The position numbers and the translations under genes were made by a program. DNA of 64,000 nt from Kineosporia corallincola (lineage in GTDB: Bacteria > Actinomycetota > Actinomycetes > Actinomycetales > Kineosporiaceae): positions 62,001 to 126,000 of the forward strand of contig NZ_JAHBAY010000008.1 in NCBI RefSeq assembly GCF_018499875.1, in the 5' to 3' direction. The notes beneath the pieces were generated by a model. It was not told where the DNA came from, made no database searches, and saw only the letters and a program-made list of their open reading frames with translations. Position 1 is the stretch's first letter. Each line of letters begins with the position of its first letter. This document shows, in pieces, positions 1-64,000 of this stretch.

Positions 1-761
1 TCCTGCTCGGGCTGCTCACCCACGACGCCGGCCGGGTGCGCCTGCTCGGCGACGATCCGCGCCGCGACACCGCGGCACTCCACCGCCGCCTGGCCTACGT
101 CCCCGGCGACGTCACGCTCTGGCCCGGCCTCTCCGGCGGGGAGGTGATCGACCTGCTCGGCCGCCTGCGGGGCGGGCTGCACGAGAACCGCCGCGCCGAG
201 CTGATCGAGCGCTTCGAACTGGACCCGACCCGGAAGGGCCGGGCCTACTCCAAGGGCAACCGGCAGAAGGTGGCCCTGGTCGCCGCCTTCGCCTCGGAGA
301 CCGAGCTACTGCTGCTCGACGAGCCGACCTCCGGGCTGGACCCGCTGATGGAGAACGTCTTTCGGGAGTGCGTGCAGCAGACCCGGGAGAACGGCCGCAC
401 CGTGCTGCTGTCCAGCCACATCCTCAGCGAGGTGGAGCAGCTGTGCGACCGGGTGAGTATCGTGCGGGCCGGGCGCACGGTCGACACCGGCACGCTCGAC
501 GACCTGCGCCAGCTCACCCGCACCACGATCGAGGCCGAACTGGACTCCGAACCGGTTGGCCTGGAGGCACTTCCGGGCGTCCACGGGGTCAGCGTGCACG
601 GCTCCGGGCCGGTGCACCTGCACGCCGAGATCGAGCCGGAGGCCCTGGCCGGGGTGGTGCGGCTGCTCGGCCAGGCCGGCACCCGCAGCCTGGTGAGCCG
701 TAAACCCACGTTGGAAGAGCTCTTTCTGCGTCACTACCGCACCGGGGCGGCGGCGTCATGA
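1..761 (+). CDS. ABC transporter ATP-binding protein (5' truncated by window edge)
   Basis: ATPase of an ABC-2 type exporter that couples ATP hydrolysis to the permease encoded just downstream. The reading frame is open to the window edge (frame starting at base 3), so the Walker A region lies outside. Visible are an ABC-signature-like [11 protein letters not shown] near base 246, Walker B plus D-loop [13 protein letters not shown] near base 307, and an H-loop in [13 protein letters not shown]. The tail beyond about base 520 is the accessory domain usual in drug-export ATPases. The stop overlaps the permease start by four bases (ATGA), so the two are translationally coupled. Substrate is unknown; a multidrug or antibiotic exporter is inferred from family. 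Confidence 0.93.
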
Positions 762-2329
762 TCACGCTGACCCGCTTCGCCCTGCGCCGGGACCGGGTGA
801 GGCTGACCGTCTGGCTGCTCGGGATCGCCTGCGTCCCGAGCGGTGTCGCGACCACCCTGGCCGATCTCTACCCCGACGTGGCGTCGCGCCGGCCGCTCTC
901 CGCCGATCTGGCGCACAACCCCGGCCTGCTGGCCTTCACCGGTCCGGCCGACAACCTGCTCAGCCTCGGCGGCCTCGTGGTCTGGCGCGGCATGGGCACC
1001 ACCTGCATCCTCGCCGCGATCATGAACTTCCTGCTGGTGCTGCGGCACACCCGGGCCGACGAGGAGTCCGGCCGTCTGGAGCTGCTGCGCTCCGCCCCGG
1101 TGCGCCGGTCGGCCCCGCTCGACGCCGCCCTGCTCACCGCCCTGATCGCCGACCTGGTGCTGGCCCTGCTGATCGCCGCCGGCCTGATCGGTGCCGGGCT
1201 GCCCGCCGGCGGGTCGCTACGGTTCGGGCTCGCCACGGCCGCCTGCGGCCTGTTCTTCGCCGGGCTCGCGGCGGTGACCGCCCAGCTCACCGAATTCACC
1301 CGCCCGGCAACCGGTGTCGCCGCCGCCGGGCTGGCCACGGCCTACCTGTTAAGGGCGGTCGGGGACTCGTCCGGCCCGCACTGGCTGGCCTGGCTGTCGC
1401 CGATCGGCTGGGCCCAGCGGTCCGGGGCCTTCGGTGGTGGCCCATGGTGGACGACGCCGGCCGCGCTGCTCGCGGCCGGGCTCCTCGCGCTGGCCGCCCG
1501 CCGCCTGGAGGCCCGGCGCGACTTCGGCGGGGGAATCGTGGCCTCCCGGCCGGGTCCGGCGCGGGCCACCCGGCTCGGCTCCTCGTTCGCCCTGGCCTGG
1601 CGACTCCAGCGCGGCACCCTGCTGGCCTGGACGCTCGGGCTGGCCGGGTTCGGCCTGGTGTCCGGCGGCCTGGCCGAGGGCGTGGGCGGGCTGGTCGACG
1701 ACTCGCCCCAGCTGGCCGACGTGCTCTCCGCACTGGGCGGGGAGCAGTCGGTGGTCGACTCCTACCTGGCCACCGTGTTCGGCATCTACGGGCTGCTGGC
1801 GGGGGCCTACGCCGTGTCCGCGCTGCTGCGGCTGCGCGCCGAGGAGACGGAGGGCCGGGCCGAGGCGCTGCTCGCCACCCCGGTCGGCCACCTGCCCTGG
1901 GCCGCGGGCCACCTGGCGATCGCCCTGGGCGGCGTCGCCGTGATGCTGCTCGCGGCCGCACTGACCACCGGCCTCACCTACGGTCTGGCCGCCGGTGACC
2001 TGGGCGGCGCGCTGCCCGACGCGGTGCGGGCCGCGATCGGCCAGATCATCGCCGCCTGGGTGTTCGCCGGGCTCGGCCTGCTGCTGTTCGGGCTGCTGCC
2101 CTCGGCGGCGCCGGGGGCCTGGGCCGCGATCGCCGGGGCGGCCGTGCTGTATCTGCTCGGGGACGCCCTGAACCTGCCGCAGGCGGTGCTGGACGTGAGC
2201 CCGTTCACGCATCTGCCCGCCCTGCCCGGCGGCGATCCGTCCGTCACACCCTGGCTCTGGCTGCTCACGATCACTGCCCTCCTGGCCGGAGCCGGGCTGA
2301 CCGCTTTGAACCGGCGTGACCTGCACTAG
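758..2329 (+). CDS. ABC-2 exporter permease, polyketide-antibiotic exporter type
   Basis: A 523-residue integral membrane protein with about twelve hydrophobic segments arranged as two similar halves, separated by a basic cytoplasmic stretch around residues 245-275. This double-length layout is that of the permeases annotated as putative exporters of polyketide antibiotics, longer than the 250-280 residues of DrrB-type permeases. The ATG at 758 overlaps the stop of the ATPase gene, so both subunits are made from one message. An AfsR-like regulator starts 12 bases downstream on the same strand and may belong to the same unit. The exported compound cannot be read from the sequence. Confidence 0.85.
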
Positions 2330-2341
2330 ACACTAGGGCCC

Positions 2342-5300
2342 GTGCAGGTATGCGTGCTGGGGCCGTTGACGATCGAGGCCGAGGGTGGGCCGGTCGACAT
2401 CGGCGGTGCCCGGTTGCGTGCACTCCTGGTCAGGCTGGCGGCCGACGCCGGCTCCTGGGTGCCGGTGAGCCGGCTGGTGCAGTCGCTGTGGCTGCTCGAC
2501 CCACCGGCCGACGAGGTCAACGCGTTGCAGTCGCTGGTCTCCCGGCTGCGCCGGGCACTGCCCCGGCCCGACCTGGTGGAGTCCGGACCGGCCGGGTACC
2601 GGCTGGTGATCACCACCGACGACGTGGACGCCCTGGCCTTCGAGCAGATGGTCAGCCAGGGCCGTCGGGCGACCACGCCGCAGGAGACCGTGGACCTGCT
2701 CGGCCGGGCCCTGCGGCTGTGGCGTGGCAACCCGCTGACCGAGGTGGCCGACGCCCCCTACGCCGAGGCCTGGACCGAGCGGCTCGACCGGCTGCGGCTC
2801 ACCGCCGTCGACGAGCGCGCGGCCGCGCTGATCGACCTCGGCCGGCCCGGCGAGACGGTGACCGAGCTGGAGGAGGTGGCCGCGCAGCACACGCTGCGCG
2901 AGCGCACCCACGAGCTGCTGATCCGGGCTCTGGCCGCGGACGGCCGGCAGGGCGAGGCGCTGGCCGTGTACGAGCGGCTGCGCCGGGCGATGGCCGACGA
3001 GCTCGGGCTCGATCCGCCCACGGCTCTCCAGGAGCTCCAGGCTCGGGTACTGCGTGACGACTCCGCCCTGCGTTCGTCGTCCCCCCGCCAGACCCCGCCA
3101 CGCCGCACCAACCTGCGGGTGCCGCTGACCAGCTTCGTCGGCCGGGAGGCCGAGCTGGCCGGGATCACCGGCCAGCTCCGGCTGGCCCGGCTGGTCACCC
3201 TGGTCGGCACCGGTGGTGCCGGAAAGACCCGCCTGGTCGGCGAGGTGGCCAGCCGTCTCACCGGTCACGACGCGGTGTGGATGGTGGAGCTGGCCCCGGT
3301 GATGAACCCGGACGACGTGCCCTCCACCGTACTGGGCAGCATCGGCACGATCGACCGGTCGCAGCTCGACGTCTCGGTGACCACCCCGCAGCCGGTGCGG
3401 GAGGCCCGCACCCGGCTGGTCGAGGCCCTGGCCCCGCACGACACGGTGATCGTGCTGGACAACTGCGAGCACCTGATCGAGGCCTGCGCCGAGCTGGCCG
3501 GGTTCCTGCTCGCCCGCTGCCCCCAGCTGACCGTGCTGGCCACCAGCCGGGAGCCCCTGGGCATCGTGGGCGAGTCGATCTGGCCGGTACGCCCACTGTC
3601 GACCCAGCACTCCGACAGCCAGAACTCGCCTGCGGTCGAGCTTTTCATCGACCGCGCCGCCCTGGTGCGCCCGGGGTTCCGGCTCACCCCGGAGAACACC
3701 GGCGCGGTCACCGAGATCTGCCGCCGCCTCGACGGCCTGCCCCTGGCGATCGAGCTGGCCGCCGCCCGTCTGCGCACCCTCGGGCCGGAGGCGCTGGCCG
3801 GCCGGCTGGACAACCGGTTCCGGCTGCTCACCGGCGGCAACCGCACGGCCATGCCGCGGCACCAGACGCTGCGCGCGGTGGTGGCCTGGAGCTGGGAGCT
3901 GCTGACCGACACCGAGCGCGACCTGATCGAGCGGCTGTCGGTGTTCCCCGGCGGAGTCACCGCGGAGACCGGCTCGGCCGTCTGCACCGCCGCGATCGGT
4001 GGAAAGCCCGACTTCGACGAGGACGACGTCACCGATCTGCTCATCTCGCTGGCCGACAAGTCGCTGCTGGTGGCGAACACCGACGGGGCGCAGCCGCGTT
4101 ACCGGTTGCTGGAGACGATCCGGGAGTACGCGCTGGAACGGCTCTCCGAGCGCGGTGGGATGGCGAGCATGCGCCGGGCCCACGCGGTGTACTTCCTGAA
4201 CCTGGCGGAGACCGCGGACCCGCACCTGCGCGGGTCGGAACAGCTCGTCTGGCTGGCCCGGCTCACCGCCGAGCGCGACAACCTGCTGGCCTCGCTGCGC
4301 TTCGCGGTGGAGACCGAGGACGCCGACCACGCCGTGCGCCTGGCCGGCGCGCTGTGCTGGTTCTGGGCGATGACCAGCCGGCACGAGGAGGCCGGCAACT
4401 GGGCCGAGCAGGCCCTGCGGGTGCCCGGCGGGACCGACCCGGCACACCGGCTGTTCGCCCTGGTGCTGCGGGTTCTGAGCACCTCGATGGAGGGTGAGCG
4501 GATGCCCTCGGAGGAACAGCTCGCCGAGATCGAGGAGCAGTTCGCCCTGGTGGACGTGTTCCAGGCACACCCACTGCTGAGCTTCGTCGAACCCTCTCTG
4601 GCCGCCCTGCGTGAGGGTATGGAGGCGGGCCGGGTGATCGCCGAGCGGCTGATGGTCCAGCACCCGGATCCGTGGGCCCGCACCATGCTCAAGATGATGA
4701 CGGCGCTGCTCGCCGAGAACGAGGGCGAGTTCGACCTCACCGCGAAGCTGGTCCCGCAGGCCCTGGCCGAGTTCCAGGCGATCGGCGACCGCTGGGGCAT
4801 CGGCACCGCGAGCAGCCAGCTCGCCGAGGTGCGGCGCACACTGGGCGATCTGGACGGGGCGATCGAGCTGCTCGCCCAGGCCCGGCAGATGATGATGGAA
4901 CTGCTGGTGACCGACGACGAGGCGCACGCGCTGGTCCGGATCGCCCGGATGCGCCGCGAGCTGGGCGACCTGGACGGGGCCCGGCGCGATCTGGAGACGG
5001 CCCGGCAGATCACCGTGGGCACCGGCTCGGCGATGTCGGAGGCCCTGGTGCTCTCCGGCGAGGCCTCACTGGAGGCGGCCGAGGGCAACCTGGTGCCGGC
5101 CCGGCGACTCGCTGAGAGGGCACTGGAGAAGTCTCAGGAGACGCCCGAGTCGGTTCCCCAGCTGCGCGGGATGCTGCTTGCCGACCTGGCCGGCTTCGAG
5201 ATGGACAACGGCGAGATGCCGTCTGCTCTGAAGCATCTCGGCGAGGCCGTGTCGGACGCCGTGCGCAGCCGCGACATGCCGGTGGTGAGCCGGGTGATGG

Positions 5301-5575
5301 TGAACGTGGTGCAGTACCTGCTGGCCACCGGCCAGGCCGGCACCGCCGCGCAGATGCTCGGCGCCGCCGCCGCGGTGCGTGGCCACAGTGGCCTGGCCGA
5401 CCCGGACTTCGCCCGGATCACGCGCAAGCTGCACGAGGTTCTCGAACCGGCGCGGTTCACCGCGGCTTTCGAGAAGGGCGAACAGATGGAAAGGCCCGTC
5501 GCCCTGGAGTTCCTGAACGACACGATCAAGGACGCCGCCGAGCCCGGTCCGGGCCCAGCGGCGTCCTCAATTTAG
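2342..5575 (+). CDS. AfsR/SARP-family regulator with BTAD and NB-ARC-type ATPase domains
   Basis: Large (1077 aa) transcriptional regulator. Residues 1-95 form an OmpR-like winged helix, about 96-245 the bacterial transcriptional activation domain (BTAD), then a STAND/NB-ARC ATPase with Walker A (GTGGAGKTRL, near residue 286) and Walker B-like VIVLDNCEHL. The C-terminal 450 residues are alpha-helical and TPR-like. Family knowledge: such proteins activate secondary-metabolite or stress genes, with the ATPase acting as a switch. GTG start 12 bases after the permease stop suggests co-transcription, so the transporter genes may be targets. It ends five bases before the convergent DrrB-like gene. 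Confidence 0.88.
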   Translation: MQVCVLGPLTIEAEGGPVDIGGARLRALLVRLAADAGSWVPVSRLVQSLWLLDPPADEVNALQSLVSRLRRALPRPDLVESGPAGYRLVITTDDVDALAFEQMVSQGRRATTPQETVDLLGRALRLWRGNPLTEVADAPYAEAWTERLDRLRLTAVDERAAALIDLGRPGETVTELEEVAAQHTLRERTHELLIRALAADGRQGEALAVYERLRRAMADELGLDPPTALQELQARVLRDDSALRSSSPRQTPPRRTNLRVPLTSFVGREAELAGITGQLRLARLVTLVGTGGAGKTRLVGEVASRLTGHDAVWMVELAPVMNPDDVPSTVLGSIGTIDRSQLDVSVTTPQPVREARTRLVEALAPHDTVIVLDNCEHLIEACAELAGFLLARCPQLTVLATSREPLGIVGESIWPVRPLSTQHSDSQNSPAVELFIDRAALVRPGFRLTPENTGAVTEICRRLDGLPLAIELAAARLRTLGPEALAGRLDNRFRLLTGGNRTAMPRHQTLRAVVAWSWELLTDTERDLIERLSVFPGGVTAETGSAVCTAAIGGKPDFDEDDVTDLLISLADKSLLVANTDGAQPRYRLLETIREYALERLSERGGMASMRRAHAVYFLNLAETADPHLRGSEQLVWLARLTAERDNLLASLRFAVETEDADHAVRLAGALCWFWAMTSRHEEAGNWAEQALRVPGGTDPAHRLFALVLRVLSTSMEGERMPSEEQLAEIEEQFALVDVFQAHPLLSFVEPSLAALREGMEAGRVIAERLMVQHPDPWARTMLKMMTALLAENEGEFDLTAKLVPQALAEFQAIGDRWGIGTASSQLAEVRRTLGDLDGAIELLAQARQMMMELLVTDDEAHALVRIARMRRELGDLDGARRDLETARQITVGTGSAMSEALVLSGEASLEAAEGNLVPARRLAERALEKSQETPESVPQLRGMLLADLAGFEMDNGEMPSALKHLGEAVSDAVRSRDMPVVSRVMVNVVQYLLATGQAGTAAQMLGAAAAVRGHSGLADPDFARITRKLHEVLEPARFTAAFEKGEQMERPVALEFLNDTIKDAAEPGPGPAASSI

Positions 5576-5580
5576 GTTTT

Positions 5581-6411
5581 TCAGGTACGGGAGCGGTACA
5601 TCCGCACGGCGAGCGGGGCGAACACCGCCATGATGCCCACCGACCAGGCGATCGACTGAAGTGCGGGGCTGAGGATCTCGCCGCCGAGCATCAGGCCGCG
5701 GCAGGCCTCGGTGAGGTGCGTGATCGGGTTGACCTTCACCCAGGCCTGGAGCCAGCCCGGCAGCGTGTCGGTCGGCACGAACATCGACGAGCCGAAGGTC
5801 AGCGGGAACATCACCAGGAACCCGATGCCCTGCACCGTGCCGGAGTTGCGCACGGTGGTGCCGAGGAACACCGACACCCAGGTCAGCGAGAAGGCGAAGA
5901 ACAGCACCAGCAGGCAGGCCCCGAGCGCCTGGAGGACGTTGGTCTCCACCCGGAATCCGATGGCGTAGCCGAATCCGAGCAGCACGGCGATCGAGGTCAC
6001 GAACCGCACGACGTCACCCAGCACCGCCCCGACCAGCGGCGCCGCCCGGGGTATCGGCAGGCTGCGGAACCGGTCGAACACGCCTTTTCCCATGTCGGTG
6101 TTGAGGTTCACCCCGATCGCCAGGGTCGCGAACAGCACGGTCTGCACCATCAGGGCGGGCAGCACGAATTGCAGGTAGGCGTGCTGGGAACCGGAGATCG
6201 CGCCGCCGAACAGGTACACGAACAGCACGGTGAAGATGATCGGCTGCACGGTGACGTCGATCAGCTGTTCCGGCGTGCGCCGGATCTTGAGGATCGACCG
6301 GCCCGCCAGGATCAGCGAATGCCGCACCAGGGGAAAGGGTTTGGCGGGGGTCTCGGAGGTGGGCGCGGAGGGGACGTCCGGCGCCTCGGTCATCAGGGTG
6401 GGGGCGGTCAT
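5581..6411 (-). CDS. ABC-2 type permease, DrrB-like drug exporter
   Basis: A 276-residue membrane protein with six predicted helices after a Pro/Thr-rich cytoplasmic N-terminus of about 30 residues. Length and the ABC2_membrane pattern (central GLVMFPLTFGSSMFVP and the late NPITHLTEACRGL motif) match daunorubicin-resistance DrrB permeases. The start overlaps the stop of the upstream ATPase gene by four bases, so the two subunits form a coupled operon. Family role is ATP-driven export of hydrophobic drugs or lipids; the substrate here is unknown. The gene is convergent with the AfsR-like regulator, with almost no intergenic space. Confidence 0.9.
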   Translation of the reverse strand: MTAPTLMTEAPDVPSAPTSETPAKPFPLVRHSLILAGRSILKIRRTPEQLIDVTVQPIIFTVLFVYLFGGAISGSQHAYLQFVLPALMVQTVLFATLAIGVNLNTDMGKGVFDRFRSLPIPRAAPLVGAVLGDVVRFVTSIAVLLGFGYAIGFRVETNVLQALGACLLVLFFAFSLTWVSVFLGTTVRNSGTVQGIGFLVMFPLTFGSSMFVPTDTLPGWLQAWVKVNPITHLTEACRGLMLGGEILSPALQSIAWSVGIMAVFAPLAVRMYRSRT

Positions 6412-7355
6412 GCCGCACGCTCCTCTTCGCGGACGCCGGTCAGGCTGTAGAAGACCTCGTCCAGGCTGGGCAGTCGCAGGGAGAGTTCGGTGACGGGGAT
6501 GCGGGCCTCGTCGAGCCGGCGCACCAGGGCGGTCAGCGCGCCGTCGTTGTCGACCGGCACGCTGAGCACGCCGCGGGCGGGTGAGTCGACGGCCTTGGCC
6601 GACACCTGGCCCAGCAGGTCGCGCACGGTGTCGAGGTGGGCCGGGTCGGTGGGCCGCACCACCAGGGTCTGGCCGCCGACCACCTGCTTGAGCTCGGCCG
6701 GCGTGCCGTGGGCGATCACCCGGCCGTGGTCGATCACGGTGATGTCGTCGGCGAGCGCGTCGGCCTCCTCCAGGTACTGCGTGGTCAGCAGCACGGTGGT
6801 GCCGTCGGCGACCAGACCGCGCACCAGGCGCCAGACGTCGTCGCGCTTGGCCGGGTCGAGGCCGGTGGTGGGCTCGTCGAGGTAGATCACGGCCGGGCGG
6901 CCGACCAGACTGGCCGCGAGGTCGAGGCGGCGGCGCATGCCGCCCGAGTAGTGCTTGGCCGGGCGGTCGGCGGCCTCGGCCAGGTCGAACTGGCCGAGCA
7001 GGTGCCGGGCCCGGGCCAGCGCGTCGCGCTTGGTCAGGTCGAGCAGACGGCCGATGAGCACCAGGTTCTCGGTGCCGGTCAGGTCTTCGTCGACGGAGGC
7101 GTACTGGCCGGTGAGGCCGATCTGGCGGCGGACCTGCGGCGCCTGGCGCACGACGTCCAGGCCCGCCACGGTCGCGCGCCCCGCGTCGGGTCGCAGCAGT
7201 GTGGCGAGGACCCGGACGGCTGTCGTCTTGCCGGCGCCGTTCGGCCCGAGGACCCCGAGGACAGTGCCCTCGGAGGCCGCCAGGTCGACGCCGGCCAGGG
7301 CGGTGGTCGCGCCGAAGCGCTTGACCAGGCCCTCGGCCTCGAAGGCGTATGCCAT
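6408..7355 (-). CDS. ABC transporter ATPase, DrrA-like
   Basis: A 315-residue ATPase partner of the DrrB-like permease. Walker A (GPNGAGKTTAV), ABC signature (YSGGMRRRLDLAA), Walker B with D-loop (IYLDEPTTGLDP) and the C-terminal DrrA-type extension are all present. The start chosen is the ATG at 7355, giving MAYAFEAEGLVKRFG and preceded by a clear AAGGAG ribosome site. A GTG further upstream would add 23 residues without similarity to the family. The four-base overlap with the permease implies translational coupling. Together with the exporter at 1-2329, two drug-type ABC systems flank one AfsR-like regulator. Confidence 0.93.
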   Translation of the reverse strand: MAYAFEAEGLVKRFGATTALAGVDLAASEGTVLGVLGPNGAGKTTAVRVLATLLRPDAGRATVAGLDVVRQAPQVRRQIGLTGQYASVDEDLTGTENLVLIGRLLDLTKRDALARARHLLGQFDLAEAADRPAKHYSGGMRRRLDLAASLVGRPAVIYLDEPTTGLDPAKRDDVWRLVRGLVADGTTVLLTTQYLEEADALADDITVIDHGRVIAHGTPAELKQVVGGQTLVVRPTDPAHLDTVRDLLGQVSAKAVDSPARGVLSVPVDNDGALTALVRRLDEARIPVTELSLRLPSLDEVFYSLTGVREEERAA

Positions 7356-7466
7356 GAGTGGGCTCCTTGGATGGGTACTTGCTGACCCGTCCACGGTGGC
7401 CCGGCGCGCTGTCAGGCCGCGCACGGCTCGCTGTCAGGCGCTGTCACTGCGCCTGACAGCGGGTCG

Positions 7467-8192
7467 TCACATCTCGAACTCGCCGCCGCCGAAGTCACCG
7501 CCGCCGAAGTCACCGAAGTCGCCACCGGCCTCTTCCAGCTCGGCCTGGCCGTTTTCGGCCTGCTGGGTGAAGTCGTCGGCCGCGGCCTCGTAGCCTTCCT
7601 GGAACTCGCTCTCGTCGAACCCGTCGAACATCGCGTCGGCGATGGCGGTGCCGACGAACGCGCCGGCCACACCGGCGAGCAGACCACCGGCGAGCATGCC
7701 GCCCATGCCCATGCCGCCGCCCATGCCACCCATGCCGCCGCTCATGCCGCCGCCGCGGCCGAAGCTGCGCTCCAGGGTGCCCGGGCTGCGCATCTCCGCG
7801 CGGGTGGCCATGCGGGCCAGGTCACGCGGACTGTCGGTGCGGGCCCGCTCGGCCGGTGGCACCTCGCTGGAGAGCTCGGCCAGCACCTGACGCCGCTGGT
7901 CGGGCGAGAGCTTGGCGAACGCCTCGGCGTGCGCCTCCTCGATGCGCTCGGGAGGTGCCGTCTTCAGCATGTAGCGATAGCGCGCGATGGCGGCCTGGTC
8001 GGCCTGCGCGTCGCTGCCCGGCTCGGCCCCCGGACGAGACGGCTGCGGGTAGCCGCCCGGGCGGCCGGTGGGCGAGCCCCAGGCCGGTTGCTGCTGCTGC
8101 CCGCCCCAGTTCTGCTGATACCCCTGCTGCTGGTATCCCTGCTGGTATCCCTGCTGCTTGTCACGGCCCAGAAGCCTGTCCAGGAAGCCCAC
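7467..8192 (-). CDS. Conserved actinobacterial hypothetical protein, Gln-rich head and Gly/Met-rich helix
   Basis: A 241-residue protein of unknown function. Residues 1-8 (MGFLDRLL) form a short amphipathic start, 12-40 are Gln/Tyr/Gly-rich with repeated QQGYQ, about 70-110 a charged helical region (ERIEEAHAEAFAKLSPDQRRQVLAEL), and 145-180 a Gly/Met-rich hydrophobic stretch like those of membrane-associated glycine-zipper proteins. The C-terminus is acidic with repeated GGDFG units. I recognise the layout from actinobacterial hypothetical proteins but cannot assign a role. GTG start with GGAGGAG upstream. It stands alone between the DrrA-like operon and the pilin-like gene. Confidence 0.7.
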   Translation of the reverse strand: MGFLDRLLGRDKQQGYQQGYQQQGYQQNWGGQQQQPAWGSPTGRPGGYPQPSRPGAEPGSDAQADQAAIARYRYMLKTAPPERIEEAHAEAFAKLSPDQRRQVLAELSSEVPPAERARTDSPRDLARMATRAEMRSPGTLERSFGRGGGMSGGMGGMGGGMGMGGMLAGGLLAGVAGAFVGTAIADAMFDGFDESEFQEGYEAAADDFTQQAENGQAELEEAGGDFGDFGGGDFGGGEFEM

Positions 8193-8287
8193 GACAGGTC
8201 ACACTCCTCCGTCTTGTCGTCACGACCTCACGCAGTGACGCTGCCCCATGTCGAACGAGTGCGCGAATGCACAGGTTCCTCACGGGT

Positions 8288-8494
8288 TCAGGGTGGGGTC
8301 GTGCCCAGCGGGGTCATCCGCACGGACTCGGTCGGGGCGACGGGTTCGACCGACGACACCACGCGGCCGAAAACACCCGCGAAGAGCGCCTGCAACCCGA
8401 TGAAGGCCGCCAGGAACGCGGCCACCGCCCCGCAGACGATCAGCCCGTACTCGACCACCGAGGCACCGGTGTCGCAGGTGCGGCCACGACTCAC
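8288..8494 (-). CDS. Flp/TadE-type IVb pilin-like small protein
   Basis: A 68-residue protein with GTG start. Residues 9-20 read TGASVVEYGLIV, which matches the Flp pilin signature (Gly, then Glu at +5 after processing, then a hydrophobic helix). The helix continues to about residue 45 and is followed by a short Pro/Thr-rich tail. In Flp systems a TadV-type peptidase cuts after the Gly and the TadA ATPase assembles the pilus; neither gene is in this window. The gene is divergent from the sulfatase, 58 bases away. It may be an orphan pilin serving a tad locus elsewhere. Confidence 0.68.
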   Translation of the reverse strand: MSRGRTCDTGASVVEYGLIVCGAVAAFLAAFIGLQALFAGVFGRVVSSVEPVAPTESVRMTPLGTTPP

Positions 8495-8552
8495 CCCGCC
8501 GACACTACGGCCCAGCCGCGCGGGAACGCCGGCAACCGGGAAACTACTGCGC

Positions 8553-10049
8553 GTGGGATGCCTCAGGGTCGTGACGATCGCACCGGCTGTGCTGCTGACG
8601 GTGCTGCTGGCCGGGCTGCCGGCCTGTTCCGCCCCGGCCCCGGACGCCGATGCCCGCCCCACCCGGACCGCGCAGGACCCGAACCGGCCCAACCTGGTGT
8701 TCGTGCTCACCGACGACCTGTCGATGAACCTGCTGAAATACCTGCCCGCGGTGCGGCAGATGCAGCGTGAGGGCACCACGTTCTCCCGGTACTTCGCCAC
8801 CGACTCGCTCTGCTGCCCGTCCCGCGTCTCCATCTTCAGCGGCCGCTACCCGCACAGCACCGGCATCTACCGGAACGTCGGTGACGACGGCGGATACCTC
8901 ACCTTCAAGGCGCGCGGCCTGGAGCGTGACACGATGGCGGCCGATCTCCAGAAGGCCGGCTACCGCACCGCGATGATGGGCAAGTATCTGAACCAGTACC
9001 AGCCCGGCACCCCGCGCAGGCCGCGTCCGGTGCCACCCGGGTGGAACGAGTGGGCGGTCGCGGGTTACGGCTACAACGGGTTCGACTACAACCTGAACCA
9101 GACCGGCCAGGTGGTGCACCACGGCACCGGCCCGGGCGACTACATCACCGACGTGCTCTCCGGGCTGGGCCAGGACTTCATCCGCCGCGCCGCCGCCGAG
9201 AACCAGCCGTTCATGCTGGAGATCGCGCCGTTCATGCCGCACGCGCCGTACATCCCGGCGCCGCGGCACGCCAACGAGTTCGCCGGGCTGAAAGCGCCCC
9301 GCACCCGGGCCTACGGCGCGACCACCCGGAACGCGCCGTCGTGGCTGAAGCGGTACCGGCTGACGGCACGCGACCGGGCGGGCATGGACCGCGACTTCCG
9401 GCTGCGGGCCCAGGCGGTGCAGGCAGTGGACGAGATGGTCGCGGCCCTGCGCCAGCAGCTGGAGGCCACCGGCACGGCCGGCAACACCTACCTCGTGTTC
9501 AGTTCCGACAACGGTTACCACATGGGCGAACACGCGCTGACCAGCGGCAAGACCACGGCCTTCGACACCGACATCCGGGTGCCGTTCGTGGTGGTCGGGC
9601 CGGACGTGCCGGCCGGGCAGACGGTAAACGCCCTGGCCTCGAACATCGACGTCCGGCCCACCTTCGGCGCTCTCGCCGGGGCACGGGTACCGGCCCACGT
9701 GGAGGGGCAGAACCTGGCCCCGTTGTGGCGGGGCGGCTCGTCCCGCCGGCAGTTCGTGCTGGTCGAGCACCACGGGCCGGTGACGAACCGGAAGGACCCG
9801 GACTACCCGCTGCCGGCCGGCGGCAATCCACCGGACTACGAGGCGATGCGGGGCAAGGACTGGCTCTACGTGCTCTACCGGGGCGGCGAGCAGGAGTACT
9901 ACGACATGACCCGGGATCCGCACCAGCTGAACAACATTGCCGGTTCGGTGTCGAAGAAGCGGCTGCGGCGGCTCAAGGCCGTGCTGCGCCGGGCCGAGGC
10001 CTGCTCCGGCGGCGCGTCCTGCGCGCGGGCCCAGCGAGCCGGCCGGTGA
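8553..10049 (+). CDS. Sulfatase (arylsulfatase / N-acetylglucosamine-6-sulfatase type), probable lipoprotein
   Basis: A 498-residue type I sulfatase. The formylglycine motif C-x-P-S-R is at C87-R91, and the metal-binding Asp pair D54-D55 lies in FVLTDDLS. A later SSDNGYHMGEH block supplies further metal and active-site residues. The N-terminus is a signal peptide ending in a lipobox-like LPAC, so export with lipid anchoring is likely although Pro at -2 is unusual. The GTG at 8553 keeps a basic residue before the hydrophobic core; GTG 8571 is the alternative. A formylglycine-generating enzyme is needed and is not in the window. The stop overlaps the methyltransferase start by four bases. Confidence 0.9.
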   Translation: MGCLRVVTIAPAVLLTVLLAGLPACSAPAPDADARPTRTAQDPNRPNLVFVLTDDLSMNLLKYLPAVRQMQREGTTFSRYFATDSLCCPSRVSIFSGRYPHSTGIYRNVGDDGGYLTFKARGLERDTMAADLQKAGYRTAMMGKYLNQYQPGTPRRPRPVPPGWNEWAVAGYGYNGFDYNLNQTGQVVHHGTGPGDYITDVLSGLGQDFIRRAAAENQPFMLEIAPFMPHAPYIPAPRHANEFAGLKAPRTRAYGATTRNAPSWLKRYRLTARDRAGMDRDFRLRAQAVQAVDEMVAALRQQLEATGTAGNTYLVFSSDNGYHMGEHALTSGKTTAFDTDIRVPFVVVGPDVPAGQTVNALASNIDVRPTFGALAGARVPAHVEGQNLAPLWRGGSSRRQFVLVEHHGPVTNRKDPDYPLPAGGNPPDYEAMRGKDWLYVLYRGGEQEYYDMTRDPHQLNNIAGSVSKKRLRRLKAVLRRAEACSGGASCARAQRAGR

Positions 10050-11659
10050 CCGCACCCGCCCGCAAGGCCCGCGGCGCCTTCTTCACCCCCGCCCCGATCG
10101 CCGGTTACGTCACCCGGTGGGCCCTGCGCGGACCCGCCGGCCGCGTGCTCGAGCCGGCTTCCGGAGAGGCCGCCTTTCTGCTCGCGGCAGCCGAGTTCGG
10201 TGGTCCGGAGTGGCTTCTGGACGGCGTCGAGCTGCATCCCGCCTCGGCCGACGCCGCTCGCTCGGCGCTGGCCGCGACCGGTATCCAGGCCGGCGTCACC
10301 ACCGCCGACTTCTTCACGCTGAACCCGACCGGCGACTACGACGCGGTGATCGGCAACCCGCCGTACGTGCGCTACCACGACTTCACCGGGGCCGACCGGA
10401 TGCGGGCCCAGGCCGCGGCCCGCCGGGCCGGGGTGGCGCTGAGTGGCCTGGCCTCGTCGTGGGCGGCGTTCACCGTGCACGCCGCCGGATTCCTGCGCCC
10501 CGGTGGGCGGCTCGGCCTGGTGCTGCCGGCCGAGTTGCTCAGCGTGAACTACGCCGCGCCGGTGCGCCGGTTCCTGCTGGAGAACTTCGCCCAGGTGCGG
10601 CTGGTCGCCTTCACCGAGCGGGTCTTCCCCGAGGTGGTGGCCGAGATCGTGCTGCTGCTGGCCGACGGCTACCGGTCCGGCTCGGGACATCTCGAGACGC
10701 TTCAGGTGCACAATGCCGCTGAGCTCGAGACCCTGCCCACCGAGCCGATTTTCGAGTCGTTCACGGTGACCGCCCCGGACCGTAAGTGGACGCCCGCGCT
10801 GATCCCGGCCGAGCCGCTGCGGGCCTTCGACCAGTTACTGCGTGGCCCGGCGTTCGGGGTGCTCGACGACTGGGGCAAGGTCACGCTCGGCATCGTCACG
10901 GGCAACAACGGCTACTTCGCCCTGACCCCGGAGCGCGCGGCCGGCCTCGGGCTGGGCCCGGCCGACCTGTTGCCGCTCTCCCCGCCCGGCAGCTCGCACC
11001 TGCGGGATCTGGAGTTCACCGCCGAGGCCCTGGCCGACCTGGGCTCGGACGGCGCCGCCACCCTGCTGTTCCGGCCGGACCTCAAGCGTTCCCCGGCCGC
11101 CGTCGCCTACGTCCGCTCCGGCGAGGCGCAGGGCGTGCACGAGGCCTACAAGTGCCGCATCCGCACGCCGTGGTGGCAGGTGCGGCTGCCCGAGCCGCCC
11201 GACCTGCTGCTCACCTACATGAACGCCGACGCGCCGCGACTGGTCGCCAACACCGCCCGGGCGCACCACCTGAACTCGGTGCACGGGATCTACCTGCACG
11301 ACCCGTCCCTGGCCCGGCTGCTGCCGCTGGCCGCCCTCAGCTCGGTCACCCTGCTCGGCGCCGAGACGGTCGGAAGATCCTACGGAGGTGGACTTCTCAA
11401 GCTGGAGCCGAGCGAGGCCAAGCAGTTGCCGCTGCCCTCGCCGGACCTGCTGCGCGACGCCGCGCCGGCCCTGGAGGCGATCCGGCCCCAGGTGGCCTCG
11501 GCCCTGGCCCGGTTCCGGCTGCCCGAGGCGACCCAATTGGTGGACGACGCACTGCTCAGCCGCACCCTGGGCCTGGATCCCCAGGTGGTGCGGCAGCTTC
11601 GCTCCGCCCACGCCCATCTCCAGACCCGGCGGCAGGACCGGGCACGGACCCGGTTCTGA
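10046..11659 (+). CDS. N6-adenine DNA methyltransferase, TaqI/Eco57I-like, orphan
   Basis: A 537-residue enzyme that should transfer a methyl group from SAM to adenine in DNA. Motif I VLEPASGEA is at about residues 34-42 and the catalytic NPPY at N104-Y107. The C-terminal 300 residues resemble a TaqI-type target-recognition domain. FFTP near the N-terminus is typical of this family. GTG start inside the sulfatase stop (GTGA) implies translational coupling. No restriction endonuclease gene is adjacent, and the protein is too short for a fused type IIG nuclease, so it looks like a solitary methylase or regulator. Pairing with a sulfatase is unexpected. Confidence 0.85.
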   Translation: MTAPARKARGAFFTPAPIAGYVTRWALRGPAGRVLEPASGEAAFLLAAAEFGGPEWLLDGVELHPASADAARSALAATGIQAGVTTADFFTLNPTGDYDAVIGNPPYVRYHDFTGADRMRAQAAARRAGVALSGLASSWAAFTVHAAGFLRPGGRLGLVLPAELLSVNYAAPVRRFLLENFAQVRLVAFTERVFPEVVAEIVLLLADGYRSGSGHLETLQVHNAAELETLPTEPIFESFTVTAPDRKWTPALIPAEPLRAFDQLLRGPAFGVLDDWGKVTLGIVTGNNGYFALTPERAAGLGLGPADLLPLSPPGSSHLRDLEFTAEALADLGSDGAATLLFRPDLKRSPAAVAYVRSGEAQGVHEAYKCRIRTPWWQVRLPEPPDLLLTYMNADAPRLVANTARAHHLNSVHGIYLHDPSLARLLPLAALSSVTLLGAETVGRSYGGGLLKLEPSEAKQLPLPSPDLLRDAAPALEAIRPQVASALARFRLPEATQLVDDALLSRTLGLDPQVVRQLRSAHAHLQTRRQDRARTRF

Positions 11660-11923
11660 CAGCCGACCTGGGTCACCCCGGGCAGCGTTTCGTCCCGGCC
11701 ACCAGCCTCCGTCCTGCACCGGGTCGCCCGCCTATTACCCGGGATCCGGGACCGGTCGACCTGAGACCTCGACCGCTTCCACGACCTGCCCGCCGCCGAC
11801 ATCACCTTGGCTCGCGGGCATCCTGTCCGGCATCACGATTTCTCATGACCGGTCGGCCGGCGTGACGTTCCTCTCGGCCGGGAAGAAAATTGTGCCCCGG
11901 CGGGCACAGCTGACACGACAAGA

Positions 11924-11956
11924 CGAAGACCCCCGGATGATCTCCGGGGGTCTTCG
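11924..11956 (-). terminator. Rho-independent terminator of tRNA-Leu
   Basis: A perfect 14-bp stem (11924-11937 with 11943-11956) closes a five-base loop, nine bases beyond the tRNA-Leu 3' end in its direction of transcription. GC-rich, without a long U tract, as is common in actinobacteria. Confidence 0.85.
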
Positions 11957-11964
11957 TTCGACGG

Positions 11965-12048
11965 TGCGCGAGGGGGGAGTTGAACCCCCATGCCCTTTCG
12001 GGCACACGGACCTGAACCGTGCGCGTCTGCCTATTCCGCCACTCGCGC
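11965..12048 (-). tRNA. tRNA-Leu (CAG)
   Basis: The reverse strand folds as a class II tRNA. The acceptor stem GCGCGAG pairs with CTCGCGC, with A as discriminator. The anticodon stem CACGG/CCGTG encloses TTCAGGT, giving anticodon CAG. A variable arm (GTGCCCGAAAGGGCAT) and a T arm with GTTCAACTC follow. CCA is not encoded. Mycobacterium also carries a tRNA-Leu beside fhaA, which supports the near-origin placement. Confidence 0.95.
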
Positions 12049-12181
12049 TTGTTGCTGGTACTGCTGGTGTTTCTTGGTGTTGCTCCTTGGTGCGGTCCAA
12101 ACGCTAGCACGATTTGCGGGGCCCCCTTGACCACCGCCCCCGCGCCCGGGGCCGCCGTCGGTGACGAGCCGGGCATCTGGG

Positions 12182-12187
12182 GATAAT
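12182..12187 (+). promoter_or_regulatory. Candidate -10 element upstream of the fhaA operon
   Basis: The 362-base gap between tRNA-Leu and fhaA contains GATAAT at 12182, the best -10 match, but no clear -35 at the right spacing. Transcription from here would give a 5' leader of about 220 bases. A second weaker hexamer, TACGCT near 12239, could serve instead. No ORF, riboswitch or hairpin with confident structure was seen in the rest of the gap. Confidence 0.3.
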
Positions 12188-12410
12188 CGGTGTCGATCTC
12201 CGGCCCCCGTCACATCCACGGGCCGGACCGGCTCGCGGATACGCTGGAGGTGACTGGACCCGTGCCGAGGATCGTGGCGCGCCTCTCAGCCGTTGTCCGC
12301 GACGGGGGGCTGTCACGGAGCCCGAGCACCGGACCGGTCGTGAAGCGACCGTGACTGCGGCAGGATCTGTGAGGATCAGCAGTCATCCACCGGACCGGGA
12401 GGAGGTAGCC

Positions 12411-13169
12411 GTGGGAATGTTCGACCGGATGGAGAAGGGCATCGAGCGCGCCGTCAACGGCGCCTTCGCCAAGGCCTTCAGAAGTGAGGTGCAGCCGGTC
12501 GAGATCGCCAGCGTCCTCCGCCGCGAGCTCGACGACCGCGCCACCGTGGTCGCACGGGGCCGCACCCTCGCGCCGAACACCTTCGTGGTCGACCTCGGCA
12601 CGAGTGACTACGAACGCCTCGGCGAGTGGGAAGCCACGCTCAGCGAAGAACTGCGCGACGTGATCGCCGAGCACGCGGACAGCCAGGAGTACTCCTTCGT
12701 CGGGCCGATCACGGTCCGGTTCGAGCAGGCGCACGACCTCGACACCGGCCGTTTCCTGGTCCGGAGCAGCACCACCCGGGGCACCCGCCCCCAGCAGCCG
12801 CACCCGCAGCAGCAGGCGATGTCCCGCCCGCAGCAGCAGTCAGCGGGTTACGGGCCCCCGCCCGTGCAGCATCAACAGCAGCAGCCCGATCACCCGTCCC
12901 TGGTAGTGGACGGCCGGGTGTACCCGATTACCGCGGCGGTCACCGTGATCGGCCGCGGCACCGAGGCAGACGTGATCGTCGACGACATCGGTGTGTCCCG
13001 GCGACATGCCGAGGTCCGCGTCGAACACGGCCGCCTGGTCGCTGCCGATCTGGGATCAACGAACGGCACCTTCGTCGACGGCGAGCGGATCAGTACCGCC
13101 GAGGTCGTCGACGGCAGCCAGATCAAGATCGGCCGCAGCACCCTCGTCGTCCGCTTCGGATCATGGTGA
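12411..13169 (+). CDS. fhaA: FhaA: DUF3662 plus FHA domain phosphothreonine-binding protein
   Basis: A 252-residue adaptor of the PknA/PknB kinase system. Residues 1-115 are the DUF3662 fold (MGMFDRMEKGIERAVNGAF opening), 120-160 a Gln/Pro-rich linker, and 165-252 an FHA domain with the phosphopeptide-binding signature IGRG, SRRHAE and GSTNGT. In mycobacteria FhaA binds phosphorylated partners such as the lipid II flippase MurJ and tunes peptidoglycan synthesis. The start is GTG 12411, placed six bases after GGAGGT; ATG 12417 is possible. It is the first gene of a seven-gene same-strand run. Confidence 0.95.
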   Translation: MGMFDRMEKGIERAVNGAFAKAFRSEVQPVEIASVLRRELDDRATVVARGRTLAPNTFVVDLGTSDYERLGEWEATLSEELRDVIAEHADSQEYSFVGPITVRFEQAHDLDTGRFLVRSSTTRGTRPQQPHPQQQAMSRPQQQSAGYGPPPVQHQQQQPDHPSLVVDGRVYPITAAVTVIGRGTEADVIVDDIGVSRRHAEVRVEHGRLVAADLGSTNGTFVDGERISTAEVVDGSQIKIGRSTLVVRFGSW

Positions 13170-13179
13170 TGAAACCGCG

Positions 13180-13671
13180 ATGAGCGAGCTCACGCTGACC
13201 CTGCTCCGGCTGGGTTTTCTCGCAATCCTCTGGCTGCTGGTTCTCTCGGTCGTGGCGGTTCTGCGCCGCGACCTGTTCAACAGCGCCAGGGTCAGCCGCC
13301 GGCAACCGGCGATGGCCGGGGGCGGTGGTCCGATACCGGGCGGCAGATCCCAGCCGTCCCATCAGCCGGAGGCCCCACCGATGCCGACCACACTGGTCGT
13401 CACGGCGGGATCACTGAAGGGCACGACCATCCCGCTGGGGCAGGCTCCGATCCTGATCGGACGCGCCCCGGAGAGCACGCTGGTGCTCGACGACGACTAT
13501 GCCTCGGGCCGTCATGCCCGGCTGTCGTTGCGGCACGGGCAGTGGATGGTCGAGGATCTCGGATCAACCAACGGGACCTTTCTGGGACGCAACCGCGTTC
13601 AGGATCCGGTACCGATCGCCCCCGGAGCACAGGTCCGGATCGGGCGTACCGTCCTAGAGCTGCGGAGGTAA
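13180..13671 (+). CDS. fhaB: FhaB/FipA: membrane-anchored FHA protein
   Basis: A 163-residue protein with one N-terminal transmembrane helix (about residues 5-27), a short Pro/Gly linker and a C-terminal FHA domain (IGRAPESTL, ASGRHARL, GSTNGTFL). In mycobacteria FhaB (FipA) binds phosphorylated FtsZ and FtsQ-linked division proteins under stress. ATG 13180 follows the fhaA stop by ten bases and the pstP start comes three bases after its stop, so the three are one transcription unit. The usual length is about 155 residues, so the gene is complete. Confidence 0.94.
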   Translation: MSELTLTLLRLGFLAILWLLVLSVVAVLRRDLFNSARVSRRQPAMAGGGGPIPGGRSQPSHQPEAPPMPTTLVVTAGSLKGTTIPLGQAPILIGRAPESTLVLDDDYASGRHARLSLRHGQWMVEDLGSTNGTFLGRNRVQDPVPIAPGAQVRIGRTVLELRR

Positions 13672-13674
13672 GAC

Positions 13675-15366
13675 ATGGCGATCGCGTTGCGGTACGCGGC
13701 GCGCTCCGATGTCGGCCTGGTCCGGTCCAACAACCAGGACTCCGGCTTCGCCGGACCCAGCCTGCTGATCATCGCGGACGGTATGGGCGGGCACGCGGGC
13801 GGTGACATCGCGTCGTCCCTGGCCATCGGGAACATGGCGGCGCTGAACGACCTGGAGCACGGGCTCGAGGCCGCGCTGGACGAGCTGACCGAGTCGTTGC
13901 GGCACGTCCAGCACGAGCTGGAAGCACGCGTGGTGGACGAGCCGGCACTGTCCGGCATGGGCACCACGGTCACCGCGATCCTGCGGGCCGGCAGCGGTCA
14001 GCTGGCCCTGGCGCACATCGGTGACTCGCGGGCCTACGTGCTGCACAACGGCCGGCTCGACCAGATCACGCGCGACCACACGTTCGTCCAGCGGTTGGTG
14101 GACGACGGGCGGATCACGCTGGCCGAGGCCGAGCAGCATCCTCAGCGCTCGGTGCTGATGCGGGTGCTGAGCGACGTGATGGACGACGTCGAACCCGACC
14201 TCACCACGCTCGACGCGCGCATCGGTGACCGGTACCTGCTGTGCTCCGACGGGCTCTCCGGCGTGGTCAGTTTCGAGACCATCGAAGAGACCCTGGCATT
14301 CGGGAAAGACCCGGCGAGCACCTGCGACCAGCTGGTCCAGCTGGCCCTGCGCAGCGGTGCCCCCGACAACGTCACCTGCATCGTGGCCGACGTGGTCGAC
14401 TCCGTGAGCTCTCCCGTGAGCATCGAGCCGGTGATCGTCGGAGCCGCCTCTCTTCATCCCCAGCCGCGGGTCGGATTCGGCGGATCCGCGGCTGAACGAG
14501 CGGCCGAGCTGACCTCCACGGCACCGATTCCGGTGGTCCGCGACTACGACCAGCGTGATCACCCGGCCGAGCAGCTGTACGCCGACGACTACCAGGACGA
14601 GTACCGCGACGAGTACGGCCAGCCGTACCGCGACGGTTACCGCGACCAGTACGGGGAGTACGGCGACCAGTACGACCGGTACGAGAACGGGTCGCGCCAG
14701 GAGGAGGAGCCGCCGCCGGGCGATCGCCGGCGCGGCGGCCGGGGCCGCAAGGACAACCCGAAGCGCGGCCTGCGCATCGGGGTGTTCACGCTGGTCCTGC
14801 TCATCCTGCTGGGCGGTGGCGGGTTCGGTGCCTACCGCTGGAGCCAGGGGCAGTACTTCGTCGGTGCCGACTCCGGTTCGGTGGCCGTCTTCAAGGGCCT
14901 GAAGACGAAGGTCGGCCCGATCGACCTGAAGAGCGTCGACTCGCGCGCCTCCGACGTACCGGTGAGCGGCCTGTCGGAGAGCAGCCAGGCCAAGGTCAAG
15001 GCCGGCATCCCGGCCGACGACAAGGCCGCCGCCGAGTCCACCGTGAACGGCCTGCGGGCCGAGGCCCAGTGCATCGCCAACGCCGAGGCAGCCGCCGCGG
15101 CCGAGGAAGAGGCTCAGGCCAACCCCACGCCGACCGAGACGCCGACGCCCGACCCGACCACCACCAAGGCGGCCGGCAAGAAGGCCACCGAGAAGTCGAC
15201 CGACAAGTCGGCCAACGCCGACGGCACCGTCAGCGACACCGAGGCCGGTATCGAGCTGGTCGGCAACACCACCGGAACCGGCACCTCGACGGGGACACCG
15301 ACCCCGACGACGACGTCCACGCCGGGTGGTGGGAACACCACGTCGGACTGCGGGGAGGACAGCTGA
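13675..15366 (+). CDS. pstP: PstP: PP2C-family Ser/Thr protein phosphatase
   Basis: Metal-dependent phosphatase (563 aa) that dephosphorylates PknA, PknB and their substrates. Residues 1-240 are the PP2C domain with the metal-binding ADGMGGHAGG, HIGDSRAY, CSDGLSG and PDNVTCIV motifs. An Arg/Tyr/Asp-rich cytoplasmic linker follows, then one transmembrane helix at about 364-386. The extracytoplasmic part of about 175 residues ends in a Thr/Pro-rich low-complexity tail, longer than in Mycobacterium. Its stop overlaps the rodA start by one base (TGATG). Confidence 0.96.
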   Translation: MAIALRYAARSDVGLVRSNNQDSGFAGPSLLIIADGMGGHAGGDIASSLAIGNMAALNDLEHGLEAALDELTESLRHVQHELEARVVDEPALSGMGTTVTAILRAGSGQLALAHIGDSRAYVLHNGRLDQITRDHTFVQRLVDDGRITLAEAEQHPQRSVLMRVLSDVMDDVEPDLTTLDARIGDRYLLCSDGLSGVVSFETIEETLAFGKDPASTCDQLVQLALRSGAPDNVTCIVADVVDSVSSPVSIEPVIVGAASLHPQPRVGFGGSAAERAAELTSTAPIPVVRDYDQRDHPAEQLYADDYQDEYRDEYGQPYRDGYRDQYGEYGDQYDRYENGSRQEEEPPPGDRRRGGRGRKDNPKRGLRIGVFTLVLLILLGGGGFGAYRWSQGQYFVGADSGSVAVFKGLKTKVGPIDLKSVDSRASDVPVSGLSESSQAKVKAGIPADDKAAAESTVNGLRAEAQCIANAEAAAAAEEEAQANPTPTETPTPDPTTTKAAGKKATEKSTDKSANADGTVSDTEAGIELVGNTTGTGTSTGTPTPTTTSTPGGGNTTSDCGEDS

Positions 15367-16841
15367 TGGCGGCCGCGACAACTGCGGCACCGCGCACCGG
15401 CCGCAACATGGAGGCCCTGCTGATCGCCGTGGCGATCGGCCTGGCCATCGGCTCCTACGCCCTGGTCGGCCTGGCCATCGACGGCTCGCTCCCGCCGGGG
15501 ATGCTCGGCTACGGCGCGGGTCTGGGCGGGCTGGCCCTGGTGCTGCACCTGGCGGTGCGCAGGTTCGCGCCCTATGCCGACCCCACGCTGCTGCCGATGG
15601 CGATGCTCCTCAACGGCCTGGGCCTGGTGATGATCCACCGGCTCGACCTGGCCAAGGGGTTGTCGTTCAGCGAGTCGCAGGCGTTCCGGCAGCTGCTGTG
15701 GAGCACGCTCGGGGTGGTCGCGGCCATCGTCATCGTGGTCTGGCTGCGTGATCACCGGCTGCTCAGCCGCTACACCTACGTGGCCATGGCCGGCGGTCTG
15801 TTCATGCTGCTGCTGCCGCTGGTGCCGTTCCTGGGCAAGAACCTGAACGGCGCCCGCATCTGGATCGGCCTCGGCCCGTTCTCGTTCCAGCCGGCCGAGA
15901 TCGCCAAGATCCTGCTGACCATCTTCTTCGCCGGATACCTGGTCACCGCCCGGGACTCGCTGTCCCTGGCCGGCCGCAAGGTGATCGGCGTGCAGCTGCC
16001 CCGGGCCAAAGACCTGGGCCCGTTGCTCACTGCCTGGGGCGTCACCCTGGCCGTGCTCGTCTTCGAGCGCGACCTGGGCACCTCGCTGCTGTTCTTCGGC
16101 ATGTTCGTCGGTCTGCTCTACGTGGCCACCGAGCGCGGCAGCTGGGCCCTCATCGGCCTGCTGCTGTTCGTCGGTGGCGCCCTGGCCGCCTTCAAGGTGT
16201 TCACGCACGTGCAGAACCGGGTCAACTACTGGCTGCACCCGTTCGACCCGGACATGATCGACAACGCCACCCAGATCGTGCAGGGCATCTTCGGCATGGC
16301 CAGCGGCGGTCTGCTCGGCACCGGCTGGGGCGAGGGCAGCCCGCAGACCAACTACTACGCCGAGAGCGACATGATCTTCGCCTCGCTCGGCGAGGAGCTG
16401 GGCCTGACCGGGTTGTTCGCCCTCCTGCTGATCTACGCGCTGATCGTGGAGCGCGGCATCCGCACGGCCATCGGGGCCCGCGACGGCTTCGGAAAACTGC
16501 TGGCCACAGGTTTGTCCTTCACAGTGGCGATGCAGGTCTTCATCGTCGTCGGCGGTGTCACCCGGGTGATCCCGCTGACCGGTCTGACCCTGCCGTTCAT
16601 GGCCGCCGGTGGTTCGTCGCTGCTGGCGAACTGGGTGATCATCGCGATCCTGATGCGGATCTCGGACTCGGCGCGGCGTCCGGCCAGTGAGGTGGACGGC
16701 GACGGGCCGCTCTTCGACCTTCCGTTCGACGAACTGCCCGACGAGCTGAAAGACGAACTGAACGACGGCCCGGAGCGCCACGGCGACCGCCGCGACGGCT
16801 TCGGTCCGGGTGACAATCAGGAAACGGTGGTGGTCCGGTGA
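15366..16841 (+). CDS. rodA: RodA/FtsW-family SEDS peptidoglycan glycosyltransferase
   Basis: A 491-residue polytopic membrane enzyme of the SEDS family, which polymerises lipid II into glycan strands. Ten to twelve hydrophobic helices are visible, with the conserved VTLAVLVFERDLGTSLLFFG block (shown in part) and the WGEGSPQ and GLTLPFMAAGGSS motifs. In this locus the SEDS protein works with PbpA, the class B transpeptidase encoded directly downstream. The pbpA GTG overlaps its stop by four bases. The charged cytoplasmic C-tail of about 55 residues could be a kinase substrate, which is inference. Confidence 0.95.
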   Translation: MAAATTAAPRTGRNMEALLIAVAIGLAIGSYALVGLAIDGSLPPGMLGYGAGLGGLALVLHLAVRRFAPYADPTLLPMAMLLNGLGLVMIHRLDLAKGLSFSESQAFRQLLWSTLGVVAAIVIVVWLRDHRLLSRYTYVAMAGGLFMLLLPLVPFLGKNLNGARIWIGLGPFSFQPAEIAKILLTIFFAGYLVTARDSLSLAGRKVIGVQLPRAKDLGPLLTAWGVTLAVLVFERDLGTSLLFFGMFVGLLYVATERGSWALIGLLLFVGGALAAFKVFTHVQNRVNYWLHPFDPDMIDNATQIVQGIFGMASGGLLGTGWGEGSPQTNYYAESDMIFASLGEELGLTGLFALLLIYALIVERGIRTAIGARDGFGKLLATGLSFTVAMQVFIVVGGVTRVIPLTGLTLPFMAAGGSSLLANWVIIAILMRISDSARRPASEVDGDGPLFDLPFDELPDELKDELNDGPERHGDRRDGFGPGDNQETVVVR

Positions 16842-18292
16842 ACAGCCCGATCCGGCGGCTCGCCGCGGTGATCACCGTGCTCTTCGCGTCGCTGTTCATC
16901 AGCGTCACCTACATCCAGGTGGTCTCGGCGGCGTCGCTGGAAGACAACGCGAGGAACACCCGGTCGCTGACGAAGGAACGCAGCCGTCAGCGCGGTCAGA
17001 TCCTGGCCGGCAGCAAGGTGATCGCCAGCTCCGAGCCCAGCGACGACGTGTACAAGTACCTGCGCAGCTACTCCAGCGGCGCGATGTACGCCCCGGTGAC
17101 CGGGTACTACTCGGTGCGTGGCAACTCCACCGGTCTGGAGGGCGCGGAGAACGAGTACCTGTCCGGTTCCTCGGACGAGCTGTTCATCCGCAACCTCACC
17201 AATCTGCTGACCGGTGAACAACCGTCCGGCGCCACGGTGCAGACCACGATCAACCCGAAGGCGCAGAAGGCGGCCTGGGACGCGCTGGGTGACCAGCGCG
17301 GCGCGGTGATCGCCCTGAACCCGAAGACCGGCGAGATCCTGGCGATGGTCAGCCGTCCCTCGTACAACCCGAACAGCCTGGCCGAGCACGACACCGACAA
17401 GGCTCTGGACTCGTACGCCAAGCTGAACGCCGACGACCTGGAACCGCTGCTCAACCGCACGATCAACCAGCTCTACCCGCCGGGTTCCACCTTCAAGCTG
17501 GTCACCTCGGCGGCGGCGCTGTCGAGCGGCGAGTACAGCGCGGACTCCAGCGACGGCCTGATCGGCGACGCGATCATCACCCTGCCGGGCACCTCGACCA
17601 CGCTGAAGAACGACACCAACGCCCCGTGCGCCGACGGCTCCCCGACGCTGACCGAGGCACTTGTCGAGTCGTGCAACACTACTTACGCGCAGCTGGGAAT
17701 CGATCTGGGCGAAGAGGCGATGTCCGAGCAGGCCTCGAAGTTCGGGTTCGGCCAGGACCTGACCATCCCGCAGCGGGTGACCGAAAGCATCTTCAGCGAC
17801 GGTGCACTCGCCGATTCCTACCTGGGTCAGTCCTCGATCGGCCAGTACAACGTCCGCACCACGCCGTTGCAGGTCGCGATGATCGCGGCCGGGATCGCCA
17901 ACGACGGGGTCGTGATGCGCCCGAACCTGGTCAAGAAGGTCACCAGCGCAGACGGCAAGACCGTCTCCGAGCCCGGCGCCGAGGAACTGTCCGAGGCGGT
18001 CACCCCCGAGGTGGCCGAGGAGCTGACCGAGATGATGAAGGCTGTCGTGCAGAACGGCACCGGCACCAACGCGCAGATCAGCGGGGTCGAAGTGGCAGGT
18101 AAGACGGGTACCGCACAGAATGCCGAGGGTGCCGCACCGCACGCCTGGTTCACCTCGTTCGCCCCGGCGGACGACCCCCAGGTGGCGGTCGCGGTGGTCG
18201 TCGAGAGCGGTGGTAAAGCCGGCAACGAGGCCTGGGGCGGAACGGTCGCCGCACCGATCGCCAAGGCTGTGATGGAGGCGGTGATCAAGTGA
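16838..18292 (+). CDS. pbpA: PbpA: class B penicillin-binding protein (transpeptidase)
   Basis: A 484-residue peptidoglycan transpeptidase anchored by one N-terminal helix (about residues 7-27). The three active-site motifs are intact: S217-x-x-K220 in YPPGSTFK, S278-x-N280 in ESCNTT, and K422-T-G in GKTGTAQ. It cross-links the glycan made by RodA, its coupled partner. Both junctions, with rodA and with pknA, are four-base GTGA overlaps, so the ratio of RodA, PbpA and PknA is probably set by translational coupling. Length agrees with mycobacterial PbpA. Confidence 0.96.
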   Translation: MNSPIRRLAAVITVLFASLFISVTYIQVVSAASLEDNARNTRSLTKERSRQRGQILAGSKVIASSEPSDDVYKYLRSYSSGAMYAPVTGYYSVRGNSTGLEGAENEYLSGSSDELFIRNLTNLLTGEQPSGATVQTTINPKAQKAAWDALGDQRGAVIALNPKTGEILAMVSRPSYNPNSLAEHDTDKALDSYAKLNADDLEPLLNRTINQLYPPGSTFKLVTSAAALSSGEYSADSSDGLIGDAIITLPGTSTTLKNDTNAPCADGSPTLTEALVESCNTTYAQLGIDLGEEAMSEQASKFGFGQDLTIPQRVTESIFSDGALADSYLGQSSIGQYNVRTTPLQVAMIAAGIANDGVVMRPNLVKKVTSADGKTVSEPGAEELSEAVTPEVAEELTEMMKAVVQNGTGTNAQISGVEVAGKTGTAQNAEGAAPHAWFTSFAPADDPQVAVAVVVESGGKAGNEAWGGTVAAPIAKAVMEAVIK

Positions 18293-19959
18293 TCACCAAC
18301 GTGGGTCAGCGGTTCGGTGAGCGGTATGTGCTGAAGGAGCGCATCGCCGTCGGTGGCATGGGCGAGGTCTGGGCCGCCGTCGACGAGGTGCTCAACCGGC
18401 CGGTCGCGGTCAAGGTGCTGCGCACCGATCTGGCGCCGGACGCCAACTTCCAGGCCCGGTTCCGGGCCGAGGCGCGCACCGCCGCCGCACTCAGTCACGG
18501 CGGTATCGCCGCGGTCTACGACTACGGCGAGGCCCTCGGGTCGGCGTTCCTGGTGATGGAACTCGTGCCCGGTGACCCGCTGTCGGCGATGATCGCCGAC
18601 GAGGGCGCGCTGGGTTCGGAACGCACTTTGTCGATCGTGGCGCAGGCCGCCCGCGCGCTGCACGCGGCGCACCGGCACGGCGTGATCCACCGCGACATCA
18701 AGCCGGCCAACCTGATGATCACGCCGGAGCTACGGGTCAAGGTCACCGACTTCGGCATCGCCCGGCCGCGTGACCACGAGCCGCTGACCGCCACCGGCCA
18801 GGTGATGGGCACGGCCCACTACCTGGCGCCGGAGCTGGCGCGCGGCGAGGTCGCCTCACCGCTGTCCGACGTGTACGCGCTCGGCGTGGTGGCCTACGAA
18901 TGTCTCACCGGCTGGCGGCCGTTCGAGGGTGACAACCAGGTCGCCGTCGCCACCGCCCACCTCCAGGACGAGCCGCCGCCGCTGCCCGAGACCATCCCCG
19001 CGAACATCCGCGGCATCGTGATGTCGGCGATGGCGAAGAACCCGGCCAAGCGTCCGCAGGGCGCCAACGTGCTGGCCTCGCTGATGGAAGACGCCCGGCT
19101 GCGCGGTCTGGCGGGCGGCCGCCCGTCCGACATCGACCTGGAGCACGACCCCGACCTGGCCCCGGCCCCCCGGGGCGGCGGGGACTGGCCGCCCGGCGCC
19201 GACACCCAGACGCACGGGCAGTCCGGGCGCCGCAACGCCGCGATCGACCGGGCCGGTGGCCCGGGCAACGGTGGACGCCCGTCCGCGTGGGAGTCGCGCA
19301 ACCAGCGGCAGCGCGAGCAGGACCGGGACGGCGGTGGCCGGCCGCTGGCCGACTCCGGCTACGCCCCGGCGCCGGACCACAGCTACCGCCGGGAGGCCCG
19401 TCAGCAGCCGCCGCAGCAGGGTGGATACCGGCAGCAGCAGGGTGCTTACGACGACGAGTACGCCGGCTACGACGACAGCCGCCGGCCTCGTTCCGACCAG
19501 CGGTCGGCGTACGGCGGCGACTCCTACGACCGGCAGGATTCGTACGACCGGCAGGACTCGTACGACCGCCAGGACTCCTACGACCGGCAGGACCGTTACG
19601 ACCGGCAGCAGGAAGACGACCCGTTCTCCTCGCTGGGCTCCACCGGCGACTACCCGTCGCGCAGCGCGGCCCGGGGCAACAGCCGGTCGCGCGCCAGCCA
19701 CGGCCGGTCGCAGCAGTCCGGTGGCTACCCGGCGGAGAGCTCGTCGTCCGGGCGGGGCGGCCGGCGTCGGCTGTCGATGCCACTGGCGGCACTGATCGCC
19801 CTGGTGGCGCTGGTCGTGATCGTGGCGCTGTTCGCATCGCGGGGCGACGCCGCCACCCGGTCGCAGCACACCTCCGGGTTGCGATCCGGTCACGTCTCCT
19901 CGTCCGTACTCGCAGACAGCAACGCGAGCATGGTCACGGGCGTCGGGATCAGGGGATGA
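18289..19959 (+). CDS. pknA: PknA: transmembrane Ser/Thr protein kinase
   Basis: A 556-residue kinase controlling cell shape and division. The kinase domain spans about residues 8-265, with the Gly loop VGGMGEVWAA, catalytic H134-R-D136-x-K and D154-F-G. A 230-residue Arg/Gln/Tyr/Asp-rich juxtamembrane region contains a tandem YDRQDS repeat, then a transmembrane helix near 494-517. The external part is only about 38 residues and has no PASTA domain, as expected for PknA. The juxtamembrane region is longer than in Mycobacterium. GTG start overlaps pbpA. Confidence 0.95.
   Translation: MITNVGQRFGERYVLKERIAVGGMGEVWAAVDEVLNRPVAVKVLRTDLAPDANFQARFRAEARTAAALSHGGIAAVYDYGEALGSAFLVMELVPGDPLSAMIADEGALGSERTLSIVAQAARALHAAHRHGVIHRDIKPANLMITPELRVKVTDFGIARPRDHEPLTATGQVMGTAHYLAPELARGEVASPLSDVYALGVVAYECLTGWRPFEGDNQVAVATAHLQDEPPPLPETIPANIRGIVMSAMAKNPAKRPQGANVLASLMEDARLRGLAGGRPSDIDLEHDPDLAPAPRGGGDWPPGADTQTHGQSGRRNAAIDRAGGPGNGGRPSAWESRNQRQREQDRDGGGRPLADSGYAPAPDHSYRREARQQPPQQGGYRQQQGAYDDEYAGYDDSRRPRSDQRSAYGGDSYDRQDSYDRQDSYDRQDSYDRQDRYDRQQEDDPFSSLGSTGDYPSRSAARGNSRSRASHGRSQQSGGYPAESSSSGRGGRRRLSMPLAALIALVALVVIVALFASRGDAATRSQHTSGLRSGHVSSSVLADSNASMVTGVGIRG
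19525..19611 (+). repeat. 18-bp tandem repeat in pknA encoding YDRQDS/R
   Basis: Five consecutive in-frame copies of an 18-base unit (consensus TACGACCGGCAGGACTCG), the last one incomplete. They encode a Tyr/Asp/Arg/Gln hydrophilic linker between the kinase domain and membrane helix. Copy number could vary by slippage without shifting frame. Confidence 0.9.
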
Positions 19960-19984
19960 TGGACGCGGCCAGGACGACGCGAGG

Positions 19985-21982
19985 ATGGAACCGGTGAACG
20001 ACAACGTGCGGGTGCTCGGCAACCGCTACGAGATCGGCGAGCTGCTCGGACGCGGCGGCATGGCCGAGGTGCACGCCGGCCGCGACGCTCGTCTCGGCCG
20101 CACCGTCGCCATCAAGCTGCTGCGCACCGATCTGGCCCGGGATGCCACGTTCCAGGCCCGGTTCCGGCGCGAGGCGCAGTCCGCCGCTGCCCTGAACCAC
20201 CCGTCCATCGTCGCCGTGTACGACACCGGCGAAGACACGATGGTCGAGGCCAGCGGTGCGGTGGTGAACCTGCCCTACATCGTGATGGAGCACATCGAGG
20301 GCCGCACGCTGCGCGAGGTGCTCGGCGAGGGCCACCACCTCGACGTCGACGCCGCCCTGGAGATCACCACCGGGGTGCTCACGGCGCTGGAATACAGCCA
20401 CCGCATCGGCATCGTGCACCGTGACATCAAGCCGGCCAACGTCATGCTGACCCCGGTCGGCGACGTCAAGGTGATGGACTTCGGCATCGCCCGGGCGATG
20501 TCCGACTCGTCGTCCACCATGACGCAGACGCAGGCCGTCATCGGCACCGCGCAGTACCTCTCCCCCGAGCAGGCGCGCGGTGAGCAGGTCGACACCCGCA
20601 GCGACCTCTACTCCGCGGGCTGCCTGCTCTACGAACTTCTCACCGGGCGCCCGCCGTTCATGGGTGACTCCCCGGTCTCGGTGGCCTACCAGCACGTGCG
20701 GGAGCAGCCGATCCCGCCGAGCCACCTGGTCGGCGGCATCCCTGAGTCGGTCGACCGGATCGTGCTGCACTCGCTGGCCAAGGGCCGCGACGAGCGCTAC
20801 CAGACCGCCCAGGACTTCCGCGCCGACGTCGAGGCCGCCCGCGGGGGCCAGCAGATCTACGCGCCGATGCCGGCGATGACCGGCTCGCAGGCCACCACCC
20901 AGTTCATGCCGGCGGCCGACGGCACCCGGGCGATGCCGCCGGTGCCGAACGCGGCCCAGCAGGGCGCATCGCTGTACGGTGACCAGGCCACCACGGTCGG
21001 CGGCCAGAACCAGTACGACCCGTACCAGCAGGACCAGTACGGCCGGCGCTCCCACGAGCCCGAGTCGGACAACCGCAGGCCGCTGGTGATCGGTGCGGCG
21101 GTGCTGGCGCTCATCGTGGTGATCGCCATCATCCTGAGCCAGACCGTCTTCGGCGGCGGCGACGATCCCTCCAGCAACGCGAACGGCGACGGCACCACGG
21201 TCTCGGAGATCACCGTCCCCGAGGTGGTCGGCTCGGCCCAGGCCGTGGCGATCAAGGCTCTCACCGACCGGCAGTTCCCCGAAGACAACATCAAGATCAC
21301 CAAGGTCGAGACCGACAACGCCGACGAGGTCGGCAAGGTGACCAAGTCCGACCCGGGCGAGGGCGAGACGGTGTCCACCGAAGACACCATCACGCTCACC
21401 GTCGGCAAGAACGCCAACACCGCCACCGTCCCGGACCTGAGCAACATGTCGGTCTCCGAGGCCACCCAGGCCCTGGAAGACGAGGGCCTGACCGCCAGCC
21501 CGCAAGAGATCACGCAGAGCAAGTCCACCTCGCCCGGCATCGTGGTCAGCAGTGACCCCGCCTCGGGTGAGAGCGTGAAGCCGGGCAGCTCGGTCAGCTT
21601 CAAATACACCTCGTCGAACGTGACCATGCCCGATGTCTCGGACATGACCTACAACAAGGCCAAGAGTGCCCTGGCCGCAGTCGGTCTGAAGGCTTCCCGC
21701 ACCTACAGCGAGACCACGGCTCTCAGCCCGAACACCGTCATCGAGGCCGCCTACAACGTCGGCGATTCGGTGGCACGAGGCAGCACCGTGGGGCTGACCG
21801 TGGCCAAGGCCCCGACCGCCACCGAGACCACCGAGCCCAGCACCGACCCGACCGAGACCGTCGCACCGACGACAGACCCGACGGCGACCACGGACGCGCC
21901 CACCGCGACCGCGACCGACGACTCCGGTGACGACGACGGTGGCGACGACGGCGAGGACGACGGCCTGGGCGGCCTCGGCTGA
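19985..21982 (+). CDS. pknB: PknB: PASTA-domain Ser/Thr protein kinase
   Basis: A 665-residue kinase that senses cell-wall fragments and lipid II. The kinase domain covers residues 10-275, with catalytic H145-R-D147 and D165-F-G, and an activation loop SDSSSTMTQTQAVIGTAQY rich in phospho-acceptors. The transmembrane helix is at about 366-387. Three PASTA repeats start near 409 (TVPEVVG), 480 (TVPDLSN) and 546 (TMPDVSD), one fewer than in Mycobacterium. A Thr/Asp-rich tail ends the protein. ATG 19985 lies 25 bases after pknA; it closes the operon and is followed by a strong terminator. Confidence 0.97.
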   Translation: MEPVNDNVRVLGNRYEIGELLGRGGMAEVHAGRDARLGRTVAIKLLRTDLARDATFQARFRREAQSAAALNHPSIVAVYDTGEDTMVEASGAVVNLPYIVMEHIEGRTLREVLGEGHHLDVDAALEITTGVLTALEYSHRIGIVHRDIKPANVMLTPVGDVKVMDFGIARAMSDSSSTMTQTQAVIGTAQYLSPEQARGEQVDTRSDLYSAGCLLYELLTGRPPFMGDSPVSVAYQHVREQPIPPSHLVGGIPESVDRIVLHSLAKGRDERYQTAQDFRADVEAARGGQQIYAPMPAMTGSQATTQFMPAADGTRAMPPVPNAAQQGASLYGDQATTVGGQNQYDPYQQDQYGRRSHEPESDNRRPLVIGAAVLALIVVIAIILSQTVFGGGDDPSSNANGDGTTVSEITVPEVVGSAQAVAIKALTDRQFPEDNIKITKVETDNADEVGKVTKSDPGEGETVSTEDTITLTVGKNANTATVPDLSNMSVSEATQALEDEGLTASPQEITQSKSTSPGIVVSSDPASGESVKPGSSVSFKYTSSNVTMPDVSDMTYNKAKSALAAVGLKASRTYSETTALSPNTVIEAAYNVGDSVARGSTVGLTVAKAPTATETTEPSTDPTETVAPTTDPTATTDAPTATATDDSGDDDGGDDGEDDGLGGLG

Positions 21983-22001
21983 TCAGAGCCGGCTGATCCA
22001 C

Positions 22002-22045
22002 ACGTGAGAAGGGCCCGAGCTGTTCAGCTCGGGCCCTTCTCACGT
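22002..22045. terminator. Bidirectional terminator between pknB and the amidotransferase gene
   Basis: A perfect 19-bp stem (22002-22020 with 22027-22045) around a six-base loop TGTTCA. It lies between convergent genes ending at 21982 and 22053 and can stop transcription from both sides. Confidence 0.93.
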
Positions 22046-22052
22046 CCAGGTC

Positions 22053-22682
22053 CTACCGGCGCACCAGCGGCGCCATCCCGGCCGAGCGCTCCACCGCGTC
22101 CTCGTCGCCGCACACCTTGAGCCAGTTGGCCAGCAGCCGGTGCCCGCCCTGCGTCAGCACGCTCTCCGGGTGGAACTGCACACCGAACAGCGGCAGCTCA
22201 CGGTGCTGGAGGGCCATCACCACCCCGCCCTCGGTGCGGCCGGTGACCTCGAGCTCGGCCGGCACGGTGTCGGAGACCACCGCGAGCGAGTGGTAGCGGG
22301 TGGCCGTGAACGGTGTGGGCAGCCCTTCCAGCACTCCCGCACCGTCGTGCTGCACCTCGCTGGTCTTGCCGTGCATCAGCTCGCTGGCGTGGGTCACGGT
22401 GGCACCGAAAGCCTCACCGAGCGCCTGGTGGCCGAGGCACACGCCGATCATCGGCTGCTCGCGCTCGGCGCAGTGCAGCACCATCTCGGGGCAGACCCCC
22501 GCGTCCTTCGGGGCGCCGGGGCCGGGAGACAGGAGGATCCCGTCGTAGCCGTCGGCGTCCTCAATTTTCACTTCGTCGTTGCGCCGCACGTCGCACTCGG
22601 CACCGAGCTGGGTCAGGTAACCGGCGATCGTGTAGACGAAGCTGTCGTAGTTGTCGACGACGAGCACTCTGACGGGCTTCAC
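22053..22682 (-). CDS. Class I glutamine amidotransferase, aminodeoxychorismate/anthranilate synthase component II
   Basis: A 209-residue PabA/TrpG-type subunit that hydrolyses glutamine and passes ammonia to a chorismate-using partner in folate or tryptophan synthesis. The catalytic triad is Cys82 (GVCLGHQ), His171 and Glu173 (FHPES), and the oxyanion motif LSPGPGAP is present. No PabB/TrpE gene is in the window, so its partner is elsewhere. The equivalent gene in Mycobacterium, at the same place beside pknB, is annotated trpG. GTG start immediately after the DUF881 stop (TGAGTG). Confidence 0.93.
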   Translation of the reverse strand: MKPVRVLVVDNYDSFVYTIAGYLTQLGAECDVRRNDEVKIEDADGYDGILLSPGPGAPKDAGVCPEMVLHCAEREQPMIGVCLGHQALGEAFGATVTHASELMHGKTSEVQHDGAGVLEGLPTPFTATRYHSLAVVSDTVPAELEVTGRTEGGVVMALQHRELPLFGVQFHPESVLTQGGHRLLANWLKVCGDEDAVERSAGMAPLVRR

Positions 22683-23576
22683 TCAGGACTCCTGATCCGT
22701 GTCGGTGGTCGAGCTCTTCGGGGTGGGGGACGCGGTCTCCTCGCCCGCCACCCGGGCATGGCTGAGGGTGAGCGACCCCTGGTAGGCCGGGAAGTTCAGG
22801 TTGCCCGACGTCTCGACCTTCCAGCCCAGCCGTAGCGACGCCACGTACTGGAGGTAGATGTCGATCTGCGGGGAGCTGTCCATCGCGGCCCGCATCCGGT
22901 CGGTGTCGCCGATCGCCCGGATCACGTAGGGCGGCGAGTACACCCGGCCCTGAAGGATGAGTGTGTTGCCGACACAGCGCACGGCGCTGGTCGAGATCAC
23001 CCGCTGGTCCATCAGCATCATCGCCTCGGCACCCCCGGCCCACAGCGCGTTCACCACGGCCTGCACGTCCTGCTGGTGCACCACCAGGTCGTCCGGCCCG
23101 GCCTGGGCGGGCACCGAGGAGTCGCGCGGGGCGTCGTCGAGCGTGACGGTCAGCCCGGGCCCGGTCACCGCGACCAGCCCGGCCTGCGCCTCCACACCGA
23201 CCGACCCCTGCTCCAGCTCGCGGATCGTGCTGTCGCTGCGCGCCGCCGCCGCGCTGTCGGCCTTGACCTGGTCGTTCAGCTCGGCCACTCGCTGCGAGCG
23301 CTCCTGCACCCGGGCGTTCTCGGCCTGCACCAGGTCTGCCAGGTCGGCCCGTTCGGAGCGCAGCTGGGTGCCGTGCGAGGTGTGGGCGCTGGTGGTGAAC
23401 AGCAGGCCGGCCGCGATCAGCACACCGCCGACGCCCACCGCCCCGGTGCGGCTGCGCCGGGGCTGCCGGACGACCGGCGTGGCGGTGCCGCCGAGGGGGA
23501 TGTGCGGGTCGGGCGGGGCACTCGCGCGGGGGCGTGCGATACCGCTCTCGCCTGGATCGTCCGATGCGGGTGCCAC
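22683..23576 (-). CDS. DUF881-family membrane-anchored protein
   Basis: A 297-residue protein with a Pro-rich cytoplasmic head, one transmembrane segment at about residues 46-64 (GAVGVGGVLIAAGLLFTT), a coiled-coil stretch at about 70-120, and the extracytoplasmic DUF881 fold (VTGPGLTVTLDD, VVNALWAGGAEA, SPPYVIRAIG). The molecular role is not established; the family is conserved next to crgA and the TrpG-like gene near actinobacterial origins, as Rv0012 in Mycobacterium. It is the first gene of a two-gene unit with the amidotransferase and is divergent from crgA. Confidence 0.9.
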   Translation of the reverse strand: MAPASDDPGESGIARPRASAPPDPHIPLGGTATPVVRQPRRSRTGAVGVGGVLIAAGLLFTTSAHTSHGTQLRSERADLADLVQAENARVQERSQRVAELNDQVKADSAAAARSDSTIRELEQGSVGVEAQAGLVAVTGPGLTVTLDDAPRDSSVPAQAGPDDLVVHQQDVQAVVNALWAGGAEAMMLMDQRVISTSAVRCVGNTLILQGRVYSPPYVIRAIGDTDRMRAAMDSSPQIDIYLQYVASLRLGWKVETSGNLNFPAYQGSLTLSHARVAGEETASPTPKSSTTDTDQES

Positions 23577-23668
23577 GGCACTACGCTAGAGGACGTCGCA
23601 CACGCTCACGGCCGCCCGTCTGCGTGTGCCAGCAGCCTGTGCCATTTCTGTCCCCGAGGAGACCGCCG

Positions 23669-23917
23669 ATGCCCGAGTCCAAGCAGCGGAACAAGGGTGG
23701 GTACGAAGCCCCCCGCGCGAAGACGGCCGCCCCGAAGCCGAACGGTCGCTTCTTCGCGCCCGTCATGGTCGGCTTCCTGATCATCGGCCTGGCCTACATC
23801 GTGGCCTACTACCTGACCCAGGGCGACTACCCGATCCCCGGCCTGACCAACTGGAACCTGCTGATCGGGATCGGCATCGCGCTGGTCGGCTTCGGCATGC
23901 TCACCCGCTGGCGCTGA
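23669..23917 (+). CDS. crgA: CrgA: cell-division structural/regulatory protein
   Basis: An 82-residue protein with a basic cytoplasmic N-terminus and two transmembrane helices (about 31-51 and 62-79). The family sequence PESKQRNK at the start and NWNLLIGIGIALVGFGM in helix two are diagnostic. In Streptomyces CrgA inhibits FtsZ ring formation, and in mycobacteria it stabilises the divisome through FtsZ, FtsQ and penicillin-binding proteins. ATG 23669 follows a GAGGAGACCGCC ribosome site. Location beside DUF881 agrees with the conserved gene order. Confidence 0.95.
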   Translation: MPESKQRNKGGYEAPRAKTAAPKPNGRFFAPVMVGFLIIGLAYIVAYYLTQGDYPIPGLTNWNLLIGIGIALVGFGMLTRWR

Positions 23918-24124
23918 GTCACGCAACCGAGCACAGCCCGCTCCCAGGAATTACACCGGTGGAACTTGTCCCCAGGTTTTTCCACAGGTGTGTAAAACCG
24001 CTGGTCCGGGAGTGAAAACCCGGACAGGGCGGGCAAGATCGCCAGAGAACCCGGCAAAACCCGACCGCCCGACCCGGTTCGGGCGTTTCCGGGCGGTGCC
24101 GCACGCCTGGGTAGGGTGACCGGC

Positions 24125-24751
24125 ATGGAACGGTCCCCCGCCCGGCCCGCTGTGGTGTTCGACATCGGTGGCGTGCTCACCACGTCCGAGGGCGGGGTGC
24201 CCGAGCTGTCCCGCATGATCGGCGTGGAGCCGGAGCGTTTCGCCGTCCCCTACTGGGACCACCGACCGCCCTACGACGAGGGCAGTGCCCCGGGCGAGTA
24301 CTGGGCGCTGGTCGCCGCCGATCTGGGCCTGGAGTGGAGCGCGGAGGAGATCGAGCGCATCGACCTCTTCGACGCGCGGCGCTGGTCCGAGCCGGCCCCC
24401 GGCCGCGTGGAACTGCTCACCACTCTGCACGACGCCGGGGTGACCACGGCGCTGCTGTCGAACGCGCCGTCGTCGATGGCGCGGGTGGTGAAGGAGAGCG
24501 CGTGGTCGGCCCGTTTCGACCGGCGGATCTTCTCCTGCGACCTGGGCCTGATCAAGCCCGACCCGAAGATCTACCGGGCGGTGGAGGAGGCCCTCGACCG
24601 GCCCGGCCCCGAGCTGGTGTTCTTCGACGACCGGCCGCCGAACGTGCGGGCCGCGCTGGAGCTGGGCTGGCAGGCCCACCTGTTCACCACCCAGGAGGCC
24701 TGCCAGGACGTGCTTTTCGCGCTCGGCCTAGGCCAGCAGGCCGGAGCCTGA
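24125..24751 (+). CDS. HAD-superfamily hydrolase (subfamily IA)
   Basis: A 208-residue haloacid-dehalogenase-fold protein. Motif I is VFDIGGVL with nucleophile Asp13; the second Asp of the usual DxD is Gly, as in the FDIGGVL subgroup. Motif II is LLSNAP, motif III Lys sits in IKPDPKIY, and motif IV is FFDDRPPNV. A phosphatase or dehalogenase acting on a small molecule is likely; the substrate cannot be told. ATG 24125 was preferred to GTG 24116 because it begins just before the fold. Its last 24 bases overlap the convergent rhomboid gene. Confidence 0.86.
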   Translation: MERSPARPAVVFDIGGVLTTSEGGVPELSRMIGVEPERFAVPYWDHRPPYDEGSAPGEYWALVAADLGLEWSAEEIERIDLFDARRWSEPAPGRVELLTTLHDAGVTTALLSNAPSSMARVVKESAWSARFDRRIFSCDLGLIKPDPKIYRAVEEALDRPGPELVFFDDRPPNVRAALELGWQAHLFTTQEACQDVLFALGLGQQAGA

Positions 24752-25609
24752 CGGCACGGTGCTGAGCTTGATCGCATAGGCCGCCGCCAGCAGCAGCACC
24801 ACCAGCGCGATACCGGTGACCTGGAGCGCCGTGCGGTTGGTGCGCGGCGCGTAGGCCAGCACCGCCGCCGTCAGCACTCCGGTGACCAGACCGCCCAGGT
24901 GCGCCTGCCAGGCGATGCCGTTCATGAACAGCCCCAGCGCGAAGTTGATCACGATCAGCACGAGGATCTGCGTGGCGTCGCGGTTCAGCCGGCGCTGCAC
25001 CACGAAGAACGCACCGAACATGCCGAACACGGCGCCCGAGGCACCGACGGTGGTGGTGGTCCAGGTGCCGTCGTAGGCGGGCGTGGCCAGCAGCAGGTAG
25101 CCGATCGAGCCACCGACCGCACTGACCAGGTAGAGCGCGATGAAACGGGCCCGGCCGAACAGCTGTTCCAGGTACGGCCCGGTCATCCACAGGGCGTACA
25201 TGTTGAACAGGATGTGCAGCGGGCTGGACGGCGAGTGCAGGAACGCCGCGGTGAGCAGCCGCCAGGGCTCGGACAGCGCGTACGGCGGGAAGAACGAGAA
25301 GTCGATGGTGACCTGTGTGCTGATCTGTTGCAGCAGCCAGACCACCACGCACAGGCCGATGATCGCCTGGGTGACGCGCGGCTGGGCTCCGGCGGTCAGG
25401 GCGGCACCGAACGGGGTGCGGGCCGTGCGCACGCCCTTGTTCTGGTCGCGCACGCAGTCCACGCACTGCACTCCGACCGCAGCCGCCCGCTGGCACTCCG
25501 GGCAGACCGGCCGCTCGCAGCGCTGGCACCGGACGTAGGACACGCGGTCCGGGTGGCGCGGACAGACCGGTTCGGCCGCCGCGCCACCCGGGGTGGGCTG
25601 AGTGGTCAC
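24728..25609 (-). CDS. Rhomboid-family intramembrane serine protease with N-terminal zinc-finger-like domain
   Basis: A 293-residue membrane protease. Residues 15-55 hold paired Cys/His positions (CPRH, CQRCERPVCPEC, CVDC) resembling a B-box or zinc ribbon. Six to seven helices follow. The catalytic dyad is Ser191 in GASGAVFG and His237 in WQAHLGG; the conserved N136 lies in LFNMYALW. Rhomboids cut transmembrane substrates within the bilayer; the target here is unknown. Its start overlaps the stop of the upstream cyclophilin gene by four bases, so they share a transcript. The gene is at the same place in Streptomyces. Confidence 0.94.
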   Translation of the reverse strand: MTTQPTPGGAAAEPVCPRHPDRVSYVRCQRCERPVCPECQRAAAVGVQCVDCVRDQNKGVRTARTPFGAALTAGAQPRVTQAIIGLCVVVWLLQQISTQVTIDFSFFPPYALSEPWRLLTAAFLHSPSSPLHILFNMYALWMTGPYLEQLFGRARFIALYLVSAVGGSIGYLLLATPAYDGTWTTTTVGASGAVFGMFGAFFVVQRRLNRDATQILVLIVINFALGLFMNGIAWQAHLGGLVTGVLTAAVLAYAPRTNRTALQVTGIALVVLLLAAAYAIKLSTVPSGSGLLA

Positions 25610-26136
25610 CCGCGCGAGATCGTGACCCGCTCGATCACGACGTCCTTCTCCGGACGGTCGCGACGGTCGACCGGCGTGTTGGCGATGCTGTCGACCACGT
25701 CACGGCTGGCCTGGTCGGCCACCTGACCGAAGATCGTGTGCTTGCCCTGGAGGTGGGTCGGGGTGCTCACGGTGATGAAGAACTGCGAGCCGTTGGTGCC
25801 CCGGCCGCCCCGGACGCCGGCGTTGGCCATGGCCAGCAGGTAGGGCTGCGTGAACGTGAGCTCCGGGTGGATCTCGTCGTCGAAGTTGTAGCCCGGGCCG
25901 CCGGTTCCGGTGCCCGTCGGGTCGCCGCCCTGGATCATGAAGCCGGCGATGATGCGGTGGAAGATGATGCCGTCGTAGAAGTGCTTGCCGTTGTTCGGCC
26001 CCTCCTGCGTGCCCTCCGCCAGCTCGACGAAGTTACGCACCGTCTTGGGGGCGTGGTTGGGGAACAGCTGAATGCGGATCATGCCGTGGTTGGTCAGCAT
26101 GTCGGCGTACAGGTTCGAAGGAAGCTGCTCGGTCAA
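25606..26136 (-). CDS. ppiA: Cyclophilin-type peptidyl-prolyl cis-trans isomerase
   Basis: A 176-residue cytoplasmic foldase that isomerises X-Pro bonds. The cyclophilin core is clear: FHRIIAGFMIQGGDPTGTGTGGPG (shown here in segments FHRIIAGF and MIQGGDP), NGSQFFITVS, and GKHTIFGQV. The TTG start at 26136, preceded by GAAGGGGA, yields the N-terminus TEQLPSNLYADMLTNHG, matching the MAEQLYATLKTNHG pattern of relatives. It has no signal peptide, so it is the cytoplasmic form. It forms an operon with the rhomboid gene and corresponds to Mycobacterium ppiA by position. Confidence 0.94.
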   Translation of the reverse strand: MTEQLPSNLYADMLTNHGMIRIQLFPNHAPKTVRNFVELAEGTQEGPNNGKHFYDGIIFHRIIAGFMIQGGDPTGTGTGGPGYNFDDEIHPELTFTQPYLLAMANAGVRGGRGTNGSQFFITVSTPTHLQGKHTIFGQVADQASRDVVDSIANTPVDRRDRPEKDVVIERVTISRG

Positions 26137-26430
26137 CGGGTGATTCCCCTTCAGGATTGCGGATGCTGCTCGATGCTCTCGAAGTCTGTCACGGACCGTG
26201 CCACCCGACCTTCGCGGTTCGCCCTCCGCGGACAGGTTGCTGGTTCCAACGCACGGAACACCCGGATCGATCCGCCCGTGGCATGTCGGGTTGGTGGTTG
26301 CCGTTAAAGATCACATAGTGGATCAGACGATGGAGCTCGGGTGGCATATTGCTCAGATCGCGGAACCATGGGACCCAACGCGGCACCACCCAGTTGCTTC
26401 CCGAGTGAGCCGCATGAACAGGAGGACGAT

Positions 26431-27096
26431 GTGAGAGCGCGAAGCAAGAGGGCCACGGCGACTCAGGAGGCCCAGGCTCAGCTGCGGTCCGCGCTGGACA
26501 GTGCCCGCACCGGCGGCGCCGTCGTCGCCGAGCGGGTCACGCCGGTCGCCGCCGCCACCAAGGACCGGGTCACCGTGGTGACCAAGGAACACGTGGTCCC
26601 CGCCGTGCGCAACGCCGCCGACCACGCGGGCCCGGTGCTGGCCAAGGGCTACGCCCAGGCCAAGGTGAAGGCCGCCCCGGTGGTGGCCCAGGGCCGCGAC
26701 AAGGCGGTCGACGACCTGCTGCCGAAGCTGGCCGAGGCGATCGCCGCGGCGTCCGCGGCGGCCATCGCGGCCCGCGACAGCGCGGTGGAGAACGCGCAGG
26801 AGCGCACCCTGCACGCCGTGGAGAACCTCCCGGCCAACAAGAAGGCCCAGAAGAAGGCGCGCCGCCGTCAGCGTCGCCGTCGCTTCCTGGTCTTCTCGGT
26901 GATCACGGCCGCCGCCGGCGCCGGGGTCGTGGCCTGGAAGTCGCGCAGCGCCAACCCCGACCCGTGGACGCCCGACCCCGGGGTCACCACGATCAACGGC
27001 GCCTCCAACGGCACTCCGCTGACCACCCCGGTCGAGGAGTCGGACGGCAAGATCACCGACGACCCGGTCATCGGTGAGGCCAAGACCGAACGCTGA
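26431..27096 (+). CDS. DUF5324-like membrane-anchored hypothetical protein
   Basis: A 221-residue protein. Residues 1-140 are alanine-, valine- and lysine-rich with repeated amphipathic helices (AQAKVKAAPVVAQGRDKAVDDLL), then a very basic cluster KKARRRQRRRRF, one transmembrane segment at about 152-170, and an acidic/Pro tail outside. This layout matches the DUF5324 family found near ppiA and crgA in Streptomyces; the role is unknown. GTG 26431 is chosen because GGAGG ends six bases before it. The 294-base gap before it holds the divergent promoters of this gene and ppiA. Confidence 0.75.
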   Translation: MRARSKRATATQEAQAQLRSALDSARTGGAVVAERVTPVAAATKDRVTVVTKEHVVPAVRNAADHAGPVLAKGYAQAKVKAAPVVAQGRDKAVDDLLPKLAEAIAAASAAAIAARDSAVENAQERTLHAVENLPANKKAQKKARRRQRRRRFLVFSVITAAAGAGVVAWKSRSANPDPWTPDPGVTTINGASNGTPLTTPVEESDGKITDDPVIGEAKTER

Positions 27097-27107
27097 GCAC
27101 CGACCGG

Positions 27108-27152
27108 TCGTGCATGATCACATCCGGCGAAACCACCCGTGATCATGCACGA
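27108..27152. terminator. Inverted repeat with CGTGCATGATCAC core between convergent genes
   Basis: Perfect 14-base arms (27108-27121 and 27139-27152) around a 17-base spacer. The right arm contains the stop codon of the AfsR-like gene. The same core recurs at 36160-36210, so this may be a dispersed palindromic terminator family. Confidence 0.7.
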
Positions 27153-29233
27153 TCGGCCTTCGGCCGGGCCGGGGGCGGCTCCCCCAGCGCCTCGGCCAGC
27201 CGCTCCAGATATCCGGCCACCGGGCCCAGCGTGACCATCCCGCTGCCCGCCCCGGCCAGCTCCTCCCGCGCCGGAAGCAGCTGCGCATAGAGGCTTTTCA
27301 TGGCCGACCGGTCGTCGTCGCGCAGGGCCGCCTCGGCTTGCAGGCACAGTCGGGCCTCCAGCAGCAGATCATGTGGGGACGACGAGGGCGCCGGGCCACG
27401 CCCGAGCAGCGCATCGGCCCACGGCTGGTACGGGCCGAAATCGTCGCCCTCGAAGGCTTTCCGGTCGATCTCCCCGCCCCGGACCAGTTCCAGGCAGAGC
27501 AGGGCCAGCGGCAGGATCCCGCGCTCGACGCCGGGCATACCCGATCCGGACAGTTTCGCCGCGGCGGCCCGGTAGGCGGCTCGGGCCTCGTCGAGGGCCC
27601 CGATGACGACCAGCCGCAGGGCCCGGTACCAGGCCGTGAACACGCCGATCAGCGGAATTCCGTGCTGCCCGGCCAGGTCGTCGGCCGCCGTGGCGTGCCG
27701 GTCGGCCGCGTTCAGGTCGGCCAGCGCGGCGTACGACTGCATCAGCATCAGGTGCCCCAGCACAGCGACCGCCGGCAGTTCCTGACCGGCGGGCCGGGCC
27801 GCGGCGATCTCCAGGATCTCGTGGCCGATCAGGGCTCGCTGCCCGGCCAGCCCGGCCCGGTCGAAGGTCTGGAGGAAGCGCCCGTTCAGCGCCAGGGCGA
27901 GCAGGTTGGCGTCACCCAGCGACCGGGCCAGTTGCTCGGCCTCCCTGGCAGCCTCCGACCCGCGTGGCCCGGGATCGGCACGCCGTTCCAGGGCGATGGT
28001 GATCAGTAACCGGGCGCGCTCGGCCCTGTGCTCGCCGTCCACGGCCCGGAGTCCGGCCAGGGCCTGCTCCGCCGCGCCGGCCAGGAACGCCGACAGCTCC
28101 TCGTCGTCGTTCGCCGTCCAGATCGCCGGAACCTCGAAAGCCCCCACCACCTGGGCGAACAGCAGCGGGTCGGCCAGCTCGGCGGCCGCCCGAACGGCCT
28201 CGGCCCGATACTGCCGGGCCTGCGCCAACTCACCGCTGACCGCGAGCGCCCGCACCAGTCCCATCAGCGCGTCGAGCCGTTCCCGCCGCCCGGCCGGGCT
28301 CGTGGTGGTCGGATCCTGCCCCCGGATCGCCACCCGCCAGAGCCCGGATCCACCCGACAGCCTGGTCCCGCCCGACAGCCCGGTCCCGCCCGCCGTCGCG
28401 GGTCTCCCCGCCGGGTCCAGGTGCTCCGCCCGGGCCAGGATGTCCTCCTCCAGTCGCCACAGATCGCCCCGGTGCTGCACCCCACCCGGCACCCCACCCG
28501 GCACCCCACCCGGCACCCCACCCGGCGCCCCGGCATGCACCCCGCCCGGTCGGCCGAGCAGGTGCCGCGCCCGGCGCAGAACGGTCAGCGCATCGTCCGG
28601 CCGACCGGACCGGTACAGCGCGAGGGCCAGCAACCGCCACCCGTTCTCCCGCCGGGGATGCCGTTCGACGTGGGCCTCCAGGCCCGGCACCGCCGATTCC
28701 GCGCGCCCCAGGGCGAGCGCGGCATCGGCCCGCCGTTCCACGGCCAGCGCGCGCAGTTCCTCCAGCCTCCGGGCCTCGGCCCGGGCCCAGGGCTGCTCGC
28801 CGAACTCGGCCCAGGCCGGGCCGCGCCACCGCCCCAGAGCACGGTCCAGCTGGTCCTGCGCCTGAACGTAATATCCTGCGCTGAGCAGGTTTTCGCCGTC
28901 CTCAATTTCGCGGGTGACCTGCCACGCGTCCACCTCGGCCGGACGCAGCAGATAGCCGGGCGCCTGGGTGACCAGCAAGCGGGAGGCGGTGCGCGGCGGG
29001 CGGTCGGGCTCCAGCGTCTTGCGCAGGGCCCCGACGAACGTCTGCACGGCGCCGAGCGCGCCGGGCGGCGGGTCGTCGGGCCAAAGATCGTCGATCAGCC
29101 ACGGCACCGGCACCACCCGCGGCGCCGCGATCAGCAACCGGGCCAGCACGGCGCGCTGCCGCGGACCGCCCAGCCGCACCGGATCTCCCTGCCGGGTGAC
29201 CTCCAGCGGGCCCAGCACACCGAATCGCAGCAC
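27143..29233 (-). CDS. BTAD-domain (AfsR/SARP-like) transcriptional regulator without NB-ARC ATPase
   Basis: A 696-residue regulator. The winged helix occupies residues 1-95 (FGVLGPLEV opening, RQRAVLARLL recognition region) and the BTAD helical domain about 96-235. A low-complexity insert of four GGVP units follows, then a long helical TPR-like sensor region to the end. No Walker motifs are visible, unlike the 1077-residue paralogue at 2342. Its promoter region faces a dehalogenase-fold hydrolase gene, so that gene is a candidate target. GTG start at 29233 gives the family-typical N-terminus. Confidence 0.82.
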   Translation of the reverse strand: MLRFGVLGPLEVTRQGDPVRLGGPRQRAVLARLLIAAPRVVPVPWLIDDLWPDDPPPGALGAVQTFVGALRKTLEPDRPPRTASRLLVTQAPGYLLRPAEVDAWQVTREIEDGENLLSAGYYVQAQDQLDRALGRWRGPAWAEFGEQPWARAEARRLEELRALAVERRADAALALGRAESAVPGLEAHVERHPRRENGWRLLALALYRSGRPDDALTVLRRARHLLGRPGGVHAGAPGGVPGGVPGGVPGGVQHRGDLWRLEEDILARAEHLDPAGRPATAGGTGLSGGTRLSGGSGLWRVAIRGQDPTTTSPAGRRERLDALMGLVRALAVSGELAQARQYRAEAVRAAAELADPLLFAQVVGAFEVPAIWTANDDEELSAFLAGAAEQALAGLRAVDGEHRAERARLLITIALERRADPGPRGSEAAREAEQLARSLGDANLLALALNGRFLQTFDRAGLAGQRALIGHEILEIAAARPAGQELPAVAVLGHLMLMQSYAALADLNAADRHATAADDLAGQHGIPLIGVFTAWYRALRLVVIGALDEARAAYRAAAAKLSGSGMPGVERGILPLALLCLELVRGGEIDRKAFEGDDFGPYQPWADALLGRGPAPSSSPHDLLLEARLCLQAEAALRDDDRSAMKSLYAQLLPAREELAGAGSGMVTLGPVAGYLERLAEALGEPPPARPKADRA
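28479..28526 (-). repeat. 12-bp x 4 tandem repeat encoding GGVP units
   Basis: Four perfect contiguous copies of ACCCCACCCGGC on the plus strand. On the coding strand they make a Gly-Gly-Val-Pro linker after the BTAD domain. Being in multiples of three, expansion or loss keeps the frame. Confidence 0.95.
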
Positions 29234-29285
29234 GCGGCCACCCTAAGCACCGAGTTCCGGCGACCGGCCGGGAGATGGTTCTGAA

Positions 29286-29322
29286 TTTTGACACCGCCAT
29301 CGGCTCCAGGCCGGTGTCAAAA
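29286..29322. promoter_or_regulatory. Inverted repeat between divergent regulator and hydrolase genes
   Basis: Perfect 11-base arms TTTTGACACCG / CGGTGTCAAAA with a 15-base spacer, in the 168-base divergent gap. It could be a regulator operator or a terminator blocking readthrough; divergent placement favours the operator. Confidence 0.5.
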
Positions 29323-29401
29323 ACGAAATGGCCTCCCCTGTCCAGCCACCCTCGGCCCGTTGCTGATCGGTTGCTGATTCGGCCCGGCCACGGTGATCCC
29401 C

Positions 29402-30274
29402 ATGAACGACACCACGATCCCCGGGTTCGAGCAGCAGCGCGTCGAAGGCACCGGCGGTGTGCGGCTCCAGGTGGCCGTCGGCGGCTCCGGCAGCCCGGTC
29501 GTGCTGCTGCACGGCTTCCCGCAGACCCACCTGTGCTGGCGCGACGTCGCCACGGACCTCGCCCGCGACCACACCGTCATCTGCCCCGACCTGCGTGGCT
29601 ACGGCGACAGCGACAAGCCCGCCGACACCGGCGAGACCTACTCCAAGCGCGCCATGGCGGCCGACGTCGTGGCCGTCGCGAAGCATCTGGGCTTCGACCG
29701 GTTCGCGCTGGCCGGGCACGACCGGGGTGCGCTGGTCGCGATCCGGGCCGGCCTCGACCACCCGCACGTCGTCAGCCGTCTCGCCGTGCTCGACGTGTTC
29801 ACCACGCTGGACATGTGGGACGTCATGCGGGGCCGGGACGCCGCCGTCGGCTTCCACCTGTACCTGATGGCGCAGCCGCCAGGCCTGGCCGAGACCATGA
29901 TCAGCGCCGTGCCGGACGAGTTCTTCGGGCACTTCCTCGACATCTGGGCCAGGACACCGCTGCCCGATACCGCCCGGCAGGTCTACCTGGAGAAGTCGCG
30001 CCGGGCCGTGACCTCGATCGTCGCCGACTACCGCGCCTCGGCCGGCGTCGACGTGGATCACGACGAGGAGGACCGGCGGCGGGGCAACCGGCTGCGGATG
30101 CCGGTGACCGTGCTCCAGCAGGACTGGGGGCCGGCCATGACCGGCCAGGCCATGACCCGCTGGCAGGCCTGGGCCGACGACCTGGACCACCGCACCGTGA
30201 ACTGCGGGCACTTCATGGCCGAGGAGGACCCGGCGGGGGTGACGGCGGCGCTGCGCGAGCTGCTCAGGAGGTGA
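29402..30274 (+). CDS. Alpha/beta hydrolase of the haloacetate dehalogenase/epoxide hydrolase group
   Basis: A 290-residue alpha/beta hydrolase. The nucleophile elbow reads GHDRG with Asp107, so the nucleophile is Asp and not Ser. The oxyanion motif is HGFPQT, CPDLRGYG and DYRAS follow, and the base His lies in NCGHFMAEE. Asp nucleophiles with DRG are typical of fluoroacetate and haloacetate dehalogenases and of epoxide hydrolases; which activity is uncertain. The cytoplasmic protein has no signal sequence. ATG 29402 is preferred over GTG 29393. The last 11 bases overlap the convergent MarR-like gene. Confidence 0.87.
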   Translation: MNDTTIPGFEQQRVEGTGGVRLQVAVGGSGSPVVLLHGFPQTHLCWRDVATDLARDHTVICPDLRGYGDSDKPADTGETYSKRAMAADVVAVAKHLGFDRFALAGHDRGALVAIRAGLDHPHVVSRLAVLDVFTTLDMWDVMRGRDAAVGFHLYLMAQPPGLAETMISAVPDEFFGHFLDIWARTPLPDTARQVYLEKSRRAVTSIVADYRASAGVDVDHDEEDRRRGNRLRMPVTVLQQDWGPAMTGQAMTRWQAWADDLDHRTVNCGHFMAEEDPAGVTAALRELLRR

Positions 30275-30722
30275 GGTCGCTGTCTCCGCCCAGGTTCGCG
30301 ATCATCCGGCGCAGCGTGTTGATCGTGGTGACGTAGTCGGCGGGATCGATGCCGTCGAGGGTCTCGGCATGAGCACCCGCATTGCGCTCACGGGCCCGGG
30401 CCAGCCCCGCCTCACCGGCCGGGGTCAGGCTGAACGCGTCGTCGTCCTCGCTCAGCCAGCCGCGCTCGATCAGGTCGTCGAACACGTCTTCCAGCTCGAT
30501 GCCCAGGTCGTCGTAGGGCTGGAGCCGGTCGGCCAGATCGGCGCGGTTCCAGGTGCCGGGGGCGCCGCCCACGTGGTTCAGCGTCCACCAGTGCGGCTGG
30601 GTGAGCTGCTCGAACGCCAGCTCGGCGCGGATCCGCCCGACCACGGCCCGGTAGGCGGCGCCGCTCCAGTAGCCGATGGGCTGGGCACCCACCTGCTCGG
30701 CCGGGTACTCGGTGATCGACAC
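30264..30722 (-). CDS. MarR-like winged-helix protein
   Basis: A 152-residue protein with the layout of a MarR-type winged helix: an N-terminal dimerisation helix (YWSGAAYRAVVGRIRAEL), a helix-turn-helix region and wing (LIERGWLSEDDDAFSLTPAGEAGL), and a C-terminal helix. The match to classical MarR sequence is weak in the recognition helix, so a DNA-binding role is inference. GTG 30722 has AGGAGG eight bases upstream and is the clear start. It lies alone, convergent with the hydrolase and separate from ctaA by 64 bases. Confidence 0.65.
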   Translation of the reverse strand: MSITEYPAEQVGAQPIGYWSGAAYRAVVGRIRAELAFEQLTQPHWWTLNHVGGAPGTWNRADLADRLQPYDDLGIELEDVFDDLIERGWLSEDDDAFSLTPAGEAGLARARERNAGAHAETLDGIDPADYVTTINTLRRMIANLGGDSDLTS

Positions 30723-30786
30723 GGCGAAACCTCCTGCGGTGCGGTGACGGGACACCGCCACCGTAGGAAGTGAACCGCGCTCCAGG

Positions 30787-31878
30787 TCAAACCGCGGCCG
30801 GTGCCGGGGCGTCCTGCGAAGGGCTGGGGGCGGCGGTGACCGGGTCGGGGTGGATGGTGGCCAGCAGCACCCGCAGCACGCCGACCCAGGTCATCGCGGC
30901 GCCGAGCATGTGCAGCGCCACCGACACCCGGGGCAGGCCGTCGAGGCTCTGGTACAGGCCGATCGTCGACTGGGCGATCACCAGGCCGGTCAGGATCAGG
31001 CCGCGCAGGAAGGTCTTTCGGTCGCCGGCGTGGTGAGCGGCCCAGGTGCAGCCCACGGCCAGCAGCAGAACGGTGGTGCCGAGCACACCGTGGAACCAGG
31101 TCAGGCCGGTCCAGTCGAGCTGGATGCGCGGCACCTCGCTGGAGTCGCCCGGGTGCGGGCCGGAGCCGGTGACCAGGGTGCCCACCGCCACCAGCACCGC
31201 CCCGACGACGACCAGGATCCAGGCCAGCCGGGTGCGCACGGGACGTGTCGGGTCGTCGGACGGCTGCCCCAGCACCACGGAGCCGTCGGTGGCCCTGGCC
31301 GTGCTCGGCACGCCCTCGCCGTCTTCCAGCGAGATCACCGCGCCGCGCCCGTAACGCCGGCCGGAACCGCTGACGGTGCGGCGGTTCCACACCTCGAAGG
31401 CGTGGCTGTGGGCGAAGTCGTAGCTCAGCGTGGTGGTGGTCAGCAGCAGCGTGGCGGCCATGAAGTGCACGGCGACGATGTAGGGGTTCAGGTCCATCCA
31501 GACCGTGATCCCGCCCAGCACCGCGTTCAGCACGATGATCCAGAACTGCGCCCAGGCGGTGCGCACCAGCCAGCGGTTGGGCACCTTCTGGAACCGGGCA
31601 CTGATGATGACCAGCCCGACCGCGACCGAGATGACGCCGGTCAGCGTGCGGTTCGTGAACTCGATGACGCCGTGGTAGCCCATCTGGGCCGGCGCGATGA
31701 AGGAGTACTCCGTGCACTTGGGCCAGGTGGTACAGCCCAGACCGGAACCGCTCAGCCGGACGATGCCGCCGGTGAGGATGATCCCGATGCTGCACAGCAG
31801 AGCGAACGTGGTGGCCCAGCGCACCGCTCGGGGATTCAGCCGGATGTAGGGCTCGAGCAGGCCGAACGGTGTACGCAT
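30787..31878 (-). CDS. ctaA: Heme A synthase (CtaA/COX15 family)
   Basis: A 363-residue membrane enzyme that oxidises heme O to heme A for aa3-type cytochrome oxidase. Eight helices are expected. The heme-ligand His residues appear in YHGVIEFTNR, AVHFMAA, WFHGVLG and ALHMLGA, and the extracytoplasmic Cys pair in GLGCTTWPKC. Between helices four and five there is a cytoplasmic insert of about 60 residues rich in Gly, Ser and Asp, making it longer than the usual 300-320. In many actinobacteria ctaA lies beside ctaB; that gene is not seen here. Confidence 0.93.
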   Translation of the reverse strand: MRTPFGLLEPYIRLNPRAVRWATTFALLCSIGIILTGGIVRLSGSGLGCTTWPKCTEYSFIAPAQMGYHGVIEFTNRTLTGVISVAVGLVIISARFQKVPNRWLVRTAWAQFWIIVLNAVLGGITVWMDLNPYIVAVHFMAATLLLTTTTLSYDFAHSHAFEVWNRRTVSGSGRRYGRGAVISLEDGEGVPSTARATDGSVVLGQPSDDPTRPVRTRLAWILVVVGAVLVAVGTLVTGSGPHPGDSSEVPRIQLDWTGLTWFHGVLGTTVLLLAVGCTWAAHHAGDRKTFLRGLILTGLVIAQSTIGLYQSLDGLPRVSVALHMLGAAMTWVGVLRVLLATIHPDPVTAAPSPSQDAPAPAAV

Positions 31879-31974
31879 GGACCAAAGTCTGTCATGGGGC
31901 CGGGCCGGATCGGCCGCAGGTCGCCGGATCCGGCCCGATGTCAGGACGAACGGCCGAAGTTTCAGGACCGAAGG

Positions 31975-32616
31975 TCAGGTCTCCCGTCGTCCCAGATCGG
32001 GAAAGATCGGTCCCAGGTCGGAATCCGGGTCGGTCTCCATGTCGTGCCGGGGTCGCATCTGCCGGGGAACAAGGCCGTTGCGTGGGGTGAGCATAGGGAC
32101 CTCACCGGATTCCGACCCCGGTCTTCGTGGTTGCGGCAGAGCCGTTTTCTGGGCCAGCTTCACCCGGTCCAGGCTGATCGGGCCGCTGAACGACGGCGAA
32201 CTGATCGTGGCGTCCGGCCGGATCTCGAATTTGATTCTCTTCGGCGCCGGTTTCGGTGCGGGTTTCGGCACCGGTTTCGGTTTCGCGGCGCCGTGCGCCT
32301 CACCCCCGCTGAGATTCAGCACGATCACCCCGACCACGATCAGCACCACCCCGGACAGCCGGGGCAGGGTCAGCGTCTCGCCGAAGAGCAGGATGCCGAT
32401 GATCGTGATCGCAGCTGTGCCGATCGCCGACCAGATGGCGTAAACCAGGCCCACGTCAAATGTTTTCAGCGCGTACCCGAGAAGCGTGAAACACCCGACG
32501 TACCCCACCACCACGATCAGGCTCGGCCAGAGCCGGGTGAAGCCGTCAGCTGTTTTCAGGCTGACCGTTGCAATGACCTCCAATGCGATAGCTCCTGCCA
32601 GAGCCAGCCAAGCCAC
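31975..32616 (-). CDS. SMR-family transporter with a long basic Pro-rich C-terminal tail
   Basis: A 213-residue protein. Residues 1-105 form a complete four-helix small multidrug resistance transporter, with the essential membrane Glu in AIALEVIATVSLK and the GLVYAIWSAIGTA signature. Residues 110-213 are extra: PKPVPKPAPKPAPK followed by a Ser/Pro/Arg-rich stretch. SMR proteins normally end near residue 105-110, so this is an unusual fusion or extension. Proton-coupled export of quaternary amines or guanidinium is the family role. GTG start with GGGGGA upstream. The 290-base region before it shows no confident riboswitch or promoter. Confidence 0.85.
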   Translation of the reverse strand: MAWLALAGAIALEVIATVSLKTADGFTRLWPSLIVVVGYVGCFTLLGYALKTFDVGLVYAIWSAIGTAAITIIGILLFGETLTLPRLSGVVLIVVGVIVLNLSGGEAHGAAKPKPVPKPAPKPAPKRIKFEIRPDATISSPSFSGPISLDRVKLAQKTALPQPRRPGSESGEVPMLTPRNGLVPRQMRPRHDMETDPDSDLGPIFPDLGRRET

Positions 32617-32906
32617 GAAATCCCCCAGATCCGGATGACGATCAATTCGCTTGAACTGTATAGCGAAACTGACTGCGGAGTAGGTAAACCCGGAACGCCG
32701 CCACGAAATTGCGTTAATCCGAAGCTCATTTCGGAGGTGGTCGCCCCAAAGCCGTCATTACTTCACTTGCGCCACAGTTGAATCACAGTTTTCACAGGTA
32801 TCCCTTAGATCAATCCCACAGGTGGCTTTCAGACTTCTCCACCGATCGGTCCAGCTCGGCCCTCGACTCTGTAATCCCGTACCCCCGAGGACATCGAGGA
32901 GGAGCC

Positions 32907-33905
32907 ATGGCCATCACCGACATCGTCGCGCCGGGCCGGCGCCGCACCGGTCTGCCGACCCAGCACCAGCAGGCACCCACCCTCACCGCCACCTGGCACG
33001 TCTGGGGAACCACCGCGTCCGTCACCGTCGACGACCCGAGCGCCCTGAACGTGGCCCGCCGGATCGTCTCCCGGCAGTTCCTGGCGGCCGAGAAGGCAGC
33101 GGCCCGCTTCCGCGCCGACGCCGAACTGCACAAGCTCTACAAGGCCGGTGGCCGGCCGGTCACGATCAGCCCGCTGCTGGCCGAGCTGGTCTCGGCCGCC
33201 CTGGCCGTGGCCGAGCGCACCGACGGCGACGTCGACCCGACCGTGGGCGCGGCGATGACCGCGAACGCCGCACGACGGGGCCAGGACATCTCGATCGTGC
33301 CGGTCTGCGGCTCCCGCCCCACCGGCAGCCGCCCGGCGCCGGGCTGGGAGCAGGTCCGGCTGGAGGGCCGCAAGCTCCAGGTCCCGGCCGGCACCACCCT
33401 CGACCTCAGCGCCACCGCCAAGGCCGCGATCTGCGACATGGCCGCCGCCCGGGTGCGCGAGCGGGTCGACGCCGGCGTACTGGTGCGCCTCGGCGGCAAC
33501 GCCGTCTCGTCCGGCCCGGCCCCCGATCAGGGCTGGCGGGTGCCGATCACCGACCGCGCCGGGCACCTGGACAGCGAGGTGTTCCTGACCGCCAACGCCG
33601 CCCTGTCCAGCTCGCAGATCGGGGTGCCCCCGCGCCACCGCGACGCCCCGGTCAGCTACCTGATCGACCCGCACACCGGTGACCTGCCGCTCCCGGTGTG
33701 GCGCATGGTCAGCGCGATCGGCTTCAGCTGTCTGGAGGCCTCGGCCTACTCCACGGCATCACTTGTGCGCGGCATCCGCGCGCGCAACTGGCTCACCCAG
33801 CTCTGGGTGCCGGCCCGCCTCATAACAGTGGACGACGACGAGCTGTTCTGCGGGAACTGGTCGGCCCACACCCTGCCCGACACCCCCGCCTCCACCCTTT
33901 CCTGA
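32907..33905 (+). CDS. apbE: FAD:protein FMN transferase (ApbE family)
   Basis: A 332-residue enzyme that attaches FMN from FAD covalently to Thr or Ser of target flavoproteins. Recognisable elements are DVDPTVGAAM, the TLDLSATAKAA motif (canonical LDLGGIAKG), and VRLGGNAVSSGP. It lacks an obvious lipoprotein signal, so cytoplasmic action is possible. ATG 32907 follows GGAGGAGCC. No FMN-binding target domain is visible in the window. The next gene, 35 bases downstream on the same strand, is a membrane glycosyltransferase; these two occur together with flavoprotein reductases in some actinobacteria. Confidence 0.88.
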   Translation: MAITDIVAPGRRRTGLPTQHQQAPTLTATWHVWGTTASVTVDDPSALNVARRIVSRQFLAAEKAAARFRADAELHKLYKAGGRPVTISPLLAELVSAALAVAERTDGDVDPTVGAAMTANAARRGQDISIVPVCGSRPTGSRPAPGWEQVRLEGRKLQVPAGTTLDLSATAKAAICDMAAARVRERVDAGVLVRLGGNAVSSGPAPDQGWRVPITDRAGHLDSEVFLTANAALSSSQIGVPPRHRDAPVSYLIDPHTGDLPLPVWRMVSAIGFSCLEASAYSTASLVRGIRARNWLTQLWVPARLITVDDDELFCGNWSAHTLPDTPASTLS

Positions 33906-33940
33906 TCCCCACCGTTCCTGACGACGAAGGACGAGAACTG

Positions 33941-36148
33941 ATGACTGCGACCGTGGACAGCCCGACCGGGCACCCGAACGGTGAGCCGCCCGGCAACCCT
34001 CCGGCCGGGCGGGGCCGGGTGAGCGGCCTGGGCCGTCGCATCGTCAGGGGCCGTGAGCAGGACCCGGCCTGGGTGCGCCCCGCGCTGCTCACCCTGCTGG
34101 TGGTCACGGCCGTGCTCTACCTGTGGAACCTCAGCGTGTCCGGCTGGGCGAACTCCTTCTACTCCGCCGCGGTGCAGGCCGGTTCGGAGAGCTGGAAGGC
34201 GTTCTTCTTCGGCTCGTCCGACGCCTCCAACGCGATCACCGTGGACAAGACCCCGCTGGCCCTGTGGCCGATGGACCTGTCCGTGCGGATCTTCGGGTTG
34301 CACTCCTGGGCCATCCTGATGCCGCAGGCCCTGATGGGCGTGGCATCGGTGGGTCTGCTCTTCACCATCGTGCGGCGGCACTTCGGCCCGGGCGCCGGCC
34401 TGCTGGCCGGTGCGGCGCTGGCGTTCACCCCGGTGGCCACGCTGATGTTCCGGTTCAACAACCCAGACGCGCTGCTGGTGCTGTTGATGACCGCGGGCGT
34501 CTACTTCGTGATGCGGGCCGTGGAGCACGCGAAGATGCGCTGGCTGCTGCTGGCCGGCGTGATGATCGGCCTGGGCTTCCTGACCAAGCAGCTCCAGGCC
34601 CTGCTGGTGGTGCCGGCCTTCGGCCTGACCTACCTGTGGGCCGCGCCGACCACGTTCCTCAAGCGGATCGGCCACCTGCTGGCCGCCTTCGTGGTGATGA
34701 TCGTGTCGGCCGGCTGGTACATCGCGATCGTCGAGTTCTGGCCCGCCTCGTCACGGCCGTACATCGGCGGCACGCAGACCAACTCGATCCTCGAACTGAC
34801 CTTCGGCTACAATGGTTTCGGCCGACTGACCGGCAACGAGACCGGCAGCGTCGGCACCAACGGCAACTGGGGCGAGACCGGCATCACCCGGCTGTTCACC
34901 ACCGAGTTCGCCAGCCAGATCGGCTGGCTGCTGCCGGCCGCGCTGATCCTGCTGGTGGCCGGCCTGGTCGCCACCCGGAAGCTGGCGCGCACCAGCGCCG
35001 TTCGCGCCCAGTTCATCGTCTGGGGCGGCTGGCTGGTGGTCACCTTCCTGACCTTCAGCTTCATGCAGGGCATCTTCCACTCGTACTACACCGTGGCCCT
35101 TTCCCCGGCGATCGCCGCCCTCGCCGGCATCGGCGTGGCCACGCTCTACCGCACCCGCTCGGTGCTCGGCATGTTCGTGCTGGCCGCGACGGTGCTGGTC
35201 ACCGCCCTCTGGACGTTCACACTGCTGGCCGAGAGCTCGGACTGGCACCCGTGGCTGCGCTACGTCGTGCTGCTCACCGGTGTGATCGCGGCCATCGGCC
35301 TGGCGGCGTCGGGCTGGCTGGCCGGGCGGCTGTCCGGCCGCACCCGGCAGCGCACGATGCTGGTCATCGGCGCGATCGCGGTGGTCTCGGCCCTGCTCGG
35401 CCCGGTCGGGTACTCGATGAACACGGCCACCTCGTCGCACACCGGCGCCATCCCCACGGCCGGCCCGAGCACCGGCACGGGCGGTTTCGGTGGTGGCGGA
35501 GGCCGCGGCGGCACAGGCGGCCCGGGCGGCGGTGGCGGTGGCGGCTTCGGTGGCCCGGGCCAGAGCCAGGGCCAGACACAGGGGCAGGGCCAGAGCCAGG
35601 GGCAGGGCCAGAGCCAGGGGCAGGGCCAGGCCCAGGGCGGCACCCAGTCGCAGGGCGGCACCACCGGCCAGTCACAGGGCGGCACCCAGTCCCAGGACGG
35701 CGGCACCACCGGTGGCATGGGTGGCATGGGTGGCATGGGCGGGGGCGGGGGCATGGGCGGCCTGCTCAACGCCACCACCCCGAGCGACGAGATGGTCGCG
35801 GCGCTGGAGGCCGGCGCCGACAGCTACACCTGGGTGGCTGCGACGGTCGGCTCGAACAACGCGGCCGGCTACCAGCTGGCCACGGAGGAACCGGTGATGG
35901 CCATCGGCGGCTACAACGGAACCGACGCCTACCCGTCGCTGGAACAGTTCAAGGAGTACGTGGCCGACGGCCAGATCCACTACTTCATCGACAGCGGCTC
36001 GACCAGCAGCGGCACCGACTCGGGCGGCAGTGACGTGGCCCAGCAGATCACCGAGTGGGTCGAGGCCAACTACACCGCCACCACGATCGGCAGCACCACG
36101 GTGTACGACCTGACGGCCACGGCCACCACCACGACCGCGGCCGGCTGA
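33941..36148 (+). CDS. ArnT/PMT-like membrane glycosyltransferase (YkcB-like, GT39/GT83 type)
   Basis: A 735-residue polytopic glycosyltransferase that should use a polyprenyl-phosphate sugar outside the membrane. About eleven to thirteen helices span residues 45-500. The catalytic-loop motif ITVDKTPLALWPMDLSVRIFG (in segments VDKTPLALW) is typical of YkcB relatives. A Gly/Gln-rich linker at about 510-600 is followed by an extracytoplasmic domain (SYTWVAATVGSNNAAG, VMAIGGYNGTD, IHYFIDSG) found in this subfamily. Sugar and acceptor are unknown. ATG 33941 sits shortly after the apbE stop, so the two are probably co-transcribed. Confidence 0.85.
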   Translation: MTATVDSPTGHPNGEPPGNPPAGRGRVSGLGRRIVRGREQDPAWVRPALLTLLVVTAVLYLWNLSVSGWANSFYSAAVQAGSESWKAFFFGSSDASNAITVDKTPLALWPMDLSVRIFGLHSWAILMPQALMGVASVGLLFTIVRRHFGPGAGLLAGAALAFTPVATLMFRFNNPDALLVLLMTAGVYFVMRAVEHAKMRWLLLAGVMIGLGFLTKQLQALLVVPAFGLTYLWAAPTTFLKRIGHLLAAFVVMIVSAGWYIAIVEFWPASSRPYIGGTQTNSILELTFGYNGFGRLTGNETGSVGTNGNWGETGITRLFTTEFASQIGWLLPAALILLVAGLVATRKLARTSAVRAQFIVWGGWLVVTFLTFSFMQGIFHSYYTVALSPAIAALAGIGVATLYRTRSVLGMFVLAATVLVTALWTFTLLAESSDWHPWLRYVVLLTGVIAAIGLAASGWLAGRLSGRTRQRTMLVIGAIAVVSALLGPVGYSMNTATSSHTGAIPTAGPSTGTGGFGGGGGRGGTGGPGGGGGGGFGGPGQSQGQTQGQGQSQGQGQSQGQGQAQGGTQSQGGTTGQSQGGTQSQDGGTTGGMGGMGGMGGGGGMGGLLNATTPSDEMVAALEAGADSYTWVAATVGSNNAAGYQLATEEPVMAIGGYNGTDAYPSLEQFKEYVADGQIHYFIDSGSTSSGTDSGGSDVAQQITEWVEANYTATTIGSTTVYDLTATATTTTAAG
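35585..35638 (+). repeat. 18-bp direct repeats in the glycosyltransferase linker
   Basis: Two perfect copies of an 18-base unit (35585-35602, 35603-35620) plus one degenerate copy. They encode repeated GQ/SQ residues of the flexible linker between the membrane part and the external domain. Confidence 0.85.
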
Positions 36149-36583
36149 TCCAATCCCCTCGTGATCATGCGCGTTTCGCCTCCACCCGAGGCGGGACGTG
36201 CATGATCACGAACGTTTTGGGGACGACGAAACGCTCCCGAACGGTTCCCGGCCGATCTCCGGAACGATTCCCGGCGGCCCCGCGCAAGATCGGCTCCCGG
36301 GCCGTCCGGCCGGTCCGTGATTTGTGTCCCGAGTCCTCTCCCCGGCCCGCACGACGGCCAGATCCGGCCCTCAGCACCGCCGATTTTTTCCTGACCTGCG
36401 AAAAGGCCGACCCTGAGCGGCAAAACATGATCTTGACGGCATCCCCGGAACGTCCAGCCGACCGGGCGAGAACCCACGAACCACCCCGTCCGTCCCAGCG
36501 TCCGACGTTATTCATGCCGTAGTCTCGGCGCGGCGATACACCGCAAAATCCGAACGCGCACGCCGAGACCGTCAGGGAGAACC
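36149..36583. other. Intergenic region after the glycosyltransferase gene
   Basis: A 435-base stretch. Its first part holds the nested hairpin at 36160-36210. The rest can be translated for about 100 codons from a start at 36201, but composition is irregular and no family is recognisable, so I do not call a gene. It presumably contains the promoter of the small gene at 36584. Confidence 0.5.
36160..36210 (+). terminator. Nested hairpin with GTGATCATGC core after the glycosyltransferase gene
   Basis: Outer 11-base arms (36160-36170 with 36200-36210) enclose an inner stem CGCCTC/GAGGCG at 36177-36193. It lies 12 bases after the stop. The outer arm shares its core with the hairpin at 27108-27152. 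Confidence 0.65.
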
Positions 36584-36739
36584 GTGGGCACGCTGGCAGA
36601 CCTCGTCAACACCGGCATCCTGATCAGTGGCTCGATCGCGGGAGGACAGCTCGCCTGGCTGGGCGTGGACAAGCTGATCGGCAAGATCGGCGTCGAGCCC
36701 CGGCACTGGCTGGAGAGCAAGCTGCGCAGCGAGCCCTGA
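36584..36739 (+). CDS. Small hypothetical protein, 51 residues
   Basis: A short reading frame with GTG start, preceded by CAGGGAGAACC (AGGGAG ribosome site), and ending in TGA at 36739. Third codon positions are almost all G or C, as in neighbouring true genes. The product begins VGTLADLVNTG, contains a weakly hydrophobic glycine-rich stretch (ILISGSIAGGQLAWLGVDKL), and ends in a charged helix. I do not recognise a family. It lies 88 bases before the response regulator gene and could be transcribed with it. Confidence 0.5.
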   Translation: MGTLADLVNTGILISGSIAGGQLAWLGVDKLIGKIGVEPRHWLESKLRSEP

Positions 36740-36812
36740 TCCACCCCTGATCCACGTCCGTCCGAGCCGGGCCGGGCGTGACCGGGCCCCTCGTCGTCCA
36801 CCATGGGGCCGA

Positions 36813-36818
36813 TACCCT
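36813..36818 (+). promoter_or_regulatory. Candidate -10 element of a leaderless response-regulator transcript
   Basis: TACCCT fits the actinobacterial TAnnnT -10 pattern and lies eight bases before GTG 36827, the spacing expected when transcription starts at the initiation codon. No good -35 was found. Confidence 0.4.
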
Positions 36819-36826
36819 CGGCTCTC

Positions 36827-37489
36827 GTGACGCTGCGAGTGCTGGTGGCCGACGACCAGGAACTGGTCCGGACGGGCTACGTGACGATTCTGTCGGCGCA
36901 GCCAGACATCGACGTCGTCGGTGAGGCACCGGACGGACGCACCGCGGTCGACCTGGCGCGCCGCCTGACCCCCGACGTGGTGGTCATGGATGTGCGCATG
37001 CCCGTGCTCGACGGCATCTCCGCCACCCGGGAACTGGCCGGGCCGGGCGTGGAGAATCCGGCGAAAGTGCTGGTGGTGACCACTTTTCAGTTGGACGAGT
37101 ACGTCTATGAGGCGTTGCGCGCCGGAGCCAGCGGGTTCCTGCTGAAGGATTCCCCGCCGGCCGAGCTGCTGAACGGCATCCGGGTGATCGCCGCCGGTGA
37201 ATCCCTGCTCGCCCCCGCCGTCACCCGGCGGCTGGTGGGCCGATTCGGCGAGCGTGTGCGGCCGAGCGGCCCGGCGTCGCAGGCTCTGGACGCCCTGGCC
37301 CCGCGCGAGGTGGAGGTGCTGAAGCTGATCGCCGAGGGCATGTCCAACGCCGAGATCGCCGAGGCGATGGTGGTGAGCCGGGAGACGGTGAAGACCTACG
37401 TGTCACGCATCCTGACCAAGCTCGACCTCCGCGACCGGGTGCAGGCCGTGGTGTTCGCTCACCGTAACGGTCTGGTCGGGTCGGCCTGA
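36827..37489 (+). CDS. NarL/FixJ-type response regulator with LuxR DNA-binding domain
   Basis: A 220-residue two-component regulator. Residues 1-120 form the receiver domain, with acidic VADDQ, phospho-acceptor Asp in VVVMDVRMP, and Lys in GFLLKDSPP. The LuxR-type helix-turn-helix follows (LAPREVEVLKLIAEGMSNAEIAE, in part). The start is GTG 36827, giving VTLRVLVADDQ; ATG 36803 would add eight residues (MGPIPSAL). No histidine kinase lies beside it, so the signal is unknown. The neighbouring CPBP protease gene follows on the same strand after 129 bases. Confidence 0.92.
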   Translation: MTLRVLVADDQELVRTGYVTILSAQPDIDVVGEAPDGRTAVDLARRLTPDVVVMDVRMPVLDGISATRELAGPGVENPAKVLVVTTFQLDEYVYEALRAGASGFLLKDSPPAELLNGIRVIAAGESLLAPAVTRRLVGRFGERVRPSGPASQALDALAPREVEVLKLIAEGMSNAEIAEAMVVSRETVKTYVSRILTKLDLRDRVQAVVFAHRNGLVGSA

Positions 37490-37618
37490 TCCGGCTCTGT
37501 CCCCCGTGAGAGCTACACGAAGTGTGCTCCGCGGTGGGATTCGGGGGAATGCCTCCCGTTCCTAGTGTTCTGGATGTGGCCAGGAGGGCCACGGACCACG
37601 AACGAGGAGGCATTCCAG

Positions 37619-38476
37619 ATGCTGGCCCACCTGCGCAAAAGCGTTCTGACCCGGATGATCGCGCTGATCGTCCTGTTCATGCTGGTCGACTCGGTCGTGG
37701 CCGGCGGGCTGTCCAGGATGGTCGACACCACCAACCCGTTCCAGGCGCTGCTGGTGCTGGTGCTCGGTGGGCTGGCCGCCTGGGGCACCCTGCGGCTGTA
37801 TCGCTACGTGATCAACCAGCTGGAGCTGCGGGAGCCCGACGAGATCGCTCCCGAGGGAGCCGGCCGGGCAGTCCGGAAGGGTACCTACATCGGTATCGCC
37901 CTGCTCACCCTGGTGATGCTGCTGATCGCGATGTTCGGCGGGTACGAGTCGCTGGGCTGGGGTTCGGTCTGGCCGATGCTCTCGTTCGCCGGGCTGATGG
38001 TGGCCGTCGCGGTGATCGAGGAGCTGGTGTTCCGCGCCATCCTGTTCCGCCTGCTCGAGCAGATGACCGGCACCGTCGGCGCTCTCGTCGGCTCGGCCCT
38101 GATCTTCGGCGCCATGCACCTGATCAACCCGAACGCCACGCTGTGGGGCGCGGTGTCGATCGCGGTGCAGGGTGGCCTGATGCTGGGCGCGATCTACGCC
38201 GTCACCCGCAACGTCTGGTTGCCGATCGGTTTCCACTTCGGCTGGAACTTCGCCCAGGCCGGCTTGTTCGGGGTCGCGGTGTCCGGCTCCGAGAACCGCG
38301 GCAGCGGCCTGCTGACGAGCGTGCTCGACGACGGCCCGACCGTGGTCACGGGTGGCGACTTCGGCCCGGAGGCCACCCTGTTCGCCCTGCTCAGTTGCCT
38401 GATCGTGTTCCTGGTGGTGCTCCGCAGGGTGCAGCTGCGCAGCCGCACGCAGGCTCGCGAACTGGCTGCCGCCTGA
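37619..38476 (+). CDS. CPBP-family intramembrane metalloprotease
   Basis: A 285-residue membrane protein of the CAAX protease/bacteriocin-processing (ABI) family. The signature E134-E135-x3-R139 (EELVFR), His167 in FGAMHL and H206-x3-N210 in HFGWN supply the expected active-site residues. Six to eight helices are visible. Bacterial members are linked to bacteriocin self-immunity or peptide processing, but the substrate here is unknown. ATG 37619 has CGAGGAGG upstream. The gene is followed by a hairpin shared with the convergent BP74-domain gene. Confidence 0.9.
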   Translation: MLAHLRKSVLTRMIALIVLFMLVDSVVAGGLSRMVDTTNPFQALLVLVLGGLAAWGTLRLYRYVINQLELREPDEIAPEGAGRAVRKGTYIGIALLTLVMLLIAMFGGYESLGWGSVWPMLSFAGLMVAVAVIEELVFRAILFRLLEQMTGTVGALVGSALIFGAMHLINPNATLWGAVSIAVQGGLMLGAIYAVTRNVWLPIGFHFGWNFAQAGLFGVAVSGSENRGSGLLTSVLDDGPTVVTGGDFGPEATLFALLSCLIVFLVVLRRVQLRSRTQARELAAA

Positions 38477-38593
38477 TCCGCCTCTCGATGGCATCCGCCC
38501 CGCTGGGGTCGGGATGCCGTCGCGGCGTTCTGGCCACGGGTGGATCGCCGCCCGGGCCTGTGGCGCAGATGCGACCGGTCGCACCGGACTCCG

Positions 38594-38630
38594 TCAGGGG
38601 CTGCTCCCGTCGTCCGAAAACAGCCCCTGA
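38594..38630. terminator. Bidirectional terminator between convergent CPBP and BP74 genes
   Basis: Perfect 10-base arms TCAGGGGCTG / CAGCCCCTGA (38594-38603, 38621-38630) with a 17-base loop. It lies in the 170-base convergent gap. Confidence 0.75.
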
Positions 38631-38646
38631 AACGGTGATTCACCGA

Positions 38647-38988
38647 TCAGGCGGAAACCTCACGACTGAGCCGCGAGTCCCAGGGGCACCAGTAGGCTCC
38701 CGGCAGGAAGGCACCGCCCGCCTCGTCCAGGTGGTCCTCCAGGTACTGCATGTTCGCGTCGCACACCTCGATGGCGAACGAGAAGAACACCACCGTGTCG
38801 GGGTCGAGGTGGTAGCTGTACCCCGGGTTGTAGGGCTTGCTCTCCTTGCGGAAGCGCCCCATCACGTGGACCTCGCTGGTCTCCTCGCCCGAGAGAATCT
38901 TCCGGGCCTTGTTGATCTTTCCCTCGTCGGTCAGCTCGAAGATGAACTCGCCCCCGCCGCTGGCCTGCTTGAAAGCGAAAAGTGCCAT
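38647..38988 (-). CDS. BP74 N-terminal-domain-like protein
   Basis: A 113-residue single-domain protein. The blocks FIFELTDEGKINKARKILSG (split here as FIFELTD and KARKILSGEE), HVMGRF, YNPGYSYHLDP, CDANMQYLEDHLDE and WCPWDSRL match the N-terminal domain of BP74, a Dictyostelium adhesion-related phosphoprotein, and of its bacterial relatives. The bacterial function is unknown. There is no signal peptide. GGGGGGA precedes the ATG at 38988. It stands alone, convergent with the CPBP protease gene. Confidence 0.72.
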   Translation of the reverse strand: MALFAFKQASGGGEFIFELTDEGKINKARKILSGEETSEVHVMGRFRKESKPYNPGYSYHLDPDTVVFFSFAIEVCDANMQYLEDHLDEAGGAFLPGAYWCPWDSRLSREVSA

Positions 38989-39126
38989 GGATTCCCCCCG
39001 TTGGTTGTCGTTCGCCCAACAGCCAGCAACCGTAGCCGGGGCGATCGAGGGCAGACAATGAACCGAAGAGGGGGATGATCACTGGGGCGTCCCGGCAAAC
39101 TTGGGGGACTCGTCGCCCGGGCGTGT

Positions 39127-39975
39127 TCAGCGGTCCATGATCTCCGTCGCCACGAGCTCGGCGGCGTTCACGTCCGCGGAGGTCCGGCCGATGAAGAACC
39201 GCGACGCCTTGCCCGGGTGCGGCACGGTGTGGCCGCCGCCGTGCACGGTGTAGAGCACCACGTGTGGACGCTCCCCCTCCCGGAACTCGGTGCGTTCCAC
39301 TGACGTCGTGGTCGAGCGGGCGGGCAGGCGGGTGGTGACCGGTTCGGTCTCGATGCCGTTGTGGGCGGCGAAGTAACGAGCGGTCGCGGGCATCGAGAGC
39401 GCCGTTCCACCCACCTTGAAGAACTTCTGCTTCCAGCGCTGCATCGTGCCGCCCTGGTAGGGAACGACCGGGTCGGCGGTGCCGTGGACCAGCAGAACGG
39501 GCATCGGGACGGGGCCGACCGCGGGGGACGGGAGCAGGAAGCTCTCGGGAACCGGCATGGTGGCGGCGAACACCGCCGCGCCGGCGATCAGCTCCGGTAC
39601 CTCATGGATCAGCCGCATCACCATCTGCCCACCGTTGGAGTACCCGACGGCGAACACCCGGCGCCGGTCGACGCCGTGACCGGCCACCAGCTGCGCGATC
39701 ACGGCACGCACGAAGCCCACGTCGTCGATGTTCTCGGTGCGGGCCGGGAAGAAACTCTCCCGCCGCGCGTCGTTCCAGTTGTGCCGGTGCCCGTCGAGAT
39801 AGGCCACCAGCGCCCCCTTCTCGGCCAGTCGGTCGAAGGCGCGACCGGTGAACTTCCGGTGCCCGGCCCCGGTCTGCGTGGAACCGTGGAAGATCAGGAC
39901 GAGGTCGGGCCCGGCATCACCCACGAGCGTGAAAGTCCTCTTCCGGTCACCGACATGGACGCTGTGCTCTGTCAT
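39127..39975 (-). CDS. PHB depolymerase/LpqC-type esterase
   Basis: A 282-residue alpha/beta hydrolase. The oxyanion region is IFHGSTQTG, the nucleophile Ser lies in VGYSNGGQM, Asp in GTADPVVP and His in GGGHTVPHP. These match the poly(3-hydroxybutyrate) depolymerase/feruloyl-esterase group (COG3509). It lacks a signal peptide, so a cytoplasmic ester substrate is likely. ATG 39975 gives MTEHSVHVGDRKR; longer starts would run through the MerR gene and its operator. It is divergent from the MerR regulator, whose operator overlaps the promoter gap. Confidence 0.85.
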   Translation of the reverse strand: MTEHSVHVGDRKRTFTLVGDAGPDLVLIFHGSTQTGAGHRKFTGRAFDRLAEKGALVAYLDGHRHNWNDARRESFFPARTENIDDVGFVRAVIAQLVAGHGVDRRRVFAVGYSNGGQMVMRLIHEVPELIAGAAVFAATMPVPESFLLPSPAVGPVPMPVLLVHGTADPVVPYQGGTMQRWKQKFFKVGGTALSMPATARYFAAHNGIETEPVTTRLPARSTTTSVERTEFREGERPHVVLYTVHGGGHTVPHPGKASRFFIGRTSADVNAAELVATEIMDR

Positions 39976-39992
39976 GTGGGCGACGCTAAACT

Positions 39993-40007
39993 TTGACATC
40001 GTGTCAA
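39993..40007. promoter_or_regulatory. MerR-type operator between esterase and regulator genes
   Basis: TTGACA-TCG-TGTCAA, a perfect six-base inverted repeat, lies in the 57-base divergent gap. Each arm can also act as a -35 hexamer in one direction. This arrangement is typical of MerR-controlled promoters. Confidence 0.65.
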
Positions 40008-40032
40008 GGTCAAGCCTGAGGATCAGCCGACG

Positions 40033-40386
40033 ATGAAGATCAGCGAACTGAGCGCGAAGACCGGTGTCAGCCCCCGTTCCCTGCGCTATTACGAGCAGCA
40101 GGGCCTGTTCGAGGCCGTGCGTCTGCCCAACGGCTACCGGGACTACGACGCGGAGGTCATGAGCACCGTGCTGACCGTGCGGTCCCTGCTCGACCTGGGC
40201 TTCCCCATGGACCTGATCCGCACCGTCCTGCCCTGCACCACGGGTGAGAACAAGGATCAGGTGGTCTGCGAGGGCGTGACCGAGCGGGTGCGGCAGATCC
40301 GCGACGAGATGGCGGAGCGTGTCGTCCATCTGGAGCGCACGCGAGACACGCTGACCGGATTCCTGGCGGGGCGGGAGGCCGGCTGA
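40033..40386 (+). CDS. MerR-family transcriptional regulator
   Basis: A 117-residue regulator. The winged helix is KISELSAKTGVSPRSLRYYEQQGLF (given as KTGVSPRSLRYYEQQG), followed by the R-x-x-NGYRDY wing and a C-terminal coiled coil (RQIRDEMAERVVHLERTRDTL). Cys residues at C75 and C83 might sense redox or metal, but this is inference. It is divergent from an esterase gene with a palindromic operator between them, so the esterase is the likely target. Length is normal for the short MerR group. Confidence 0.92.
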   Translation: MKISELSAKTGVSPRSLRYYEQQGLFEAVRLPNGYRDYDAEVMSTVLTVRSLLDLGFPMDLIRTVLPCTTGENKDQVVCEGVTERVRQIRDEMAERVVHLERTRDTLTGFLAGREAG

Positions 40387-40405
40387 GCAGCGACGTCGAG
40401 TCGCC

Positions 40406-40816
40406 TCACCCGAGCCGCTTACCCAGCACCACCACCTCGGCGTCCGTATAGCCCAGGCGCTCGTAGAACCCGGCCGCCGCGGTGTTGTCCGCCCGCACCA
40501 TGAGCTGGATCTTCGGAATGCGGCGGCCCGCCACCCAGTCCTCGCAGGCCGCCATCATCAGCCGCCCGACCCCCGCACCCTGCCGGTCCGGCGCCACCGC
40601 CAGGTAGTACACCCAGCCACGATGCCCGTCGTGACCGACCATCGCCGTGGCCACCAGCGTCCCGTCGTCCACCGCACCCAGCACCGCCGAGTCGTCCCCC
40701 TCCACGGCCCTGCGCAGGTCGGCGGCCGGGTCGTTCCAGGGGCGGGTCAGGCCGGTCTCGTGCCAGAGCTTGACCGCGGCGTCGTGCAGATTCTCGGGGA
40801 GGACGTCGATCTTCAT
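40406..40816 (-). CDS. GNAT-family N-acetyltransferase
   Basis: A 136-residue acetyltransferase with the acetyl-CoA loop Q/R-x-x-G-x-G/A in PDRQGAGVGRLMM, the upstream beta-bulge WVYYLAVAP, and the C-terminal NTAAAGFYERLGY motif. Its shape is that of the YpeA/RimI-like group of 130-140 residues. The acceptor amine is unknown. It is convergent with the MerR gene (19 bases between stops) and divergent from the SMR gene, with the SMR operator in the shared 103-base gap. Confidence 0.88.
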   Translation of the reverse strand: MKIDVLPENLHDAAVKLWHETGLTRPWNDPAADLRRAVEGDDSAVLGAVDDGTLVATAMVGHDGHRGWVYYLAVAPDRQGAGVGRLMMAACEDWVAGRRIPKIQLMVRADNTAAAGFYERLGYTDAEVVVLGKRLG

Positions 40817-40882
40817 CTGCGGAGGTTAGGCCCTCCGGATCAACTTTGGTTTCACGGGGAACAATGGCCACACGCATTGACT

Positions 40883-40910
40883 TGTACGAACGTACTAGTA
40901 CAGACGTACA
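40883..40910. promoter_or_regulatory. 28-bp palindromic TetR-type operator before the SMR gene
   Basis: The arms TGTACG and CGTACA flank a perfect central GTACTAGTAC, separated by mismatched three-base spacers (AAC, AGA). A -35-like TTGACT abuts it at 40877-40882 and the GGAG ribosome site follows at 40911. Repressor binding would cover the promoter. The TetR gene two positions downstream is the likely ligand. Confidence 0.75.
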
Positions 40911-40919
40911 GGAGTCCCC

Positions 40920-41240
40920 ATGGCGTACATCATGCTGATCGCGGCGATCGGTCTAGAGGTGCTCGGCACCAGCCTTCTGCCCTCCACGCAGGGATTCACC
41001 AGACCGCTGCCCAGCGTGCTCTGCCTCGGGGCCTACGCGGTGGTGTTCGTGCTGCTCGGCCGCATCGTGGAGCACCTGCCGGTCGGGGTGGTCTACGCCA
41101 CCTGGTCGGGGCTCGGGATCGCCGCGATCATGCTGATCGGAGCCACTTTCCTGGGCGAGCCGCTGAGCCCGGCGAAGATCGCCGGAGCCGCGATGATCAT
41201 CGGTGGTGTGGTGGTGCTCAACGTCGCTGGGGTTCACTAG
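40920..41240 (+). CDS. Small multidrug resistance (SMR) efflux protein
   Basis: A 106-residue four-helix transporter. The membrane Glu is in AIGLEVLGTSLLPS, and VVYATWSGLGIAA is the family signature. Standard length, without the tail seen in the SMR protein at 31975. It should exchange protons for cationic drugs such as quaternary ammonium compounds, as a dual-topology dimer or paired with another SMR. It is co-transcribed with a TetR gene starting five bases downstream and is preceded by a 28-bp palindromic operator, so drug-induced derepression is likely. Confidence 0.93.
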   Translation: MAYIMLIAAIGLEVLGTSLLPSTQGFTRPLPSVLCLGAYAVVFVLLGRIVEHLPVGVVYATWSGLGIAAIMLIGATFLGEPLSPAKIAGAAMIIGGVVVLNVAGVH

Positions 41241-41245
41241 CCCGG

Positions 41246-41821
41246 GTGACCAGCCCACGCGATCCCGAAGGCCGGCGCCGTGCTCTGCTCGCGGCCACCG
41301 TCGAAGTGGTGGCGGAGGTCGGCGTCGCCCGCACCACGCACCGGGCGATCGCGGCCCGCGCCGGCGTGCCGCTCGGTGCCACCACCTACTACTTCCCCAC
41401 GCTGCACGACCTGATCGCCGCCGCTCTGGAGCAGGCCGGGGAGGCCTGGGACGCCGACCTCGAACGCTGGCAGTCGCAGCTGCGCGCGGTCCAGCAGTCA
41501 ATTGAGGACGACGAGGAGCCCGCGACCCGGCTCCCCGTCGTCCTCACGCACCTGGTTCTGGAGTATCTGGCCGACCAGCCCCGCGCCCGGCTGGAGTGCG
41601 AGCTGTATCTGGCGGCGGGGCACACGCCCGAGCTGCGCCCCCTGGCCACCCGCTGGCTGGTCGGGCTGCGTGACATTCTCACCGGGATCTCCGACAAGAC
41701 CACCGGATATGCCCTGGCCACCGTCGTCGACGGGGTGTTCCTCCAGGCCACGGTGACCGGCGAGGCGCCCGAGCCGGACCGGCTGCGGGCCGCGTTCGAG
41801 CGCCTCTGGGCCCGCGGCTGA
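41246..41821 (+). CDS. TetR-family repressor of the adjacent SMR gene (predicted)
   Basis: A 191-residue regulator. The N-terminal helix-turn-helix is RRRALLAATVEVVAEVG followed by TTHRAIAARAGVPLGATTYYF, a classical TetR recognition segment. The ligand-binding domain is about 130 residues. GTG 41246 lies five bases after the SMR stop, so the pair is one operon and the repressor is probably autoregulated through the operator at 40883-40910. That target is inferred from position and from the symmetry of the site. Confidence 0.92.
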   Translation: MTSPRDPEGRRRALLAATVEVVAEVGVARTTHRAIAARAGVPLGATTYYFPTLHDLIAAALEQAGEAWDADLERWQSQLRAVQQSIEDDEEPATRLPVVLTHLVLEYLADQPRARLECELYLAAGHTPELRPLATRWLVGLRDILTGISDKTTGYALATVVDGVFLQATVTGEAPEPDRLRAAFERLWARG

Positions 41822-41860
41822 GCAGGTTGAGCGGGTCGGAGCACCTGGCTTCCGCCGGGT

Positions 41861-42319
41861 CTAACGGCCGGTCAGCACCGAGAGCAGGATTCCGGTGAGG
41901 GAGCGGCGCTGTTCGTCGTCCAGAGTTTTCAGGAAGGCGGCCTCCACCTCCCGCACGGTCCGGTGCCCGGTCGCGATCAGCTCGGCGCCCGACGGCGTGA
42001 CGACCAGCTCGGCGGTGCGCCCCCGGCCCGGCAGGGTGCGCCGCTCGACCGCCCCGAGTTCTTCGAGCTGACGCAGCGTTGCCTGCATGCTCTGTGCCGT
42101 GACGCCGGCCCGCCGGCCGAGTTCGCTGTACGACAGCCCGGGTTCGCGCGAAAGGTGGCCCAGGGCGGAGAAGTGGCGCAGGGATGTGCCGTGCTGCTTC
42201 AGGCGCGCCTCGACCTCGGTCCGCATCGAGCGACCCAGCGTCATCAGCAGGAAGCCGGGGCTGGGCTCGGGTGGCTTCGGGGCGTGCGTCACCGGCTCAT
42301 CCTGACATCTGTCCCGCAT
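41861..42319 (-). CDS. MarR-family transcriptional regulator
   Basis: A 152-residue regulator. Helix-turn-helix and wing are seen in SYSELGRRAGVTAQSMQATLRQLEELGAVERR (in part) with the D/E-R-R wing tip TLPGRGRTAELVVTPSG, and long terminal helices form the dimer interface. ATG 42319 is used; GTG 42292 is an alternative. It faces a DUF2269-DUF3817 pair, and a 21-bp palindrome lies between them over the promoter. Control of that pair is therefore likely; the inducer is unknown. Confidence 0.9.
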   Translation of the reverse strand: MRDRCQDEPVTHAPKPPEPSPGFLLMTLGRSMRTEVEARLKQHGTSLRHFSALGHLSREPGLSYSELGRRAGVTAQSMQATLRQLEELGAVERRTLPGRGRTAELVVTPSGAELIATGHRTVREVEAAFLKTLDDEQRRSLTGILLSVLTGR

Positions 42320-42320
42320 C

Positions 42321-42357
42321 TTGCGGAGTGGTTTAAGTCTGACTGTAACCTACCCGC
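42321..42357 (+). promoter_or_regulatory. Promoter with MarR-type palindrome before the DUF2269 operon
   Basis: TTGCGG (42321-42326) and TAACCT (42346-42351) form a -35/-10 pair with a 19-base spacer. A 21-bp palindrome at 42330-42350 (arms GGTT..AGTC and GACT..AACC) fills the spacer. Transcription would begin at the ATG at 42358, so the message is leaderless. Confidence 0.6.
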
Positions 42358-42393
42358 ATGACGTCTCCCCGACCCCGGGCGGCGCGCTCATGA
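42358..42393 (+). CDS. Eleven-residue leader peptide coupled to the DUF2269 gene (candidate)
   Basis: The ATG at 42358 sits seven bases after the -10 element and opens an 11-codon frame, MTSPRPRAARS. Its stop TGA overlaps the ATG of the DUF2269 gene (ATGA). The DUF2269 gene has no evident ribosome site of its own, so translation could reach it by coupling from this leaderless frame. Arg makes up four of the eleven residues. Chance occurrence cannot be excluded. Confidence 0.4.
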   Translation: MTSPRPRAARS

Positions 42394-42863
42394 GTGCCGT
42401 CCTGCTCTCCGTCCACCTGGTGCTGGCGATCATCCTGATCGGGCCGCTCACGACCGCCGCCAGCCTGTTCCCCCGTTATGCCCGAGAGGCCGTCGCCGCA
42501 GGTGAAGACCATGCCGGCCCGTTCTCCGTGCTCAAGGCCCTGCACCGGATCAGCACCGGCTACGCCGTGGCCGGGATCGCCGTACCGGTGTTCGGCATCG
42601 CGACCGCGTCGTCCATGGGCGTTCTCGGCGACTACTGGATCTGGCTGTCGATGGCCATCACCCTGGCCGCAGCCGTGCTGTTCGCCTACTCGGTCGTGCC
42701 GGCCCAGCGGCGCATCATGGAACTGCTCGGCACGCCGGGCGGCATCGGCTCGGTGACGCCGCTGCTGCCGCGGCTGGGCATGGTGACCGGCATCTTCGGC
42801 CTGCTCTGGGCGATCGTCGTGGTGCTGATGATCGTGCGACCCGGCTCGTCGACGGGGGTGTGA
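42390..42863 (+). CDS. DUF2269-like integral membrane protein
   Basis: A 157-residue protein with four hydrophobic helices (about 2-22, 55-75, 85-103, 128-148). A conserved-looking HxxP-type first helix reads LSVHLVLAIILIGPL. It matches the predicted integral membrane family DUF2269; no biochemical role is known. It is the first full gene after a MarR-controlled leaderless promoter and is followed three bases later by a DUF3817 gene, so the two membrane proteins probably act together. Confidence 0.7.
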   Translation: MSAVLLSVHLVLAIILIGPLTTAASLFPRYAREAVAAGEDHAGPFSVLKALHRISTGYAVAGIAVPVFGIATASSMGVLGDYWIWLSMAITLAAAVLFAYSVVPAQRRIMELLGTPGGIGSVTPLLPRLGMVTGIFGLLWAIVVVLMIVRPGSSTGV

Positions 42864-42866
42864 GCG

Positions 42867-43127
42867 ATGCCGATGCGTGCCCTGCGGATCTCGGCCGCGG
42901 TCGAGGCCGGCAGCCTGCTGCTGCTCGTGCTGAATCTGGCCACCGTGCACCTGGCCGCGCCGGCCTCGGTGCTCGGCCCGGTGCACGGATGCGCCTACCT
43001 GATCGGCATTGTGCTGACCTGGCAGCTGACGAAAACTGTTGCGGTGCGGGCGTTGTCAGTGATCCCCGGGATCGGGACGCTGCTCGTGCTGCGCTCGCTG
43101 CGAAGCGCTGAGGCCGCCTCGCAGTGA
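42867..43127 (+). CDS. DUF3817-family small membrane protein
   Basis: An 86-residue protein with three short hydrophobic segments. The order of residues (RISAAVEAGSLLLL, GPVHGCAYLIGIVL, LSVIPGIGT) matches DUF3817 proteins, which are small integral membrane proteins of unknown role widespread in actinobacteria. ATG 42867 lies three bases beyond the DUF2269 stop. The same MarR regulator presumably controls both. Confidence 0.72.
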   Translation: MPMRALRISAAVEAGSLLLLVLNLATVHLAAPASVLGPVHGCAYLIGIVLTWQLTKTVAVRALSVIPGIGTLLVLRSLRSAEAASQ

Positions 43128-43163
43128 GCCGTTCACCCGCGAAAAGCCCTGCGGCCTAGGCGT

Positions 43164-43625
43164 TCAGTCTTCGTTGCTGGGCCGGCGACCGGGGAGTGCG
43201 GCGATCTTGGCGTAGAAGTGGTCGATGCGCCGCACCACCTCGGTCAGGCCGTCGAGGTTCATCGGCTTGGTGACGTAGGCGTTGGCGTGCAGCGAGTAGC
43301 TGCTGAGGATGTCGGTGGGGGCCTGCGAGGTGGTGAGCACGACGATCGGGATGCTGCGCAGCTCCGGGTCGTTCTTGATCTCGGCCAGCACCTGACGGCC
43401 GTCCATGCGCGGCATGTTCAGGTCGAGCAGGATGACGTCGGGCCGCGGGGCGTCTTCGTGCTCGCCCTCGCGACGGAGGAAGGCCACGGCCTCTTCACCG
43501 TCGTTGGCGACGTAGACGTTGCGCGGGGCGCCGATCGACTCCAGGGCCTCTTCGATCATCAGGACGTCACCCGGATCGTCGTCCACCAGAAGAACGGCCA
43601 TGGCGCGGGTGGGAGAAGCGAGCAT
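43164..43625 (-). CDS. Single-domain response regulator (CheY/Rcp1-like)
   Basis: A 153-residue receiver domain with no output domain. The acidic pair is in LLVDDDPGD, phospho-acceptor Asp in VILLDLNMPRMDG, switch Thr in VVLTTSQ and Lys in YVTKPMNLD. The opening and the FLRREGEHEDAPRPD loop resemble the Rcp1 group, which is phosphorylated by phytochrome-type or hybrid kinases. No kinase is adjacent. ATG 43625 has GAGGGG upstream; an inner ATG at 43601 is possible. The 242-base gap upstream is otherwise empty. Confidence 0.92.
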   Translation of the reverse strand: MLASPTRAMAVLLVDDDPGDVLMIEEALESIGAPRNVYVANDGEEAVAFLRREGEHEDAPRPDVILLDLNMPRMDGRQVLAEIKNDPELRSIPIVVLTTSQAPTDILSSYSLHANAYVTKPMNLDGLTEVVRRIDHFYAKIAALPGRRPSNED

Positions 43626-43867
43626 GTAAGACCCCTCGAAGTTGCGTCTGTGCGGCCGAGGAACTACTTCGCCTGCTGAAAAGCTCGCGCCTCGGGGGCT
43701 GATCGATTGCTGGGGTCGATCGTAACCGCCAATCCCTCGCGACGGACACCGTCAGGCCGGTCTCGGTGCGGTGAATTGTCACCCGCCCGGTGACTAGGCG
43801 TTATCACCTCATGCCCCGGGCGTGACCTGCGACGTTGCGGAGCTCTTCGTCGTCCTCACATGGATCT

Positions 43868-44263
43868 TCAGGACTGCTCGGCGGCGAGCCGCCCACGGGC
43901 CTCGGGCCAGTCGGCCGGCAACTGGGCGGCGGGCTTGGCATAGAAGGTGAAGGCGGACGACGCCATCGCCGTGCGATGGCGCGACATCGCGGAACGGTGC
44001 GGCTCGGTGCGCACGAGCTGGTCGATCGAGGCCTGGTCACGCCAGGCGCTCAGGGTGAAGAACTCGCGCTTCAGCGGATGGGCGACCAGCGAGACGCCGA
44101 CCGCGCCCGGGCTGCGCCCGACCTGCCGGTGGATGCGCAGGGCGTCGATGAGGAAGCGCGGCACCTGGGACAGCCGGTGGAGCTCGAAACGTGAGGCCAT
44201 GAGCACCACTTCGGTGTCGGCGGCGATCGTGCGGTCCAGTTGCTGCCAGGGGATGGTCGGCAT
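43868..44263 (-). CDS. Monooxygenase-like dimeric alpha/beta-barrel protein
   Basis: A 131-residue protein with the layout of the antibiotic-biosynthesis-monooxygenase/DUF3291 fold: VVLMASRFELHRLSQVPRF, then REFFTLSAWRDQASIDQLVRTEPH (in part), the usual W-x-D/S block of ABM proteins. Such proteins oxidise quinones or heme, or serve as ligand-binding enzymes. GAGGGAG precedes the ATG at 44263. Its promoter (TTGACA, 17 bases, TACAAC) lies among two palindromes next to a divergent TetR gene, so it is probably repressed by that TetR. Confidence 0.7.
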   Translation of the reverse strand: MPTIPWQQLDRTIAADTEVVLMASRFELHRLSQVPRFLIDALRIHRQVGRSPGAVGVSLVAHPLKREFFTLSAWRDQASIDQLVRTEPHRSAMSRHRTAMASSAFTFYAKPAAQLPADWPEARGRLAAEQS

Positions 44264-44287
44264 GACGGGCTCCCTCTCGCTCGGGCT

Positions 44288-44354
44288 AACTTGACACTGA
44301 CAAGTTGTAGGCGCACCGAGGGAACTTGTCAATGGCAAGTTGCTGGCCTAGCGT
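44288..44354. promoter_or_regulatory. Divergent promoters with two TetR-type operators
   Basis: Two 19-bp palindromes with AACTTG...CAAGTT arms lie at 44288-44306 and 44323-44341, centres 35 bases apart. Plus-strand promoter: TTGTCA 44326-44331, 17 bases, TAGCGT 44349-44354, start near GTG 44362. Minus-strand promoter: TTGACA 44332-44327, 17 bases, TACAAC 44309-44304. Each promoter overlaps an operator. Confidence 0.82.
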
Positions 44355-44361
44355 CGGTCCG

Positions 44362-44925
44362 GTGAGCGCCGAGAAGCCCTACCACCACGGTGACCTGCGA
44401 CGCGCCCTGATCGAGGCGGCCGCCGAGGTGATCGCCGAGAACGGCACCGACACCCTCAGCCTGCGCGACCTGGCCCGCCGGGCGGGCGTCTCGCACGCCG
44501 CGCCCGGGCACCATTTCGGCGATCGGGCGGGGCTGATGACGGCGGTGGCCACCGAGGGCTTCCGGATGCTGGCCGACGATCTGGACCGGGCCGGGAACTT
44601 CTCCGACATGGGCCTGCGGTACGTGCAGTTCGCGCTGCGGCATCCGGGGCATTTCGCGGTGATGTTCCGCCCCGACGCGACACACGCGGAGGACGAGGAG
44701 TTCCAGGCCGCCGCCGAGCGCACCATGGTCCAGCTGCACGAGGGTGCGGCAGGAGCTTTCGCCACCCCGGAGGGGGAGCGGGTGCCCGCGCTGGCGGCCT
44801 GGTCGCTGGTGCACGGGATGGCCACGCTGCTGCTCAGCGGGGCGATGAAGCCCGAACCCGGCGGATCGCAGGAGGATCTGGCGCGGGCGGTGACCAGCTG
44901 GCTGACCGGGGCCCGGAAGCGGTGA
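44362..44925 (+). CDS. TetR-family repressor divergent to the monooxygenase-like gene
   Basis: A 187-residue regulator opening VSAEKPYHHGDLRRALIEAA, the hallmark YHHGDLR start of a TetR subgroup. The helix-turn-helix (LSLRDLARRAGVSHAAPGHHF) has the AAPxxHF element of the same subgroup, often linked to oxidoreductase or efflux targets. GTG 44362 sits seven bases after a TAGCGT -10 element, so the transcript is probably leaderless. Two palindromes between it and the monooxygenase-like gene suggest control of both. Confidence 0.92.
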   Translation: MSAEKPYHHGDLRRALIEAAAEVIAENGTDTLSLRDLARRAGVSHAAPGHHFGDRAGLMTAVATEGFRMLADDLDRAGNFSDMGLRYVQFALRHPGHFAVMFRPDATHAEDEEFQAAAERTMVQLHEGAAGAFATPEGERVPALAAWSLVHGMATLLLSGAMKPEPGGSQEDLARAVTSWLTGARKR

Positions 44926-45027
44926 GTCGTCACGCCGGGGGCGGAGTGCCCTGCGGCGGTGATAATCTCGGTCGTGCTCAAGGGGTCGGCAGAGCTGTCG
45001 CCCTTCCTGGACGGGGAGGAATTCCTG

Positions 45028-45141
45028 ATGAAGAAGCTGCTGATGGTCGCGGTCGCGTCCGCAGCCGGCGTCGCCGTGTGGCGCAAGGTCGGAGCCGGCA
45101 AGCCCAGCCAGCCCTGGGCATCGGCGACCGACAAGATCTGA
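45028..45141 (+). CDS. DLW-39-like small protein
   Basis: A 37-residue protein, MKKLLMVAVASAAG followed by VWRKV and an end ATDKI. It matches the actinobacterial DLW-39 family in its MKKLL start, single membrane-like helix and WRKV segment, but the name-giving DLW triplet is replaced by PW. In relatives the gene lies near gyrA and the tRNA-Ile/tRNA-Ala pair near the origin; here tRNA-Ala follows within 42 bases. GGGGAGGAATTCC provides the ribosome site. Function unknown. Confidence 0.72.
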   Translation: MKKLLMVAVASAAGVAVWRKVGAGKPSQPWASATDKI

Positions 45142-45182
45142 TTCCTCCCGTCCCGCGAGTGGCAGAATCACTCGCGAGGCTC

Positions 45183-45255
45183 GGGGACGTGGCGCAATTG
45201 GTAGCGCACCTGCTTTGCAAGCAGGGGGTTGTGGGTTCGAGTCCCATCGTCTCCA
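45183..45255 (+). tRNA. tRNA-Ala (TGC)
   Basis: The acceptor stem GGGGACG pairs with CGTCTCC, discriminator A. The D arm is GGCGCAATTGGTAGCGC (with loop), the anticodon stem CCTGC/GCAGG encloses TTTGCAA with anticodon TGC, and the T arm carries GTTCGAGTC. CCA is not encoded. A terminator hairpin follows ten bases later. Confidence 0.97.
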
Positions 45256-45264
45256 CCGCAGGTC

Positions 45265-45299
45265 AAGGGCCGGTTTCCGAGTGATCGGAACCGGCCCTT
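45265..45299 (+). terminator. Terminator of tRNA-Ala
   Basis: AAGGGCCGGTT pairs with AACCGGCCCTT, continued by CCGA/TCGG beyond a one-base bulge, with loop GTGA. It lies ten bases after the tRNA. Confidence 0.88.
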
Positions 45300-45709
45300 C
45301 TGCTTGCTGGGACCCTAACCCTCAGACTCCCCTCGCTCGGGCGTCCCCGTTGGCTTCGTCGGATGATCGCGGCGAGGCCAGCCAGTACGGGAGCCACGGC
45401 CCTGCGGTACTGGATCACCGTTTCGTGCAAGAACCGTCATCCACGAGGTTTCGCACTCCGAATGCGTTTTCGTGCTGTCATGGTTCACTCACTGTCGGAT
45501 GAGCAGGCCGGCCACTTCCCACCGGCTGCCGTCTCTAGGAGTCGAGCGGACGCCCGAAGCACAGGACGATGGCAGGCCGCATTCCTTCGACCCAGGATTC
45601 AAGGGTCGCCTGTGGAAAACCTTCATGCCGCCACACAGCAACCCGGAGGAGCCCCGCTCCGGTATGTGATCATGACCCCAAGATCCGTGCCGCAGAGGGA
45701 GTCCCGATC
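45300..45709. other. Non-coding stretch after tRNA-Ala with lower GC
   Basis: A 410-base stretch between the tRNA-Ala terminator and the next gene. Reading frames here are short and irregular in codon use, and GC is lower than in the flanks. No tRNA-Ala 3' repeat, integrase remnant or insertion sequence end was found. The promoter of the next gene should be at its right end. Confidence 0.5.
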
Positions 45710-46234
45710 GTGCCCTACTCGCAGATCCCCGAGCTCGATGCCCTGCACGAGTTCGACACGGCCCACCGGCACTACTACTACGCCCAGGGGTTCGAGCTGT
45801 ACGAGACCTTCGGGAACCGGGACGACCTGGCTCCGGGCTGGAGCGACGACGACGCCTTTCATGCCCGCCTCAAGTCCTTCGCGCAGGCCACGGCCGGCGG
45901 GTCGATCTACGCCTTGTGGCAGGCAGACGACGGGGCGCGGCCGGTCGTGGTGTTCGGCGACGAGGGCGGCATCCATGTCGTGGCCACCGGCGTGCGCGAT
46001 CTGCTGCGCATCCTGACCTTCGACGTGGAACCGATGGTCGACTGGGACCGGGCGTACTACTTCAAGAGCGACGAGGACGAGCCGAGCGACGACCACGACG
46101 CGTACGTCACGTGGCTACGCGGCACCCTCGGGCTCGAACCGGTGGACGACGCGGACCGGCTCGTCGAGACCGCCCAGCACCGCCACGCGGCGTCCTTCAA
46201 GGCCTGGATGGAGCCGTTCGCCCAGCAAATGTGA
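45710..46234 (+). CDS. Hypothetical protein, SUKH/immunity-like appearance
   Basis: A 174-residue acidic protein (VPYSQIPELDALHEFD start). Aromatic-rich HRHYYYAQGFELYETFG, then SIYALWQADDG, PVVVFGDEGGIHVVATGVRDLLRIL and a C-terminal helical part. The alternation of beta strands with GxDGGxHVVA and LRxLLF-like segments recalls SMI1/KNR4 (SUKH) or related immunity folds, but I cannot assign it. GTG start after GAGGGAG. No toxin gene is adjacent. It may be an orphan immunity-type or regulatory protein. Confidence 0.7.
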   Translation: MPYSQIPELDALHEFDTAHRHYYYAQGFELYETFGNRDDLAPGWSDDDAFHARLKSFAQATAGGSIYALWQADDGARPVVVFGDEGGIHVVATGVRDLLRILTFDVEPMVDWDRAYYFKSDEDEPSDDHDAYVTWLRGTLGLEPVDDADRLVETAQHRHAASFKAWMEPFAQQM

Positions 46235-46512
46235 CACAAAGCAGGCGACTCACCACTCCCTGGAACCGGTTCCCCGTGTTCAGATAGCAAGTGCGGATCT
46301 AAGCCAAGGGGTGGGTGTGGGGAACTCTCGGGCGTGGCAGGTCGTGGCGGTGCTGTTCCTGTGCATCGGGCTGCCGCAGGTGGTGCGGGGTGTGGTCGAC
46401 GGCTCGACCGGCGAGCTGGTGGTGGGGCTGGTGTCGCTGGGCGCCTCGGCCTCGGGGTTCTACGAGGCGAGGGCCCAGCGACGAAAAGCTCAGAGCCAGG
46501 CCGGGAACCGGC

Positions 46513-48720
<2,208 letters not shown>

Positions 48721-48889
48721 TCTGGGCCTCCTGGCTCGATCACGTGCTTGATCAGGTCCGATACGGGTCTCAGCCGCTCCGCTGAACCATGATCATTGCC
48801 CTTAATGGGCCGTTCTGCACGTTGAAGGGACAACCGCCCGAATCGGTGTCCGAGGTGCCCGCCGTCCACCATTGCGGGACCATCGCCGG

Positions 48890-49942
48890 ATGCTGCTGGA
48901 CGTCCGGACCATCTACGCCGAGCCCGCCGCCCTCCAGCTCGAGCGCGGGCGGCAGGTGGTGGAACGCTGGCCGGGTGCCGAGGTGATCGAGGTGGCCTCG
49001 GCCAACCGGATCGACGCGGTGCACGGTGACGAGCAGAACGTGCAGCGCTGGGTGCGGGTGAAGACCGAGGTGCTGGCGCTGGGCGTGCGCAAGACGATGA
49101 CGGCCCGGGTGAACGGGCGGTCGGCGGACTGGATCGCGCCGAGCGCCGCGAACGGCTGCGCGATGGCCTGCGCCTACTGTTATGTGCCGCGGCACAAAGG
49201 TTATGCGAATCCGGTCACGGTGTACGCCAACATCGAGCAGATGATCGGCTACCTGACCCGCCACGTGGCCCGGCAGGGCCCGAAGACCGAGCCGAACCAG
49301 TGCGACCCGAGCGCCTGGGTGTACGACCTGGGCGAGAACAGTGACTGCTCGGTCGACGCGATGATCAGCGACAACGTCGCCGACCTGGTCGCCGCCTTCC
49401 GCGATCTGCCCACCGCCAAGGCCTCATTCGCGACCAAGCAGGTGAACCGGGACCTGCTCGCCTACGACCCCCGGCAAAGAACCCGGATCCGATTCTCGGT
49501 GATGCCCGCACGCACGGCGAAACTGCTCGACATCCGGACGTCTTCGGTGGCCGAGCGGATCGCGGCGGTGGACGATTTTCTGGCCGCCGGCTACGAGGTG
49601 CACCTGAATCTGTCGCCGGTGGTGGTGCACGAGGAGTGGCTGACCGACTGGGCCGAGCTGCTGGAGCAGCTGAACGACGTGCTGTCACCGGCAGCGAAGG
49701 CCCAGGCCGCGGCCGAGGTGATCTTTCTGACCCACAACGAGGGGTTGCACGATCTCAACCTGGGCTGGCACCCGCAGGCCGAGGACCTGTTGTGGCGCCC
49801 CGACATCCAGGAGTTCAAGATCTCGCAGAACCGCATGCGCAACGTGCGATACCGGGCGGCCTGGAAGTCGGTCTGGAAGCAGCGCCTGCTCGACCTGATC
49901 GGCGAGCGCGCTCCCTGGCTGACCGTGCGTTACGCCTTCTGA
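48890..49942 (+). CDS. Spore photoproduct lyase-like radical SAM protein
   Basis: A 350-residue radical SAM enzyme. The cluster motif is C90-x3-C94-x2-C97 (CAMACAYC), followed by YVPRHKGYANPV. ATKQVNRDLLAY, RFSVMP and LNLSPVVVHEEW agree with the spore photoproduct lyase family, which reverses thymine dimers in spore DNA using a 5'-deoxyadenosyl radical. Actinobacterial members are longer-named 'SPL family' and untested as lyases. ATG 48890 is the first fit. It is divergent from glgX and followed by a hairpin before the Mut7-C gene. Confidence 0.88.
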   Translation: MLLDVRTIYAEPAALQLERGRQVVERWPGAEVIEVASANRIDAVHGDEQNVQRWVRVKTEVLALGVRKTMTARVNGRSADWIAPSAANGCAMACAYCYVPRHKGYANPVTVYANIEQMIGYLTRHVARQGPKTEPNQCDPSAWVYDLGENSDCSVDAMISDNVADLVAAFRDLPTAKASFATKQVNRDLLAYDPRQRTRIRFSVMPARTAKLLDIRTSSVAERIAAVDDFLAAGYEVHLNLSPVVVHEEWLTDWAELLEQLNDVLSPAAKAQAAAEVIFLTHNEGLHDLNLGWHPQAEDLLWRPDIQEFKISQNRMRNVRYRAAWKSVWKQRLLDLIGERAPWLTVRYAF

Positions 49943-49947
49943 CCCAA

Positions 49948-49997
49948 AAATTTTGGACGACGAGGAGCCCGCGAGAAGCTTGCGTCGTCCAAAATTT
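49948..49997 (+). repeat. 15-bp inverted repeat immediately before the Mut7-C gene
   Basis: Perfect arms AAATTTTGGACGACG / CGTCGTCCAAAATTT (49948-49962, 49983-49997) with a 20-base loop. It starts six bases after the radical SAM stop and ends four bases before ATG 50002, where a ribosome site is expected but missing. It can be a terminator, a translational control hairpin, or a mobile palindrome. Confidence 0.85.
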
Positions 49998-50001
49998 GAT
50001 C

Positions 50002-50704
50002 ATGGTGACCAACCACGGAACGGCACGCTTCACGATCGCCGAGGAACTGCGGTTCATGCTGCCGGTGCGGCATCGGGACGGGATCGTCGCGGTGCCGGTC
50101 GACGGCACGAATTCCCTTCTGCACGAGATCGAATCGCTGGGGGTGTCGCGCACCGAGTTCGGCCGGCTGGAGGTCGACGGGCGGGAGGTGGCGGGGGACC
50201 ACCGGCCGGTGCCGGGCGAATCGGTGACGGTGCACGCGATCGAGCGGCCGCAGCGGGTGCCCGCCCACCGTTACCAGCTCGACGTGCACCTGGGCACGCT
50301 GGCCCGGCGCATGCGGCTGCTCGGGCTGGACACGGCCTACGACAGCGAGGACATCGGGGACGCCGCACTGGTCGAGAAGGCGGCCCGGGAGAACCGGGTG
50401 ATGCTCAGCCGCGACCGCGGCCTGCTGCGCCGTAAGGCCCTGCCGCACGGCGCCTTCGTGCGCGGGCAGGATCCGGATGCGCAGCTGCTCGACGTGCTCG
50501 ACCGGTTCCGGCCGGAGCCGGCGCCGTGGACCAGGTGCCCGGGCTGCAACGGCCTGCTGCGCCCGGCCCCGGTGGACGAGATCGCGCCGCTGGTCGAGCC
50601 CGGCACGCTCCAGACCTACGAGGAGTTCTTCCGCTGCCAGGACTGCGGCCGGCCGTACTGGCGCGGCGCGCACGGCGAGGGGCTCGACCGGATCATGGAG
50701 CAGG

Positions 50705-50727
<23 letters not shown>
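50002..50727 (+). CDS. Mut7-C RNase-domain protein with ubiquitin-like N-terminus
   Basis: A 241-residue protein. Residues 1-85 look like the Mut7-C ubiquitin/ThiS-type fold (TIAEELRFMLPV, VEVDGREVAGDHRPVPGESVTVH in part). Residues 90-235 are the Mut7-C domain, a PIN-fold RNase relative: HLGTLARRMRLLGLDTAY, ENRVMLSRDRGLL, and a zinc ribbon with CPGC and CQDC. Predicted as an RNase, not tested. ATG 50002 lies just after a 15-bp inverted repeat and lacks an evident ribosome site. The 3' end overlaps the convergent subtilase by 23 bases. Confidence 0.9.
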
Positions 50728-52444
<1,717 letters not shown>

Positions 52445-52548
52445 GTTCGAACCTCGTCCCGGTCGGCTGGCCACGTCCCCTGAAACATCGGGAGCCGGTG
52501 ACCGGGTATCAGGGGCCGATCGGGTGCGGTCGGCCGCGACCGCCCTGC

Positions 52549-53100
52549 TCAGTGGCTGGCTGGGCTCGTCACCGCGTAGCTGAGCAGCACCAGGCCGTTC
52601 GGGGTGCGGCGACCGTCCTGGAGGGTCAGTCGCCGCAGAACGTCCGGGGTGTCGAACAGCTTGCGCCCGGAACCGGCCAGCGAGGGTGCGATGACCAGGC
52701 GCAGTTCGTTCACCAGCCCGGCCGACAGCAGGCTCTGGGCCAGCCGGATGCTGCCGTGCACACCGATGTCGCCGCCGCTGCGCGCCTTCAGCTGCCGCAC
52801 GGTGTCGGCCGGCTTGTCGGTCGCCTCGGTGTTGGTCCACGGGGTGGTCAGCGGCGAGCTGGTGGCCACGTACTTCTGCACGCCGTTGATGAAACCGGCG
52901 AACGGCTCCAGATCGGAACCCGGCCAGAACCGCGACCATTCGTCGTACATGGCCCGGCCCAGCAGCACGGTGTCCTGGCTGCCGATGACCTCGGCGAGGT
53001 GCTCGATGTACACCTCGTCGTCGTCCATCGGGAACCAGTTCTCCGGCGCCTCGGCCACGCCGTCGAGCGAGACCAGTTCGTAGAGCACGACCTTGCGCAT
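52549..53100 (-). CDS. Dihydrofolate reductase-fold (RibD C-terminal-like) protein
   Basis: A 183-residue protein of the dihydrofolate-reductase-like family. The typical parts are LYELVSLDGVAEAPENW near the N-terminus, DTVLLGRAMYDEW, GDIGVHGSIRLAQSLL, and LVNELRLVIAPSLAGSGRKLF (in part). Such proteins are common in actinobacteria as NADPH-dependent reductases of unknown substrate, related to the RibD reductase domain. ATG 53100 has GGAAGGGAAG upstream. It lies on the same strand as the subtilase and the beta-helix gene but is separate from both. Confidence 0.9.
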   Translation of the reverse strand: MRKVVLYELVSLDGVAEAPENWFPMDDDEVYIEHLAEVIGSQDTVLLGRAMYDEWSRFWPGSDLEPFAGFINGVQKYVATSSPLTTPWTNTEATDKPADTVRQLKARSGGDIGVHGSIRLAQSLLSAGLVNELRLVIAPSLAGSGRKLFDTPDVLRRLTLQDGRRTPNGLVLLSYAVTSPASH

Positions 53101-53197
53101 CACGTCTTCCCTTCCGTCATGGGTGAAGACGCGCGTGGTCACGAAAAATCATCGGCGCGGGGCATACCGGTTCTTCCGGCCCAGCCAGACGAAAAAG

Positions 53198-53234
53198 ACC
53201 CGGTCCAGGCCACCCTGACGGGCCTGGACCGGGT
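53198..53234 (-). terminator. Terminator of the beta-helix protein gene
   Basis: A perfect 14-bp stem (53198-53211 with 53221-53234), nine-base loop, followed on the minus strand by CTTTTTC. It lies 15 bases beyond the stop of the gene at 53249. The U-tract makes it a convincing intrinsic terminator. Confidence 0.92.
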
Positions 53235-53248
53235 GGTTCACCGGAGAG

Positions 53249-54793
53249 TCAGCTCACCAGCAGGTCGAACTTCTCCGCCTGGCCGCGCTCGGTGGTGTCG
53301 GAGAGCAGCCGGCTCGTGCCGCTCTGGACCCGCACGTACTCGTGGTCGACGTCGGCCTGGAGACTGACCGATCCGTCGTCGTTGCGCAGCACCGCGAACT
53401 TCTCCCAGGGGCCGAGCGCGGTGCGGTTGGCGATCAGCGGCTCGGCGCCGGAGTTCTCGGCCGTGACCAGGCTGTCGTTGGCCTGGGCGCGCAGGGCGAC
53501 CAGGCCCTCGCCGGCGTCTTCGACGTCGAACTTCTCCCACACCCCGGCCGAGGTGATGGTGGCGACCAGCGCGGTCTTGCCGTTCGGGTCGGCCTGCACC
53601 CACTTGCCGGTGGTGCGCGAGCGCAGCGCGATCGTGTCACCCTCGGCCGGCAACGGCGAGGAGGCGCTCTGGTGGCTGATGCCCAGCAGGAAGTTCAGTG
53701 ACGTCTGCTGGAAGTCGGACTGCACGGTGCCGCCCTGCACGGTGTCGGACAGGAAACCGGCCGGCTCGGGGTTGGTGCCGTCGCAGGTGCCGTTCGGGAT
53801 GCCGACGTGGGTGGACCGGTCGGTGTTGCCGGTGATCGTGAAGTCCTTGACCCCGTTGACCGCGTAGCCGTAGCCCATGGTCGAGCCTTCGAGCGTGTTG
53901 TCGGTGACCGTGCCGCCGGTGACGACGGTGTCGGTGCACGACCACACGCCAGGGCCCATGGCCAGACCGATCTTGACCAGTGCACCGTCGGCGCGGATGG
54001 TGTTGCGCGAGACCACGGTGCCTTCGTAATTGCCGTCCATCGGGCCGTAATCGACCATGTTGATCCCGCCGAGCAGAGTGCGGTTCTGCGCGACGATCGT
54101 GTTGTCGGTGATCTGCGAACCGGGTGCGCCGAACACGACGACGGCACCGTCCGTGGCATCGGTGATCGTGTTGTTCCGCACCGTGCTGGTGCCGCAGGCC
54201 AGCGAGATGCCGTCGGCCCAGCCGTCCGGTGTTCCGGAGGGCCCGACCTGGTTCCCGGTCACCGTGGCACCCTGACAACCGGGGACGCCGCTGCGCACGA
54301 CTCCCTCGGCCAGGTGCAGTGCCGACCAGCCGCGCGGCTCGTAGAAGTGGTTGTTCTCGACCACCAGACCGGTCACGTCACCGCCGATCTCGAGCAGGCC
54401 GCTGCCGCCCTCGATCCGGCCCAGGGCCGGCCGGTTGCCGTCGACCTGGATGCTGCGCACGGCGATGCCGGAACGCCCACCGCCCTCGATCGCGGTGGCC
54501 TGGCCGGCACCGGTGACCCGCAGAACGGCGCGGGTGTCGCCGGTGGGCCGCCCGACGGTCTGGATCGCCTGGTTCGCGGCCGAGAACCTGATCGGCGTGG
54601 TCAGCTCGAAGACGGCGGAGGCGCACAGCTCGGCCACCGCGCCCTCTCCGGACAGCGCGTCCTGGATGTCCTGCCCGGTGCCGGAGGCGATGCAGTCCTC
54701 GGGGTTCGCGGCGCTGGCCACGGTCTGCCCGGCCAGGGCGAGCAGGGCGGCCGCGGCGACCGTGGCGGCGACCGCCTTGGGAGTGGTGAGCAC
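53249..54793 (-). CDS. Secreted right-handed beta-helix protein with fascin-like C-terminal domain
   Basis: A 514-residue secreted protein with signal peptide residues 1-28. Residues 90-365 are a parallel beta-helix with many N-N-x-I/F turns (VVENNHFYE, VRNNTITDATDG, ITDNTIVAQNR, VVSRNTIRADG, VTDNTLEGS), as in polysaccharide lyases and related enzymes. The C-terminal 130 residues (IALRSRTTGKWVQAD, VALRAQANDSLVTAEN, VSLQADVDHEYVRVQ) look like a fascin/beta-trefoil domain. A surface-polysaccharide-related role is inferred. GTG start follows GAAGGA. It has its own terminator. Confidence 0.8.
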   Translation of the reverse strand: MLTTPKAVAATVAAAALLALAGQTVASAANPEDCIASGTGQDIQDALSGEGAVAELCASAVFELTTPIRFSAANQAIQTVGRPTGDTRAVLRVTGAGQATAIEGGGRSGIAVRSIQVDGNRPALGRIEGGSGLLEIGGDVTGLVVENNHFYEPRGWSALHLAEGVVRSGVPGCQGATVTGNQVGPSGTPDGWADGISLACGTSTVRNNTITDATDGAVVVFGAPGSQITDNTIVAQNRTLLGGINMVDYGPMDGNYEGTVVSRNTIRADGALVKIGLAMGPGVWSCTDTVVTGGTVTDNTLEGSTMGYGYAVNGVKDFTITGNTDRSTHVGIPNGTCDGTNPEPAGFLSDTVQGGTVQSDFQQTSLNFLLGISHQSASSPLPAEGDTIALRSRTTGKWVQADPNGKTALVATITSAGVWEKFDVEDAGEGLVALRAQANDSLVTAENSGAEPLIANRTALGPWEKFAVLRNDDGSVSLQADVDHEYVRVQSGTSRLLSDTTERGQAEKFDLLVS

Positions 54794-55008
54794 GGGAAGT
54801 CCTTCGCTGAGACGTCTGAACGCCCTTCAAGCTAGGCACTTCCTCGGTACCTCCTGCAAAAGCACCGCAAAGGAATTGCTAAGAGCCATTTTTCGGCGTT
54901 GTTTTTCCAAAACGTTGCTCTGGTTGAGGATTCGCAACGTACCCAGCGCAGATCCGGTTCAGTGGCGCCCGCCACACTTTGCCGGGCGCCACCGCTGCTC
55001 CAGTTGCC

Positions 55009-56010
55009 TCAGTTGCCCACGCCGAGGTTCGCCATGAAGGCCGACGGGTAGCGGTCGCCCCGGGCCGATCCGGCCGGCACCGCCCGCTCGATCAGGGCCA
55101 GCTCGTCGGCGGTGAGTTCCAGCTGCGCGGCCGGCAGGGCCTCGGCCAGCCGGGTGCGGGTGCGGGCACCCACCAACGGCACCACGGCCGGGTCCTGCGC
55201 CGCCACCCAGGCGATGGCCAGCTGGGCCACCGTGCAGTCCCGGGCGGCCGCGATCTTCCGCAGCTCCTCCACCAGGGCCAGGTTGTGCTCCACGTTGTCC
55301 GCGGCGAAGCGCGGGCTGAGCGCACGGTGGTCGCTGTCGGCCGGGCGGGTGGTGCGCTCCGTCGTCCAGTGCCCGGAGATCAGGCCCCGGCTCAGCACGC
55401 CGTAGGCGGTCAGGCCGATGCCCAGTTCGCGCAGGGTGGGCAGGACTTCTGTCTCCACCGCCCGGGAGATCAGCGAGTACTCGATCTGGAGGTCGCTGAT
55501 CGGGTGGACGGCGTGGGCCCGGCGGATCGTCTCCGCGTTCATCTCCGACAGGCCGACATACCTCACCAGGCCGGCCTCGACGAGCTCCTTGATCGCGCCC
55601 ACCGTCTCCTCGATCGGCACCGCCGGGTCGAGGCGAGCCGGACGGTAGATGTCGACGTGATCCGTGCCCAGCCGGGTCAGCGAGTAGGTCAGGTTGCTCC
55701 GGATCGCCTCCGGCCGGGCGTCGTTGCCGCCCGGCATGCCACCCGGTCGCAGCAGCAGGCCGGTCTTCACGCTGAGCAGGTAGCTGTCCCGCGGCCGGTC
55801 GCGCAGGGCCTCGGCCAGCAGCAGTTCGTTGTGCCCGGCGGCGTAGAAGTCCCCGGTGTCGATGAGCGTGACGCCGGCGTCGAGGGCGGCGTGCACCGTG
55901 GCGATGCTCTCGCCGCGGTCGGCCACACCGTAGGCGCCGGACATGCCCATCGCGCCCAGGCCCAGCGCGGAGACCGTGGGGCCGTTCTTGCCCAGGATGC
56001 GTGTCTGCAT
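55009..56010 (-). CDS. Aldo/keto reductase
   Basis: A 333-residue NADPH-dependent oxidoreductase with the (alpha/beta)8 fold. LGLGAMGMSGAYG opens the fold; the catalytic pocket includes DTGDFYAAGHNE (Asp and Tyr), and Lys in SVKTG. The cofactor site is PLVGARTRTRLAEAL. It resembles the YakC/AKR13 group of broad carbonyl reductases. GAGGAG precedes ATG 56010. It is divergent from an XRE/MmyB-type regulator, which is often the partner regulator of a neighbouring reductase; palindromic half-sites lie between them. Confidence 0.92.
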   Translation of the reverse strand: MQTRILGKNGPTVSALGLGAMGMSGAYGVADRGESIATVHAALDAGVTLIDTGDFYAAGHNELLLAEALRDRPRDSYLLSVKTGLLLRPGGMPGGNDARPEAIRSNLTYSLTRLGTDHVDIYRPARLDPAVPIEETVGAIKELVEAGLVRYVGLSEMNAETIRRAHAVHPISDLQIEYSLISRAVETEVLPTLRELGIGLTAYGVLSRGLISGHWTTERTTRPADSDHRALSPRFAADNVEHNLALVEELRKIAAARDCTVAQLAIAWVAAQDPAVVPLVGARTRTRLAEALPAAQLELTADELALIERAVPAGSARGDRYPSAFMANLGVGN

Positions 56011-56046
56011 GGTGTTGCTCCTCGTCGTCCACAGGTGTTCGCCCTT

Positions 56047-56149
56047 GCACCGACAACGGTGCGCCCCGCGGGGACGGAACGGGAGAGGAGCGTTCATCGT
56101 GGGAGGGCCTCTCCCTGGATGCCGGGGGCGGACGGTTGCACGATGGTGC
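56047..56149. promoter_or_regulatory. Candidate operators between reductase and regulator genes
   Basis: GCACCGACAACGGTGC at 56047-56062 is a perfect six-base-arm palindrome. GCACGATGGTGC at 56138-56149 repeats the GCAC/GTGC arms directly before GTG 56151. Both could be sites for the HTH regulator. Confidence 0.4.
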
Positions 56150-56150
56150 G

Positions 56151-57008
56151 GTGGAACGTGAGCAGCTCGCCGATTTTCTGCGCCGTCGCCGCGAGGCGAT
56201 CCGACCGGGTGAGGTGGGCCTGGCCGACGGCCCACGGCGCCGCACCGCAGGACTGCGACGTGAGGAGGTCGCGCAGCTGGCCGGGATGTCGGTCGACTAC
56301 ATCGTCCGGCTGGAACAGGGACGCAGCAGCCAGCCCTCGACCCAGCTGCTGGCTTCGCTGGCCCGGGCCCTGCGCCTGACCGACGACGAGACCAGCCACC
56401 TGTTCCATCTGGCCGGGCATCAGCCTCCGCCGTCCGAGGGCGTGGCCCAGCTGGCCCGGGCCGGGCTGGTGCGCCTGCTCCACCTGCTTGAGGGCGCCTC
56501 CGGCATGGTGATCTCCGACCTCGGCCAGGTGCTCGCCCAGAACCGGACGTCGCTGCTGCTCAGCGGCAATCACATGGACCTGGCCGGTGACCGGCGCTAC
56601 CTGCTCTGGCGCTGGTTCACCGAGCCCGGCAACCGCGGGACCCATCCGCGCGAGAATCAGGAACACCACAGCCGTCAGCTGGTCGCCGACCTGCGGGCGA
56701 CCTTCGGCCGGCGCCCGGGCGACCCCGAGGTCACCGGCCTGGTGCAGCGTCTTGCGGCCCGCAGCAGCGATTTTCGCCGCCTCTGGGACGAGCACGAGGT
56801 GGCGGTGCGCCGCGCCGACCGCAAGACCCTGCTGCACCCGCGGGTCGGGCCCCTGTTGATGGACTGCGAGACCCTGGTGACTCCCGACCTGCGGCAGCAG
56901 CTGCTGGTTCTGACCCCGGCGGACGATGAGTCCCGGGAGCGGATGGATCTGCTGAGGGTGCTGGGGGTCGAGGAATTCCCCTCCGGGCTGCCCACTTCCA
57001 GGCGGTAG
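56151..57008 (+). CDS. XRE-family regulator with MmyB-like ligand-binding domain
   Basis: A 285-residue regulator. The helix-turn-helix is in GLRREEVAQLAGMSVDYIVRLEQGR (in part GLRREEVAQLAGMSVDY), a strong match to the XRE group with the GLRREEVA opening. The C-terminal 190 residues form the MmyB-like domain (LLHLLEGASGMVISDLGQVLAQN in part, LLWRWFTEP, HEVAVRRADRKTLLHP), which binds fatty-acid-like ligands in structures of relatives. It faces the aldo/keto reductase gene and is its likely regulator. GTG start sits right after a palindrome. Confidence 0.92.
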   Translation: MEREQLADFLRRRREAIRPGEVGLADGPRRRTAGLRREEVAQLAGMSVDYIVRLEQGRSSQPSTQLLASLARALRLTDDETSHLFHLAGHQPPPSEGVAQLARAGLVRLLHLLEGASGMVISDLGQVLAQNRTSLLLSGNHMDLAGDRRYLLWRWFTEPGNRGTHPRENQEHHSRQLVADLRATFGRRPGDPEVTGLVQRLAARSSDFRRLWDEHEVAVRRADRKTLLHPRVGPLLMDCETLVTPDLRQQLLVLTPADDESRERMDLLRVLGVEEFPSGLPTSRR

Positions 57009-57114
57009 CGCCGGCGTGTTGTGTGAGCGATCACAGTGAGGTTTCGGAGCCCTCACCGCCCTCACCGCCCGGACCGCCACGACCCGTCCGAGCTCGTGCC
57101 GACCGACAAACGGT

Positions 57115-57147
57115 GAGCGCCCCGGAGGCTAGGCCTCCGGGGCGCTC
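57115..57147. terminator. Terminator after the XRE/MmyB-type regulator gene
   Basis: A perfect 15-bp GC-rich stem (57115-57129 with 57133-57147) with loop TAG. It lies about 105 bases after the stop of the regulator gene and just before the island boundary. Confidence 0.85.
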
Positions 57148-57228
57148 GATCTGCGAATCCCCACATGCTCTAGGGATGTCCGCAGGGACAATCTTCGGTC
57201 TTTCCAGCGTTTCCGCTGGTCAGACGGA

Positions 57229-57273
57229 GTGGGCCTAAGTGGACTTGAACCACTGACCTCTTCCTTATCAGGG
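57229..57273 (-). other. tRNA-Ile(GAT) 3'-half remnant, predicted attachment site
   Basis: On the minus strand this block reads from the anticodon loop (CTGATAA, anticodon GAT) through variable loop, T arm (GTTCAAGTC) and acceptor 3' strand TAGGCCC with discriminator A. The 5' half is missing: bases before the anticodon loop cannot pair with the 3' stem side, and no matching GGGCCTA acceptor strand occurs nearby. This is the normal footprint of a tRNA-targeted integrative element at its distal end. Confidence 0.82.
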
Positions 57274-57388
57274 CGTCGCTCGCCTGCATCGGTAGCGTCA
57301 ACGCCGCTCTCACCTTGTGCTTTGCGAGCTTGGACGATGATCGTTCGCCGGGGCCTGCCCTCTATCCCCCGGATCTACCCCTGTCTCC

Positions 57389-57418
57389 TAGGGCCGTCCT
57401 AGGGCCAGTTGTAGGGCC
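57389..57418 (+). repeat. Three TAGGGCC direct repeats near the island edge
   Basis: TAGGGCC occurs at 57389, 57400 and 57412, spaced 11 and 12 bases apart, about one DNA turn each. They lie about 120 bases inside the island from the tRNA remnant. Arm-type integrase or excisionase binding sites have this helical phasing. The rest of 57274-57511 shows no gene. Confidence 0.55.
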
Positions 57419-57511
57419 AGAAATGACGTCACCGCCATGCCTCCGCACGGCGGACGGGGCTGGCATGAGGCTCTCGCAGAACTCCCCACTCAGCAGCGCT
57501 GAGCGGATAGT

Positions 57512-57979
57512 TCAAACGCGCTCCGCCTGAGACGGTCCGTCGCCAGCGCCTTCCGCAAGATCGCGACGGGCCTTACGAGCGGCGATAGAAGCGTTGAGTG
57601 CGCGGATCTTTTCGATGTGCCGCTTCTCGGTAACGATGATCTTGTTGCCGACGACGATGGGACCGTCTGAGTCGACGACGATCTTGCGAAACCGACCTCC
57701 AGCAGTCGCTGCCTGCTCTTGGGACTTCGACAAGTCGATCATCTCCTTACTGTCGATGTGCCGCACTTCCCTCAGATCGATGTCGGCAGGAGGCTCGCCC
57801 TCGTTAACCTCCTCGACGAAACGAAGCTTGAGAATACTGCGTATCTCGTTGGCCGAGTTAGATCCCTGGATGCGCTTTAACTCATCCGGAGTAACACAGA
57901 AGCATCCCGCCACTGCCCGTCGCGGATAGCGAAAACGGACAAAAGGTAATATGTTCCAAAAGCGGATTCTTTCGTACAT
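57512..57979 (-). CDS. Hypothetical protein at island edge, lower GC
   Basis: A 155-residue soluble protein of unknown family (MYERIRFWNILPFVRF start). It has mixed alpha/beta character: ELKRIQGSNSANEIRSILKL, IDLREVRHIDSKEMIDLSK, then a beta-rich RKIVVDSDGPIVVGNKIIV, and a basic C-terminal helix EKIRALNASIAARKARRDL. Codon use is less GC-biased than the core genes. Its ATG comes two bases after the stop of the upstream membrane gene, so the two form one operon. Function not recognised; defence or element maintenance is conceivable. Confidence 0.7.
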   Translation of the reverse strand: MYERIRFWNILPFVRFRYPRRAVAGCFCVTPDELKRIQGSNSANEIRSILKLRFVEEVNEGEPPADIDLREVRHIDSKEMIDLSKSQEQAATAGGRFRKIVVDSDGPIVVGNKIIVTEKRHIEKIRALNASIAARKARRDLAEGAGDGPSQAERV

Positions 57980-57981
57980 GA

Positions 57982-58506
57982 CTAGGCGAACTTCCGCGCA
58001 AGCCAGGCTCGTAGACTCAACCGGAGACGCCTCTTAGTCCGCATACCAGCCGACGCTACAGGAACCACGGGTTGCTCTTGAATCGAGAACATGGTCATCA
58101 CCGCCTCCAGCAGGCCCGTCTCGAAGTCGTTCTTGGTCTCCACCTCCAAGGCCGCCAGCAGCTCCAGCGTCACATCTAGACTCAGTCTGGGCTCAGCTCC
58201 GTCTCCTATGCTTCTGTCATATACCCATATAAGCATTTTCCACCAGTTCTCCCGCTCAACACGCTCCCGCTCTGCTTTGGCATCCGCCCCATGGCGTTCA
58301 GTAGCGGCATCGCGGTCTTTCTTGCCCTCTTTTCTTTCTTCGACAATTTTGTGTTTCGCTGATTTATACGCAACAATTGCGGCAATCAGTGCAGCAGCGC
58401 CACCAAAACCAGGCGTATTAAACCAATTCGCAAACCAGTCCAGAGTCTCGGGGAGCCATTCCCCGAACCACGCTCTTGTGATATCCCATCTAGATTCATG
58501 CCGCAT
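57982..58506 (-). CDS. Hypothetical membrane-anchored coiled-coil protein
   Basis: A 174-residue protein. Aromatic-rich N-terminus (FGEWLPETLDWFANWFN), one transmembrane segment (FGGAAALIAAIVAYKSA, about residues 32-48), then a charged coiled coil (EERKEGKKDRDAATER and onward) and a C-terminal basic end. It resembles small phage- or element-encoded membrane proteins but no family is recognised. ATG 58506 is the most likely start; the ribosome site is weak. It precedes the 155-residue protein in a two-gene operon, divergent from the HAD hydrolase gene. Confidence 0.65.
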   Translation of the reverse strand: MRHESRWDITRAWFGEWLPETLDWFANWFNTPGFGGAAALIAAIVAYKSAKHKIVEERKEGKKDRDAATERHGADAKAERERVERENWWKMLIWVYDRSIGDGAEPRLSLDVTLELLAALEVETKNDFETGLLEAVMTMFSIQEQPVVPVASAGMRTKRRLRLSLRAWLARKFA

Positions 58507-58619
58507 GACTCTTTGGTCGTTCAGCCGAGGGTGAGACTTTTCATCTACCCATTGGTAGGTTTGAGCTTGACAACCGACCCTCGACCAAATATCCGACTTG
58601 CGAACTAGGGAGCTATCAC

Positions 58620-59285
58620 GTGCCTCGACCCATTCGGGCCGTCTTCTTCGATGTTGGCGAGACCTTGGTTGACGAGACCAGGGAGTACGGAACGTGGGCT
58701 GACTGGCTGGGTGTACCTCGACACACGTTCTCTGCTGTGTTCGGCGCGGTCGTCGCCCGGGGCCTGGACTACCGCGAGACATTCCAGCATTTCCGTCCTG
58801 ACTTCGACCTAGCGGCGGAACGACGGAAGCGCATCGATGCTGGCGATGGTGAGACTTTCGCTGAAGGCGATCTGTACCCGGATGCTCGTGCGTGCCTGGC
58901 GGCTCTGCGAGAACTGGAGGTAGTCGTCGGGATCGCCGGAAACCAGACGGCGAGGGCTGAGGAAATCCTGCGGGCTCTGGATCTGCCGATGGATGTTCTG
59001 GGTACCTCAGAGAGCTGGAACGCTGAGAAGCCCTCTACTGCCTTTTTTGAGCGGCTGGTCCAGGAGGCCAACTGCGAGGCAGGCGAGATCCTGTACGTGG
59101 GTGACCGGCTGGACAACGACCTGCTGCCGGCTCTGGAGGTTGGGCTTGAAGCTGCGGTGATCAGGCGCGGGCCGTGGGCGCATATCTGGGCGGACCGTCC
59201 TGAGTTGGCGCGTTGTCTTTTCCAGCTCGACGGTCTCGCAGAACTGCCCAGCCTGGTGGAGAAGCACAACCAGCAGTTCGCGTAA
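58620..59285 (+). CDS. HAD-family hydrolase, island copy
   Basis: A 221-residue HAD-fold protein. Motif I VFFDVGETLVDE has nucleophile Asp, motif II is GIAGNQT, motif III Lys in EKPSTAFF, and motif IV YVGDRLDNDLLPA. The cap domain lies after motif I, as in subfamily IA phosphoglycolate phosphatase-like enzymes. Substrate unknown. GTG start preceded by AGGGAG. It is not closely similar to the HAD gene at 24125. Its stop is ten bases from the end of the convergent TPR regulator gene. Confidence 0.88.
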   Translation: MPRPIRAVFFDVGETLVDETREYGTWADWLGVPRHTFSAVFGAVVARGLDYRETFQHFRPDFDLAAERRKRIDAGDGETFAEGDLYPDARACLAALRELEVVVGIAGNQTARAEEILRALDLPMDVLGTSESWNAEKPSTAFFERLVQEANCEAGEILYVGDRLDNDLLPALEVGLEAAVIRRGPWAHIWADRPELARCLFQLDGLAELPSLVEKHNQQFA

Positions 59286-59295
59286 TGGGCTGAGG

Positions 59296-60636
59296 TCAGC
59301 TGGCCGCCGCGATGAGAGTCCGGGCGCGGCTCATGGTGTCATCGGTTGATGACACGGGTAGTCGTTCCCGGACATCCGCGAACTGCGAGGTGGCCCGGTG
59401 CGAAGTAACGAGTGGTAGGTCGGCCTCGACGCTGAGCACGGTTCGTGCGGCGGCGTCTGGTTGTCCGGCGAGGATCTGGGCGGTGGCGAGTCGGGCTGAG
59501 ATGAGGACGCGGGAGCGGCGTTCATCGGGGCCACGGTGGGTCAGGGATGCCTGTAGGTGGTCGATGGCCTGGGTAGGGCGGCCGAGGTGGACGAGTACGG
59601 CGCCGGTCTGGTGTTCGAGGGCGGCGTGGTTGTAGCCGCCGGTCCAGTGCTGTGCCGATGTGGCTCGTTCGAGGTCTGCCTCTGCGGCGCGTAGGCAGGT
59701 TCGCGCTGACCAGTTGTCTCCGACTGAGGCGTGGGCTTCGGCGAGCATGCCGGTCATCCATGCTCGTCGTCGGATGTCGGCGTCTCGGGGCAGCGCTGAG
59801 CATGCGGCTTCGGCCAACTCCACGGCGCGGTGGGTGTGGCCGAGTTCGACGGCTTGAAGCGCCAGTGCGCGTAGGGCGGTTGCGCGGGCGGCACCGTCCT
59901 TGGCCTCGTCGGCCAGGCGGGCAGCGGTGATGTAGTAGCGCTGGGCCTGGCCGGCGCGGCCAGCGTCGGAGGACATCCAGCCGGCGAGGTAGGCCAGTTG
60001 AGCAGCTGCGGCGAACAGCGCGGGGCGGTGCCGACCGGTGGTGCCTTCCAGGAGCGGTGTGACTGCGTGCGCCAGGTAGGACGCTGTGGGCGGGAGGGCG
60101 TGTTCGCCGCCGAAGAGGTCGTCGGCTCGGGAGAACTGAGTGGTCATCTCCTGGATGCGGGTGATGTCGGACGGGCCTATGCGTGTCGGCTTGCCGCTGT
60201 TGTCCCGGGTGGGGAGTTCCCATGGCCTGGTTGGGACGCTCAGAGCGGCCAGGGTGTAGAGGCTTCCGGCGTTCAGGAAGGATCGTCGGTCCATGTCCTG
60301 CCTCCCGAGTCGGGTCAACCGGGCTACGGCGTCCCCGTGCCAGGGATTGTCCGGCCCGTCCTGGTCGCGTGAGGTCCACCCGAGGTCGTCTGCGGTGACG
60401 TCGGGTCTGTGCAGGAGTCTGCTCATGGCCTCGACGATCACCGGGACTGCCTCGGTTCGCGGCGTGGTCCCCGTTCTCCAGTGTGCGAGCGTGCTCTTGT
60501 CCGGGTACAGCACCCGGCCGCCGGTCTCGATGCTGACCGCGTGGATCTCGGCGGCGATCTCGGCCAGGGTGCGGCTGGTCGCCTCGACTGCGGCTTGCCA
60601 GCGTTCGTTGATGATCGGACGCCTTCGTTCCGTCAT
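59296..60636 (-). CDS. Transcriptional regulator-like protein with TPR repeats
   Basis: A 446-residue protein. Residues 1-80 look like an XRE-like helix-turn-helix (NERWQAAVEATSRTLAEIAAEIH, LAHWRTGTTPRTEAVPVI in part). A MDRRSFLNAGSLYTLAALS segment is typical of this actinomycete group. Residues 165-446 are TPR-like helices (AAQLAYLAGWMSSDAGR, ALRALALQAVELGHTHRAVELAE in part). Such proteins are numerous in Streptomyces and on its integrative elements, where they are thought to regulate neighbours. ATG 60636 is the start. It is divergent from the unknown protein gene at 60856. Confidence 0.8.
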   Translation of the reverse strand: MTERRRPIINERWQAAVEATSRTLAEIAAEIHAVSIETGGRVLYPDKSTLAHWRTGTTPRTEAVPVIVEAMSRLLHRPDVTADDLGWTSRDQDGPDNPWHGDAVARLTRLGRQDMDRRSFLNAGSLYTLAALSVPTRPWELPTRDNSGKPTRIGPSDITRIQEMTTQFSRADDLFGGEHALPPTASYLAHAVTPLLEGTTGRHRPALFAAAAQLAYLAGWMSSDAGRAGQAQRYYITAARLADEAKDGAARATALRALALQAVELGHTHRAVELAEAACSALPRDADIRRRAWMTGMLAEAHASVGDNWSARTCLRAAEADLERATSAQHWTGGYNHAALEHQTGAVLVHLGRPTQAIDHLQASLTHRGPDERRSRVLISARLATAQILAGQPDAAARTVLSVEADLPLVTSHRATSQFADVRERLPVSSTDDTMSRARTLIAAAS

Positions 60637-60855
60637 GGCTACCGTCCCCGTGGTCGCGCAGCAACCCTCCGCAACAGACAGGGTCCTCCGCCGGTTGCAA
60701 CCCGCGCAATGCCGACCGGCGGGTATTCAACTCGTTTCAACGGCTCTGAGGCTTCTCGTCGTCCTGGTCGCGTCCGACACTCGAAGTACCGAGTGCACAC
60801 GGTGTCCCATCACGGAAACAGCTTCGCTGCATCAGTTTTCGATGAGAGGAACAAC

Positions 60856-61596
60856 ATGACCACCGAAACGACCTCAACGCTCGCGCCGGTCAGCGTCACC
60901 ATGCCGGTGCCCTTCACGCCGGAATGGTCGCGGATCGACGGCATCACCGTGGACGGCCCGACGGTCACCGTGGATCCGGCCCGCTACTTCTTCCGCTACG
61001 AGAACCCGTCGTGGCTGCTGGTGGACTGGGACCTGGTCCGCCGGGAGCTGCTGGACCACCCGCAGGAAAGCACGGGCCAGGCGCTGGAACAGCGGGCGTT
61101 GGAGTTCGTGCAGGAGCACGGGCGGGTGACCACCTCGCCGGCCGACGTCCTGGTCGCGGCTTACAAGGTGGCCGAGTACCTGTACCGGGACATCGACATT
61201 CCCGGGGTCGAGGTGACTGAGCAGCAGCTGACGGCGCTGCGCGAAGCGACGACGCTCATGGCGCTGAACCGGGTCGAGTTGGACGGGCACATGTCGAACG
61301 TGGGTTCCTGCTGGTTCTTCCCGGTGGCCACTTCGGTCGTGTTCGATTTCAGCCACGAAGAGGGCGAGGCGCTGGACGAGATCTATCACGGGGGCTGGTT
61401 CAACGAGAACCGCCGCCGGGATGCCGTCCTGGCTCACGTGGCCCTCGGTGGCCGGCTGGTGCACGGGTGCCAGGCGAGCGCTGACATGTCCGGCGGGTGC
61501 GTGCTGGCCTACGGCACCGACCTGGACGGGTTCCGGTCGGAGCTGAACGGGCTCAAGGCCGAGTGGATCGAACGCGTCGCCGCAATGCGGCCCTGA
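60856..61596 (+). CDS. Hypothetical island protein, unknown family
   Basis: A 246-residue protein. A Thr/Val-rich head (MTTETTSTLAPVSVTMPV) precedes a mixed alpha/beta body: ITVDGPTVTVDPARYFFRY, SWLLVDWDLVRRELLDH, a helical VLVAAYKVAEYLYRDIDI, and Cys-containing SNVGSCWFFP, VHGCQASADMSGGCVL. No signal peptide. I do not recognise the family. ATG 60856 follows GAGAGGAAC. A methyltransferase follows 71 bases later on the same strand, and the divergent TPR protein is a candidate regulator. Confidence 0.78.
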   Translation: MTTETTSTLAPVSVTMPVPFTPEWSRIDGITVDGPTVTVDPARYFFRYENPSWLLVDWDLVRRELLDHPQESTGQALEQRALEFVQEHGRVTTSPADVLVAAYKVAEYLYRDIDIPGVEVTEQQLTALREATTLMALNRVELDGHMSNVGSCWFFPVATSVVFDFSHEEGEALDEIYHGGWFNENRRRDAVLAHVALGGRLVHGCQASADMSGGCVLAYGTDLDGFRSELNGLKAEWIERVAAMRP

Positions 61597-61667
61597 CCTG
61601 CTGAGACTGGCGCGGGTCCGTCCTCCCTCCGGACGGGCCCGCGTCCTCACCTGGAAGGAAACGAGCG

Positions 61668-62390
61668 ATGCATGTGGACGCAACCGTGAACCTCAGGGCT
61701 TGGGACATCATCGGCGGTGAGACCGATGCCCACAGTAAAAGCATTATCCCGCAAGACATTCAGTGGACAGCGTGGCCGGATCTCGAACCGAACCATTCCA
61801 TCCTCGGCGATCCCGCCGGCCTCGATGTGATCGAGCTTGGGTGCGGAACCGGTGAGCACGTCGCCTGGTCCGCAGTGCAAGGTGCGCGGACTGTGCTCGG
61901 GGTGGATATCTCGCCCGGTCGCCTGGCCGTCGCGGAGCAGCGGTTCGGCGGTCTGCCCGGTGTCCGCTGGATGTGTGGGGATGCTGAGTCCGTGCTGCCT
62001 GGGCTGTCGCCGGTCGATCTGGTCCTGTCCGTGTTCGGGGCGCTCTGGTACTCGGATCCCGACGTCCTTCTCCCCGCGATCGTCGCTCGGTTGCGTCCGG
62101 GCGGGGTGCTGGCAGCCTCGGTAGGCGCGCCTCGTCCACTGGATCTCCCTGGCCGGCGGGTCGATCACTACCGAGCAGAGGACGGACGTCGGTTACCGGT
62201 GATCCACTACGTCTACGGCCCCAAGACCTGGGCCGCTCTGCTGGACCGGCATGGCCTCACCCTGCAACACCTGGTCGCGGTCACCGGGCCGACTGGTCAC
62301 ACGACGCTCGTCTTTCGGGCTCAGTACCAGCAGGAAGAGAGCACTTGCCGCCATCAACAGACCACAGGCGGCGAACGCTCCAGGCGGTGA
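61668..62390 (+). CDS. Class I SAM-dependent methyltransferase
   Basis: A 240-residue methyltransferase. Motif I is VIELGCGTGEHVAW, the acidic residue after strand two is in VLGVDISPGRL, and LSVFGALWYSDPDVLLP contains motif IV, with LRPGGVLAASV as the post-motif loop. Small-molecule acceptor likely. The fold is complete at FRAQ near base 62322; the last 22 residues lie antisense to the MFS gene and look like read-through after loss of an earlier stop. ATG 61668 follows GGAAGGAAACGAGCG. Confidence 0.85.
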   Translation: MHVDATVNLRAWDIIGGETDAHSKSIIPQDIQWTAWPDLEPNHSILGDPAGLDVIELGCGTGEHVAWSAVQGARTVLGVDISPGRLAVAEQRFGGLPGVRWMCGDAESVLPGLSPVDLVLSVFGALWYSDPDVLLPAIVARLRPGGVLAASVGAPRPLDLPGRRVDHYRAEDGRRLPVIHYVYGPKTWAALLDRHGLTLQHLVAVTGPTGHTTLVFRAQYQQEESTCRHQQTTGGERSRR

Positions 62391-63500
62391 GACAGAGACA
62401 AGGATGGGCAGGCTGGCCATAGCGAGCATGCCGCCGACGTGGATACCGGTGGTGTAGAGCGTCATCGCTCGTAGCCGCTCGGGGCCGGCCAACAGGGACA
62501 ACCGGGTTCGCAGCGTCACGTCACCGATGGGGACAAGCACGCTGAACGCTGCGGTCAGGATCAGCAGCACGGGGAGGTTCCCGGCAGCAGCGAACCCGGC
62601 CAGGATCAGACCTCGGACAATCCACGAGGACGCCAGGATGGTCAGCCATCGTCCGGGCAACCGGGTGTTACCGACCAAGAGATTCCCAGCCAGCGATCCG
62701 ATGCCGAGACAGGTGATGACCAGGGCATACGCGTCCGGTCCAGCGTCGAGCTGGGTGGCCAGTAGCACCGGGACCCCAACCGTCGTCACCCCGTAGAGGG
62801 CTTGGCCGATGTTGTCGATCAGCACTGACCAGGCAAGAGCCGGATGCCGGCCGGCCACTGCGCGCGCGGTCGGCGCGTCCTCGGTGGCCTTGGGATCGCT
62901 TGAGGTCGTAGGGACGGGTGCCAGGCTCGGTGCGTGTCTCGCCAACCATGCCAGGGCCAGGGCGGATACGCCGAACGTGGCTGCGTCGATGTAAAAGAGG
63001 ACGTCCGTGGCGACCACGGTGAGGATTACGGCGGCGGCCCCTGGGCCAACGATCCATGTCACCCGGCCGGTGACGTCCATAAGCCCGGTGACCGGGCGGA
63101 CCTGCTCGGCGGGGACCAGCTCGGGCAGCAGTGCGGCTCGGGCAGGGTCACTCAGGGCGTCAGCTGTGCCAATGCCGACGATGACCACGAGGACGCCGGC
63201 CAGGCCGAGTGAGTCCCATAGCCAGGGCAGGGCAGCGACGAGAGGGATCTGTACTGCCTCGATCCTGGCCAGGGCCCGAAAAGAAGCTATGCGGGCGATG
63301 ATTCGTCGACCAAAGAGCCCGATCAGGATGTGCGGGACGGATTCGGCGATGACGACGATGCCCAAAGCGAGCGCTCCGGACTTCTCCCACGCTGTCCAGG
63401 CGAGTGCGAGAGTGAAGAACCTGTCGCCAAACACGCTCAGCAGCTCGGCTAGCCAGAGCACGAGCACGCGGCGATGGCGAAGCAATCGGATGTACTGCAT
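62193..63500 (-). CDS. MFS transporter (MFS_3/enterobactin-exporter type)
   Basis: A 435-residue transporter with twelve hydrophobic helices. FGDRFFTLALAWTAWE, the ARAALLPELVPAEQ loop and the central GRHPALAWSVLIDNIGQALYG (in part) are typical of the MFS_3 group that exports siderophores and drugs. The membrane part ends near base 62300; the last 40 residues are hydrophilic and lie antisense to the methyltransferase, giving a 198-base convergent overlap. Export of the product of the neighbouring methyltransferase is a guess. Confidence 0.88.
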   Translation of the reverse strand: MQYIRLLRHRRVLVLWLAELLSVFGDRFFTLALAWTAWEKSGALALGIVVIAESVPHILIGLFGRRIIARIASFRALARIEAVQIPLVAALPWLWDSLGLAGVLVVIVGIGTADALSDPARAALLPELVPAEQVRPVTGLMDVTGRVTWIVGPGAAAVILTVVATDVLFYIDAATFGVSALALAWLARHAPSLAPVPTTSSDPKATEDAPTARAVAGRHPALAWSVLIDNIGQALYGVTTVGVPVLLATQLDAGPDAYALVITCLGIGSLAGNLLVGNTRLPGRWLTILASSWIVRGLILAGFAAAGNLPVLLILTAAFSVLVPIGDVTLRTRLSLLAGPERLRAMTLYTTGIHVGGMLAMASLPILVSVSPPGAFAACGLLMAASALFLLVLSPKDERRVTSRPGDRDQVLQGEAMPVQQSGPGLGAVDVVDHR

Positions 63501-63592
63501 GCGACTTCCCCCGAGGTCGGCACTGGAAGACCGGCCGAGACTAGAGGAAGTGGACGGCTACCCGCAGGGAAACCAGGCAGGTCCGGGGCTTG

Positions 63593-63760
63593 CTACGCCA
63601 GGTTCAGTTCAAGCTGAATGAAGACCGGAAGAGTGGGTTTGCGCACGCGAGGACGGGGCTTGCGCGGCGGCAGAGGACGGCGGACACGGGCGAATCGCCC
63701 CAGGGCATCACGCAGCAACAGAACGGGAAACCAGGAGTGCGGGGTGCGTCGGCGGTTCAT
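63593..63760 (-). CDS. Small basic hypothetical protein, 55 residues
   Basis: A 55-residue frame, MNRRRTPHSWFPVLLLRDALGR at the start (first 20 given: MNRRRTPHSWFPVLLLRDAL), a very basic Pro/Arg centre (PPRKPRPRVRKP) and a hydrophobic end FIQLELNLA. ATG 63760 lies 11 bases after AGGGAGG. It lies about 90 bases past the MFS gene start on the same strand. It could be a small nucleic-acid-binding or peptide gene; family not recognised. Confidence 0.4.
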   Translation of the reverse strand: MNRRRTPHSWFPVLLLRDALGRFARVRRPLPPRKPRPRVRKPTLPVFIQLELNLA

Positions 63761-64000
63761 CGGCTCCGTCCTCCCTTTGGTGGTCTCGCCGCGGTGCCGG
63801 CCGTTCTTGCCGGTCCCGCTGCGGGCACCAGGTACCGCGTCCCGGGAGGCTCGCAATCAAGTTCGCCGCAGCGACCTCGTCTCCCGGCAGCTGCACGGAG
63901 TGCAGACCTGAACCGGGCTGGGACTGCGGACTTGATTGGGAGTCGGGACGTGGTACCTGAAGGTGAGCCAAGAAACAAAGATGATTGAGAAATGTCACTT
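63761..64000. other. Right end of the window, no supported gene
   Basis: The last 240 bases carry only short frames with irregular codon use. A palindrome-like GGTACC context (63829, 63951) is present but not informative. The intact tRNA-Ile predicted for the island is not here. Confidence 0.4.

Follow-up and report, generated by a model that had tools for sequence, protein, structure and literature searches.

A probable pSAM2-type AICE in the tRNA-Ile(GAT) gene beside oriC of Kineosporia corallincola, and signs that the site was occupied serially

Described AICEs and the tRNA-Ile(GAT) locus

pSAM2, an element of 10.9 kb from Streptomyces ambofaciens, integrates in a tRNA-Pro gene. It is the type AICE, described in the parts of the papers available to us as having a RepSA-family initiator, a KorSA-like GntR regulator, Pra-like genes, an FtsK-like Tra, a tyrosine integrase and integration at the 3′ end of a tRNA gene (PMC3218068, PMC8584621, PMC3364876). 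To count as an AICE by the available part of PMC3218068, an element needs as a minimum a gene each for Int, Tra and Rep, and int must lie outside the stretch from rep to tra. pACPL of Actinoplanes sp. SE50/110 has a 43-nt att identity segment at a tRNA 3′ end, core-flanking repeats in attP, int, xis and repSA genes adjoining att, a pra gene and an FtsK-type tra gene (PMC3364876). In Streptomyces coelicolor, SCO3932–SCO3937 holds a GntR/Pra pair (SCO3932/SCO3933) sharing one intergenic region, together with TraSA-like and RepSA-like genes (PMC8584621).

The DNA analysed here (the window) is a stretch of 64,000 nucleotides from Kineosporia corallincola, C8:62001–126000, where C8 is contig NZ_JAHBAY010000008.1 of an 8.2 Mb genome in 53 contigs; window positions equal C8 positions minus 62000. 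We consider it very likely that a displaced piece of tRNA-Ile(GAT) in the window is the distal att site of an 18.9 kb pSAM2-type AICE, integrated in the tRNA-Ile(GAT) gene beside oriC. The element is like the three described systems in all the features listed above for each of them. Since Int, Tra and Rep are all present and int lies outside rep–tra, it falls within the minimum definition as worded in the available part of PMC3218068. It differs from pSAM2 in residing in tRNA-Ile(GAT), in having TAGGGC three times at each end rather than GTCACCCAG-type repeats (PMC3364876), in being larger and in its other cargo. pACPL differs in using tRNA-Pro, in its length of 13.6 kb and in having two 21-nt repeats, as opposed to two three-site arrays here (PMC3364876), while the S. 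coelicolor locus has a serine integrase and is termed an AICE remnant (PMC8584621). The sequences suggest a new AICE of a known kind beside oriC, with signs of serial site use; the advance is modest, because tandem AICEs and AICE remnants have already been described (PMC3218068, available part). A guess made from a single end has nevertheless become a delimited mobile element beside the replication origin, in a host tRNA gene of which we found no second copy.

On the minus strand, the 45 bases at 57229–57273 (the att core at the left, distal end) are identical in 45 of 45 positions to C8:138083–138127, and the identity ends sharply on both sides. The block spans from the anticodon stem to one base beyond the discriminator, and its 5′ side is other sequence. 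The earlier note, made from the window alone, had described a tRNA-Ile(GAT) 3′ half with a foreign 5′ side at this place, and was exact. The sole intact tRNA-Ile(GAT) found in the genome (C8:138084–138157, minus strand) lies 18.9 kb to the right, carries the same last 45 bases and is adjoined by an integrase gene. ARAGORN called no tRNA at 57229–57273, and Rfam at the gathering threshold found tRNA-Ala only in the window and nothing at the fragment. A DNA search of the same genome with a 91-base query around the fragment gave three matches: its own place, the intact tRNA-Ile at 90% over 82 bases, and a third at 73% (E 3.4e-4). With the intact tRNA-Ile as query (E 1e-12), the gene and the fragment were the two matches in this genome; of 12 further family genomes, 11 gave exactly one match each and the remaining one, with a completeness of 88%, gave none. 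Judged from these sequences, the identity of fragment and tRNA is not chance.

pMEA300 may use a tRNA-Ile gene. In the literature searched, a scope outside which the integration-site table of PMC3218068 lay, we found no AICE in tRNA-Ile. The tRNA-Ile gene may be used by ICEs of another kind, since the available part of a paper on Bradyrhizobium symbiosis ICEs mentions tRNA-Ile six times (PMC9174649).

The element occupies C8:119229–138083, which is 18,854 bp core to core and ends at the equivalent of window position 76083; the part inside the window is 57274–64000. Its GC content is 64.5%, against 69.5% for the window. We propose that the integrase (Int) recombined attP with the tRNA-Ile gene, the crossover being most likely in the anticodon loop, because the shared block starts at the anticodon stem-loop, which forms an inverted repeat with a loop of 7 bases. 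The functional tRNA would now join the host's 5′ half to a 3′ half that, like the flank behind it, was supplied by the element. The 3′ half and flank that the host had before would have been carried to the far end, at 57229–57273, so that the flank of the fragment would be what stood behind tRNA-Ile before integration.

The integration site in relatives

We compared the site in five genomes of the same genus (G001–G005). Each has one intact tRNA-Ile, none carries the element there, and the host genes around their sites match both outer flanks of the element. On the oriC side all five align from C8:138082 onward at about 84–85% identity (matches of at least 80 bits). On the other side G001, G002, G004 and G005 align with the window up to about 56980–56988, where a host regulator gene ends; G003 lacks a match to this end, yet aligns at 50723–52456 and 46319–49944 (matches of at least 80 bits). 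The claim that an integrated element ends at the fragment and extends rightward past the window was thus borne out, by the intact gene and integrase 18.9 kb to the right and by the relatives without the element.

The distance from tRNA-Ile to the aligned regulator end is about 140 bp in G001, 2.1–2.3 kb in G002 and G004, and 4.5 kb in G005. By these alignments, the integration spot is variable even without the element. Inspection by eye showed a FadR-type regulator and an MFS gene in the gap of G002 (L068 8300–10400) and G004 (L069 7375–9287). G005 has other genes between tRNA-Ile and the host regulator; near its tRNA-Ile (L070 10442–10816) there are also short repeats, which translate into stretches of recurring residues in several frames.

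To the right of the intact tRNA-Ile follow DUF3566, gyrA, gyrB, recF, gnd, dnaN and dnaA (named by eye from translations), with dnaA starting about 16 kb and ending about 13.5 kb away. The near-origin position that the earlier note had proposed is therefore upheld, as is the integrated element; its further proposal, that the element split a tRNA-Ile/tRNA-Ala pair, had to be given up. Without the element, tRNA-Ala(TGC) and tRNA-Ile are already about 12 kb apart in G001 and G002, 11 kb in G003, 20 kb in G004 and 18 kb in G005, and the distance from tRNA-Ala to the fragment in the window is 12.0 kb. The two genes share a strand in G003 and G004; in G001, G002 and G005 they converge.

Arm arrays and traces of an earlier element

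Repeats that flank the core are known as arm-type sites. Inside the left end of the element three direct TAGGGC sites lie on the plus strand at 57389–57417 (starting at 57389, 57400 and 57412; C8:119389, 119400 and 119412), and a twin array lies near the right end at C8:138014–138042 (138014, 138025 and 138037). In both arrays the three sites point in one direction and are spaced by 11 and 12 bp. In the 20 kb piece that holds the element (L034; C8 position = L034 position + 118500) the three-site pattern, with up to three mismatches, matches these two arrays and nothing else, with 0.03 matches expected. To judge only from their repetition and position, the TAGGGC triplets at the element ends are probably arm-type binding sites of Int. 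The GTCACCCAG-type arm repeats of pACPL are said to resemble those of pSAM2 (PMC3364876, available part). We rejected such repeats as the arms of this element: GTYACYCAG has a single occurrence in L034, where 0.58 are expected, and this one, at 6647, is distant from either end of the element.

Across 396 order genomes taken from a larger group, TAGGGC-N5-TAGGGC-N6-TAGGGC has three exact matches, namely the two arrays of the element and G001:C36:13510–13538; for the backward control pattern there was none among the matches listed. The array in G001 (L067, L098) has three intact sites and starts 50 bp past the intact tRNA-Ile of that genome. G001 has no match to Int at E 1e-60, and the 20 kb around its tRNA-Ile have no match better than E 0.088 to the element proteins searched. 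The simplest reading, which these sequences suggest, is that an element once present there was lost and left the array behind as a solo arm. The three-site motif may serve as a signature for tracing where this integrase family sits now or has been in the past.

A similar trace may lie just outside the displaced tRNA half. The sequence at 57107–57225 (minus strand) aligns with the right arm of the element with a score of 59, while the maximum in 2000 dinucleotide shuffles was 30. TCCCTG (57183–57188) and TCCCTA (57171–57176) occupy offsets 40 and 52, where the element arm has GCCCTA. The tRNA-Ile flanks of other family genomes score 15–25 against the fragment flank (G006, G008, G010 and G011) and 32 (G009, a distant family genome); since the latter exceeds the shuffle maximum, scores near 30 mean little. 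This scoring left out G007, in which the tRNA end was not located, and G012, which had no match. Against the right arm of the element the flank of G001 scores 51 and the other nine flanks 15–23. In addition, GTCTGACC stands four bases past the discriminator in the attL of this element, in the fragment flank and in a sister element of another genus of the family (G006), which resides in tRNA-Val (by eye). Among 30 tRNA loci of the K. corallincola genome (of 55 tRNA matches), GTCTGACC lies within 30 bases of the tRNA end at tRNA-Ile only.

We lean towards the view that the fragment flank is the degenerate arm of an element that occupied this site before. It may instead be native host DNA that the element captured together with the tRNA 3′ half, with no more than a single element ever having been present. 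A hairpin at 57115–57147 adjoins the tRNA, as would be expected of a native trailer, the similarity runs on directly from the shared core, and the third arm site is missing, so that the three-site pattern finds no match in the flank even with three mismatches. Against this stand the tRNA-Ile flanks of all five same-genus genomes, which are unlike the fragment flank (scores of 14–20, as opposed to 59 for the element arm), the two altered TAGGGC-like sites at the offsets of two of the element's three, and the recurrence of GTCTGACC at a different tRNA gene in G006. A native flank is thus possible, but we regard it as doubtful. The case for an earlier element comprises about 120 bp and two altered sites; genes of it that would still be visible to the left of the fragment were rejected, as the element proteins found nothing better than E 0.11 in 40001–57300.

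By a similarly modest preponderance, we favour the wider proposal that the oriC-proximal tRNA-Ile of the genus has repeatedly been visited by one integrase family, and that lost elements leave solo arms. G001 would represent the scarred and empty state, with three intact arm sites and no such integrase found, and the window a scarred site that was re-invaded, the older arm having been pushed outward beyond the displaced tRNA half. If this is true, solo arm arrays record past occupancy in genomes that now appear empty.

Gene content and a sister element

The genes at the left end of the element encode cargo. A 155 aa protein (57512–57979, minus strand) and an ORF of at most 266 aa (57982–58782, minus strand; the true start is probably internal, and a hydrophobic stretch is seen by eye) match no Pfam, PADLOC or PHROGs family at E 0.001. 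They are followed by a HAD-like hydrolase (58620–59285, plus strand; PF00702, E 7.4e-14), a TPR-repeat protein that is a probable regulator (59296–60636, minus strand; TPR matches under the Pfam cut-off), an ORF whose true start is probably internal (60409–61596, plus strand; no Pfam, NCBIfam, PADLOC or PHROGs family at E 0.001), a SAM-dependent methyltransferase-like protein (61668–62390, plus strand; PF13649, E 4.8e-15) and an MFS transporter (62193–63500, minus strand; PF07690, E 5.8e-19). To the right of the transporter gene come a 384-aa ORF without assigned function and an NsdA-family regulator (248 bits against an NCBIfam cut-off of 75).

The backbone occupies the right part of the element. 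A small putative lipoprotein (L034 12227–12703, by eye) is followed by a GntR/UTRA regulator (L034 12762–13730, minus strand; GntR and UTRA domains in Pfam) and, divergent from it, by a SCO3933-family protein (L034 13812–14234; 102 bits against an NCBIfam cut-off of 80), a pair of the KorSA/Pra type. The main transfer protein is an FtsK/SpoIIIE-type translocase, Tra (L034 14231–15748; PF01580, 61.8 bits against 24, E 8.5e-17). After a 65-aa ORF comes the replication initiator, which among the kinds known from AICEs (RepSA, RepAM or Prim-pol) is a RepSA (L034 16263–17738; PF20199, 473 bits against a cut-off of 34, E 1.2e-141). Between rep and int lies a 97-aa excisionase-like protein, Xis (L034 17741–18034, its start chosen by hand within a longer open frame; HTH_17, 33.5 bits against 27; phrog_66, E 2.2e-5). 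The tyrosine integrase gene (L034 18117–19385, C8:136617–137885; PF00589, E 5.5e-13) stops about 200 bp from the tRNA-Ile 3′ end, which gives the order tra–rep–xis–int–att. To go by their relatives, the Xis-like protein would tip recombination towards excision, and RepSA would copy the circular form. Transfer, as double-stranded DNA, would be the task of the FtsK-like Tra, and these steps would be under the control of the GntR/Pra pair.

We rejected a prophage, as none of the 20 element ORFs is a phage structural gene by Pfam; a PHROGs scan of seven element proteins matched the excisionase only. The cargo was likewise rejected as a known defence system: among ten proteins PADLOC gave a single match, of the methyltransferase to a part of the mad2 model (E 6e-18), which we judged to be a generic methyltransferase match.

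A degraded element, no longer able to excise, appears unlikely. Tra scores far under the cut-off of the NCBIfam TraB model (39 bits against 800) and is not a member of that exact model, and the leftmost 1.5 kb have a GC content of only 57% and could be an added insertion. However, the reading frames of Int, RepSA, Tra, the Pra-type protein and Xis are all open, and the core repeat is perfect even though tRNA function no longer constrains the displaced copy. Random decay of a tRNA gene or an assembly duplication in this draft of 53 contigs is scarcely credible as the source of the fragment, because a single 367 kb contig holds both copies, each with its own outer neighbours, the repeated sequence breaks off cleanly after 45 bp and the integrase gene abuts the intact copy.

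Relatives of the integrase are rare. With at most four candidates scored per genome, Int has a match at E 1e-90 in two of the 396 order genomes, its own included, among the matches listed; at E 1e-60 it has one in two of 13 family genomes, again including its own. A search of genome contigs turned up one relative at 71%, on a MAG contig of 6.5 kb (L072) that ends inside int, and two weaker matches (42% over 89 residues, and 21%). No Int relative was found on viral contigs. On plasmids (83 records) and phages (353 records) all Int matches are below 60% identity, those listed being 22–29%, and RepSA relatives on plasmids (21 records) are all below 60%. A second RepSA-family gene of the same genome (C15:197782–199320; L076, L101; 334 bits) has a TraB-like neighbour and probably marks another AICE or a remnant; a tRNA-Lys lies nearby, with no duplicate within the 20 kb examined.

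In G006 we found a related element of about 23 kb in tRNA-Val(GAC), with Int beside the tRNA and a 46-bp 3′ duplication at C197:41791–41836. Identities between the two elements are 67% for Int, 51% for Xis, 53% for RepSA, 54% for Tra, 61% for Pra, 48% for GntR, 43% for the NsdA-type regulator and 57% for the HAD hydrolase. TAGGGC sites are present near both ends of the G006 element at other spacings, and the exact three-site array is absent. The same backbone is thus seen at two tRNA genes, tRNA-Val in G006 and tRNA-Ile here; closely related AICE integrases are able to use different tRNA genes, according to the available part of PMC3218068. In both elements the HAD hydrolase gene is convergent with the gene of a TPR/NsdA-type regulator (58620–60636 in the window; L096 6061–7609 in G006). 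Directly outside the tRNA-Val fragment of G006, L097:15579–15785 seems to hold the final codons of another tyrosine integrase (PF00589, E 0.0086, 16.3 bits against 27.1, below the Pfam cut-off), and accretion may have occurred at this tRNA-Val site too.
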